Notes under the pieces: model-generated
What the model was told of the DNA's origin: nothing
Seen by the model: only the letters and a program-made list of their open reading frames with translations
Databases searched by the model: none
DNA from: Apostichopus japonicus
Lineage: Eukaryota > Echinodermata > Holothuroidea > Aspidochirotida > Stichopodidae
DNA length: 64,000 nucleotides
Direction: 5' to 3'
Assembly: GCF_037975245.1 (NCBI RefSeq)
Contig: NC_092562.1
Span: forward strand, 28,843,554-28,907,553
Part shown: piece after piece, positions 1-64,000 of the stretch
Layout of the letters: each line of letters starts with the position of its first letter
Position numbering within the stretch: position 1 is the first letter of the stretch
Program-made: the position numbers and the translations under genes

Positions 1-1257
1 ACAGTGTGCACAAATGTACAGTAGTAACAGTAACATATGTATAGTACATCAATATAGCCTGTATAAGTTTGTGTTGATCAAACTTGTTACCTACTGTGCT
101 TTGCTGACAGTACTGAACAGTACTATGTACTGTACTGACTGTACTGTCATGTACTGCACTGTACCTCCCTCCTCATCATCCTCCTAATCCTCCTCCTCCT
201 CCTCTCCTCTCCCATCTTCAATTACAACCATTCTCACCTCCTCCAAATTTTGAAGGATTTTGCAATATATAGATCTCTAACAAAGCCACAGTGTTTGTCC
301 TTGCATAATTTATATACCTGTACTTTAAAAATAAATTTGCACACTATCAAGAAGTGTTGGAATTATTGAGTACTTCTGAAAACTGTTCAAACAGACATGT
401 TTACACCGATCGATTGACAACTATGTATGTACAGGTAGATTGTAAACAGGAAACAGTATTGATAAATAAATGAGTAAATATGATCTACCACACAAGCTAG
501 ACAATTATAAAATGGCAGTCGCCAATTAACAGAAACAAAGAAACCATTTTCAATATACACTACTGTACATATATACATGTACTATGTATATGGGCAGTAA
601 CTGTAATATTAGCACTGTACTGCATTACTATCGCTACTGCCTGTATACAGTAGTGTATACATGGAACAAGTACAAATAATGTGCGACATCAAATTCAGGA
701 TAGAATGCAATCAATTTGAGACAACATTCAAGGGCGACAGATACACTGTACATCTATGCAACCTTATGGACTGTGCATTGTATGAAAGTCAATAGAGAAG
801 TTATAAATTCATTAATTTTGAACCAAAAATGCACTTATGTCTACAGTGATACTGATGATGGTTATCTCTCATCCATCCAATAGGGATGTTGCAGCCTACA
901 TTTGTGGGGATATAAGGCTGCCCTTGTTCCACGGATATCTCTGGCACTGAATTTCATTTGCCTTTAGGGTATCCCAACAAAGATTTATAAACAACATGTA
1001 GTACATCAAGATGAAGCCAAATGAGCTGTGAGATGCACAGTACAGTAAGTCTATATATATTAAATGAAGCCAAGAGATACATAGTAAGTCACACATACTT
1101 TTAATAATATGAACATTGTTTTTTTCATTTCATGAATGCTGAATACTTATTTAACCTATTCAGCACTCAGACTAAACATTTTGGAATACCATGGGAATAC
1201 CTGTAGCTAGATGCCCATCGGACCTGAACGAAAAGAAAAAAAATTCCCCAAACTTAC
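1..1257. other. Downstream intron/flank of the PDZ gene, with simple repeats
   Basis: This stretch lies 3' of the PDZ exon on the minus strand, so it is probably intron. I see no further coding exon in it. Positions 100-175 are a degenerate run of GTACT/GTACTGT words, and 175-225 is a pyrimidine CTC/CTT-rich run. The short open frames on either strand look random in composition. Confidence 0.5.
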
Positions 1258-2548
1258 CTCTGTCTGAACCTTTCCCAGAGTGCTTGCCATCTTTCCGTAT
1301 GTCGTCTGATGACGACACGTGTCGTAGATTTAGTTCTGCTTCTTCCTCTTGCCTAGACTCTTCCAGTAAGGTTTGATCTGGAGGAATTACAGTCGACTTG
1401 GGGCGCGGCTGCTGCGTGAGTTTGCGGAGAACCGAGCTCCCCGCCGGTGCGCTGTTACGTAGTCCATCAAAGTCATTGAAAGAGCCGTTCTTTGCATCTG
1501 TTTCTTCATCGACGAACACCACAGAGTCACTGTCATCGTCAGGGGCGATGCATATCTCTGGTCCAAATGTTGGAGATAAATCCCTTTCCCAGGTGCTTGT
1601 ATCCCGAGGGGACAGCTCAGACGAGGATCCACCTGAAAGTACTTCACTCGCTGTTGCACTCCTAAACCGAGACCTGGAAGCTGCCTTTGCACCATCTTGT
1701 GGAGGTTGTGCATTGTTGACACTACAGTTGTTGTTATGGTAATCCTGTGAATCCTGCCTGGCGGTTGAAGAAACCTTACCCCCACTCGCATCACGATGCT
1801 TCTGAGCTGAAGATGGCCTTGGAATTGTTTTGCTTTTGTAATCACCGAGCATGAGTTCAGATCTTCTACCAGATTGGAATCTTCTTGGACTGCTAGAGGC
1901 TGACCTACTTTCTCTAGTTCGGTACGCACATTTTCCCACTTGCCTAATTTTAAGTGTGATGAGTAAACGTGATGGAATCTTCAGCAAAAGTGTAACTTCA
2001 TCGAGATCTTTCCCACTTATGTCAACACCATTTACATACAAGATCTCATCCCCAAGTTTAATCAAACCGGAAGTTTCGACCATACTACCCAAGACCAGCT
2101 GGGATATGAAGACTCCATCCCATCTATCCAACTCGTTACCAAGACGAATGATAATTCCAATGTTTTCATCACTATGTTTTATGATTTCAACAGTCCGTAA
2201 CAGAAATGCACCGCCATGCATCTCACGTTCCTGTACAACAGTTAGCCTAGGCTTATTACCGTTCAAGCTCTGACCTAATAAATCCATGGCGTCTTCGAGA
2301 CTTTCTTGTGAGTGTGACATACCTACGAAAAGGTCTTTCTCTGCTGATTTTATGGCTAAAAATGTCTCGTTTGAGATTCCTATAACATGCTTGAAATCTG
2401 TCGGACTTTCAATTCGTAGATCCTCCCCGTTAGCAAAGCCTTCACATGGATTCGAATTTGTTAAATATGGTGAATATTGAGTTGTCGAATGAGATGGATG
2501 TGATCTGCTCGGTGCCTCTTTGAAATATCTTCCAGCTTTCCTTGACAT
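1258..2548 (-). CDS. Par6-like PDZ domain protein, 5' coding exon (partial gene)
   Basis: This single exon encodes the first 430 residues of a PDZ protein. The ATG at 2548 has A at -3 and an in-frame TGA two codons upstream, which fixes the start. Residues about 115-203 form one PDZ domain: the carboxylate-binding loop reads IGIIIRLG, followed by GVFISQLV, SGLIKLGDEILYVNG and LITLKIR. This is the order and spacing of the Par-6 PDZ. No PB1 or semi-CRIB is visible upstream, so it is not ordinary Par-6. The N-terminal 115 residues match nothing I know. After the PDZ the chain is Ser/Arg-rich and low in complexity (runs of SSS, GGSSSE, acidic DDDSD), likely disordered. The exon ends at 1258 in phase 1 before a consensus GTAAGT donor, so the ORF's extension to 1172 is intron. 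The rest of the gene lies beyond the left edge. A scaffold role in polarity or junctions is inferred only from the PDZ resemblance. Confidence 0.8.
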
Positions 2549-5500
2549 AATTCAGTCATTGGTCTGTATCTTCACAGAATAAATGACGGCCATTTTCAGC
2601 TCTCGGAAATATTTGGAAACATATAACATCGTCTAAACTATCCTTGATATTGACAAAGTTCCTGTATGACAAGAGTACTCCGTGTGGATCCGATGAGAAT
2701 TTACTCTCCTCGGCTCTGTAAGCCTTCCACATTATCAAATATGCTGAGAGATTCAGTATGTATCTCACTACTGTGTGTGTTTTGATATGATATTATGTCT
2801 GGAGCAGTTGCAGGTCAAAGGTCAATTCTTCTAATTAGTCAGTATAGTCAGGGATCTTCTTCACCAAGATGAATAATGCTGGGTGTTGCCGCAAAATTCA
2901 CATTTTGTCTTCAGTTACATGAAAACTTGTGGCGAGCCACACTAGTATGTCGCCGAATACTGCAATGTGTAGTACGCTAAGATGGGTGATGAAGTGCAAG
3001 TTCATCGAGATCACAATATTCCATCGTAAAGGAGGGGTAATTTATAAGTGAAATTTTCAGTGGAGAATATTAACAGTAAATTATATAAGATATATCTTAT
3101 ATATATTATATAACGTATACGTTATAGTCATATACGTGACCTACAGAGAAATAAACAAAGTCACCAACAAATAGTAATGTAAAACCCATCACTGATGTCA
3201 ATAAAATGCCATTTGTTTCATTTATTTGCTGCATGAGTTTACTGGATATGTTACATCCTACGAAAACTGTACTCTTTTCCTTTACCAAAACAAAATTGTT
3301 GTAGTTGGAACTATTTATGACGGCCACAAAGGAACTTTCACTCTCTCTCTCTCTCTTGTTCATTTAAATAATAACCTGCTTCCCCATACAATCCATTCAA
3401 AGCGCCCGCACACTGTAGGTCATATAGGCTATAACCTTTTTTTCAATACAAATTATAGCCTATACCAGTAATAGGATTTTTAATTCATCTTACGGGGGCA
3501 TAATCTTCAATCCCACGCCCTGGCCCACCTCGAAGCATTACACTCAGACTTCATGTCAGCTACAGTCCTCCTCCCCACCCCCACCCAACCGCCCACTTTG
3601 GGAAGCACTATATCAACGCCTATGGTTTAGTGTAAATTCACTGTGTGATGGAACTGCTACCAAGGGGCGTTAGTATACGGATTAACTTTACGTGCATGTG
3701 GGCCCTCTCCTTGAAAGTATCATGTTAACGCATGGTGAAGATCAGCAACACGTGATTGCTTCATGAACACGGCGTTGCCCGGGGGGGGGGGGGGGGCTAA
3801 CGTATTTCTTACCCAAAGTAATAATATATAGACATAGGCCTATAATCCTACTTTAGGGAACTACTGTAGTACGCTAAATCATGTCAGGTTCCACGGGTAG
3901 AAAATGATAAATTCTCTACAAATAATGAAATCACGACCATGTACTAGTAGGCAATAAGGCATGCACTCCCATATGCCATCAAAGTTACATACATATTAAC
4001 CACATTTCAGATAATTATATCTAATTATCGGGATACTTTATATTAATATACGCATATTTACTCCGCAATTTCATGTGTATATTAATCATGTTCTTAAAAT
4101 ATGTTGAAAAAATTGAGTCATAAATGAATTTATTCTGCATTTCCGACGGGGCTACAAATTCCACTTCTTCTTATATTGCCACGAAAGGGTGCACCTTTAA
4201 ATTATTGTTAGTACACCTTTTATAGCTTGAACTGGAAAAGGTATTTTATATTACTGAAAGGACACTTCTAAATATGGAAACGAGCCCTTTTGGTGTTTTT
4301 TTTTTTTTTTTTTTTGCGCCCGCACGATGCATTTTTCACCTAATATATGAATTGTGGATGCCTTTAAGTTGTTCTCGGTTTAATTGTTACCAACTTTACA
4401 CGGTTTCTACTAGTATATATATACAAGCACAAACTTATTAAGCATAGGCCCAATAGGTCTAAATGTTTTAATAATTAAACTTTCACGCTTTCATTATTGT
4501 TATTGGCTTTAAAAGCCCAAAGGCCCACTGAGCGACCCACTCGCTGCGATTTTTTTTTCAGGCGGCTTACGTGAAAATTCAAACCCTATAGCGAGGTAAG
4601 CATGGATATGCGAGAGTTTGCCTACATGGGACCGAACTTGTCATAGGATATTGGCAACGTATAGTAGCTGGACCATATAGGCTGATACGCTTGTTAAACT
4701 TTCTGATCAAGTTAACATATATGTAAGTGTACCCCCAGAGTGTGAAAACCCTGGCCCAAAATAGACTCTTTCCTTGGATAAACAACAATAGATCATTTTA
4801 GTAAATGGTATATATACATATTTTTTTCGTGTTTGTAAATAAAAAGTGTCCTTTTGTTAATTAAAAAGTGCTTTCTCCTTGAAATCGTGAAAAAAAATGT
4901 AATTAAACGTGCTCGGTTGTTCAAATTTCATTCAAATTTGTAAAATGGAATGGATAAATTGTCCACCTCACTTTGCTGGAAAGTTTTCAGAAACTCTGTG
5001 ATTTATGCGGGTATGTTGGCCCTTAATTCGTTATATGCTTGAGCATCCTACTAGCCTACTGAATAAACATTACTTAATCTATAGGTATCGCGAGATTTTG
5101 GTTTTTCTCTGTGGCCTTTGGTCCAAATTGACCAATGTTTAAGTCCCGGACTTTGGTAGAGTATTACATAGTCCATTACAATATATAGTAATGATAGTAA
5201 TGCATGAACCTCGTAAATAAAATTGCCCCACAAAAGAAAAAAAAACAAAACAAAACAAACAGCACTGCTTCTCGTGTAATTTATATAATCGCTTAATCCA
5301 TTCTACAATCTTAATTTGTGTTTTCTGGGACAAGAAATGTGCATAATCAATCATTCAATGTCTGTGACTCACCGAAATTAAACAGCTAGGTAAAAGGGCG
5401 TTAAGAATTTTATTGAGGGCGTACTTTCAGTTCACATTTTACCAATATTATCGACGTTTACATACATTGTACAGGTGACGCCTATCTGTGGCTCCGGTGA

Positions 5501-7100
5501 TCTGGAATCGTGTCCTTAATTTAATATTATAACCTACGGAAATTATGCTGTAAATTAAATTCATGAAATCTCTTTTTACGACAATACAAGAAGACAAACT
5601 GATTTTTCTGTTTAGCTTTTAGCAAAGTGCTAGAATTCTTTGATAGAAGTGTGAACCAGGTTTAATGAATGTACACAGGCAATAAGAGAGTAAGAGAGGA
5701 GGGGGGGGGGGGGGTTGGGAGACAGGGTATCATTTCGAAATCCAGGCAACTTAAAGGTATAAGTGCAACTAGCACTGCAGTTTATTCAAAGCTGAGATGA
5801 TTTCCAAGTTTGATGTAGCAATTAGAATTAAACTTTGAAGAAAAGGATCATATACACGTTTGTCAGTGTTCTCACATATGTTTGTTCCAAATTAACTTCT
5901 GCTGCAGCATGCATGGATTTCAAATGTTTTTATCTCAAGTAGGGTGCACTGATATTGATTGCAACTGTTCACCAGGATGCTGAGAGCAGTTTTCCTTTAG
6001 GTTATCCTCTAAGGAATTAATATTTTGCACATACACCACTTTACTGATCGTGTTAACTTTCATTGACACTCACTACTCTTACATTGATGGTTGACAAATT
6101 TGTAGTGCATTGTAAACATGTTATTGGAATACATTGCATTGTTATGTTTTCCTATTGAGATTTATATTGCATCTGAGAAACTGACCTAATGGTCTATATT
6201 ATACTAACCTGTCCACACACTTTAAGTTATAAGGCTCGATCAGATTTTAAATTAATTGCATAGGAATACAACATGGAGTGATAACAGTTTTTTCAATGGT
6301 ATGCAATGTTCAACACACTGTCATGCTAATTTCTGACTATATATAGATAGTACGATGGTAACATCAAAGCACATTTACCACTTTTGAGAAATCTGGTGAG
6401 AACCGATAAATGAAGGTTAAAATATATAGAACCGTCTGTTCGATTGTGTTATTGCTAAAACTTGGATGGTTTTATATATTTCGCGTACGACATAGTATTT
6501 ATGCTAAAATAGCACTTTTACTGAGCAATGTAATGGTTACATTGTAAACCTCGTAATGGCGGAAAAATTGAATAATTGAACTAACGTTACATACGTTAAA
6601 TAGACCTATGCTCGGAGTCGCTTGGAGACCTGAGTTCGAGTGAACAAAACCAACGGTTATTTTCCTACATCAGTAAGTTTGCATCTAATATTTGATTATC
6701 ATGTTCTGATCAGATAGTCTTAAGAGTTTCTAAAAAGGTCAATCGGCTAGGACCAATCAATATATTATTGAAGATGTCCTATGCTTTTGCAAGCCTAACT
6801 TAAGTTGTACAGTACTCAGTAGCCTAACATTACAAAGAACACCATAGCCTGGCAATACACAGGACTTGGGTAAGGGTAAGTAAGATTTAATCTAGCGATA
6901 CCAATTTCACGACACAAGTTGTCGTTCGTTTTTTGCACTCATGTCATTGAACTGCAATACACTTAAACCTACAGTAGTCCTATTTCATTGTTGTTTTTAT
7001 TATCTAACCAGAACTTATTTTCTTTTCTTTCTGGTCCATGTTTTTCGTACACAGTAAAACAGCCTTCACATGATATGATAAAAGGCTTCTAATTATCAGT
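2549..7100. other. Intergenic region between head-to-head PDZ gene and SASS6
   Basis: About 4.5 kb separate the two divergent start codons. No ORF here looks coding. It must hold the 5' UTRs and promoters of both genes. Homopolymers are present: G16 at 3781-3796, T20 at 4296-4315 and G14 at 5701-5714. A short CT run is at 3343-3357. TAGGCC-type words occur near 3835 and 4445. I could not place a TATA box or transcription start with confidence. Confidence 0.5.
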
Positions 7101-10100
7101 ATGGATGGGGTATTATTTGACAAAACGTTATCAGTTTTGGTCAAATCTGAAGAACAAGATGACAGGTGAGAGCACATTCTTCTCTTTTTTATACTTCACA
7201 ATTAATTTGGGTAAAGTGTAAACTTGTAACAGAAGTAGGAAATTTGAATAAATTGTCAGACAGTAAGAAATAACAGTGAAAGTGTATGCATCACAATGAT
7301 ACTGTTTGTAGAGCTCTACTGTACATATAGAGCATTGAGAGAGCAGTGAACAATGCTTGGTCTGCAGATGAAAGAGTTGTACAGCTTATATATACCTACT
7401 TTTCACCTCAGAAGTCCCAAACCTCAACATATGGGTTTACACTATTCCAACTGTTGGTCTTTCAGTTTCAGTTAGCCACAGCTTCCATTGAAATGAATCA
7501 TATGAAAGAATTTGAAGGTACAGGAACTATTCCCACTTTCATAGGAAACCAAAAGTGAATATATTTAGGGTATCATTTAACCGGTATGGAATCGCATAAG
7601 GCTATGCAAAGTGGGAAATTGCTATACAATTGAGAAGACGTATAGCAGCTTTTCAACACTGAAACCATAGTATTTTATCAGGGGCAAAGCTCAGACCCTT
7701 CAAAATGCTATGCAAAAGTGGAACACTAAATTATTCCCAGATATTCTTTTTGCCACAATCAAGGTTTTTTCCATTTAATTTGCAATTTTGTCTCCTTTCT
7801 TTTTTGCCAAGTAGATCAGTATCCATTCAAGTCACTTTGGAGAAGTGCACCTCAGCAGCTCCTCTACATCGAAAGGTAGGAAGACTTCACAACATAAAAA
7901 TGTATATATCTCCACGCTGATCTGTCATTGAAATATTGCTAATTTCCTTAAGTTTTCTACCTTGTTAAATTTATTAGGAACATGAAAAGTTAAAAAAAAA
8001 AAACCTAAAGATTTGAAAAGTTAGTTCATTAAAGATATATATGATTTTTCATATCTTTTTCTCTAAAGGAACTTCATGTCAGGTTAACTGATGACTTGGA
8101 TTCATTCTTCCTATATACACTTGCTCTCGGAGAAGATGATTTCCAGTAGTAAGTTAATGAATATTCATTAAATTCACCTGTCTGGTTTGCACCATTATAC
8201 TTTAAAGTAAAGAATTACTGACATTATCCTGAGAGTGTCATTTGAGAAATTATGTTGTTCCACTGGGTAAATTACACTTGGAGAGAGCATATTTGAAATA
8301 TTATTATAATAAACACGGTGATTTAGTTTCTACATCTACAAATGAAGTCAGGCTTGAGTGTAGTTAATGTGGTGACCATTTCCAGTACAAGTTATCAGTC
8401 GCATCGATACTGGACATTGTAAGACCAACTTGCTAAGTTTATGTGTTTTGCTGTTGTCATTGTGAAATAAACAGTCTGTTGTAGAATAGTGAGGTGGAAA
8501 CCTGCAGCATTCTCTTCTTTTTGTTACTATTGCAATTCTTAAGTGTTTCATTTTCAGGACAAATCTTAAAAGCATTTTTCTTCTGGTTGTCCTCTGTTTT
8601 TGTAACAGTTGGTGACTACAGGTAACCAGGAAGTTCAATTTCCATTTCCAAAACAGTATTAGAGCCGTGGCCTTTTGTGGGCCAAAGCTTTGGAACTCTG
8701 TTCCTATCCCCATATCCGCATGATCGATAATGTTCAGTGATAGACTCAAGGGTCATTTCAAGCACTTGTTCTTTTCTAATAGGGTTGAATTTTATAATAA
8801 GGTTAATATGTAAGTTCCTGTCTTCTTCGTATATTTACATGTTCCTCACCAGCCCACCTGTAAATGCCTATGTCATCTAGGCATAGATAGAAGGTGGGCT
8901 ATACAAATACTTTACAGTATCTATCTTTCTAATTATGTGTTTATACCTTTTCTGGACAATTTATGATGGAGAATGCTCATTTTCTTCTTTCAGCCTTAAA
9001 AATCAGCAGGGTTTATTGATTGATTTTACTGCCTTTCCGCACAAACTGATGGAGCTGCTGGAACTCTGCTTAGAGCAGCAAGGAAAAGAGTCACCAAAGT
9101 GAGTAAATTACAGTAAGATTAATTGATATGAAAGTAAAAAGTTGTATCTGCTAATTCTGCAGTAATACAAGAAAACCAGATGTTTGTGGGTGTACTTAAT
9201 ATTCAGAAAACAATAGGAAAATGTTACCTTATTGGCCAGGTGTGGAAAGTCCTTGGTGTAATATTGTGTGACTAGAAGGTACACAAACATTCAAGGACCA
9301 GTAAAATAATGAACATTGTTTGTGTACATGGCAAGTTAATAATAAGTGTCAGTACAGCTTTACCAGACACGTTGAAGAAAATGAGATACCACTTTGGTCT
9401 ACCGTGTATAATAAAATACACACCAAATTTGCATATATGAATATTCATGACACAATGTAATAATTAGATTTGAAACCTACAGTATCTTCAGCTGTATGGA
9501 AACTCTTTTTAGTTCGCTTTCATGATTTAATCGGCCCGATATTATAGTTTACAAGACAGCAAATAAGACAAATACCTTGTTTTTTTTTAAGCTGTTTACA
9601 TCCAAAATTTGAACCTTGATTGAATATCCCAAACTGTTCAGACAATCTGGCTACATAACAAATATGTTTAACTCACAAACTGATTGAGCATAATCATCTA
9701 CATATTGACATGCGTTGCTTGTTTGTTCTCCATTTCTCAGGTTTATTTTACAACTATCTAAAGTTGATCAATCCGAGCAGAGCCTTGCAGAACTAGCTAT
9801 CATTGAAACTAATCCCTTCAAACATCTCACTCATCTGACCCTCAAGGTCAAACCAGGGTCAGACACAGAGGTCAAACGGTTCTTGGCAAAATGCTTGAAG
9901 CAATTACAGGTATGTTTTTTTTTAATAACGTAGTCTAGATAATTATTCTAACAAATTGACCATGGATTTGTGGAAAATGTTTGAAAAGATCATAAAAAGC
10001 ATGCTGAAGTACCACCAAAAGAAATGTAAAAACACAAACATTGCATGTAAAGGACACTGGTGGATGTTTTGAGTTTTTTTTTTTAGAGGCTGGTGGATGG

Positions 10101-13100
10101 GCTGGGAAGGGGTTTCTTTCAATATATCAACTACATTTCTAACAGTAGTTTACCTATGTCTGTGCTTTTTCAGGAGGAGCATCGACAGGTTCAGTCTCAC
10201 CTACAAATGACCGAATCTTCTTTGAAAAGACAACTGCAACAAAACCAGGAGGTAATGTTTCTTTTACTTTTGTAAATTTCATTTCTCATTTCTAAAAGAT
10301 ACTAGCATATTCTATCTTTAGACAGTGCAAAGTTGGTTGGTTTTACAGAGTCAGACAGGATATAAAAACCTTATTTATACTTCCTAATAGCATATGGACT
10401 CATAAGATGGTGGAATTTTTTCTGCCTTACTGACTGAAACTATCCTGGTCCAGGATTCCTGGATAGGATCTTTAGGACAATTTCAATTTAATTCTTTCCA
10501 CTTATGCACTTCAATCTACATTGTGTATAAAATCAGTACCATTTCAAATTTTCAATACTGTGTCCCTATCGACTTACTGGTTAATGCCCATTAACCATGA
10601 AAATGCCTTTTCCTTCAAAATCGACCATTCTGTAGTTTTATCTGCTTCTCTTGTGTGTTGTCATCTAAACAAGTCTTGCTGGTTTAATCTCTCAGGGTAA
10701 AAGTTACTTTCTTCCAGAAAACCCTATTCTAGTATTTTTTCACAAAGTTCAAGCACTCTCTAAGTATCCATCTCGTTTTCATCTTTTACCTGTCTTGTAT
10801 TTTTTCCCAGTTAAACTCTCCTTACCCCTCCCCTCTCTTACCTCATGTTTGACTTGCTATATACTGGCACCAATTGCTGTGTGTTGCTATTTTACAGTTG
10901 TTAGGAGTATTTTGGGGTTACATTTGGAAGCAGATAAAGGACAAAATTGATTTTCCCTCTGTGTATCATTCTTAAAAATTCTTATCATATATTCTGTTTG
11001 TCTTCAGGCATTAGCTGACAAAAGTCAGGAGTTAGAGAAGCTGAAGGGTCAATGGCAGAGTCATACAGATAGCATCACAGCTCGGCATAACCAGCAGCTG
11101 GCAGAGGAGAGGGAAAGAGCCACCAAGGTGACCAATTGGAGACTCTTTTATTTAAAGCAGCTTCATGAGTTGATATCTGGTCAATTTCTTGACGATAATA
11201 AAACCCCATCGCAATATAGGTTCTCGGTTTCATCATTCATTGTCACAGCGAGAATCTAAACTTATTAAATTTTTCAATTTTACAATTTGCATGTGATTAA
11301 TACTATTATGACAAAGTGTCTTGGCTAGAAACGCTGAGATTCATTTTGAATCCAGTTGTTTTTACTGATTCATTAATCTTCATTCGGTGAAAAAATGTCA
11401 AGGAAGGTGTCTTAGGGAGTTTGTACAGAACTTTGCAGTTTTAGTTTGGTGTAACATTGGTGATTTTATTCCATATTTTATGGAACCTGTTAACCTTTTA
11501 GTGAAATACCAGAGTGATTTTCAATCAATTTCAATTTCTTTATTCCAGTATAAATTACAAAATTTATAAATAGGACACATAATAATGATACACAAAAGAC
11601 GTAAAAATGTACAATCATGAAAGCATGAACAAATAAGAAATAAGATGGAGGATTAGAAGTTTGAAAGATTAAAAGGATTATAACAGAGATTCTAAGATCC
11701 CATATTGAATATAAATGGCTGCTCTGTAGACAAATGAGTTCCTTAAAAAGCATAATTCTGAAATCGTTTGTCATCAACTTACTCATATATAGATGCAGCG
11801 AGATCTTGATCAATCCCACCTTCGTCAGAAGCAGGAGATGGAGAACAGAAGTGGCAAGCAGGTAGAACAGATGGAAGTCCACACCAGAGAGCTACAGAAA
11901 GCAAACAGGGTAAGATAGTAGGCCCAGTCTGTTAAGGCATTAGATTTAGAGGGAACCACAGCCCACTGAAAAAGATCAGACCACATCTGGACTTTTGGAT
12001 GAGACCTGAATATTTGAGGAACTCTCGTTACTAAACCAATCATCTCTTTCAAAACCAAGCATGTTGACTCTCCCAGTTTTGTACGGTCAGTAATAGCAAA
12101 ATCTGGCTTCTATGTTTCCAGCAGATATTCATGATTATCTTTTTTGACATGATAAGGCACACAATAGTGTTGCTGGATGGCTTTCCAATTGAAAACGATT
12201 GATTGATTTATCTCTTGTAACTTAAAATTTTTGTTGTTGTTATTTGCAGGATTTTCATGACCAGAAGCAGAGATTGGAGTCACTGGTTAAGGAATTAAGA
12301 GGAAAGCTGTCCAATCTAGAGGAGGTTTGTCAACAGTGACCCAATTTTCCTCCCCCTTGCTCAAGTTGTTATTTGGAATTCAATGCAATCATGCTAAATT
12401 ATCGGTGCATTGCACTAAAGTCTTGGGAATGGAAGAATCAATGCTGCGTAGTATCCATATAAAACAAGACACTAGTTACGTGACAAACAGGTTGATTGGA
12501 TCTGGTGGCAGCAGTACCGGGGTTATAAGGTTTGTTTTAACGACCTGAACCTACACTGTGAAGAAAGTGTCTCATGCTTGGTCTATCTATTAATGTTTCT
12601 TTGATAGGACTATCAAAGAGTTCAACACGATGCTGAGAACGGTAAGAGGCGTACGGAGAGCCTGGAAACAGAACATCATAGTCGAGAGCAGCTACTCAGC
12701 CAACTCAAGACCAGAGTAGCTGTCCTGGAGCAAGAATCTAGAGACAAAGAGGCATTAATTACAAAGAGTAACGAGCTATTGGAAGCAGCCTATCGCCAGA
12801 AGGTATTTGAGATTGAGACAGCCAAATAATATTTACATCCCCAAAATAGGGAAGGGAGAGGTGTCAGTAAATTGACAGTATCATGACCTTTGACATGGAG
12901 AAATAGATCCAGCATCTGTCTAGTTTTGTAGAAATACATAGATCTTAAGAGGTTGTACTACTGCTATATTTGTTGTTCTGCTGCAATAATTATTTGTGTT
13001 AGTGCTTTATCTAGTTTTGGAAAAGAACAATGGGATACTTTTGGGTTCTATTCCTGAGTTTTCATAATATAATATTTTCCTGCAATTTTGTATCATGTTT

Positions 13101-16100
13101 CGGTTGAATTCATGTGGTAAATAGTAGGTACAAACAATAACACAGATATGGGACTAAGGTGAGTTAGAATCTCCATTTGTCCAAATGCTAAACTGACATA
13201 TCTCAGCAATATATTACAGTTTCTTTGCTATAACAGACAATGTAAGATATCATTTTCATCGTGTTTTCCTTCATTATTTCTATGACCTTTGAACCTTTGA
13301 ACAGGATAACTTTGAAGACAGTTTACAGCAGAAACAGGCATTTGTAAGGAAATTAGAAGCAACGGTTAAGAGCTCATCAGCTGAAGTCATGAAGGTACTT
13401 CTACCACTTGAAGACTAAATCTTAAAGCAGCCGGTGTTACTGCCAACTGGTCTTGCTTTCACATTAAATACCTATATACAAATGAGAATAGTATGACACA
13501 TGAGTGACAGAGAAGATTTATAGTATCTGAAGAAAGTTGGTCATTCATTAAAAGCTGTTCTAGGCCTAACCAATTTGTATCAGAAATATGCGAGAGGAAT
13601 TAGTTTCAGTCATTATTTAAGTGTCAAAATAAAATAAAACTGTTAGCAAACTGCTTATCCACTAGAGAGCCTGTGTAAGAGAATGTGTTAAAGTAAGTTG
13701 GCCTGACGGATCGAAACGTCAGGCCAACTTACTTTTACACATTATTTAAGTGTAGAAGGTAATTGCAACCTATTGTGTCACAGTAACATTTTAGTTATAT
13801 GTTTTTCATTTGTGATACTTTATATGTTTTATACTCTTTTTCATCACACATATATGAAATAAATATAGGAAATCACTTGTGGAAAACACTGCACTGAAAC
13901 TATATCCAACTGATGTAGAAGTGAAATACAATTGAGCTCAAGTGAATTTTCAGTAATTAAGAGTACCGTTTCATCAAGTTATCGTACCATGTCAAAGCTC
14001 AAAGCTAGGGTGTTTGGGAATATACCTTTGCTTGGTCATATCTTTGTACAGCTTGTTTGCCTTTTTTTGAAAATGGTCACTTTGTTTTCATTGCCTCCGT
14101 GAGGATTTGTTATTACCAACTTTCTCTCTTTAAACTCCCTTAGGGCAATGAGATCATTAAAAAGTTGCAAGGGGAACTTAAAGCCAACCTGGCTAAGGTG
14201 AGTCATAAGGATTCTTATTTGAGCTATATACATCTGATTCACAGTAATCAATTATATCTGTTGTATTGCCTGTAGGGTAGGGGGGGGAGGGAGTTGGGGG
14301 GGGGCTGGCTTCAATCTGGGCTCCCCTGCCCAAAACTCATAGCACTCCCTTATCTCTCAGCATAGCCAACAATTAAAAAGTCCTTGATGCCTCTCCTACA
14401 AGAAAGTGTCCAGATTTAGCCCACTTCTGGAACATACATGGATAAGGACCACAATACTGGAACAAAAGTTTTACCCAAGCTTCACTAAACACTCGATTTG
14501 ATTAGAGGGCTATGGAGGCTAGTGGGCCACCTATTAATGTTAATCAATGTTAATATTTGACGAGTTTGTTGTCTAAAATTCTGATTATCTAGTTGCACTG
14601 GCTGCATGGCAAAATGATCTCAAAAAACATTTTTAATTTGAATTAAACTTTCCTCTGACGTTTCTCGTTGCAGCTGAAGTTGAAAAATGCGGTAACCAGC
14701 AAACAGGAGAAGGTCATCGAAGAAAAGGCCGAATCAATACAGAAATTAGAGGAAGAAAGAAATAATCTGAGAACAAGACTTCAACAGTCCGAACAAGAGG
14801 TACTAAACATAGAACTTATTGGAAAAGTAACTTAAATAATCTTAAACAGTCGGAACAAGAGGTACTAAACATAGAACTTACTGCAAAAGTAACTTAAATG
14901 ATCTTAAAGGCATTGAAGACTTGCCCCAAACCGTGTGCTGCCTTGTTAAAAAGTTAACTTTACGTCGCTTGCAAGTGAAGTTTATTTCTTATTGCTACAA
15001 AACGCAGACAGTAATGAAACGTGATACCTTTTTATCTTTTATCTGAACCTGAGATCAAGGAGTTCCATAACAACTCCCTGCTGAGATGTCCATCGCTGCT
15101 CTTTACACTGTGTTATGGGTATTGACCGTAGCTGCTTGTAGTGACTGTACACTAGTTTCTAATTACCGACGGTAGCAAGCTGTGTGTGTAATTTCTGGGA
15201 TCGATGGTGGTGTCTTACACTTCTGTTTCACCTCAGTCGAAACTAGGTCAGATTACCGGCATGAGACGTTTCTTTTTGCGCGAGTCTTCACACCCTTTAA
15301 AGGAAACTAGCACAAAAAAACATGTTGTGAAGATTAGTTAGGTAGCAGAGCATTTTATTCAGTGACGACCTCAAGATAACAAGGAATGTGCTCTAGCAAG
15401 TGGGCTAATGAGTCTTAATTTAAGGCTGACCCATTTGTAACAACTCCTTTGTCAGGGCTACTAGACATCTTTCCTGATACCTATGTATGCTCTGTGATTA
15501 AACCTCAGAGGCAGTGATGTCACATGACTCAACCTGGTAGGAAGTAAAAGGAAATAACAATTCAAACTTTCTTTTATGGTTTATGCTAAACGACACAGAT
15601 GCAGGATTCATTGCACCAGCTGGCATTTCACTGCACAAGGTTTTTACCAATTTAGCATATTTGGTTTCTTCGCTTATTTTCAGAATAAAAGTCTGACCGA
15701 AAGTACGGAGAATTTAAGAGGAAAACTTGAAGAGAGCAAACAACTATTAAAAACCAATGAAAACGGTGAGTTGAAACACTCAAGTTTTATGCCAAATGCA
15801 GTTTAATACGAGGTACTTCCCCTGACCTCATCAGCACTCTTGTTATTTCATCTCTTTCTCAGTTATCAACTGGCTTAACAAACAAGTGAATGAAGCTCAG
15901 CTGTCTCATCGTCAAGGCATGACAGATCTGGGCAAGGCACCGCCGACCTTCAGACCAACCTTTCCTGCGGTAATATCTTTAAATATCCTTCCTCTATATA
16001 CATTTCATATTAAATTGAGATTTGGTACGGGTGGTATATATTTTGACATGAGAGATCGGGTCATCCCTGTTATGAGGTAACAAAATTTCTTCTTCACAAA

Positions 16101-17943
16101 AATGTTGGAGATCATGTAGCTGTGAAGTTTATCTGATGGTTTGATTGTACAGTGGGGAAGAGGGTAGTGGGTAAGTAGGTAGTGGGTAAGAGAATGTTTT
16201 CTGAGAGCTGTGTCATCATGTCCCTTACAGTATCATCTCCATAATAATAATTGCAGGTATATTTACTCCTTGTGTTCAGATGTTTCAACCATTTCCTTTC
16301 ATACATTCAGTGAGTTTATGGTCTTTCAATAAGGATAACAAAAACAAATGATAATAATAATAATAATATTAATAATCATAATAATAGTGAACATTTCTAT
16401 TGAGCCATATATTTTCAAATATCGATTAAATACCAGATTATGACAAAGGAAATTCCCAGATTTTAATATCAAGCCAGACTTTTCATGAAACATACTGTAA
16501 GGCGAAAGTATGCAAACTATGGGGTGTAATCGAATATTGGATTGCACAAAATCTTGAAGGTTCGCGGCCTTTGTGGGGATATTTCCAGACACAGGAAAAA
16601 TTTATCTACAGTTTAGCTTGCCAATTGGGATTGATTAAGTGATTTGTTTAACATCAATTCCATCATCTAAGCTGCTTTCGTGTAGTCTGAGCATTGCTTC
16701 TGAAGGGGTAGGGCTCTGGTGGCTTGTGGCTCAGTCCCCATGAAAGATCTTAACGGTATGCAGACAGCTGTTAACAATATTTCAAAATGAGACAGATTTT
16801 GGATCCATAAATGACAAGTGTTGATTGGTTTTATTAGAGGGGAGGTTTGTGTTTATTCATGTTTTCCCTCTCTACTATGATGTCAACAGAACCATGTGCA
16901 GTACCAATCGTCAAGGATGGTGCTGCCATCATCATTGCAGAGTGCCTCAGGAGTGGCGCCATTCCCAGGTGCACCCGTCTCATCCCGTTTCTCCTCTGCC
17001 CCGGCCATGACCTCCACCCCAGCGTCTCTCTCAGCTATCCCAGAATCAACAACCTTTGAGGCCTTACAAAGAGGATCTAGACCAGTAACAGGAATGAGGT
17101 AAGTTAGGTGTTCTTATAGGTTCCTTTGAAATCATCACAGGTTGACCGTTCGGTGATAAATTAACTCTGATATTAAATTGTTCTGAAACATTGCCATCAT
17201 CCCTGATTGTATTTCCGATCCACTTTCACTTCATGAGAAGTGTTTCTTTAGGCAGCCTAGGCCCATCAATTAGAAGTAGCTGAAGTCCCCATTTCAGCAA
17301 CACCTTAACCATTTAGATTATCTCTTCAATAGTAAAATGCAAATTACAAATTTGTCATGGACAATAATTGGATCTGGATACATCCTTGGTTGTATCATTG
17401 TTTATGCGATATGAACAGAAGATTTCTGGGTAAAATGATTATATTGTATAAACAAAATCAATATATATTACTATTGAGGTCCAAGCTTAATTGGCAATGT
17501 CATCACATATTTAGTATTAAATGGGAGTATTCCACATTTGAAGCACATTTTACGGATGGATATGTTTTAAAAAAACTGGGAATTGTTATTCGTGAACATT
17601 ATGGTTTTAATATTTTTGCTTTTGATTGGATTATGACTTGTCAACAGTAGAATTCTTTCTCAAGTCATGTTTTAATGAAGAAAGAAAATAGCTAAAGTCC
17701 ACCAAATTTGCGTTCCGTTAGATCTATATTTGACAACATACAAATTCTCCCGATTTCAGTCCAGCGTTAGATCCCAAGTACCTGCAAAGTGTCAATGACA
17801 TTCCGGGCAAGACCCACTTCCAGGCAACTGGGCCAGGTAGATTGCCTCTCAGACCAGTTCAACCACAGGCTCAGCCAAGACCTCCTCTAGTGAGTGCTTA
17901 CTTCCCTCTGGGAATGAAGGAGAATGGATCTAAGACTGTCTGA
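7101..17943 (+). CDS. SASS6: SAS-6, centriole cartwheel assembly protein (17 exons, complete)
   Basis: SAS-6 forms the nine-fold cartwheel hub that templates procentrioles. Exons read: 7101-7165, 7815-7875, 8069-8148, 8994-9098, 9741-9909, 10174-10251, 11008-11127, 11793-11909, 12250-12324, 12608-12802, 13305-13394, 14144-14197, 14674-14799, 15684-15765, 15863-15969, 16890-17098, 17760-17943. All phases agree, giving about 638 aa (human 657). The N-terminal head (residues 1-160) includes the PISA region, with [11 protein letters not shown] and NQQGLLIDF, and the NPFKHL motif whose Phe130 matches the head-head dimerisation Phe. Residues 160-480 are a heptad-rich coiled coil, including [17 protein letters not shown] and ESKQLLK. 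INWLNKQ closes the rod. The C-terminal tail is Pro/Ser-rich with PALDPKYL. The start has A at -3 and G at +4. The last exon could instead use the GTGAGT at 17890, but no downstream exon was found, and reading through to TGA 17941-17943 gives the expected length. An AATAAA lies at 18966. Confidence 0.95.
11515..11790 (-). mobile_element. Truncated non-LTR retrotransposon (LINE) 3' end in SASS6 intron 7
   Basis: Read on the minus strand, about 11750-11690 encodes a stretch resembling the end of LINE reverse-transcriptase ORFs ([11 protein letters not shown]), broken by frameshifts. It is followed by AT-rich sequence and a short AAATTGAAATTGA-type tail near 11520-11545. This layout, C-terminal motif then a short repeated tail, is typical of CR1/L2-like elements. 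The fragment ends within a few bases of the exon 8 acceptor at 11791-11792. Confidence 0.55.
13682..13743. repeat. Near-perfect 27-bp inverted repeat (hairpin) in SASS6 intron 11
   Basis: Arms 13682-13708 and 13717-13743 are complementary with one mismatch and enclose the 8-base loop GATCGAAA. The arm core is AAGTAAGTTGGCCTGACG. The same core recurs at about 34535-34555 in PPWD1 intron 3, so it belongs to a dispersed repeat rather than to SASS6. Confidence 0.85.
14785..14908 (+). repeat. 62-bp tandem duplication spanning SASS6 exon 13 donor
   Basis: Copy 1 is 14785-14846 and copy 2 is 14847-14908, with about five mismatches. Each copy holds the last 15 bases of exon 13 (CAGTCCGAACAAGAG) plus the GTACTAAAC donor. 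Using the second donor would add an in-frame TAA, so the first is taken as the real one. Confidence 0.9.
14908..15296 (+). mobile_element. MITE copy 1, TTAA-flanked, in SASS6 intron 13
   Basis: A 389-bp non-coding element bounded by imperfect terminal inverted repeats: AGGCATTGAAGACT at the left, and AGTCTTCACACCCT at the right (which reads AGGGTGTGAAGACT on the other strand). TTAA lies on both sides (14904-14907 and 15297-15300). A second copy in opposite orientation is at 22687-23029. TTAA duplications are typical of piggyBac-type transposition, but the terminal bases do not settle the superfamily. No transposase is encoded. Confidence 0.75.
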
Positions 17944-18610
17944 ATACAGTAGACAGTAGGGAGAGGTGTCAGTTAGTGGACCTAAAGTATCACCTCTCAG
18001 ATCAGTGCAACTGTGTAGGCTCAGCCAAGACCACCTTTTGTGAGTGCTTACTTCCCTCTGGGAATGAAGGAGAATGGATCTAAGACTGTCTGAATAGACA
18101 GTAGGGAGAGGTGTCAGTTAGTGGACCTAAAGTATCACCTCTCAGATCAGTGCAACTGTGTAGGCTCAGCCAAGACCCCCTCTTGTCAGTGCTTACTTCC
18201 CTCTGGGAATGAAGGAGAATGGATCTAAGACTGTCTGAACAGATATAGAACAGATCTGCTTACACACTCAATTACCAGATAAGTGAACCAAATGTGTCAC
18301 CTCTCAGATCAGTGCCACTGTTTTGGCTCCCTAACCAAGACCTCCACTCACGAGTCGTCTATTCCCCTGGGAATGAAGGATAACAGGTCCAACACTGTCC
18401 TAGTAAGAGTCCGGTTAGCTACTCTGTTGTCACATAACGGGAGTAGGCGACTAATATGTCACCTCTCAGACTTGTAACCACCTGCTGAGTCAATACCTCT
18501 CACCTGTGAGTACATACTTCCCCTTCAGGATGATATAGAATGGATCCATAAACTTGTTAGTATGAATCTGCTTGACCAAGTTGTGCTGCCTCTCAGACCA
18601 CTGCAGCTTC
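17845..18610 (+). repeat. Degenerate tandem copies of the SASS6 terminal exon and 3' flank
   Basis: The anchor CCTCTCAGA recurs at 17845, 17993, 18138, 18300 and about 18464, giving units of roughly 145-165 bp. Copy 1 is the real end of the SASS6 coding sequence. Copies 2 and 3 repeat the last coding codons and the stop (through SAYFPLG to TGA) nearly exactly, and copies 4-5 are much decayed. Copies 2 onward lie after the stop codon, so they are 3' UTR or flank. Confidence 0.85.
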
Positions 18611-20145
18611 CTGTTTAATGAAGATGAAAACCCCCCCCCCCCCCCCTGATCGAAACTAAGATATTGTCTGTTTCAAGCAGATGTTGCTAGGTTTGTTGCC
18701 ATAATGATAATAATGTCCAATAGCAATGCAGTTCAGTATGCCTGAATTGTCGAAAGTCAATTCAACGATGGAGAGAAAAAACGACACATTTGAAATTTTT
18801 GCAATTGAGACCTACAAACTACTCAATTCAATCTTACAATGTTAAAAGTGCACATAGCAACAATTGGCAGTTGATGAGGATGTTGTGTTCACTTTCAAAT
18901 ATCTGCTTTTGGTGAGTTTTGCTAGGAGCAAGGTAAACATTACAAGTCATGATATTAGCTCTTTGAATAAATATTTCAAATGTTTCCTATAAGAAACGAA
19001 TATTTATTAATGCAAGTTTATTTATGTAAATCTTTTGTTTCTTGCATCTATTATGATGCACATGTGGATTGAAGTGGGGTTCAGAGGGGGTGAGGGGGGA
19101 GAGGGGAGGGGTGCATCTAGCCTTACAAGATTCCTTGTGTGTTAAGGTGTTCATGGTTTAGTGCTTTCTTTGACAAAACCAGAAGAATCAGAAACCAGTC
19201 ATGTTCTTTGTATCCACTGTTTATGATCCTGTTATATTTATTCATATTACCTGTTTGGCTAGTACTTGAGCTGTTTCTTATAAAGGAAAAAGGTGAGATC
19301 TTCATTTTCACTGGAGCAAAGCTGTGGTGAACAAACTTGTAACATCACTGATTAACACAAAGATGCAAAGCTTATTTTCCCACTTTCAATGTTCAAAATT
19401 CAGTTCTGCCTGTCTGTATTTCATTAAAGTAAGTTTGAATGTGCCACCCAAGCACTGCTGTGGTATTTCTGTTATGTTTCTGTTAATGTGGAACCTTTTA
19501 CATGTGGGGTGGATCTTCTACTGTTTTATGTCTGATACAAACGCTCCAGCCATTGTGTTTTTTCTTCAAGATCTTAGGATATTTGATTTGAAGAGTTAAA
19601 TTTGATTGAGATGTTATTGTAGCATTCTTGGGTGGAATTGTTGGAGATCGCACATAGTATAATAGGTCCAATAGTGAACCCATATGAATTCATTGCATTT
19701 GAATGTCTAATGGGCCTTTCCTTAGTAACACTCAGGAGTAAATTTGTATATGCATTCCTCTGTTTTCTCATATGAGACATTTTGTATGTATCTATATATA
19801 TGTATATAAATGTGTAAAAAATATGTAAATGTAGAAAATGATTTTTTCCTTTTTCCTCTGACATTATGACTGGATCATCAAGGAAATAAAAAAGAGTGTA
19901 GCTAGAATCATAAATTTGTTGGTCTCTTTTATTCATATTATCTGACAATTTTGAAAACTAAATCCACTTCCAAGATTTGGTAATGGGGAAGTTACATATT
20001 TGAGGGGAAAGAAGGAAAAAGAAATTTAAGTTCAACTTATATGATAACATTTCACTCATCCCAACTCATATGGAACCTGGAGAAGCAGACTCATAAAGTG
20101 GAGGAGATTTGAAGAAAATAAAAGTATGGCTAAAATTTCCAGTAT
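18611..20145. other. SASS6 3' UTR/flank, no gene seen
   Basis: Positions 18966-18971 are AATAAA, a plausible SASS6 poly(A) signal about 1.0 kb after the stop. A C-run lies near 18631-18646 and a purine-rich stretch at 19082-19110. The small ORFs on both strands look random. Confidence 0.45.
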
Positions 20146-20450
20146 ATGAGAGAACCGAACCAATGCAATAAGTACCGGAACAGTGTTCCAGTACATGAGA
20201 GACCGAACCAATGCAACAAGTACCGGAACAGTGTTCCAGTACATGAGAGACCGAACCAAAGCAACAAGTACCTGAACAGTGTTCCAGTACATGACAGACC
20301 GAACCAAAGCAACAAGTACCGGAACAGTGTTCTTGAGGAGACCGAACCAAAGCAACAAGTACCGGAACAGTGTTCTTGAGGAGACCGAACCAAAGCAACA
20401 AGTACCTGAACAGTGTTCCAGTACATGAGAGAACGCACCAAAGCAACAAG
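20146..20450. repeat. Minisatellite of 42-48 bp units with internal palindrome
   Basis: About six to seven head-to-tail units read GACCGAACCAAAGCAACA then AGTACCGGAACAGTGTTCC. Two units near 20330-20385 are a shorter variant with TTCTTGAG in place of TTCCAGTACAT. Unit length is divisible by three, so it creates spurious open frames on both strands. Within each unit GTACCGGAACA and TGTTCCAGTAC nearly pair around a central G. Confidence 0.9.
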
Positions 20451-22659
20451 TACTCAAATTAATTTGGATTACAAATGAATAAATGACTGGCATTATGCTA
20501 CACTTCTGTTTCTAACACTTGTTATCATCAAACTGGAGAGAGAAAACATAAAAAGAAGTTATTATCTGTAAACAAAGATAATAGTTCGTAAATATAATAC
20601 TTGTGAGCTTTTCATAACTAAAGACGATCCATATCGAGACCACCGCAGTGAGCTTCTTCAAGGAAAGCGCGATTTCATTGATGTCCGAACAGCTTTAATT
20701 ACCAAAAGAGCGCTTACTTATTTCATGATTATATTTAGGAAATTATGATGCTTGGATATGCTTTGCATTTCATTAAAGAAAAGACAACATAAACACACAG
20801 AAATGAAAATGGGGGTGATGGAAAAATTACTTCCTTCCTTGAGCGTGATACATTTGGAATATTTGTAAGACAGTTGTTGCATAGCTCAACACTGATTAAG
20901 ATCTGGTTTGGTATGAGGCTTTTGTTGTTTACTGACAGGATCACTGGTATTTGCATGATAAAGGATAACACACATTTCTTATTTGTGAGCTTCATGCTCA
21001 GCAATTATGCCATTCATCAAAACTACTATCATAATTTAATATTTTAAAAATTCACAACTGGAAGGAACATGTAAAACTGTATGAATGACCATTTCAACTT
21101 TCCTTAATGATCCACTTTCTTAAGTTCTTACTTATAATACTTATGCTAAATTATTAGCATGGACGCTTGCAATTTCTACTTGCAGTTGCGTACATCTCTC
21201 TCCCTCTGACAGAGAGAGAGAGGTTGTAGTGAGCATTAATAATGAAGGAATACAACTTTCTAACATAATAACAAACTATATGTCTGCTCAGTAGGAGCAT
21301 AAGACAAGCAAAACCAGAGATGACCAGAAGGGAAATGATTCCATCATCCTGCCTGTCATATATTTTATGCACAAACAAAATGGATAAACTGCTCAGAAGT
21401 GTTGCCAATCAAAACGAATTTCTCAAATAGAAGCTTAGCTGAGCTTCTGCAGTGTTGCTGCTCTTGTGAAGATGGAACGAAGTGGTCAAAATGGTTATTT
21501 TATGATTTCTAATCCTTTTGCACAGAAAGTGCATCAACAACTAGTAGAACAACATCTAAACATTGAATATCAGTGAATTGATTGATATCAATATTGATTG
21601 ATATCAATTTCGATTGAATGTCACTCTTAAAGTAGTATCGAGTCCACTATGTGAAGTCTGCCATGATAAGTCAAGCAAGTTACAGGAATTCAGCATCGAA
21701 CATCTAAAAGCTGAATATCGAGATCTAATGGAAATCTGCTTTAACTGCGACAGATAATAGTATTGGAAAAGAACTTGGCAGGATTTATAAAGACTACCTA
21801 CCTATGAATACGATTATTATTATACGTCAAGAAGGTAATCTGTCATGTTCAAAGCGTGTAGGTTTGTTGTGTAGGTTTGTTGTGTGGTTTGTTGTGTGGT
21901 TTATTGTGTGATTTAATGCATGCAATTAAGTTACCATGAAGAGCTCTTCAACACGGTTTCCATTGATTTTGTAAAATAAGACAAGAAATCAGTGATTACA
22001 GATTAAATTTATTACAAATTCATTGTATTGTACAGTATGTATTAGTTACTTTACAGATGGTCCTGCAAATAACTATCTTAAACTAAAATGATAGTTCCTG
22101 TACAGTTAACAAACACAAAGATGTTGGACAAAGTTAATGTCATAAACATGTCAAGTTTGTATGATCTTTGTTCTTATCAAATAGAATTTCGTCAGATGAA
22201 ACAGTAATAGAAACTGCTAAAACAAAGTTGCTGTTTTATGCGAACATTTGATGAAAGTGTTCTCCTTTTCAATGTTAGTATCAATACATTGAGGTAAACA
22301 TGTGATCAAGTTACACTGGATCTTACACATATATTCATACATTCTGAGATTGATGCACTTAGGATATGACAGTAACACGCATATATGCTGAGACAAATCC
22401 ACACACAGCCAGCCAGAGACATATGCAAACATTTCATGGAGTTACAGCATACATAGTTTGCCTTAAGAATCTTAGTACGTTATTTCTGGGCTTGACAGTA
22501 ATTCAGAAAGATCATGTGATGTGAGCAATCATAGGTATTTGATAGCAAATGGTATGTCACCATCCAGTTCTAAGCTGTCCACCACTTGAGCAGGTTAAAC
22601 ACATCAGATTGCTTGATAATTAAGCTTAGAGCTAGAATCTCCTTGATGTGTACATCCTT
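20451..22659. other. Intergenic DNA between convergent SASS6 and PPWD1
   Basis: I see no coding signal on either strand. Minor patterns include an ATTGATATCAAT palindrome cluster near 21575-21612 and TTTGTTGTGTGG repeats at 21865-21905. Confidence 0.45.
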
Positions 22660-23290
22660 CTTCATATCTTCATTGATTCCATTTAAAGGGTGTGAAGACT
22701 CGCACAAAAAGAAACGTCTGATGCCGGTAATCTGACCTAGTTTCGAATGAGGTGTAACAGAAATGTTAGACACCACCATCGATCCCAGAAAATACACACA
22801 CACAGCTTGCTAACATCGGTAACTAGACACTAGTGTACAGTCAGTACTGTACGTACAGCTGCGGTCAATACCCACAGCACAGTGTACAAACGTTACAACT
22901 TTGGACATCTCAGGTCCAGCTAAAGATAACAAGGTATCACATTTCATTACTGTCTGCATTTTGTAGTGACAAGCAGAAAACTTCACTTGCAAGCAATGGA
23001 AAGTGGTTTGGGGCGAGTCTTCAATGCCTTTAATAGTCACATCTCTGCTGGTTCTATTAAATAGTCACATCTCCGCTGGTTCTATTAAATAGTCACATCT
23101 CCATTGAATCTATTTAATAGTCACATCTCCATTGACTCTATTTAATAGTCACATCTCCATTGACTCTATTTAATAGTCACATCTCCATTGACTCTATTTA
23201 ATAGTCACATCTCCATTGACTCTATTTAATAGTCACATCTCCATTGACTATTTAATAGTCACATCTCCATCAGTTCTATTCAATAGTCTC
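22660..23290. repeat. 28-bp tandem array in the PPWD1 3' region, interrupted by a MITE
   Basis: The unit reads AGTCACATCTCCATTGACTC then TATTTAAT. It repeats about nine times from 23034 to 23290, beginning roughly 40 bases past the PPWD1 stop. The sequence just left of the MITE (22664-22686) is another diverged unit ending in CATTTAA, so the MITE at 22687-23029 sits inside the array. Read on the PPWD1 strand, most units contain ATTAAA. Confidence 0.85.
22687..23029 (-). mobile_element. MITE copy 2, inverted relative to copy 1
   Basis: A 343-bp element matching 14908-15296 on the opposite strand over its whole length, with the same terminal inverted repeats. TTAA is duplicated at 22683-22686 and 23030-23033. 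Internal matches include GCCCCAAACC, TTGCAAGTGAAGTTT, GCAGACAGTAATGAAA and CCATCGATCCCAGAAA. The two copies are diverged with indels, so neither is recent. Confidence 0.8.
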
Positions 23291-23331
23291 TGAGAGCATG
23301 AATCTGTCCTCCTGCTATCTTTCCTCTGATT

Positions 23332-23785
23332 CTACTTGACAGTGATACTGATAATCCTGATGTCATCATAAGGCTTCTCTGTCTTTGGACTGACCTTCAC
23401 CATACCTATCTTCTGGACGGCCTCCATGCCTTTAGTACAACGACCAAATACTGTGTGTTTGTTGTCTAGCCATGGCTAAAGATGGACGGACAAGAAAAGA
23501 GAAATTTGTTAAGCTTTATTGATGACTGGAGAGTTGTCATCTAAGTGCATTTAGTTAAAATGGTAATATGCCATAGCAAACTGATCACTAATGGGGAAAA
23601 GTTCACTGACTCCAACAAATTAAGTAGAGCAGAACTGAGCAATGAGACTAAATAGACTTAGCTTGATGAAGAAAATTATACAAGCAGTGAAGTGATGTTT
23701 GCAACTACAGCATTTAAAGCAGAAGAAAGGCTTATTGGACAAACATAAACCATAACATACATTACATATTGAATTAACGTATCTA

Positions 23786-23818
<33 letters not shown>

Positions 23819-26800
23819 TCCTTAAGGATCTGCATATAAATAATTAAAATATCATTTTGCTCCAAAGAAACCGAAAAACAGAAAGAGCAATAAATCTAAA
23901 CCAAATTGAAATACTAAATTGCAAAAGTTGTGAAAAGTTTCCAAGTATATTCCTTGTTCTGACTCTCAAATTTTTTGCCAGCTGATAATGAAGTGATTAT
24001 ATCAGAAATTGAAATATCTGAGTGTAGGGCAAAACAATTTTAAGCCCAGCAGTGAATCTGTACTGAAGTCAGTGATTAGCAGTGACCATTCTCTGAATTT
24101 CTAGCATATATCTGGAGGGCAGTAATGGTTATGTACTCACACAAGGCACCAATGTGATGAAGAACTGAGAGCCATTTGTGTTAGGTCCTGCATTGGCCAT
24201 GCTGACAGTGTAGGGTCTGTCATGTTTTAACTTTGGGGAGAACTCATCTTCAAACTCACCACCCCAGATAGATTCACCTCCAGTACCATTACCTGAATGA
24301 AACAAAACACATGCATTCTTGAAGACGGACAATGTGAGCCAAAAAATGGTATAGGTCTATGGAATAGGTATGGTATAGTCTATGGTATAGGTCTATGGTA
24401 TGGTATAGGTCTATGTATAGGTCTATGGTATAGGTCTATGGTATGGTATAGGTCTATGTATAGGTCTATGTTATAGGTCTAGGTCTATGGTATGGTATAG
24501 GTCTATGGTATAGGTCTATGGTATAGGTCTATGTCTAGGTCTATGGTATGGTATAGGTCTATGGTATAGGTCTATGGTATAGGTCTATGGTATAGGTCTA
24601 TGGTATGGTATAGGTCTATGGTATAGGTCTATGTATGGTATAGGTCTACACAATGGTAGTTAAATTTGGTTTTCTGGTAACTGACAGCTAAAGAGGAAAT
24701 GGTGCTTACCAACTTTACATTTAAAAAGTCAAATTTAAAGGTTTAAAGGTCAAATTCAAAAGGTCAAGGTTTAAATTGCTCCTTTTAAGTGTATATTTAG
24801 CTGGCTACACAGCTGAGTATGAATTGGATAATGAAAAGAAGTGAAAATAACACAAAATACATAAATGATTTACGTACAGAAAACAGTCTTTCATCATTCC
24901 CCCAATTTTAATATTCCCACTATTCTATTTAGGTATTGATAAAAAATACCTAAATTAACACCTGTCATAGCTTGGGATTTATTTAAGTCTACGTATCACT
25001 TGGTGCCCTTTGGCCCCTCCTACATTTACATATAACACTGAAAGAAATATGAAGGAAAACCAAGCACAAATTCTCCTGCTTCTTACCATCAGGGTCGCCT
25101 GTCTGTACCATGAAACTCTTGATAACTCTGTGAAATATGTGACCATTATAGTAACCATTCTTGCTGTGCACACAAAAGTTCTCCACAGTCCTTGGACAAC
25201 TGAAGAGGAAAACAGACTAACATTTCAGAAGGATGTTATGCAACATATGTAGTGAAACTTGTGCAAAACCATCAACCACTACAGAATAGTCACACTTGCA
25301 TTTATTGGTAGAATAAGGGTATGTATGCAGCAATAAGTAAAAACAAAACACTATAAACTACTTGTGTGGTCATTAGCACTATTAACAATAAGTAACACTA
25401 TGAACTGCTTGTGTGGTCATTAGCACTATCAGCAATAAGTCAACACTATGAACTGCTTGTGTGGTCATTAGCACTATCAGCAATAAGTCAACACTATGAA
25501 CTGCTTGTGTGGTCATTAGCACTATCAGCAATAAGTCAACACTATGAACTGCTTGTGTGGTCATTAGCACTATCAGCAATAAGTCAACACTATGAACTGC
25601 TTGTGTGGTCATTAGCACTATCAGCAATAAGTCAACACTATGAACTGCTTGTGTGGTCATTAGCACTATCAGCAATAAGTCAACACTATGAACTGCTTGT
25701 GTGGTCATTAGCACTATTAGCAATAAGTCAACACTATGAACTGCTTGTGTGGTCATTAGCACTATCAGCAATAAGTCAACACTATGAACAGCTTGTGTGG
25801 TCATTAGCACTATCAGCAATAAGTCAACACTATGAACTGCTTGTGTGGTCATTAGCACTATCAGCAATAAGTCAACACTATGAACTGCTTGTGTGGTCAT
25901 TAGCACTATCAGCAATAAGTCAACACTATGAACTGCTTGTGTGGTCATTAGCACTATCAGCAATAAGTCAACACTATGAACTGCTTGTGTGGTCATTAGC
26001 ACTATCAGCAATAAGTCAACACTATGAACTGCTTGTGTGGTCATTAGCACTATCAACAAAAAGTCAACACTATGAACTGCTTGTGTGGTCATTAGCACTA
26101 TCAGCAATAAGTCAACACTATGAACTGCTTGTGTGGTCATTAGCACTATCAGCAATAAGTCAACACTATGAACTGCTTGTGTGGTCATTAGCACTATCAG
26201 CAATAAGTCAACACTATGAACTGCTTGTGTGGTCATTAGCACTATCAGCAATAAGTCAACAATATGAACTGCTTGTGTGGTCATTAGCACTATCAGCAAT
26301 AAGTCAACACTATGAACTGCTTGTGTGGTCATTAGCACTATCAACAAAAAGTCAACACTATGAACTGCTTGTGTGGTCATTAGCACTATCAGCAATAAGT
26401 CAACACTATGAACTGCTTGTGTGGTCATTAGAGCTATCAACAATAAGTCAACACGATGAACTGCTTGTAAATATTAAATAATGGAGAGATAAAGTATAAT
26501 CTAACTTTACTTACTCTGTAGGGAAGAGCTGTATTTGGACATCACCCATTGTAGTGTGTATAGTAGCTTGGGTTGACACCCTTGAACTTCCACCCTGTCA
26601 GATATAAGGAGTACATTAAAAATTTAAATATGTCTTCCGACAGGACACAAACCTAAATAAAAATGCTTCTTCGATACCACAGTAATGTATAAGTCAATTG
26701 AGACAATGATACACATTTATACATGGGGTCTATAGTTCCCAATGGCACAGAAAACCCTTTTATATTCCTTCAGACCACAACTTGTGTGAGCTGAGATGAA

Positions 26801-29800
26801 GGCTTGGTGTAGCATGTTGCTCTGCGTTACTGGATAAAGTACTCTTCACTGTTTTATGTATTTTAATAACCTAACATAATTGTGTAATTAATGAATCATG
26901 GAAAAATGACTGAGAAATTTTAGACATGTGGAAAAGCAGCTAAGAAGTTTATGGTTATAATGGGATTCGTAACCTAAGATACTTGTGAGTAGGTATTTTA
27001 TTCCTCACCTGCGTGGCTGCCATTTGTTCTTCTTTACTCGGTTTTTCATTGAACACATCCCTGTCTGCATCAGCACTGTTCAGCAAAAACAAAGTAAAAT
27101 TGATTGATTTATTAAACATTGACAAAGGCTACATAAATGTATGTTGCAAAGGATAATAATGTAAGGGTACAGTCTATTATACAAAATATTAGCATTGTCC
27201 TAAGTTATGAATGAAACGTTTTACAGATCTAGTAAAAATAATTAAATATAAGAGCAGTGAAAAATGGGGAAACTGATGCAGATATGATGAACCAGGGAAA
27301 AGAGCGAAGACATTATGACTCGAATGGGATTCGAACCAGGAAACTCAGGGTTATAAAATCCTGTGGGATCAAATTTTTTTATTGAAAGTCATATTTTGCA
27401 CAATCTGCAACATGTTGTCTCTCATCTAAATATCCTTATAAGTATGTTAACAATATCCTATACAGTTATGGTAAAAATATTAAAATTGCCAAAAATGGTA
27501 GAAATTTAAGTTGAAGTGATCTGAACCTTCACTTTAAGCTTAAAGTCCAGACATCATTTTGTTGAGGAAATTGAAAGCTTGTGAACCCAGTACACACTAT
27601 AGAGCACAAACAGGTATGACAAGGGACAAAGAGTTAAACATCCTCTCCAATACTGGTTCCTTGAGATTCTGGATGAACATGGGCTCTATTTGCGATAACA
27701 ATGTCCCTTCAGACCGTGAATATCAAAACTGAGACAATAGGACTAATTGATGATGATGATCCATGGGTGATCATAACCATTGACATCCACATACTACAGA
27801 GCAAAAGCATATTTAACTTGCATGTTACTTTTACTGAGGCTAACTTCAAAGATAATTGTAAATTTTGGAGGATATCAAAACCAAACTTCATCAGCTTAGA
27901 AAGTGGCTTTTGGACGTGAACACCAAACAAAGAATAATGGCATGAATTCTCTAACCTCTTAACATCGTCCGGCTCCCTCCTGGTGAACATGTAGAATCTA
28001 TTCTTCTTGAACGCACTGCAAATCAACGTCGGGTCCGTGTCTATGGACTGAAGACTCGGATTATCAGAGGCGTGCATCTCCAAAGTGAGGGCAGCAGACT
28101 TCTTATTCAATTTACCTTGGAACAGGCTCAGGTTCAGGAAGCGAACATTTTCAGGCTGAATGTTAATCAAATTGGGAGAAAATATAACGGGTGCCTTTTG
28201 ATAATCGTGTACATGTCAAATTTTCTTAAAGTTTGCACTATATATTAAAAGAAAAAACTGTGATATTTCTATGATATTTGGAATAAAAGGTAAATTAAAA
28301 TGTAAATTAAATGAAAGCAGAGTGTACAATATCTTGACAGTTAAAAGTGCATAAATGTTTTACATGAATGCACAGCCAGGTGTCCTTAATGTATAAAAGA
28401 GATTTGAGTATGATTTCATTGCCCAAACCATCTTGCAGGTGACACAAGTGCAGAACGTTGCCAATTCTGCTTGACCTCACATAAAAACCTTCTCATTAAA
28501 AAAAATCAGATCTGAAGAGTAACAGTAGCCTCACCTTACCAATCAGCCGGTTACATTTGTTAGTGTGTAGATTAAGAACCTTTATACCCAACATGGTGGC
28601 ATACAGGACAAAGTGACCACTAGCATCATAGACTGGAAAATAAGACAAAACAAAGAATGTTTCTAGTCAAAATATTTCAAAATCAGATTAGTACTTGAAT
28701 GTTACATGTAGGGTCGGGAATTGCTCAATACAAGTGTTGCAGCTTGTAACAATTGTGTGGTGTAGGGGGCATAACAGTCTTTGAAAACAAGGCAAGAAAT
28801 TCTGGCTGTTTGTAAAAATTACAGTATAAAGTACAAAATGTGGTTTAAAAATCAGGTAAGTTTGCAAAAATTGTATCAAAAATCAAGATTGCAGTACTTC
28901 AAACTTCAAATGACGATAAAAAGATGCAAACAACAGGTCTGAATTTTCTACGTTTTATACGTTTTTTCATTACTTGTTTGTAGTATAGAACTATGTACAA
29001 AATTAATCAAGAACTGGCCAAAAAAAGGGGGGGGGGCGAGGAGGAATGGAGAGGGGAATAAAAATTAAAATAAGTTTCATGTGTGTTTGCTTTGTTTTAT
29101 AACTTACTGATACTTGCAGTTGAGAATAGTTCTGATTTTTGTAAGTCTCTCTCAGCGGCTAGCCGTCTTCCAAACTCCATATCTGGCAACTGCTGCCTCA
29201 TCTGTTGCAATTCCGTAAATGTCTTTAAAGACTCATCAAAGACTTTTGTCAACTTGCCCGTTAGAAACCGGAATGTCCTTATCTGGAACGGGAACATTAA
29301 ATTTATAGCAGTATGACAGATAGGTCAGGTCAACAAGCTGTATAATATATGCACAGGATATATATATCATCTTAGTCTTTACAGTGCCATAGATATAGCT
29401 CTGATTCCTAACATGCATGATCTATCCTCTTCACAGATCTCAAAAGATGTTTGTTAAGCACTGTGACATATCTCAATCTGTGTGCTTGTGGTGAAAAATA
29501 TGTTTAAGTAGACCTCTTCCTTTAGGAGAATTACCAGTAGAACAGCAGGTATAAGTCCAGAATATTTCATTTTAATAGGAGACTTGGATACAATTTACGG
29601 GTGAAAAATGCTTAATCTCAGTTAAGCGAAAGTGATTGAAAATACAGCAAAGAAGTTTTCTGATTGGATGACGACCAGACCTGTGTTAAGGTGTGTTAAG
29701 GAATCCTAAGATACCGTTCCTAATGAAGTCTGTCAGAAAAATTCAAATCGAAAAACATATGATGCTGGCACTTTGGATGGTAGAAAGAGAAGGGAGGTCA

Positions 29801-32800
29801 TTGACCTAAGGAGCCGGTCACTGAGGGTGCACAGTGTTAAAGGGTAACCAGTTCATTCTAGACACGGTAGAATGAGAGTGCTAAGGTTGTGGGGAGATAG
29901 GTAAGCGAGGAGCAAAGTAAATTCCTCAAAGGGATTCTCAGGCATTTCAGAGACTGCAGATTATCAAGTGTTGCAGAACTATGTCAACTATGTAAGGGTT
30001 GCAGACTTATAGATAGATAGATATTTATTCAGCCAATCATATAAACATACAATGGAAATTGGTTGATAACAAGAGCTCAAAACATTAAAAATTGTAAACA
30101 ACATATAAGACGTACTATACATAGATAGGAAAACATTCCTATAAAATGTAGAAAAAAAAGAAAATGTACTCACAATATAAATATGAACAAAATATAAAAT
30201 GTACCTACAAAATATTTAAGCGTACAAAAATATATAAATGCCCTCATATCCAATATAAAGTCTACAAAGTATGTAATTGTCCATAAAATATTAAAATAAT
30301 GGATTATAAAATTATTTAACGGTTTTGCAGCCCACTGAATATCTTAACAGCAGAAGGATAAAAACTGTCAGTAAATCTTAGGCAAAGTAGTGATGTTTTC
30401 TTGAATATAAAACAGAGACTTTCTCCAGTTTCAGTTGTCTTCTTGACATATACTGCATAATACTTATACTATAGCTTGAGTTCAAAGCAATTCTCAGGAG
30501 GTCAGAGGTCATGCTGGGAAGACAATCCATCCCGTTTTCAAACCAAAGATTTACTTTTAACAAGAAGAATATTAATAAGTCCAATGTATAAACAAAGTGC
30601 GATGAGCAATGATTTACATGAGCTACAGCTGAAATACTTACCTTCCTATCTTTGGAAATAGTTGAGAACTGTTTGCCGTTTGGTGACACAGCGAGGCCAG
30701 TCGGTACTGTTTTACACTGACAGAAAAGAATTGAAATAAGTTGCAATTGGGATTCAGCCATATAAACATGAAGATTGAAGTTTACCACATTTCTGCTAAA
30801 TATGGTAGCAGAGTATCATGTTGCAAATATTGCAAAACTCATCACTATTTAATTTTCTCAGGCTCCCAGGTGCAAAAAAACAAACTGAAATCCTTTGTGA
30901 AATCCTCTGAAATCCAGGTGGTAAAAGGTCACATGTAACAGTTGCAAGTGAACTGTACAAAGTCTGTATGTGCTGAGGTGAGGGGGGTGGGGGGAGGGTT
31001 GGAGCATTGATGAAGATTCTGTCCATGAACTATCATTCTAGTGCCAGTACTCTCACAAAGGATGAAGATAATTTCACGTTCAATTAGACTAATTGTGATT
31101 TGAAGGGCAAGCCTATAAAGTACAAGGCCCAAGGAGGTTACATTTAGAGTCAAGATATAATTCTCTTGAGGATGGCATTTTGTTTTGCCCTTGAATTAAA
31201 TTAATTTCAAAGAAGAAGTCAGTTGTTCTATTGTACATGCCAGTCGTTGCCCTTATGAACTTTGATAATATAAGGCTATGAGGATGTTCAACCTCCTTGT
31301 ATTGAAACTGCTAAACAAGTTTTCATGTGTCTAGAAACCTAGCCAAACATTGCGTTATATTATATATTATGTTAATACCAACGGAAGTACAGCCTGAATT
31401 TACCTTGACAAACTCATAGAGATCTGTATCTGTTTTATACTTGAAGGCTACGTTGGATGGCAGCTTGTAGTCCGTCTTAGGCCCAGTCCAATATTCCATT
31501 ATACCCTGAGCATCTACAGAGATCACAGCCTCAAATACTGGATTGTACTAAAAGCGAATAAACAAAATGAAATAATCATGAAGAAATATGAAGGATCTAC
31601 AATCTATGAGGTTGTAGAGATTGAAAAGTTACATAATGCAAAGAAGTGATAAACAAAAATCAATTAAACTATTCACAGTAATTTTATAGTGGCATATCCA
31701 GGACATATTAATATTAATAGACAAAGTTTCATGATGGAGAATCTACAATCTGAGCAAACTTGACAATAGTTAGCTATCGATCCATAAAAATTGGATGTGT
31801 CATTATGAATTCATGATTTGCGCGATAGGTATCAATTGCAATAACACGTAAAGGTAGTATGTATAGACCCCAAATTATAGCACGCCATAATTGCTACAAG
31901 TTTTCAAAAAGTACTTTACTGGGGATCTGTGTTCTCCAAATTGTTCCCAGACATTCTAAATGAACACACAAGATGACTGAATGTCTCAGTGAGGTACATT
32001 TCTGCCAAGGTGGTATTAAAGACAGTTTAAGAATTTTGACCAAATGTGACCATATTTAAATGTCTGGCATATTTTGGACCAATACAGCATAACTTTAATG
32101 GTGAGAACTAACAGCTATGATGCAATACCTATAGTAGGCTTCACACAACTGATTGCTGTAAACACCAGTGTTGAAATACTTGTACGGTAATGAGAGGTGT
32201 CATCAACAATATCACTTTGCCACTGAGACTGCTCGGGCACAAACTGTCAGGGAACATCATTACTTTTTGCTTGAAGACTGTGTTGGTTGGGTGCCAATTT
32301 TGTGTAGATGAGAAAGGTCTGTAACTGTAACTACCTGTCTCTGCACATACCATCTTTTCAAAAGAACACAATCAATGAGAGGTCCCTTCTGATTGGTTCT
32401 TCTTGCTTACCTTCATAGCAACCACAGGTGCCGAGTGTAGTTTGTCAAGACAATGAATTGCTTCATTACTTCCCTTTCCATCGTAAATATAAATCTTACC
32501 GGAGCCTTTTTCTGATCTGTAAAGCAGCAAAAAGTGAAAAATAAAAAATCTTTAAAAGGGGCATTGCAAAGACAGACAATGTGACACATGTAAGGTGATA
32601 GTAAGTTGTAGCCATGTTTGTTCCTTGCTCAAAATATCTTAACTTATGGTAGTTTACACTTGTAAGGTGATAGTAAGATAGTCCACAGTACAAGCTGTAA
32701 ACAATCGCCCCATGTTTCATTCCTTGCTCTAAATATGTTAACTTATGGTAGTTTACACTTGTAAGGTGATAATAAGATAGTACCAGTAAAAGCTGTTAAC

Positions 32801-35800
32801 CATATAGCCATGTTTCATTCCTTGCTGTACATATGTTAACTGATCGCAGTTTACACTTGTAAGGTGACAGTAAGATAGTCCTCCAGTACAAGCTGTTAAC
32901 CATATAGCCATGTTTCATTCATTGCTCTAAATATGTTAGCTTATGGTAGTTTACATTTGTAAGGTGATAGTAAGATAGTCCTCAGTACAAGCTGTTAACC
33001 ATATAGCCATGTTTCATTCATTGCTCTAAATATGTTAACTTATGGCAGTTTACACTTGTAAGGTGATAGTAAGATAGTCCTCAGTACAAGCTGTAAACCA
33101 TATAGCCATGTTTCCTTCCTAGCTATTGATATGTTCAGGCATGGTCTTTTAAGTCAGCTGAATAAATATATAAATTCTGACATAACTTCAGCACAGTGAG
33201 AACATAGTGGATGACCTGTGATATATTCCCATTCAAAGAATTTAATTTCCTCTAATGACTTTTCTAGTTTCCTTTTTCCATATTGATTGTGATATATTGA
33301 GATACCGGGTTGGCTGCCACTGTGCTCTAAATTCAATGATTCATACAGATGCATTTATTTCTAATAAAATAGTTCAGACATGGTATATTCATGAAAGCAT
33401 AAGACAAGTTTGAACCAAATTCTGTGTCTGGAATATCCTCAGACAACTTACTTCAAAAAAGATTGCTTAACAAATAAAACATACTTGCGTCTTCTAATCT
33501 TATCCTTGCTCTATCGAGCGGCATACATAACTTACAGGTTGGAATGAAATCACTCTCACACTTCCACTTGAGAGAATACTCAATAATTAAGCAGGATTTG
33601 CTTTTTGTAAAGATGGCAACTTTGCTTTCTAAGTCTGTTTCATTTTGGATGGGGGGTGGGGGGAGGAAGGGAAAGGAGGAGGGATGGTGTTGTACTCACA
33701 CAGCCATGGCGGAGACAGCATCTCCGGCTCTGTAAATCCACTCACATCTTCCTGGATGGTAACCCAACTTCATCATATTGATCATGTCTGTGCAGAAAGG
33801 TAAGATACGGTAACAAACATATCATGAGGTCGGCAGTAATGAAGTTAGTTATTTAATGTAAGTTCTATAAATTCATATTCCCCTCCAGCATAGAAAGGAG
33901 GACTGAAGGAAGAAGTCAATGACGAATGAAGAATCAAACAAGATAACATAATTTATTCAGGCATGGGTGCTTCTCTGGAAACTGCCACACACTCTTGACA
34001 TGGTACATACGAGAATGAGCGTTAACCATCCTTCCGTGAGATCCAAATTATTGAGACGGTGCTATCTCAGACAGTAAAAAACTCTTGACATTGAACGTAA
34101 GAGAATTAGCATAAACCATCCTTCCGTGAGATCCACATTATAGAGATGGCATCACTCAGACAGTCAAAAACTCTTGACATGGTACGTAAGAGAATTAGCA
34201 TAAACCATCCTTCCGTGAGATCCACATGATAGAGATGACATCACTCAGACAGTCATTAATGCAGAAACACTTCATGCTCTCTTCTGCTTAAGGATAATGA
34301 TTGATAGAAAGAAGACATGCTAAACAACCAGGTAGAATAAAATTCATGGGTCACATCAATTTCTTACCAAAGTTGACAACATCAAATATCTTGGCTGCTT
34401 TATCTTCAGCTACAGTGCACATCAGGCTTCCATCTGTACTAGTTGACATGTCCTCAATTTTACCTAGATGCACAAAAAACCCCAAAACAAAGAGTTAGAA
34501 TGGAAATATAAATAACAGAAAATCTTGTTGTGTAAAAGTAAGTTGGCCTGACCTTTCCATCCGAGCAGGATCTTCTTCAAAAGCTAATTGACAAGTAACA
34601 GTAACAGAAGGGACACAACTCGCACAGAATACAGAAAGGTTAATGAGCATGGTGAACACAAAGAGATGGATGTCAGAAAAGCTTTTTGGTAGGGATATTG
34701 GATAAATAATTCTCTAATGATTCATCCTCCTTCCACTGCTCACTCCACTACGAGAAAGGAAAAGTCATTTTGGCCTAGGGGAAGAGTCATAAGTTTAGGA
34801 TTATTTCCTACTCCTTTGTGGAGCAAAAAAACGAAAACATCCTCAGGTTATCTACATGAAACCGGTACCAAATCTGAAGTTAAATATGCTCATTCTAGCA
34901 TACATAGTAAATACAATAATTCCAACTGATGTGAGCAAATCACTGTCAACTAACACAGTTGTTTAAGGTTTGTTTAATCCGTCGAGATGCTCCCATCAGC
35001 TGGCAACAATACAGATGTAGCAGTAAATCTAGATGTATGGTGATTATAGTTTCCCCGATTCCTTCCACACCCGAGTACCAAGTGTACTCTTTGAATCCAA
35101 TTGGGATATTCAGCATTTCTGCAGAGGGAACTGTCGTATTGGTTCTAACAACGCTGTAGATACGACTCTGGGTCCCAATGCACGTTATCTATCCTGTTTA
35201 CAGATTTCTAAAGATTTTTGACAGCACTGTAATATATCTCTATCTATGGGCTAGTGGTGAAACTTTGTGGAAATTCATCTTGCCTTCAATATTTACAAGA
35301 AGAATTGCAGGTCTTAGGCGCGGATATTTTTTTTTTGCAGACTTGTGATACAATTTCGTAAACCCAGTTTAGCAGACTTGATCGAAAATCCCTCTAAGGA
35401 GCTTTCTGATTGGTTTACAACCAGATGAGTGTAAAGTTGTCAAACTATACGGTGGGCAACATTTCGTTGTTAAAATGTGCTAGTTATGAGTAGTGAAAAC
35501 TGTACAGCATGTCAATTGGAACATGCTAAACTATGTGTGATTTAGGAAATGTGCAGGTACTGTTGCCCAGAAGTGTCCTTGAGATTCCTCAAAGGAATAC
35601 CCAGTGATTTCAGAGACCGCAACTTGTCAAGATTAGTGGAACTAAAAAGGACCATTTTGACAACACCCCTCTGTTAATTTAGTGTGTGACTGGAGATCCC
35701 TATTAGTATAACAATAAATAAATAACTTGTAATTCAAGGGTACTTTCTGTTCTGCTTGCCCTTACCTAAGTGAGCTCGAAAGTGTTTCACAAATTCTATT

Positions 35801-38800
35801 CCACCCTCCTCTTTCTTCCAGAACTTGACATGTCCATCACAGCTAGCTGTCATTACAAAATCAGACCTGGTGGAACAAGAAAAAAAAGTTATTGAGCAAT
35901 TAGTTTCAAGGTTGAATTAAGTTTTCATTCTCTAGGTTCCATAGGTGGGGGCTGTATCTGGACCTGAAGGAAATTCTTCCTATCAAACTTACTGCTAACA
36001 ACCAGACCAGCAATCACTTAGAAAGTCTCAATCAACATTCAATACACAATATTAAACTTATTTGATATAAAAAATATCAAAATATTAAAATGGATAATTT
36101 TCTCATATTTTGGATCTAAATATTGATGAAAATGGGATAAAGATCTTATGAATGTTTATTGTTTGTGCGAATATGAACATGTCTGATCAGCCTCAGTTAA
36201 TCGCACGTTTCAAGGGCAAATGACTACACTTGCATCGAAGTGGCATCTTGTGTTACCCATACATGGGTTACCAGATATCCCATTTTTGCAACAAAATATT
36301 TTGTTTCTCCGGCAAACTAAATTGTCCCGATTCTTTATAAAAGCTCTTTGTGATGTTAGAAAAGTAATTTTCATTTAATGATAGGCAAACTCAAAAAAGT
36401 ATGTATGCTGTATGCATCATTATACGTGACCGTTTCGGAAGCTGTATATTTCTTTCAAATTCAAATATGATTGATGAGTCCCCTTATCAACACCACAAAC
36501 TTATGAAAAAGCTTTGTTGCCCTTTTTAAAATCATAATTTTTTTCAAACGGGACGGAGGGATGCATTGTCACACTTTTCAACAAATAAAATATGACTATA
36601 CGTCTGTATATTGATGGTTTAAAAAAGATGGTTTCTAGGATTTTTTAGATTTTATGATGTTCTGTCGTGTTGGTTTTTAGGTTCTAACTTCAATTGGAAT
36701 TTTCACTTTTTGGCATTCAAATTGTAGATTTTGTAATTAATCTGTTTTATCGCTTTACTCTTCACCAGTGCTTTTAATCGTTTTTCGATCTCATATTCCT
36801 GTATATATATGTAGATGGTATATGTATTTACTGTTTTTTGTATTTAATGTTTAATGTCATTGTATTTTCTAGATTGTTTGTAAAGCGCACAGATGCATCG
36901 TGCGTAGTGCGCTATATAAGATTTTATTTACATTACATTTACATTACATATTCTGTGTACTTACTTTGCTACAGCCACATGAGTTACAAAGTCTCTATGC
37001 ATGTAACTCTTCTCATAGCATTCAGCGGAGGGTAGATTCTCCAAGTAAACAGCTTCAAATTCTAAGACTACAGGTGAAACAGAAAATACAATGAATTAAT
37101 AAGTTATGTCTCAATAAATACTTTGTAAAGCAACATATTAACAATCAGGATTGAAGTGTTATAATGTCAAAAGCTGTTTATTCTTTGGTTAGCAGAATAT
37201 TAGCAATTTGCACAGACTTTACACAGAATGTTGCAGTTTATTCGTTGGTTTCAGAATATTGGAAAAAAACTTGATAAATAACTCTGAAGTCAGTTAACAT
37301 ACAAAATTTGAAACTTGCTCACACAGGTTTGCTGTACTCAACTGTTAAAAGTAGGCAGATGACACATGAAGGTTAGGCTAAGATAAAGTGATGTTAGGAT
37401 ACCACTCCCCTCTGTATCAGCAAGAATTACATATTAGGTTGCCTGGTTACGCTACCTTAAACAATATAGCAGCATCTGTAAATGCCATCCTACTTGGACC
37501 AATAGCTTGCATGACAAACAGGTACGGAATCTGATCAGATACGTTATAACATAATGCACCGACTGGTTATGTTACCTTAATACCCTGTCCTTTCAGGTAT
37601 GTAGCGAATGGACCGATAGCTTGCATGACAAACAGGTAGGGTAAGGCATGATGAACCATCTAATCACGGAATCTGATCAGATACGTTATAACGTAGTGCA
37701 CCGACTGGTTATGTTACCTTAACACCCTGTCCTTTCAGGTATATAGCGATTGCACCGTCTGTAGCTGCCATCCTACTTGGACCGATAGCTTGCAGGACAA
37801 ACAGGTACATTGAAGCACAGTATACTAGCTAGTTACGCCACCTGTTCTGATACTCTTTCACGACTGTTGCAACATATACCGTGATGCACCATCTGGTATC
37901 GCTACACCACTATTTCCTCTCCTGAGACAACGAAGTACATAACGAAGCACCATCTTAAATGCCACCTTCAGGATGATCACCGTAACGCACCGTAAACCAG
38001 CTAGTTCTGTAAACTGCACTGTAAACAGCTAACTGTAAACCAGAACTGTAAACCAAGATTTGCAAGATTTGGCACTCTACCACGGTGATCAGATACGGTA
38101 TAACGCAAAGCAACATGTGTTAATGCTATCTCACTTGTCTTCTTCTGGGACAACGAAGTACATAACGATGCACCATCTTAAATGCCACCTTCGGGATGAT
38201 CAGTTACCGTAACGCTTCGTAAACCAGATAGTGCTATGAACTGCACTGTAATCAGCGTTCTGTAAACCAGCTAGTTTTGCTGCAAGATGTGGGGGTCTAC
38301 CCAGCGATCAGGTACGGTATAACGTAATGTGTTTATGCTATCTCACTTTTCTCTTCTTCTGGGACAATGAAGTATATGGTCAAGCATCATCTGTAAATGC
38401 CACCTCACTTAATGCTCTACCCAGTTATCAGGTATGGTACAGTGTAATACACTACATGGAAATAAATGTCATCTCATTTATTCCTCTCCAACCATAAATC
38501 CAGCAAAACTCCTAAAAGACAATTGAAACTAAATTGTTATTTATATTTAAAAAGTTGAAGTTTTCCCATGGGGGGTGTATACCTTAGAGACAAAACATTT
38601 ACATATCCAAGAAATATGTACACACTCCAACAGAATTCAATTTTGAGATTTTTGGACCTCAGAACATTTCCTTGCCATAAACTGAATTTCATGGATGGTT
38701 TCATATTTAATGAGATAAGAAAAGGGTGAGAGGTTGGATGGATGGTACCTCATAAAGAGCGTCAATAAACCATGTTGTCTGGTGATCTATGATATTTTTC

Positions 38801-41800
38801 TTTTATCGGATTCAAATTGATGTAAGTACTACTGCATTTTTTGTTTGTTTCATTGAAAACAAACTTGATCTAACCAGTAGACAAATAAAAACACAACACA
38901 GTTGGGATAACTCCATATTTTGATGCAATATCAGATCATATATTGATTACATTTTGCTTGGTAGATATTCATTGAATTAGGCTCGCATGGCAGATGTTTA
39001 AAACTGCCTGTATAACATGCAAACTGGTATTCACCTTTCTCATTTCCTATATCGGAAGCAGGTGATACAATAACTTCTGTAATTTAAAGTTTCTTTATGT
39101 TTCGATACACAAGTTCCTTTACATCACTTAATAAAGACAAGTCATCAGTAGTATTTATCACTTATCCGTGAAGCAGTTGTTTGCACTTTGTTGTTAAAAT
39201 TCTGCAGTTTTACAGACCCTTTAACGAATCGCTCCAAATACGACTGACCGATTAAAAGTCTTCAATTGATGTAATTTAATGCAACTTGACAAGCTAGAAA
39301 TCTCCATTATTACAGAATTATAGCATTGAAATAGCATTCAAATTTACAAAGTTCTCATTCATTATAACAGGATTATAGCATTCAAATAGCATTCAAACTT
39401 TCAAAATTCAAAATCAATCAAAACAACTACAACATTCAGGTAACTACTGTAGTTCATAGTTGCATGTCACTAAAATATTTCAAGCAAGACTTTCAAATTC
39501 CAATTTGGCATTGATTACAACATCTCCCTCCAAACCACAAGGCACTCATTGTCCATTCTGCAAGACATCTAACTTTGGATATGATATATTTTGGGTGGGT
39601 GGGGTTAGTGATTTGGGGGGGGGGGAGGGAGACACTATGGTGTCTAAGTCTAGATATGACTGCAACAGTGCCACCAGATATGACATTCCTTTTTAGTTCT
39701 ATTTTCACTTAGTAGAGTCAATGACATCACCAGCATACCTCAAGAACCTTAAAATTTAAAAAAAGGCATTCATCAAGAAGTTTCCAACTTTGAACAAATA
39801 TATGCGGAAGCCTATAAAATGTTGTGTTGACGTTACAGTTCATGCTGAACTGGTAAGATAGTATGTATGTTAGGAACAACGTACTCTTCACAATACAGTT
39901 ATCGATTTTACTACAAGCGATAGTTCAGAAAATGTTGCACATACAGGGATATCCCGTCACCCTCTTCCCCGAAGAACGAACAATGTAAAGATATTGCCGA
40001 TCGTTAGGGAAACATGAATGTCCTCTCTCTTAATTGATTAACTGATCTTCTCTGGTGTTTTGTTGTAAAGTTCTGAGCAGGATTCAAGAAGCTGAAGAGC
40101 AGTCATGTCTCCTGCATCATACTGCTGCCACAATAGAAATATAGACCGTTGTGTATTTAACCCTTCACTCTGTTTCAAGTTTGATTCAGAGACCAGATGA
40201 ATCCGTGGGGTGACATGTTGACTCTTCTGGCATAAAACCTTCACAAGTTTGTAGAAAGGGTATCCCCTCTGTTTGGTGGCTTTCCGGCCCACTGGGTGCC
40301 AGGATTCCAAGTCTTTGCTACTGCAGACACTGTGCTGGTAGACGCTCCACGTCTCTGGTGGCCAGAGCTTATCACAAAGCCAGGTACTGGATACGTGATC
40401 AAATAGCTGCAAATAAATTAATATAACAAACAAGAAAACAAAATTAAAGAAACACACAGAATTAAAGTACCAATGATAATCTAAGTACAGTATAGTGTTT
40501 TTTCATTAAAATTCCATTAATCATCCAAATACCAAATTAGAAAGGTTAGTGAAATTGATTGCTGCCATCTGGAATGTCTTTCTTAAGAATGGAAACATGT
40601 CAATCAAATATTGGTGGCAGCATTCTGTTTCTTTTTCAGGTTTCTGTGAGGATTATCCTATGGCCATTACATATAGAGTTTCTTTTCTTTCTCGGTTAGT
40701 CATCTATACTCTGGCTGGTGAGTGATGGTGGTTACTGTATGAGTTTTGTTCACATCTATGATACCCTAAACAGGACTGTTATTCTCCTAATTAAGAGACA
40801 CACATGTCAATGTTGACAAGCAAGTTGTTGAAACATTGGCTCTCACAGCTACTGACTCTACATGCTGTAGTATGTACACACTACAACACATTCTCTGAAA
40901 ACTGCCAGTCCAATGATCTGTTTCAAATAATGGACGGTACTGGAAGGGTATTGAATTAAATGTACCACAACCTAACATGGTGTAACCATGGCGATTGATG
41001 ACAGCTTCTCAACTGACTGCAGACTCTGGATCAAAATATTATCACTCGCATTAACAGATTCAGCATCACAGCAAATGTTAAAGAGAGATAAAGAGAGGGA
41101 GAGAGGTAAGGAGATGGAGGGATAGAGGGAGGTAAACTGATATGATTTACTCATTGTCGACAACAAAGACATTTCCAAATAGAAAATACACATACATGTC
41201 TATACTGTGGACGATACACATACATGTATATACTGTGGACAATACACATTCATGTGTATATTGTGGACAATACACATACATATATATACTGTAGATAAAC
41301 CAGATGAAACAACAACCACAGATACGTGTTCCTACCTTGATAACCTTTCCAGAGTCTGTCAAAGCCTTTAGTTCATGGAATGTGGCAGGAATCACCTCTG
41401 CAGGCAGGTAAGCCAGAGACATTAACTTGCTGAGTATACTATGGACCTTCTCCTCTTTTAGATAAGCCCACGTCAAATCAAACTTGGCTATTTTGGCCCA
41501 GACGGAGTGTTTCCACTGGTGAACGTACCCCTTTAACAAAACACCCTGAAACACCTGGCTGACGGACTTCCACAGGGCCTTATCATAGTCCAAGGTTATC
41601 TCTGAAAGGCTGACACTGTCGCCAACTAATGACTTTATCACTCGGAGGACCTCCTTATAGTCTTTGCTCTTCTTCCCTGACATCAGCACGAAGCAAAACG
41701 GTAAGAACTTGATCACCTTTCCCTTTTTGACGTAGCAGTTGATAGATAGCAGGTGTGTGAAGGGATGCCTGACCAGTCTGCTAGTTTCATGAATATACCA

Positions 41801-44800
41801 TCTATCTGCAGATGCTAGATTTACCAATTGGGAGTTGGTTGCCATGACGATGTGTCTCCTTCCTTTCACATGGACATCACCTCTAACAAAGTCTGAATGG
41901 TAGAAGAAACAGAATTGTTTGCCATAAAAAGTATAAACTTTATAAAAAGTATAAATGCAGAGCTGCCAAATGTCAAATGACCACTATTAGCCCTAATATG
42001 TCAAAACCTCACCCCCTCCTTAAAATAAAAAGAGTAAAAAGAAATAAAGAACATTAATCCAAAAATGGGTAACATGATGGAACATTAAAAGCACAAATAG
42101 CTCAACAAATCCTCTTTGATAGTAACAAGAACATAATATGACCATTCTGCAAGATACAATGAACCAGATGTTTGAGAGACTCATATTAGAAAAGAAAAGA
42201 AAAATGCAATCGTGGACTGGCTTTGGCATAACTGTATATCCAATGCAGATAAAGATTAGTATTTTAACATTCAGAGAAAAAGTCCTCTGGTACAGTATGG
42301 TGTAAAGTGCTATGTAAAACTGGTTAAAGTTCCTACACAAGGTACAGCAATTTTTATGTATACATTGCTGGAAACACTATTACCATATTGTGATGAATAA
42401 ACAATAATTTGTGAACTTTGAATTGTCATGCAACTTCTAAACAGTGAATTATCCCATCGTAATCTGATGAAGTGAGAGATTTTCCACAGACATATTTACC
42501 AAGGGTTAACATGATTCTTCATTTCCAAGTAGATGTTAGTGAAGTGTATAATTTGTAGCATAATTCTGCAACATTAAATGGCACAGTTCGCATATCGTGA
42601 TTGATAGAAGGATGTATTCACAACACACTGAAAAAACCTCTTCCATGAAAGTGAAGTTTCAAGACAATGTTCTAATCACATATTTTGTTTTACTAAGTGT
42701 TGATGGCTTTTCAAATTCTGTCAAAAGTAGCCAGTAGTTAGCATAATCAGTATTTAAAGAGGGACAACAGACTTTTCCAAGATTGTAAAGATCTGTTGCC
42801 ACATTAATGCAGAAAATTAACGATAAAAGTTTAAATCTAGTATAAAAGGGCTAACATAATTATGCTGCAGATGTGACCGGCTGCTGTAAATGACTGTAGG
42901 CTAGATACATACTGGTACTGCTAAAAGTTAAAATCTCTCACAGGACAAACCTACAACTTGTTAAACTGAGACCACCCCCACCCTCCCAATCCCACCTCCC
43001 CATCCCCCTCTCCCTACCATTTTCAAAATCAAAGAATACATCAATGGATACAACGTACCATTTGGTATGTACTCTGAGATGAGATCAAACTTTAAATTCT
43101 TCAGCTCGGCTGGGTACATTTTTTGTCGATGTCGATTGGCTTGTCTTACGAGAGATGACTTGGTGGGCAGTCCGGGGAAAATTCCGCTAGCACCGACCTC
43201 GTTCACTATGATCTCGGTGACTATTGAGCCGGGCGATCTCAGTATTTCAGTGGCAGCTCTCTCCTTGATCCTGGCTCTGAGCTGCATTATCAGATGATCA
43301 TCTTTCTTGCCCTCGTGGATGTGCTCCTTGGCTCCGAAAGTGAATACATCTCCCGTCTGCGTGACGGTGGCATAACAACGGAGGGTGTCGTTACGTATAG
43401 AACATCTGGTGAATAAAATTAAAAGGAGGGACGTAAAATTAAGGCAAGATAGAACTACTGTAATAATTGCATGCAAGGAATTTTTAGGGTTGCAAACATA
43501 TATTGCTAGAAACGCACGACCTCACTAAGTTTCAGATTGGAATATCTTTTCCGGTTAAAGGTTTGAATGGAAACAGCCTTGAATAAACCATTAAATTATT
43601 ACTGCTTAGTTGGGTTGGTACTGACAGGCTCAGAAACATACTGTTACTTGGTAATACTATGAGTCACACCCACATTTGTTAGATTTGTGCCACAATTTTC
43701 TTGGGATAAAACAAATACAGGATATCAATAAATTATACGTCATTTTAATACCACACAGGCACTCTCAGTGCCTGCCTCATTCTATCTGCTTGCTGTGGAT
43801 TAGGTTAAAGGACTACATGTGATATTGTGGGGGTTCAGGTTAACGTACCAAACCAACAAGATTTGATCATATTTAAAGCGAAATATCGAACAGTGTTATT
43901 ATTAAGCATTGTCATTCTGCAGTGTGTATGTTGTGCTCAAGCACATCAAATCAATTGAAAAACGTCACAAACTGGGACCTTATGTCAATATGGACTGACT
44001 CATGCACCACTGTTACAAGAAATCTCAGCCATCAACTTAATGGTGTTAAACTACCCTAGATTTGTAAGAATTGCTTCTTTATCTGGTCCTGTTACAGAGA
44101 GTACTTGCATCAGTGATCTGTCCCAGTGTTCCAACATATATATGATGTGAATGTGCTGGTGAATGTGGTATTAAACTGCCACTACTAAGGTCTACTCTAT
44201 ATGCAGCTAATGTACATGTCTTTTTCAATAATGTGGTATTAAACTGCCACTGCTATGGTACTCGATATGCAGCTACTGTACATGTCTTTTTCAATAATGT
44301 GGTAAACTGCCATTACTAAGGTAGTCTATATGCAGCTACATGTCTTTACCTCCAGGAGGTTCCTGTTTCGGTCTTTCTTCTCATGGTGTAACTATATCCT
44401 CTGGTGTCAATTAACTTAGGTCTCTGGCGCTGGGAAGAACCCTCCACGATACTGTAGCTGACATCCTCCTCACCACCGACTGCAGACTTACTACAGCCGG
44501 CATCCGGTGTTTTCTCGACAGTTTGGGCTTCGAGATAACTTAAGCTAGCTTGGTTACCCTCAACAGGAACCCCAGCCTCTACAAGAACTTCTGACATCCC
44601 CTCTGTAGGTGGGTCATCGTTTGTGATATCTGCTTCAGCTGTTGACGTGGTGATGACATCTTCACTAGATATCACTACCTGAAAGTCTTGAGGCTCTGAA
44701 AGAGCTTCAGTGACCTATTGAAAAGAACAGCAATATGTACAGTAGGTAAGTGCCATATACAGTGCATGATAAAAGTATTAATGCCTACTGTAGGTGAGCA

Positions 44801-47800
44801 CTGTGTAAGTGCCACATACAGTGCATGACCAAGGTATAAATGCCTACTGTAGGTGAACTGTGAGCACTGTGTACACAGTAGGTAAGTGTCAGATACAGTG
44901 CATGATAAAAGTATTAATGCCTACTGTAGGTGAGCACTGTGTAAGTGCCACATACAGTGCATGATAAAGGTATAAATGCCTACTGTAGGTGAGCTGTCAG
45001 CACTGTGTACAGAACAGTAGGTAAGTGCCACATACAGTGCATGATAAAAGTATGAATGCCTATTGTAGATGAGCACTGTGTATGTGCCATATACAGTGCA
45101 TGATAAAGGTATGAATGCCTACTGTAGGTGAGCTTTGAGCACTGTGTACACAGTAGGTAAGTGTCACATACAGTGCACGATAAAAGTAATAAATGCCTAC
45201 TGTAGGTGAGCAATGTAGCAGCCACGGTTTCTACATCTTTGGTTTATTCAGAATTTTTTTATGTTTAAACGAGAAATCCTGTTTTTTTAAATCATTGAAT
45301 TCCAATATTTTTGCTATTAAATGAAGATATGTATGACAATAAGTTAACTAAAACCTCACACTACCCGTTTGAAATTGAGCTTACATATGAAATTTAAAAT
45401 AAAATTTACTTTCTGAAATTTACTTAAAGACTGCACAATATTTATTCAAATGACAGAATATTACTATACCCCATTATCGTTTACACACACACACAAACAC
45501 ACAGTGATACATTAATTTTAAGCATTGAAACCAATTCTGTTAGAATTGTCTACAAAGTCTTCAAAGGAAAGCTCATCAAATTAAATAAGAACCTGAAGTA
45601 ATGAATGTACTCAGTTCTTCAACATACAATAGTAAAGTCTTTTGAATACATTTGGCAAAAGTTAAAATTTCAGCCAATTACCAAAGTTTAAAAGATTCTC
45701 CTACAGTGCATGTCACCAGTGAGATGCCTACAGTACTCTTGACGTGATAGTTTCAACTAGAAAGTGTCAAGCCAGTGAAGCAACAATAGAAGATGTGGAA
45801 ACGATGTCTACAACAGAGAGCGATCTAGCCAGCACGTAGTGAGCCAGAGGACTACCTTTACTACACACTGATCAACCATCGTCCTTACCACTTGGACAAC
45901 CAATCTCTGAAAAACGAGTCTGTTCTTTCTGAAGGAATCAATCACTTCTATTCCAACAAGATGTCAGCTATTTATCACAAAGCACATGTGTGCTTCGCAA
46001 ACTTGCAAAATACGTTTTCACTGACCGATTGAATGGGGAGTATCTAGTGTGCAGTGTGATTATACTTACTGGTAATCCAATGAAAGAAAGTGCAAAAGTT
46101 GTACTTGGAGAACAATTCTTGCATTTCCAAATGATGTTACAGCAAGACTTCATTGCTTCCTTGTACAAAGTTGAACTAATGCCTAAAGGAAAGATAAAAA
46201 AGTTAGCAGTATTAAAAAATACTAGGGTTGGGCGATATTTGCTTTTTAATGTCACGATAAATAGTTCAAAAATTATCGCGATATTTCGATAATTACGATA
46301 ATTTTTTCTTGTTGTTTTTAGTGTGTTCGCGAACACACTAAAAACAATTGCCGATTTCCCACCGGTGTTTTCGCGCAGCAAACACACCGAGCATAATGGC
46401 GTGGGGTTCAGGCCCGCCTTAGAGCCCCGTTGGGGTCAAGGGGTGGAACCCCTTGTGGAGGTCCAGGGGCGAAGGCCCCCGGAAAAGTTAAGTATTTTTG
46501 CGTGTCTGGCGATAAAAAATTCGCATTTGAGGATTCCAAATACTGACTAACTTTATGAATTTAAATTGTAACGAAACTGATGAAAGTTTTAAAATGACAA
46601 GTTAGAGTAGCTATATTATGTGATAAAATGAAAAGAGAATTAATCTGTCTTACAATCTTTATAAAGTTTAACTTACAAAACTGTCGAAATTATGAAAAAA
46701 ACTACGTTCGGCAAAGCCCCGTTTCTAGACTGCCTAACAATCAGTTTACAACTGCAGTGTTTAACCGTACTTAAATATCACGGTAGGCTACAATGTGCTT
46801 CAAATTTTCTCAGGTACCTCGCAAAACAACCCCCCTGTCTAACACCTGTTTGTTAACATTTTTGGCACGGTTCCAAAAAACTTTTCATGGAGTAAACTTT
46901 TTTGGCTCCACTGTAGAATTAATTAGGTAAGTCAGTAAAGGATCCGTAAAGTTATGCGAAATATTATCTTAGACGTTCAAGGAAAGTAGGTAAATATCCC
47001 CGTAACATTAAGGTAAGTAAAACACACCTCAAGCCAACCGACTCCTCCGCATGAACAAAACAATATTTTCCCAATGATACACGAGGCACAGTCTATACCA
47101 TACAGACATAGCACGATATCAAGGCCCCAATAGCTACAGTATGGCCATCTTTATGAAAGTAAACCTTGTAATTCCATGTTTTAGGCCACCAGGCGTGATT
47201 AATTATTGCTAAATATTGTTTCCATGTCCTTGTAGAAATCGTCAACTTCGAAAAATACAATTAGTTGTGTTTTTGTTGTTACGTGAGATCCGTAACCGAC
47301 GAAGTGGTTAGGCTATTTACTATACACTTAACTATGGTAGGATATTATTATTATTATTTTTTTTGGAAATTCTATAAAATACTTTCTTTCCCCCGCTTTA
47401 CACCAGATGTGGTCTTCTGGTTTATTCATAAATGGGTGTACTAGAGCCTTGTTTACATGACACTTGTTGCATTTAGCACGATATGCCAGTTTTGCGTGAA
47501 TTTTTCGAAAGTATTTTGCTCGATCTATCGTAAAATTAGAAAGGTGTACCAACTTACTTTTCGTACACAATTGGTAATTTCTCTACTGATTTTCAGAGTT
47601 TTGTTCTCTATACAGTCAATGTTGTAAAGAACGGGTTTTTACGAAGTTCAAAAGTCAGTAAATGAAGTTGATAAAATATTTCTTTTCAACTTTCTTAACC
47701 ATGGAATGCTAGAATAACATTTACACATAAAACGGAAATTTTTTTTCCTACATCTATTTCAAATTTCTTTCACAAGAAATTATCGTCATTTGTTCAATCC

Positions 47801-50712
47801 TCAAAAAATATCGTCTTGAAAAAAAATTATCGCGATAATAATAATTTTCGATATATCGCCCAACCCTAAAAAATACCCCCAAAAAATTAATAGTTAAACA
47901 GCTGTTATCACTTATTACTGAACATGAATATTGCATAGTTTATAATTGACGCAGAAACCCCTTGCACGAGATGGCTAAAGAATGTATAAGCCAAAAAGGG
48001 TTATGCACTACTTGCAAGCAACAATCTTTATGAATGAGACAAAAATGACACATCATTCTGAACTGGAGAGACCTGTTAGCTCAGACAATATATCAATTTG
48101 ATAACGTATACCAATTCTGTACACATGATAATACACAAGTCACTAAGTAGGTTAGTTTATAACTTTGTTTATGGTTCTTATTCTACAGTAATATTCACAT
48201 GAATCACATTGTTGAACTGGTACACTTTCATTGGAAATTTTGGGAAAAATTCAGCGTTCAAATTTGGTGTAGCAGTTTCGAACGCTCAGAAATTTATCAC
48301 TTATAAAATACTATGGATCCTGTATAAAATACTGCTATACATCTACAGTACAAGAGTAATGTGCATATAGCATTTGGGATGGGATACCAGATATATATGC
48401 AAATTATTCCCTAGAATTGTTATAAAGTAAGATGTTTTCACTTTTCTACTCGGTAGTGACTAGTTCTGTAGGAGACATGGTTTCAGTAAGTCACAAAAAC
48501 AGTCCAAAATCAACATTATTTGAAAAATAGTGTGATATATTTAATTTGCAATATAGTCAAGATATATATATTTATATAAATATTTTCAGTGTGACCTACA
48601 AACTGTAATTAAAAGTTCATAGTAAAAGTACAATATCCATAATTTTCTCAAAATGGAAAATCATGTTACTTTACCCGACATATATTTATGTTGTATATAT
48701 ACTTCAATATAAAGTGTTATGAATTTGTGTCATGAAAAGAAAGCTCACAGAAGAAAACTAGGAACAAAATTTATATATAAAAGAGTAAAAAAAAAAGAAA
48801 AAAAAGAGCGAGGCAATAATTGGAACTAACAGGATTCCAGTAAGTGCGAGTTGTTAAAGAATTGGGCAATAATGACATTCAAGGCCTCTGTACTGTACAT
48901 GGTACTTACCAGTCTCACATGCTATGTGCTGTCCATTCGAGCAAGATGCACAGTCCACCCACTCCTCGCTGCTTGTATCTATGTTCCTTCCACACGCAAT
49001 GCATGGAATGTCACCTGTGGAAGTAGATGCTGCCTGATTGGGACCTGGTTACATTTTTATGCAAACATAGGGACTGCACAATATGTACAGTATATATATA
49101 CAGTAAATCTTCCATCTAAGGAATTACCTTCAAGTTGGGTTGGCGCGAGCTCAGGTAAATGTGAATAAAACGCAACACAGCTTAGTATAGAAGAATGGCT
49201 CTGCACTGTACACTAAACCTATATCAATAAAAATTTATTTCATATTGAATAATTTAGCATCATGAAGAAAGCAGGATACTTTCCGACCATTGCCTAAGGT
49301 TAACACCATAAGTGCTCCCAACACTTACTTAAATTGTGGGTGACATGCACAACACTTTATGAGCCAAAGTAGTTACAGCTAAATCAGCCTACAAAATCAA
49401 TCTTACTTGCTGACATCAAATCAAGCTTTCTGTATGCAACGAGATTATCCTGTATTCTTGTTCAATTTTCCATATAAGCCAGGCAGACTTGGCAGGCACT
49501 TTTCTTTTTAAATGACAAAACACAGATAAAAGTACTGTAGCCTTAGTCAGGCCTAATTGTGGGGCCTAGCAATTAGACTTAGGCCTAACATTCAGCTTAC
49601 TGAGGCTAGACTTGGACCTAAGTTAGGCATAATCTTGGTTGTTTGCATTAACTGTGAGCTTTTGTAATAAAAACCTGTATTTATGGGGGAAAGAAATGGT
49701 GGCAGCTGTGTTGGAATGTACTGTTTCCCTACTACCTACACGACCTACTTTAGGGCACGTAAGGGGCCTAGGCTTAGTGGCTTGATCGTGCATAGTAATT
49801 TTACACTTCTAACTTCCAAGAGCTTCTAAGATCTTATAAGTTCACCACCAATTTTATTTTGCTTTGCTTTATCCTGTTACCATGTGATTCAATTGAAATT
49901 GATCAGAATTAGGCTATGCCAGAATGAAATTAATTTGCATTTGTACAGGTCCCATGTAAGAGCAATTACAAGAAACTGCTGGCAAATACAAAATTAATGT
50001 GTTCTCTTTGAATTCTAGCCTAGGCCTATTTGATTTCATGAAGGCTATATGCTAGAGATTAAAACTTGCATTAAGCAGTTGCTTCAATTTGATAATTAAT
50101 CATGGTAACTATAGTGTGCAAAGACGTATGAAGTATTAGCCTATGCAGTAGGCAAAGTTACGGAATTTTTATTTACTAAAATACTACTTCTAGTTCTAAC
50201 TGACGTTCTAGGTTGGTAATTAGTACCACGTTTGGACTTGTACTACAACAAGCTTCAACTATAACCTAGTACTACTGGGCTAACCTTACTGATTGTCTTT
50301 CAATCAAGTTCATATGTCGTACCTAGTACGGGTATGTCGGGACAGCCTACCCTAGACTTAATAACAAATAGTCTATAACTTACAACAAGTGCTACACCTA
50401 ACACTACAGTAGGCATATGTACCATAGCGCACATACTATACTGTAGGGCTTAGCAATAAAATAAGCAAAATATGCCTAGGCCCTAGCCTAATGTTAGGCC
50501 TAACCGTTACTTGTCACAGTACGAACGACTAGGTCCTAACTTTTTAAGACTCAAATGAGCCTGAACGGCGAACCTTTTCGCTTCTTTTCTTTCACAGCTT
50601 CTGTTGGCATTGGTCCTATCCATTCATCTTCTTCTTGGTTTGTTTCATCACCGGTAGGTTCACTATGTTGTCTTTTCCTATCACTGCTTTCGCTAGCCAT
50701 GGTAGCCGCCAT
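23332..50712 (-). CDS. PPWD1: PPWD1, WD40-repeat cyclophilin peptidyl-prolyl isomerase (16 exons, complete)
   Basis: PPWD1 is a nuclear, spliceosome-associated cyclophilin. Exons in transcript order: 50574-50712, 36965-37067, 35766-35866, 34368-34463, 33700-33787, 32411-32516, 31404-31547, 30642-30716, 29108-29282, 28535-28632, 27956-28155, 27009-27075, 26515-26594, 25087-25199, 24141-24292, 23332-23475. Phases agree throughout, giving 626 aa (human 646). The ATG at 50712 has A at -3 and G at +4. Residues 1-46 are acidic then basic (WIGPMP, KEKKRK). Exons 2-11 form the WD40 propeller, with [28 protein letters not shown] and [15 protein letters not shown]. Exons 13-16 form the cyclophilin domain. 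Arg515, Phe520 and Gln523 ([11 protein letters not shown]), NGSQFFIT, Trp581 and His586 match the cyclophilin A active site, so it should be active. Intron 1 is 13.5 kb and contains another gene. Exon 1 uses an unusual GTTCGC donor, but the split Val codon it makes with exon 2 (KRK-V-LEFE) matches the human order. Confidence 0.96.
23782..23818. repeat. TCTG/TCTA microsatellite in PPWD1 intron 15
   Basis: A run of TCTG tetranucleotides passing into TCTA, in the intron between exons 15 and 16. Confidence 0.8.
24335..24650. repeat. GGTATAGGTCTAT minisatellite in PPWD1 intron 14
   Basis: About 20 short units of GGTATAGGTCTATG, mixed with GGTATGGTATAGG variants. The array lies 40 bp upstream (transcript sense) of exon 15's acceptor at 24293-24294. 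It has irregular unit lengths, as expected of slippage. Confidence 0.9.
25388..26468. repeat. 48-bp minisatellite, about 22.5 units, in PPWD1 intron 13
   Basis: Unit: ACTATGAACTGCTTGTGTGG then TCATTAGCACTATCAGCAAT then AAGTCAAC. Units are nearly identical, with sparse variants (TCAACAAAAAG near 26053 and again near 26341, GAACAG near 25786). Because 48 is a multiple of three and the unit has no stop in one frame on each strand, the array produces open frames of over 350 codons both ways. These are not genes: the array lies wholly between PPWD1 exons 13 and 14. Confidence 0.97.
29380..29970 (+). repeat. Diverged dispersed repeat, copy A (PPWD1 intron 8)
   Basis: Shares order and wording with 35140-35640: ATCTATCCT...TTACAGAT, AAAGAT.TTTG, a CACTGT.A.ATATCTC block, GTGGTGAAA, GATACAATTT, TTTCTGATTGG, then ATTCCTCAAAGG and TTTCAGAGAC. 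There is no long ORF. The family is unknown to me. Confidence 0.6.
30003..30445 (-). mobile_element. LINE 3' fragment in PPWD1 intron 8
   Basis: On the minus strand, about 30395-30330 encodes a typical LINE reverse-transcriptase C-terminus ([17 protein letters not shown], then a stop). An AT-rich 3' UTR follows, and a terminal (ATCT)n tail lies at 30003-30020. The upstream ORF is frameshifted. It is a 5'-truncated dead copy. Confidence 0.65.
32570..33120. repeat. 99-bp tandem repeat, about 5.5 units, in PPWD1 intron 5
   Basis: The anchor GTTTACA.TTGTAAGGTGA starts at 32652, 32751, 32849, 32949 and 33048, so the period is 98-100 bp. Units share CAGTACAAGCTGT and ATAGCCATGTTTCATTC. The array lies just upstream of exon 6's acceptor at 32517-32518. 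Confidence 0.9.
33991..34258. repeat. 89-bp tandem repeat, three units, in PPWD1 intron 4
   Basis: Units begin ACTCTTGACAT at 33991, 34081 and 34170 and share ACCATCCTTCCGTGAGATCC and CTCAGACAGT. Units 2 and 3 are the most alike. Confidence 0.9.
34530..34590. repeat. Fragment sharing the GTAAGTTGGCCTGAC core of the 13.7 kb hairpin
   Basis: GTGTAAAAGTAAGTTGGCCT then GACC at about 34533-34556 equals the arm of the hairpin at 13682-13743. It is followed by CCGAGCAGGATCTTCTTCAA, a sequence context common in repeats of marine invertebrates. It is a remnant without coding capacity. Confidence 0.6.
35140..35640 (+). repeat. Diverged dispersed repeat, copy B (PPWD1 intron 3)
   Basis: Partner of 29380-29970 in the same orientation. 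It shares blocks TATCTATCCT, CACTGTAATATATCTC, GTGGTGAAA, TTTCTGATTGG and ATTCCTCAAAGGAAT. Divergence is high. Confidence 0.6.
36700..36958 (+). mobile_element. L2-like LINE 3' tail beside PPWD1 exon 2 donor
   Basis: The segment ends TTTGTAAAGCGCACAG...GTGCGCTATATAAG, then ATTTACATTACATTTACATT. A TGTAAAGCGC...GCGCTATATAA stem followed by a short repeated tail is characteristic of L2/CR1-type LINE 3' ends in animals. It stops about five bases from the exon 2 donor (GT at 36963-36964, minus strand). Confidence 0.65.
37440..38480. repeat. Degenerate tandem repeat region in PPWD1 intron 1
   Basis: Blocks recur at irregular spacing: GATCAG(A/G)TACG(T/G)TATAAC, GCACCGACTGGTTATG, CCCTGTCCTTTCAGGTAT, TTGGACCGATAGCTTGCA and TCTTCTGGGACAA(C/T)GAAGTA. 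Units are roughly 130-250 bp and much decayed. No coding frame. Confidence 0.7.
40038..49014 (-). CDS. PHD-like/FLYWCH/MULE-transposase-derived protein, nested in PPWD1 intron 1
   Basis: Six phase-compatible exons in transcript order: 48910-49014, 46070-46182, 44350-44714, 43059-43405, 41336-41880, 40038-40406 (TAA at 40038-40040). Exons 1-2 encode a C4HC3 PHD-like finger ([23 protein letters not shown]). Exon 3 is acidic linker, then, split with exon 4, a FLYWCH-type finger (SWRC, RCYA, KEHIH). Exon 4 continues with [10 protein letters not shown], typical of animal FLYWCH-MULE proteins. Exons 5-6 are a MULE transposase domain: [43 protein letters not shown]. The expected first catalytic Asp (family motif DGT) reads HET and the GC..H motif reads GYVH, while the second Asp and the Glu remain. 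The ORF is intact over six exons, which suggests a domesticated, non-transposing DNA- or chromatin-binding protein. No SWIM finger or terminal inverted repeats were seen. The 5' end is uncertain: exon 1 needs one preceding base, supplied either by a 10-nt exon at 49407-49416 or by PPWD1 exon 1. Confidence 0.82.
41150..41300. repeat. Short tandem repeat in last intron of the FLYWCH-MULE gene
   Basis: Four units of about 33 bp read TACACATACATGTATATACT followed by GTGGACAA. The array lies about 35 bp past (transcript sense) the exon 5 donor at 41334-41335. Confidence 0.85.
44163..44349. repeat. 66-68 bp tandem repeat abutting the FLYWCH exon 3 donor
   Basis: The anchor AATGTGGTA starts at 44162, 44230 and 44296. 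Units share TTAAACTGCCA, ATGCAGCTAC and CATGTCTTT. The last unit runs directly into the exon 3 splice donor (GTAAAGACATG on the minus strand, G at 44349), so the intron's first bases are part of the repeat. Confidence 0.85.
44737..45222. repeat. Higher-order tandem repeat (~137 bp, two subunits) in the FLYWCH gene intron
   Basis: The anchor GTAGGTAAGTG starts near 44741, 44877, 45019 and 45153. Each ~137 bp unit contains two related half-units with CATACAGTGCATGATAAA, then ATGCCTACTGTAGGTGAGC. It begins about 20 bp upstream (transcript sense) of exon 3's acceptor. Confidence 0.9.
45483..45503. repeat. CA microsatellite
   Basis: An interrupted (CA)n run in the intron between FLYWCH-gene exons 2 and 3. 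Confidence 0.8.
46312..46347. repeat. Perfect 36-bp palindrome inside the hAT element
   Basis: TTGTTTTTAGTGTGTTCG (46312-46329) is followed immediately by its exact reverse complement (46330-46347), with no loop. Confidence 0.95.
46421..46492. repeat. GC-rich cluster of three short stem-loops inside the hAT element
   Basis: Consecutive inverted pairs CCCCgttGGGG, AAGGGGtggaaCCCCTT and GGGGCgaaGGCCCC lie in about 70 bases, within otherwise AT-rich element DNA. Confidence 0.75.
49015..50573. other. 5' part of PPWD1 intron 1, TAGGCCT-rich
   Basis: Apart from the candidate exon at 49407-49416, no coding frame is seen. Positions 49540-50520 are dense in AGGCCTA/CCTAGG words, a pattern frequent in echinoderm DNA. 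If the nested gene has its own promoter it should lie here. Confidence 0.45.
49407..49416 (-). CDS. Candidate 10-nt first coding exon of the FLYWCH-MULE gene
   Basis: ATG at 49416, then two codons and one base before a good GTAAGA donor. It ends in phase 1 as the 48910-49014 exon requires, and would start the protein MSAS before the PHD-like finger at DIPCIACG. Such a short match can arise by chance and the Kozak context is weak, so this is only a candidate. Confidence 0.25.
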
Positions 50713-51905
50713 TTTCTGATTCTGCTGAAGTTTTGGATTGGTTAACTCGTCCACCCTGAAAGCAAAACAAGCACAACTCGCTCTTTACATTATAGTGTAG
50801 CTGAATGATAGGAGGCAAGCCGGTCGAATTAGTCCAGCTCCGTTTATGGCTCTCCCTAGAAGCTATGGCCGAGTAGGCAGTTTTCAGTAAAAGGTTTTGA
50901 ATTAGACGTTGTTGCAGTTCGTCGAAGATATTTTCGGACTCGATCGAATAAAATACAGATTTATCTAAGCAATGCAACAACATGCTATCATTAAACATAA
51001 TATTGATGTTATCTGCAGCAAAATTGAACATAAGAAGCAACTTTTATCGAAATATTTTGTATTGATGTTCATACAAACGTCTGCGAGAAACATGCTTATA
51101 TATGAATAAACATCAAGATACGTTATTATGTCTCATGATTATTCAGTTCAAAAGTTTCTGGTCAACTCGCTGAATCTACCTGCTGAAGACCCAAACAGAG
51201 GATTTTAAACCTGGTTAAATCTTTCGTAATCATAATTAATCTTTAAGACTTTTAACATGACAATATTCTGCTATCCTTTGTTAATCCATTCATAACATTA
51301 TTTCGGGTTTACAACACCAAGAAAAGAATTCGTAAGCAACATATTACTGGTATAACAATGCAACTACAGCTTGTCTCGTAACATACCAACAGAAGTTGTA
51401 CGCATACGAAGGAGGCAAGTATGAAATGAGAAATGTCATGTAAACAGTCTGTTGTGTTGTACTTGTATACTCATTGTTAGCATTGAGATTCAGCTATTCT
51501 ACGACAGTTTGCCAAAAGTTGAACATGTTCACTCTTTGCAGTACCATTTTAAAACTCGTTCGTAAACAGTGAGCTACTACTACTTGTACTACGATCAATA
51601 CACAATGTAAACCCTTAGCCAGCACTCCCATTGCCATGGCAAATAGCAGTGTAGGTACTGTAATTACTACTTCATATCCATAATCATACTGCATGCTGTC
51701 TGTTGATATCGGAGGAAGACAAAAATGGGCAAGATTGCAGCATAAAAATAGTACATTGCAAGCACCCGCCACAAATCGATCACAACATTGCAGCCTACAG
51801 ACCAAATTCCAGATTGTGTGGAAACTGATTTCCATTGTGACAGGTGCACTGTAACAAGTTATAATTTGTTGGCCTTCATTTACTAAAGATGGTTGAACCT
51901 AATAG
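50713..51905. promoter_or_regulatory. Divergent promoter region between PPWD1 and RNF220
   Basis: About 1.2 kb separate the PPWD1 start codon (minus strand) from the tentative RNF220 start (plus strand). PPWD1's 5' UTR and promoter must lie at its left end. No TATA box or CpG-dense block stands out. The ORFs at 51494-51849 on the minus strand have no recognisable content. Confidence 0.5.
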
Positions 51906-54900
51906 ATGACAAATTCTTCCAGTGATCCTCCCAATAGTATGAAAGATCTTAGATCTGTTTGTGTACCTCCTCCAAACAATATCAGAGAATGCTTCTTGCA
52001 TATACATACCTATGAGGCAGAGATGAACCATATCATTCCTATGGCTCCACAGACTTCAATGCAGGTTCATGACATAGATCTGGGGTGAGGGGGGATGGGT
52101 GTGAGATGGGGAGGGGTGGAGGCTAAGTCGCACTCCACCTACAACTGGCAGGCCTGATATTACAGAAAACCCAATTGTGCAGTGCATATATATAGAGTGT
52201 TCGTACATCAGGAAGCTCTGGTTCGAATCCGGTGGAGGCTGGAAATTTATTCATTGTTCTGGATTTTCCAACAGACTACATTTCAATATATTCAATTGCC
52301 TAAAGTTGTAGCTTATTTCCATTAACAGAGTCTGTTCAAAATATCTCTTTTTGAGATCCGGCTTTAGGAATCACAAATGAGTTCCAGTTATCATGTTTGA
52401 TTACTAGAGTAAGGCAAAATATATCACCAAAACAGAACTAGCATTGTTCAATACAGGTGACAGATGCCGACATTGAACTTTCTACCTTCCTCACCAGTTT
52501 CGAACCTCTGGACATACAATCAGCGGCAATAAAATGTATGAGCGGTACAATATAATCCAGGGAAATGGCTCAACATTCTTTCAAAAGTTGTAAAATGTAG
52601 CACCATTTTGCAGTGAAGGAGCCATCCCATTCCTGGACAAGATAACATCTTATCCCTCCCCCACCCCCCCCCTCTCATCCTCCAATACAAAAAGGTGTAT
52701 ATATATATATATGCCCTTGGTTGATGGTATGTATGCTGTAGATTATATAAAGAATTTGTCTCCTTGGGTTAATTGTTAAAATATATTTGAGGTCCAGATT
52801 GTGTGTGTTTTGAACCGCATGCTATCTACAACTTGATTTCTTAGAGCAATGAAGGATGCCTATTTGACCTTGTAATATGTTCTAGACATGTTAGTACTGT
52901 GACAATTGTATGAAAATTCTATAATGTCAATGGTAAGTTTGTGTATGTTTATTGTATATATTTTAATTTAATACAGTTAAGATATATACTGTACAGGACA
53001 TAGTTTTAAATCTTGTTCTTCATATTTACAATCATGACAATTGACCTTAAATCAAATTTTAGCCCTTGTTTTGCAAAATTTAATAATTACCTTGTATTTT
53101 AGTAAATTATGAATGACATACAGTAATAATAATTCTGAATTTAATGACACTTAATTTACGTATTGTTTTGCAGGTAATGTAGACCAACTGGCAGTTAGTT
53201 TCAATAACAAAGAAGATGAAACAATGACTGAAAAAGACCAGGAAAAGAAAAGCAGTAAGATACATCTTCAAAGCTTCCTTACATAGTGACCTGCAGCTGG
53301 ATATGTAGTGTCACACATAATTAAAATATCAATTTAACCAGTGACCTGCAAATGGCGGGTTAGACCTGCATACTAGCCAAAATCCCTCATCTGGCTATGT
53401 AGTGTCACACGTAATTAAAGAGGCAATTTAAAAGTTCACACATGACAGGTTTTATGTTCCAATCAGAAGCTACCATGAAGTTATGCATTATAACAGCAAT
53501 TTAAAACCTGTTCATGCCACCATTTTTTTCATGCTATGGGTCTCAAAATTCATTTTTATTTTTGAAGGTGAGGGGTGCCCCTATGCCCTTCCTCATTTTG
53601 TGGATCACATGTATGATGACCAGCATTTGCATCTGGCAAAAAGTTGGTTGCTATGCATCCTCTCTGCCTCAACAATCATTTATTAACTGGAATGAAGCCA
53701 TAAATTTTACAAAAGCAAATAAGCTTTTCCTTACAATGGAAGAAGTTGATCCAGTGACCTCAGGATTGCCACTTCCTATACTTAAATCCTTTCCTGTTTA
53801 ATTATGGTGGTATCACATGTATTTGGGTGTGATTGCTGGCTACACAGTATGTAACGTAGTACTAAAGTAGTTTTATTACTAACCCCCTCCCCAAACCCCA
53901 TCCTCTTCCCCTGACTGTCTCTAACATGAGGTCACTGATCTGAAACATGTTCTAGTAAAACATTCCATGCTTATTTTCAAATTATTTTTATTTTTATGTA
54001 CAGTCAGTGTTTTGAAAATATGCAGCTAGTAATGTGAGTCCCAGTGGAGGACATCAGTAACCCCTTCCTCCCCTTCCCTAGCTTCCCTTCGTTTTACCAT
54101 TCCCCTTCCACCACAAGCATTAACTTAACTCCTTAACTTCTTGATTACATCCACTGTGCGTGACTGCTAACTGACATATTGACACATTCAAGCAAGTTCA
54201 GTATTTAATCATTTATACTTAACAGGATATCAAAGACACTATAATGAAGGTAGGAAGACCTGCCCGGTCTGTGGTCTGACCATACGCAAACAGGAAGTAG
54301 AGTCACACTTCCACTCTGAACTCCAACAACTGGAAAAACTGACCAAGGATGGATCGAGAAGTCTACGGTATCCACAGAGGAGGAAGACGCAAGAAAATAA
54401 TGAGAGTAAAGATGGCAGGTCAGATGACAGGTTTGAGGAATATCTCCGTCTGAAGAGGAAACGGGAAACCAGACGAAGGCCTAAAGAGATGAGAGGATGT
54501 GACGAAGCTAGTACCAGTGGTTGCACAAACGATACAGAATGCCCAGTTTGTGGTATCACCTTGACTGGCACTGCAGAGCAGATGAATCAACATGCTGAGG
54601 CTTGTCTGATTCAGGTAAATTACCTACAGAGAGAGTGCTTGTAATAATTCAGAAGTGTGTGATGGTGTTCACCTGTATCAACATGCTGAGGCTTGTCTGA
54701 TTAAGGTAAATTACCTACAGAGAGTCCTTGTAATAATTCAGAAGTGTGTGATGGTGTTCACCTGTATCAAAATGCTGAGGCTTGTCTGATTAAGGTAAAT
54801 TATCTAGAGAGAGTGCTTGTAATAATTCAGAAGTGTGTGATGGTGTTCACCTGTATCAAAATGCTGAGGCTTGTCTGATTAAGGTAAATTATCTAGAGAG

Positions 54901-57900
54901 AGTGCTTGTAATAATTCACAGTGTGTGATGGTGTTCACCTGTTCTGAGGCTTGTCTGATTAAGGTAAATTATTTAGAGAGAGCGCTTGTAATAATTCACA
55001 GTGTGTGATGGTGTTCACCTGTATCAACATGCTGAGGCTTGTGTGATAAAGGTAAACTACCTACAGAGAGTGCTTGTAATAATTCACAGTGTGTGATGGT
55101 GTTCACCTGTTTCGACCTAGAGACGAGAGAGACCTAAACTTACATGTTACTGTACACTTTAATCAAAATGTGACATGATATCCTTAGTTAGAGCTCATGG
55201 ACTCAAATCATGGTTTGTTGTCAAATGTCCAAAGACATGGGCATTTTTTAATTTTTTTTTTTTATAAAAACATAACATAGGTTAAGATTGAAAGTTTGGA
55301 AATAATTGACAATAGGAGAAGGGTATATGATATCAAAAGAAGAATTTTTCCACTTCGACATATTTTTTGGATCCTCAACATTCAACACACTAGCATAGTA
55401 AACAACAATGTTGAACTTACTCTGTACTCTGTATTTACTGCAGTGTCATGTTACATGTATGGGTATGGCTTGTCTATCAGTATTTTTTGGGAATTTTTTC
55501 ATCAGCAATCTGGAGAGATTGAAAACAGTGAAGGAGATGTTAATGTAGATGAGGACGAGAGCTTCGAGGAGTATACCTGGGCCGGACAGACCAGAATACG
55601 AGCCACAACTTTACTCGAGGGAGGTCTTCAAGGTTTGTCAATGCTTCATCTAAGGAAGGCCAAAGTAGACTAAAGTTAATACAGTAGTCTTGTACAATCT
55701 TGCATACTGGTATTAGTAATTTGAGTAACCATGATAAATCTTGAGAGCAGCCTCTGTGCAGCTCTTTCTCTGTCTTATCCACAGTTTTGTCCCAATTTTA
55801 ACAAAAATATGGAGTACTGTTCAAAGCGTGAATCCAATTGATCGAACAAAGGAACCTTCATGGGATTATTTCCTTTAAATAGCGATATTGTTTGTGTCTG
55901 AGAAATTCTTTTGCCTTCCCATCTTGGGTAGGTTGATATAAATCACATGTAACCCCAACAGAAGAAACAAACATTGATGCGAGTTTAAATAAAATTGTAT
56001 GATTAGTTGGAAAATAAAAGTCCCGTCGTAACTGCAACGTGGCATAGAAAGCTATTCAGATTCAAATACTCCACAGAATTAACTATGAATGTAAAGCTGA
56101 CTGTTGTCAATCCTTCACTGTTGCTGGAGTCATCACTTAGGGACAATTATGTTTGGTATTCAGATTGGAGCAAACTCTCAGTAAATTTATTTCAATTGTG
56201 TTGTGTTGTTATATAGTTGATGCGCCTTAAACTTGCTATGCCTTTCCAGTATTCATGTGAATTCCATGTGTTTGGCTGGTGCTGACTTTATTAAGGCTAT
56301 TTATCTTGAAAGAAAAATATAATTGCATCATTTGGTTATGGCCAAATGATTGTCTTACATAAGTCTCACACAAATATTGCCTTGAAAGTTCATTCATGTG
56401 TTTTGATTTGTTGTGGGGAGTAAGTCCTCTTTACAGAACAGTCGGAATGCACTGCAAAAATTTTAGTTATCTCTCACGTTATGTATCAACAACAAAGATG
56501 GTGAAAATAATACTACTAACTTGACAGCTCTGTTGTATCTGAGTATCCTGTCATTGTTTATGGGGTTAATGCTTATTTGTTCATTTTATTCACAGGATGC
56601 GGTTACAAGACCGTCAAGACCTCCAAAGATGATAACGCCGTCGACGATGACGAACTGGATGTTGAGGGGGACGAAACAGCCGAGTTTGGCCCTCCTCAGT
56701 TCACGGAAGAGGATCTCATCCACCTGACAGATTCACCAGAACAGGATACACAGAGCAACGGGACGGGATCGTTAACGGAAGAGAGAAACTCAAATGTATA
56801 TCATGATAGAGGGCAGCAGACGAAAGGAGACTGTAGACAGAACCATAGTGCAATTGGTAGTGGATGCTCTGAACACTCCAGGTAAGGCGAATGGCATTGA
56901 TAAAGTATTGTATAATTTGACAAAAACATGGGCAGGAGGCGATTTGAAAAGTGGGGGGGGGAGTGGTGGGGGGTGGGCTAACATCTAGCCAGCGTCAGGT
57001 ATCGCATAATAGCCGTATTTAATAAAATTCAGTTTATGTTTCTTAATGTTGGAGGTGTTAGTACTGTTGGCAGGCTAATTAAACTAATGCATAGACTGTG
57101 CTTGAAGGGAACTCCATCCCCCCCCAACAAACAAAAAAAGGAAAAAAAAAAAAGGAAAAAAAGATATGAGTGTAATTGTGTGATAAAGCTAGCTTTATTC
57201 ATATGAATTTGTAAACATTTTCACACCAAGCAACTGGTGATCTTACAACAGCACATAATGCCCGAGACTGTTTGGTATGCTGTGTACTGCCTTGTTAAGT
57301 ACCTGCAGTAGATTAGCTCTCCCTGGTATATAAAATTATAGCAGCTGGTTGCATTGCAAAACATGTACTGTTCATACCAATAAGGTGCAAGTAATGAAAG
57401 GCTACACTGTTATGGTTTAATGAAGTAACTACAATGGGTCATAGGCTGTTCCTTTGTTGGTTTTATGACAGATGATTATTAACTAATGAATGTCTCAGAT
57501 GTTTCAAAGCAAACATCAACTCTTAGCTTGCCTTTTCTTCTTCCACAGAGGAAACTCAGGAACAGCAGATACGACAGAGTTGATCAAATCCTTGAAGATG
57601 GAGATTGTTAGCCTTACAGAAGAGCTGAAAGGCAAGGCCCCTCTGAGGTGTTTGGTTTGCTTGGTGAGTTTAGACCATTTCATTCATTTCACTAATGACT
57701 GGTTGATAAACCAAATCGTTATAAAATATTGTCAGTTTTATTGCTTCAAAGAAGTTCAGTGAATCATTTTCATTTTGTGCAGTAAAGTTGATGTCTTACT
57801 GTGCATATTTTTTGTTATAGAATATTCAAGATGCCAAATAATTCTGGATACAAAGACTGCCAAACATTCTTTGCATATTTGTGTACCTATTTGTTGTTGT

Positions 57901-59545
57901 AACAACATGCTAGCATTTCCTAGCTGAATGTGTTCCTCAGATGTTCTGTTTTTAGTAGTGCCTGGAATTTTCCTACTTACTGTGTTTTACCTTGAACATA
58001 GGATGTTGTAGGACTGTACAAGTTGTACTGTACACTTGCCAAGATTTGTACAGGTTTCTGGTGATGTTTACTTGTGTAGTCAGAGTTCAACTGAGTTCAT
58101 TTAACTTCATGTTGGGAGCATTTTTGTGTGCAGAAAAATCCCCAACTGCTTCATAAAAAGTTGAAAATGCACGCTGTTACTTTGTCCAAATTTCAGTAAA
58201 TTTTGTCTTCAGCTCAGTACATGGTAGACTAGAAAGTTCTGCTGGGCTTCATCAATTTGTTTATGCCAAGGCTATAGTTACCAACAATTAAACCCCCCCC
58301 CCAAAAAAAAAAAAACCATGTGATTATTTACAGTGTAGTCACCAATCAGAAAGGATTACTATGTAAACAGCCAGTGTTGGATTGCACGGCTTTAATATGG
58401 TCGACAGTTCTGGAAAAAGTTTTGTATTGATTAGTGAAATGTAAGGAAACTGGCAACACTAATTAGCAGGACAAAACGTTATCCTAACATAGCCACAATG
58501 AGGAATGCATGCTAATTGTAAGGTTTTACAGAGTTGTCTCTTTGTATCATAACAGTTGGGGTGATGGGTGGTTGGGGGGGGGGAGAGGGAGGGACATAAG
58601 TTGTGGCCAACTTCAGAAATTCACAGTAAATAAAGAAACCAGTCAAGATGTTTTTACTAGTCAATAAATGACACTACTGATATATGGCAATAATGACATG
58701 GTATAATAATGGCTGCATTGTTCAAACACCAGCTCATATGTTTCAAGTTTTCTAATTTGTTGTTTTCTTAACCCCTTGAAGGATGCGTACAAGAAGCCGG
58801 TGGTATCAGTTCAATGTTGGCATGTCTACTGTGAGGACTGTTGGATGAGAACTCTTGTAAGTACTATAGCGTGGTGGTGAGTTACAACGCTCACTTAACA
58901 CTTCGTAGTCATGTTTGCTTGTAAATGTTGTGTTTATTGATACAGGAGGGAGGTGGGCAGTGAAGGTTGTGGTAGACATCTGTAGTCTAGTACCTGAAAG
59001 TTTTTTGGGTAGAAAGAAGCACTTGAATTAAGTGGCCCAGGAATGTGGCTGAGATGAGTATAAGTTCAGGTCCAAGTCCTGTCGAGGCGTGTCTGAAGCA
59101 AGTCCAAAGAAGGCCCAGTCCAAGATAAGTCCCGGTCCAGAGCCTCTGATTTCTAGATCCCACACCAATTATGGGTTTGGTATTAAGACTGGATGTGGTA
59201 GGTAAATGTTTCTCAAGATTGGATGGTTCTGATGCTGGCCCTAATCTGGACAAACTTTACAATCTCCAAATTTGCTACACACTAGTTCAACATATGTGTC
59301 TAGAAAATTTCATGTTGCTATTAAGATAAGGAATAAGTTTTCGCTAACAATGTCTAAATATTGTGGTGTGTCTGTTTTATCATATATGAAATAATTAAGG
59401 TAACCTTGAAAATACATTTCTTGTTCACCTTGTAATTTGAAAAATTGTAATGTTCAATTTTTTATTGTTACAGGGAGCCAAGAAGCTTTGTCCACAGTGC
59501 CAGATGATCACCAACCCTGGCCAGTTACGTACTATTTATTTGTGA
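51906..59545 (+). CDS. RNF220: RNF220, RING-type E3 ubiquitin ligase (5' exon tentative)
   Basis: RNF220 is a RING E3 ligase. Exons: 51906-52064 (tentative), 52457-52544, 53174-53254, 54226-54614, 55506-55632, 56596-56881, 57549-57663, 58782-58856, 59474-59545 (TGA at 59543-59545). From 53174 on, phases and order are firm; total about 463 aa (human 566). The 54226 exon holds two zinc-binding motifs: CPVCGLTIRKQEVESHFH, and CPVCGITL with MNQHAEAC. The next has the family hallmark FEEYTWAGQTRIRATTLLEGG. Then come an acidic stretch (DDDELDVEGDE), a coiled coil (ELIKSLKMEIVSLTEELK) and the C-terminal RING: CLVC, CWHVYCEDC, CPQC, ending in the conserved RTIYL. All eight RING ligands are present. 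The 52457 exon is open only in phase 0, and its GTACAA donor gives the phase the 53174 exon needs. The 51906 exon needs a weak GTTCAT donor; a stronger GTGAGG nearby breaks the frame. The true N-terminus may be longer. Poly(A) signals AATAAA lie at 60631 and 60699. Confidence 0.92.
54587..55112 (+). repeat. ~90-bp tandem array copying the end of the RNF220 zinc-finger exon and its donor
   Basis: Unit 1 is the real exon end (CATGCTGAGGCTTGTCTGAT, then TCAG) with its GTAAATTAC donor. Five further copies start near 54682, 54771, 54860, 54943 and 55028. They carry the same exon end (as GATTAAG) and the same donor, followed by AGAGTGCTTGTAATAATTCA and GTGTGTGATGGTGTTCACCT. Reading past the first donor meets an in-frame TAA within 11 codons. 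Confidence 0.93.
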
Positions 59546-62373
59546 CCGTCAGCTGTGTGTGGCTTTGCCTATCTGATGAAAGAAATCTATGACACATTGC
59601 AGATCTATCTTTGATTTCTCAATGTCTGTGAGTGGATGTGATACCCAGAGAGAGTATCCGAAGAAAGACCACAAATAATGTTATCAAAGCTTTGGCCCAG
59701 TTGATCTGAAGACACACCTCATTTCCAGCCTTGATGTTTTCATGATACACACAGGCAAGGAATGACTCGTCAACTTTGTGGTGGCATTTAACCAGATTTA
59801 AATTTCTACAGCTGACTACTTTTTGGGAGAGTCAGGTTCTTAAAGATATGACTGACTAATATTGTTAAATTCTGACATTTGCGCAAAAAATTGATATCGA
59901 TAAGATTAATTTTCAGTTCACTTTTGAAACATTGCTGTCCATGCAGCAAGTTTTTTACATTTATATCTCCTGGTAAAGGAACCAAAGATTACTATACTAA
60001 AGCACTTGAATGCCATTTTATTCATTCCATAGTTTAGTATTGAGCCAAACTTCTGTATCTTATTTCATGTGAACCTGGTATGAATTGAAACAGTAGGCAT
60101 TCACAATGAGGGGAGGGGGAGGGGGAGCAACAGGGTTAAGCAGATAACAGTTGAGTAACAGTAAAGATTCTAAGCTATCCATGCATGAAAATATGAATTA
60201 ATTTGTCATCTTTTTGACATTTCTTTTTCTACTCTCAACTATCACCGCAAGAAGATATACTTGGAACTTATTACAGATATTGTTCTCTGAAACATAGGCT
60301 TCTTTAAAATTATGAGTTTTTGTAAGAATAGAATTTTCATCTTTGGATAAATGATTTGTACCTTTTTAAACTCAAAGAAATAATCCAAAGGCACTTTCAA
60401 TATGTTGTTGCCAGATGTCAAATACAGTTGTAACATTTCAACAACAGAGAAGAAGAAAGAAAGTCATGGCTTTACCTTTAAAATATGAAGTTGAAATGCT
60501 TTAAGTACTGATGCTTAGATACCTTTGAGCCATGTAGCCCATCATATCATGGAATACAGTAATATTGCATGTAGAGTGAACAAGTAAAATTAAAAGTTTT
60601 TGGCAATTTTTGCTCCTGTTTATCATTTGCAATAAAGTGCGTAAATTTGCTGAATTTGTGGAGTGTTCACTAACTCTGTAATGTCAATCACAACTCACAA
60701 TAAAGTACAGTGTATTTTGAACTGTTCAATTAAATCTCTTCATTTCAGTATGCTGTGACTTGATTGGAAGTACTTTAATTTATACTCACAGGTGCTTTGA
60801 CAAACTGTGAAATGAACATCGATTAGTTTGTCGATTATTGATAGCTCTTTTATTGGTTGGGTGAGGGTGTGGGGGGGGGGAGAGCAGGACCTCTTCGTTG
60901 AATGTAAAATAACGAGGAGAGAAAAGATCACCTTTCACAAGAGGTCATATTTTGTTTTATACTTGTTTCGAATTACGAGATTATTTGATGTATTATGCTG
61001 TTCGCTAACGGCGTGATCGGCTAACATGTGACAACTGGCAAATGCTCAAAATCTTGAATCAACAAATAAATTTCTTTCTTTTTAAGAAAATGTGAGCATG
61101 GAGTCTTAATAATTTTATGTTAAAGCTTTTATTAACTTTATTTCTGGCAAAGAGAATGGATTATAAAATAAACATAAATTGTCCTGTGTAAATAGTACTG
61201 AATAAGACAAGAATGGATTATTCAAAATTTGTCGACGATGAACAAACTAATACAGTAACTCGTCAATGAAATTTGTTAAAATTGCAGCTGGTTTGATTTT
61301 TCCTCGTCAATAAAATTAATAATTAAATGGAATATATGAAAACCATACCCATGATTCCATGGTTCTAGGGTTTAGCTAAGTGAGAGCGTTGGTGCATTTG
61401 AAGAACCTCATGGGTACAGAAGTTTGATATCTGTTTAGCCTAGACGATATTTTGCTCCAGGGAAAAGACTTCGTGGCTGTATATTTCAACCAATGTGGTT
61501 GGTTACTTTAGTGCTAGCTAAGGTATGACGTAAGAGGATATATAGTCAGGTGTTAAACATCTAATTGGATTAGGCATATCTCTGTAGAATGGATCATGTT
61601 CCTATGAAAGTAAATTTTAGAGATACTACACAAGATGGAATGACAACAGGCCATCAATCGACACTACTGCACATACCTAATATGACACTCTTTGAACTTA
61701 CTACCTATATATACTCATATATTATATATATAAATATAAATATATCGTTTAAGTTTTAGAGATGGACATGGCCTGATGGCAGTTGCTTTTGTTATACATA
61801 ATATATGGAAATTAATTTTATGACGTAATTCCTTCCGATACCCAACACCCGCGGTCAGTCCCAGAGCATTTTAATCAAGAAAATTTAATAAATCTGAACA
61901 CCAAAAATCATCTTGCAACAATGTCAGTACAAGACGACAAATTTAAGAGAAAAATAAGAATAATTTGATGAGATAAAAAAGATTAAATTTTGAAAGGCAA
62001 ATTGTGGTCATGGTTCGACAAGCATGTACTTACTATATACACTCTTGAATTGGCAGATAGAACACTCCTCATTGTGTGTTGCATAAATTCGAGAGTCGGT
62101 ACCTTCACGCATGTCCAGAATAATTTTGATTACTTCGAGCAATTTTTGGCTTACTACGATTTGGGTCCAATTGTAGAAAGACCTTTGGGATTGCTGATAT
62201 CATAAATGAATTCTAGTATATTATTGAACTTGAAGATACTAGCTGTTATACATTTCGTAGCCGTGAAAAGTATGAAATACTCTTCGTCGCCACCATTCTC
62301 TGAGTTCTTCATCAAAAGTCTCACTCTTCTGCTCCGTTCTAGAATACCCCCCCCCCCAATGTGATATGAATAT
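59546..62373. other. RNF220 3' UTR and intergenic DNA before the convergent PTP gene
   Basis: The RNF220 3' UTR probably ends just past AATAAA at 60631 or 60699. A purine run lies at 60108-60127 and a G-rich run at 60868-60880. No coding signal is seen to 62373. C10 lies at 62348-62357. Confidence 0.5.
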
Positions 62374-63392
62374 TCATGTCATGTTGACATAAATTGATTG
62401 GTCTGCATCTTCGTCAGAGCTTTCCCCTCCTGGGACCGGTGGCGGATTTTCGATATAATACTTCACTGCTTCATTAATCTGCTGGTATTTATCCTAGAAC
62501 ATCGAAGAGACAAAATCAAAACAAAAACACATTTATAGCTTAAATTGCAAAGATATACAAAAGCCTTAGTTCTAGTTTCAACGAGTAAACCAAATCACTG
62601 TATATTCAAGTAAGTATTCTATAGTTAACACTAATCGTTTAAGTATAAGTAAACCCTGGAACAAACGAAGAGAAAGAAAAAGCACCTGTGGAATTATGAA
62701 CCAATTGTGCAGGAGCAAAGAAATGATTGACTAGAACGTGGTTTAAACCATCAGTGACTTCATGTTGTCAAGGTTCCAAGAACGTGCTTTAAACCATCAG
62801 TGACTTCATGTTGTCAAGGTTCCAAGAACGCGGTTTAAACCATCATGCAGTGACTTCATGTTGTCAAGGTTACAAGACTAATCTCTGTAATCTACCGACT
62901 AATCTATACCCATCCTCAGTAAATGTTGATCCCTCTTTATAACAATTACAGGAGATCCCAACCCAATTCGATGCAACCGGAATGCGATAGGGATGGGTTC
63001 AAATAGAAATTCAGGTATTTAATAAAGTGTTTAACTGAAACGGAATAATGCTTGTCGTAACGTTACCAAAAGCAGAATTACGGAATGGTAAAGGAGGGTG
63101 CTGGGGATGGTGGCGGCACCTTGGAATGGAGGGTAATTTAGACGAGGGGATTAATGCCACAGGACACCGAAAGGCTTTGTTTCAATAAGGATGATTGGAA
63201 TAGGAAATTGGGAATGAATGGAAAATAAAGAAAAAGATAATTCCAAGAAGACTTACGAATGTGTCTAACATGTTGTGCCTCCACATACGCATTTGCTTAA
63301 CAATGGTGAATACATCAACTTGGTTTTCTAATCCCAGCATGTCAATAGCTACGTAGAGAGCGATGAAAATCGCAGAAAGACCGACACCGAAC
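62374..63392 (-). CDS. Receptor-type protein tyrosine phosphatase, last two exons (partial, likely pseudophosphatase domain)
   Basis: Exons 63257-63392 and 62374-62493 (TGA at 62374-62376), joined in phase 0. The first encodes the second half of the PTP P-loop and the following helices: GVGLSAIFIAL, then a QVDVFTIVKQMRM segment that matches the VDVF..V...R..R motif of receptor PTP domains. The second encodes the final helix (DKYQQINEAVKYYIE) and a short acidic tail with an IYVN tyrosine motif. In active PTPs the loop reads GVGRTG; here the catalytic Arg is Leu and Thr-Gly is Ser-Ala, so this domain should not dephosphorylate. That is common for membrane-distal D2 domains. The Cys half of the loop and everything upstream lie in exons off the right edge or unrecognised. 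The exact PTP subtype is unknown. Confidence 0.8.
62733..62878. repeat. 48-bp tandem repeat, three units, in the PTP intron
   Basis: Units share AGAACG.GGTTTAAACCATCA and GTGACTTCATGTTGTCAAGG. Each contains the palindrome GGTTTAAACC or a one-base variant of it. Confidence 0.9.
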
Positions 63393-63728
63393 CTGTGTAG
63401 ATATAAATATGTAATCATAGATATGTAATCATAGATATATGTAATCATTGTCAAGAATTGGTGAAATGACGCGAATCATAATAAAACAAATAACCCTATT
63501 GTTTTAGAGATAGGTCATTTTTGTTTTCGAAGGAAGGAGCCAAAATAAAATTCCAGAAAAAAGCTTCAGTACAAGGTATTTTCATCACATGGTCATTTTA
63601 TGTTTAAGTTTTTTTTTACCACATTTGATCGTCAATCTAGCAGGTTTGTTATCATTGATGCACATATACAAACACACACACACAGTCACCTAACTTGTAC
63701 ACAACCACGCACACATGTGTACTTTACA

Positions 63729-64000
63729 ATCTGACTGAGGACACCATTGTCTTTCCCATTGTTCAAATCCATGTACCCTAACCTTGTCAGTATCACTGAA
63801 CAATAGAATTCCTCTGAGGAAGTGGTAATTCTTTTGAACTGACATCTGAGAACTTAATGTTCCTTTATTCAAGACATCAGTCAGAATACAAAACAAGTGC
63901 ACCCAACATACCAACAAGCAAGGGTATCTAATATTCACGCTGAGGACACCATTATTTTTACCATTGTTCGAATCCATATTTCCTGACCTTAGCAATATCC
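63729..64000. repeat. Duplicated segment about 206 bp apart at the right edge
   Basis: CTGAGGACACCATT begins at 63736 and again near 63940. Both copies continue with a CCATTGTTC(A/G)AATCCAT block and CTNACCTT.(G/A)(C/T)AATATC-like sequence. Both keep the same minus-strand frame open, but I recognise no domain in it. The second copy is cut by the window end. Confidence 0.6.

Follow-up and report, generated by a model that had tools for sequence, protein, structure and literature searches.

The first intron of PPWD1 holds six exons of a second gene, read on the host strand, whose coding start is absent from all six and may be the first exon of PPWD1 itself. A layout of this kind, either a nested gene or a fusion between a host protein and a transposase, is known; the interest lies in the missing start codon. 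Since the start is missing, PPWD1 exon 1 joins the first of the six exons in frame and the candidates for a private first exon occur at chance level, what looks like a nested gene may be an alternative ending of PPWD1. The window is the whole stretch of 64 kb that was analysed (C2:28843554-28907553), and the genome searched comprised 671.6 Mb in 35 contigs. The features are collected in Table 1, where the intronic gene is called the guest.

Table 1. Features of the PPWD1 locus, in positions of the window
Feature	Position	Strand	Details
PPWD1 exon 1	50574..50712	-	139 nt, ATG to AAAAG|gttcgc donor; human PPWD1 alignment
PPWD1 intron 1, contains the guest	37068..50573	-	13,506 bases
PPWD1 exon 2	36965..37067	-	human PPWD1 alignment
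PPWD1 remainder, WD40 and cyclophilin exons	23335..36964	-	13 more ordered matches; last pre-stop codon at 23335
Best private first-exon candidate	49407..49416	-	ATGTCAGCAA|gtaaga, M-S-A, donor 7.4
Guest PHD exon	48910..49044 (or 49014)	-	acceptors 49044 (pyrimidine share 0.39) / 49014 (0.61)
Non-autonomous DNA transposon, 1646 b	46223..47868		guest intron after PHD exon; 8-b flanking duplication GTATTTTT
Guest exon, last two PHD ligands (W-K-C-x2-C)	46070..46182	-	AG...GT borders, phase match
Guest exon, acidic linker and FLYWCH first half	44350..44714	-	AG...GT borders, phase match
Guest exon, FLYWCH second half	43059..43405	-	AG...GT borders, phase match
Guest exon, MULE (RNase H-like) core	41336..41892	-	first Asp -> His, C-x2-H -> Y-x2-Q
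Guest last exon	40038..40406	-	D-L-E-S-W-H (Glu retained) through stop at 40038

The host gene and its first intron

PPWD1 exon 1 consists of 46 codons and one further base, closes in phase 1 and ends on the basic stretch KEKKRK. A split Val codon joins it to exon 2 in register with human PPWD1, and exons 1-4 gave an unbroken alignment with the human protein (PDB 5yzg chain 2, E 1.4e-54), which confirms the junction and the human order proposed by the first-pass annotation. The assembled protein, obtained by joining open frames by eye and minus two short stretches, matched the same chain from end to end through the WD40 and cyclophilin parts with 911.9 bits (E 1.2e-273). The N-terminal stretch of human PPWD1 matched at exon 1 (50649-50554, E 5.7e-6) and at exon 2 (37068-37024, E 7.1e-5), and beyond these the window gave nothing better than E 1.1. 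In the whole genome, 15 of the 29 PPWD1 matches were located on the minus strand of C2 between 28894265 and 28866888, every one of them arranged as in the protein, while the other 14 (40-63% identity) covered the cyclophilin part only (query 452-586). The ordered matches and the alignments of exons 1 and 2 thus identify the bases between these exons as PPWD1 intron 1, as had been claimed for this 13.5 kb interval.

Several observations were made in and around the host gene. PPWD1 contains a 48-b tandem array at 25347-26468 (23.4 copies, 97% alike), which can be read on the minus strand as one long open repeat. Zinc-finger frames, which we take to resemble RNF220, lie on the plus strand at 54183-56885, head to head with PPWD1, and the CpG-rich segment at 50.4-51.6 kb may be a promoter common to the two genes. 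A 459-aa open frame at 1172-2551 on the minus strand presumably carries a PDZ-like stretch. Elsewhere in the genome, COX1 on contig C35 is free of internal stops when translated with the echinoderm mitochondrial code, in which AAA is read as Asn (STNHKDIG). The animal is thus most likely an echinoderm, although flatworms and hemichordates also use codes with AAA as Asn. Broken pieces of COX1 were found on another, small contig (C29:14745-31219), and represent nuclear or misassembled mitochondrial DNA.

The guest gene and its relatives

The first-pass annotation had placed at least six PHD-FLYWCH-MULE exons in this intron in the direction of the host, and both its coordinates and its domain names were right. 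The six exons, all on the minus strand, splice with matching phases into a single frame of 627 aa. The FLYWCH domain, whose C-C-H-H residues are present, scored 24.4 bits, above the Pfam cut-off of 23.6. The PHD (17.5-18.8 bits for a cut-off of 24) and the MULE core (14.6-16.5 bits for a cut-off of 27.6) stayed below theirs; all eight C4-H-C3 ligands of the PHD are retained, which makes it a PHD by its sequence, though a divergent one. A profile search of the genome returned 38 MULE-family matches, and the guest was absent among them. Searching with the guest protein gave 37 matches, of which six were the guest itself (79-99%) and 31 were relatives with 20-41% identity. Relatives aligned to the guest show clearer PHD and MULE domains than the guest does, and the search together with an alignment of the cores established homology to clear MULE proteins across the core.

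The closest relative, L005, lacks introns and has PHD, FLYWCH and MULE in a frame that is broken once. L006, which is 86% identical to L005, carries many stops, as does a further relative, L018. L007 (C15:1752500-1761500) is a multi-exon PHD-FLYWCH-MULE gene that starts on its own Met within its PHD exon; this start is CpG-rich, and in the core both catalytic Asp are kept, as is the C-x2-H. Its PHD exon ends on a donor at the codon equivalent to that of the guest and in equal phase, the sole coincidence between the intron positions of the two genes. The single copy, the low identity of the relatives and the donor shared with L007 indicate that the guest did not insert recently but is an old derivative with several exons.

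The catalytic positions of the MULE core, which we take to be Asp, Asp, Glu and C-x2-H, were compared by aligning the core of the guest with those of four relatives. All four relatives possess the first catalytic Asp and the C-x2-H, which are replaced in the guest by His and Y-x2-Q. All five share the second Asp, and the Glu is found in the guest and in both of the relatives whose sequence extends to this position. The guest thus combines the marks of a domesticated transposase: a single copy, an intact frame and the loss of catalytic residues. We consider it very probable from these features that the guest is a domesticated, nested MULE transposase gene and not a mobile element. Retained PHD and FLYWCH ligands next to lost catalytic residues would be the look expected of a tamed transposase that is kept for binding, and since the zinc modules are preserved and the catalytic core is partly lost, the product is most likely a nuclear protein that binds DNA or chromatin. 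Two adjoining multi-exon MULE relatives with FLYWCH were also observed at L010 (C20:7573500-7581500) and are possibly further domesticated copies; in one of them the first Asp is replaced by Lys and the second by Glu.

The introns of the guest contain repeats of their own. The intron that follows the PHD exon carries a 1,646-b element with ends reading TAGGGTTGGGCG, a young non-autonomous transposon of which 39 other near-full-length copies, at 94-98% identity, were scored among 1,268 candidates; we assume from the 8-b duplication rule that it is hAT-like. It accounts for a CpG-rich patch in this intron. The result is a nest of three levels, a transposon lying in an intron of the guest, which is itself within an intron of PPWD1. 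Another guest intron holds a tandem array with a period of 136 (44739-45216), and a similar CTACAGTAGGCAT word occurs again at 50404-50423.

The missing start codon

In L005, L006 and L007 a Met stands 4-6 codons ahead of the first PHD cysteine. L005 and L006 open with MTEQ.IC and L007 with MADFC, in each case from the first Met of the displayed frame. In the guest, the twelve codons from the in-frame stop at 49051 to the PHD include neither an ATG nor a near-cognate codon, and an upstream exon ending in phase 1 must therefore supply the start; the exon list drawn up earlier does not contain it in any of its exons. PPWD1 exon 1, which ends in this phase, joins the PHD exon in frame through either acceptor. 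The fused frame has 664 aa and one terminal stop when acceptor 49014 is used and is longer through 49044, and it remains open across host and transposase exons as in a host-transposase fusion. The better acceptor, 49014, sits where the relatives have their Met. Of the proposal that the gene is unrelated to PPWD1, the exons, direction and domains stand; its independence is not established, given that it has no start codon and that its phase equals that of the end of PPWD1 exon 1.

On the preferred reading, a single pre-mRNA from the PPWD1 promoter would be processed in two ways. Splicing of exon 1 to exon 2 (at 37067) would give PPWD1, whereas splicing of exon 1 to the PHD exon (at 49014 or 49044), followed by the use of an intronic poly(A) site, would give a predicted fusion of 664-674 residues in which the PPWD1 N-terminus, including the basic KEKKRK, precedes PHD, FLYWCH and MULE. 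Ancestral copies had their own Met just ahead of the PHD; the guest has lost it, and a splice acceptor now lies roughly in its place. Given the lack of a guest start codon and the phase match of exon 1, a shared and a private first exon are roughly equally likely. Of 53 human same-strand protein-coding "nested genes", 22 were considered on re-examination to be probable alternative splice forms of their hosts (PMC3192792), and from this base rate and the start-codon result we put the chances that the guest uses PPWD1 exon 1 as its first exon, a junction whose frame is computed and whose transcript is inferred, at about even. Slightly more tentatively, PPWD1 may have a second product made of exon 1 and the intronic MULE, in which a 3' splice site has replaced the start of the transposase.

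Several points count against sharing. Phases agree by chance in 1 of 3 cases, the donor of PPWD1 exon 1 (4.5) is the weakest of the seven scored (7.1-10.8 for the others), and both PHD acceptors are poorer in pyrimidine than the remaining five acceptors of the guest (0.67-0.83). The private candidate at 49416-49407, moreover, has a good donor (7.4). The base composition ahead of the PHD exon was also considered. The CpG observed/expected ratio does not exceed 0.45 within 1.1 kb upstream of the PHD acceptor, compared with 1.22 at the ATG of PPWD1 and 1.40 at that of L007. As a control we examined 28 domain-start loci of the Ras family, of which the 25 with an in-frame ATG were counted as starts; of those without one, L027 and L030 were moved to the internal set (n = 18) and L058 was dropped. 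Maxima of 0.52 or less were seen for one of 25 start exons and two of 18 internal exons, and the Mann-Whitney test hardly told starts from internal exons, with p = 0.17 when maxima were compared and p = 0.04 when the 500 b upstream were compared. The low CpG before the PHD exon is thus a weak argument for a shared exon 1, and a weak one against a private promoter. Between the guest stop and PPWD1 exon 2 we found AATAAA at 38482, 37242 and 37182 and ATTAAA at 39280 and 38711; these signals are uninformative because AATAAA occurs 60 times on that strand of the 64 kb.

Alternatively, as the first-pass annotation supposed, the guest could stand alone as a nested gene, driven by a promoter of its own and opening with a first exon, short or non-coding, within 49045-50573; we regard this reading as possible but somewhat doubtful. 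Human precedent allows it, as the other 31 of those 53 human cases were accepted as real genes (PMC3192792), and the multi-exon relative L007 begins within its own PHD exon. A scan of these 1,529 bases gave 25 combinations of ATG and donor, four of them scoring at least 6 and placed on two donors, and the best fits the phase of the PHD exon (Table 1). Candidates at least as good were present, however, in 36.75% of 400 random windows of 1,529 b.

It is improbable that the guest is a decaying transposon copy that was inserted in the intron and left an unexpressed open frame behind. Its MULE ancestry and the loss of the start codon and of catalytic residues would fit such a history, but six exons in phase that stay open over 627 codons and keep every PHD ligand contrast with the many stops of L006 and L018. 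The single copy and the intron donor of L007 at the homologous PHD codon argue in the same direction, and when the 25 longest inverted pairs, out of 64, were inspected for terminal inverted repeats, none flanked the guest. Finally, an assembly join error that brought 13.5 kb of foreign sequence between PPWD1 exons 1 and 2 is very unlikely, as the interval is contiguous in a 32.6-Mb contig, with no N within 36900-50800, and the sole copies of PPWD1 and of the guest are at this locus.

Comparison with known nested and fused genes

PPWD1 is a spliceosome-associated protein encoded by a broadly needed gene, and the locus illustrates how a transposase that lodges in an intron of such a gene can be retained as a gene of the host. 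If the shared exon is real, the guest borrows the promoter and start codon of PPWD1, and the choice of terminal exon would trade off a fusion built on a PHD and FLYWCH MULE against the making of a spliceosome component. An arrangement of this kind need not be an independent nested gene. We found no report of the locus in the literature on FLYWCH, MULE and PHD proteins, nested PPWD1 and echinoderm FLYWCH or in part of that on domesticated MULEs. Same-strand nesting had been described by the first-pass annotation as rarer than antisense nesting. This agrees with human nested pairs, for which Table 2 of PMC2330155 gives 75 parallel and 152 antiparallel arrangements out of 227, and with the under-representation of same-strand overlaps stated there, but the degree of rarity had been overstated.

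PGBD3 is located in an intron of CSB. CSB-PGBD3, SETMAR and KRABINER resemble the proposed guest in that a transposase lies within or beside a host gene, is read from the same strand and is spliced to 5' exons of the host. A published model derives host-transposase fusions from the insertion of a transposable element followed by its exonization through alternative splicing (PMC12062965). The guest differs from the CSB-PGBD3 type in being a multi-exon MULE with PHD and FLYWCH domains, and its fusion to PPWD1 is a predicted one. VAChT and ChAT are read in the same direction and have a common 5' exon. Their cholinergic locus is similar to that of the guest and PPWD1 in that an entire coding gene lies within the first intron of another (PMC3053374). 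VAChT, however, consists of one coding exon and is functionally tied to ChAT, whereas the guest is split into six exons and is not known to be linked to PPWD1 in function. In CPNE1 and RBM12, as in our proposal, two unrelated proteins are produced from one promoter with 5' exons in common (PMC2568002); these exons are 5' UTR, whereas PPWD1 and the guest would share the coding sequence of exon 1. As to its domains, the guest resembles Rehavkus (PHD) and Phantom and others (FLYWCH), which associate a MULE core with zinc fingers (PMC6446971, Table 1). None of the MULE groups described there has both PHD and FLYWCH, and the guest, which has both, further differs from the Rehavkus and Phantom MULEs by its single copy and its broken catalytic core.
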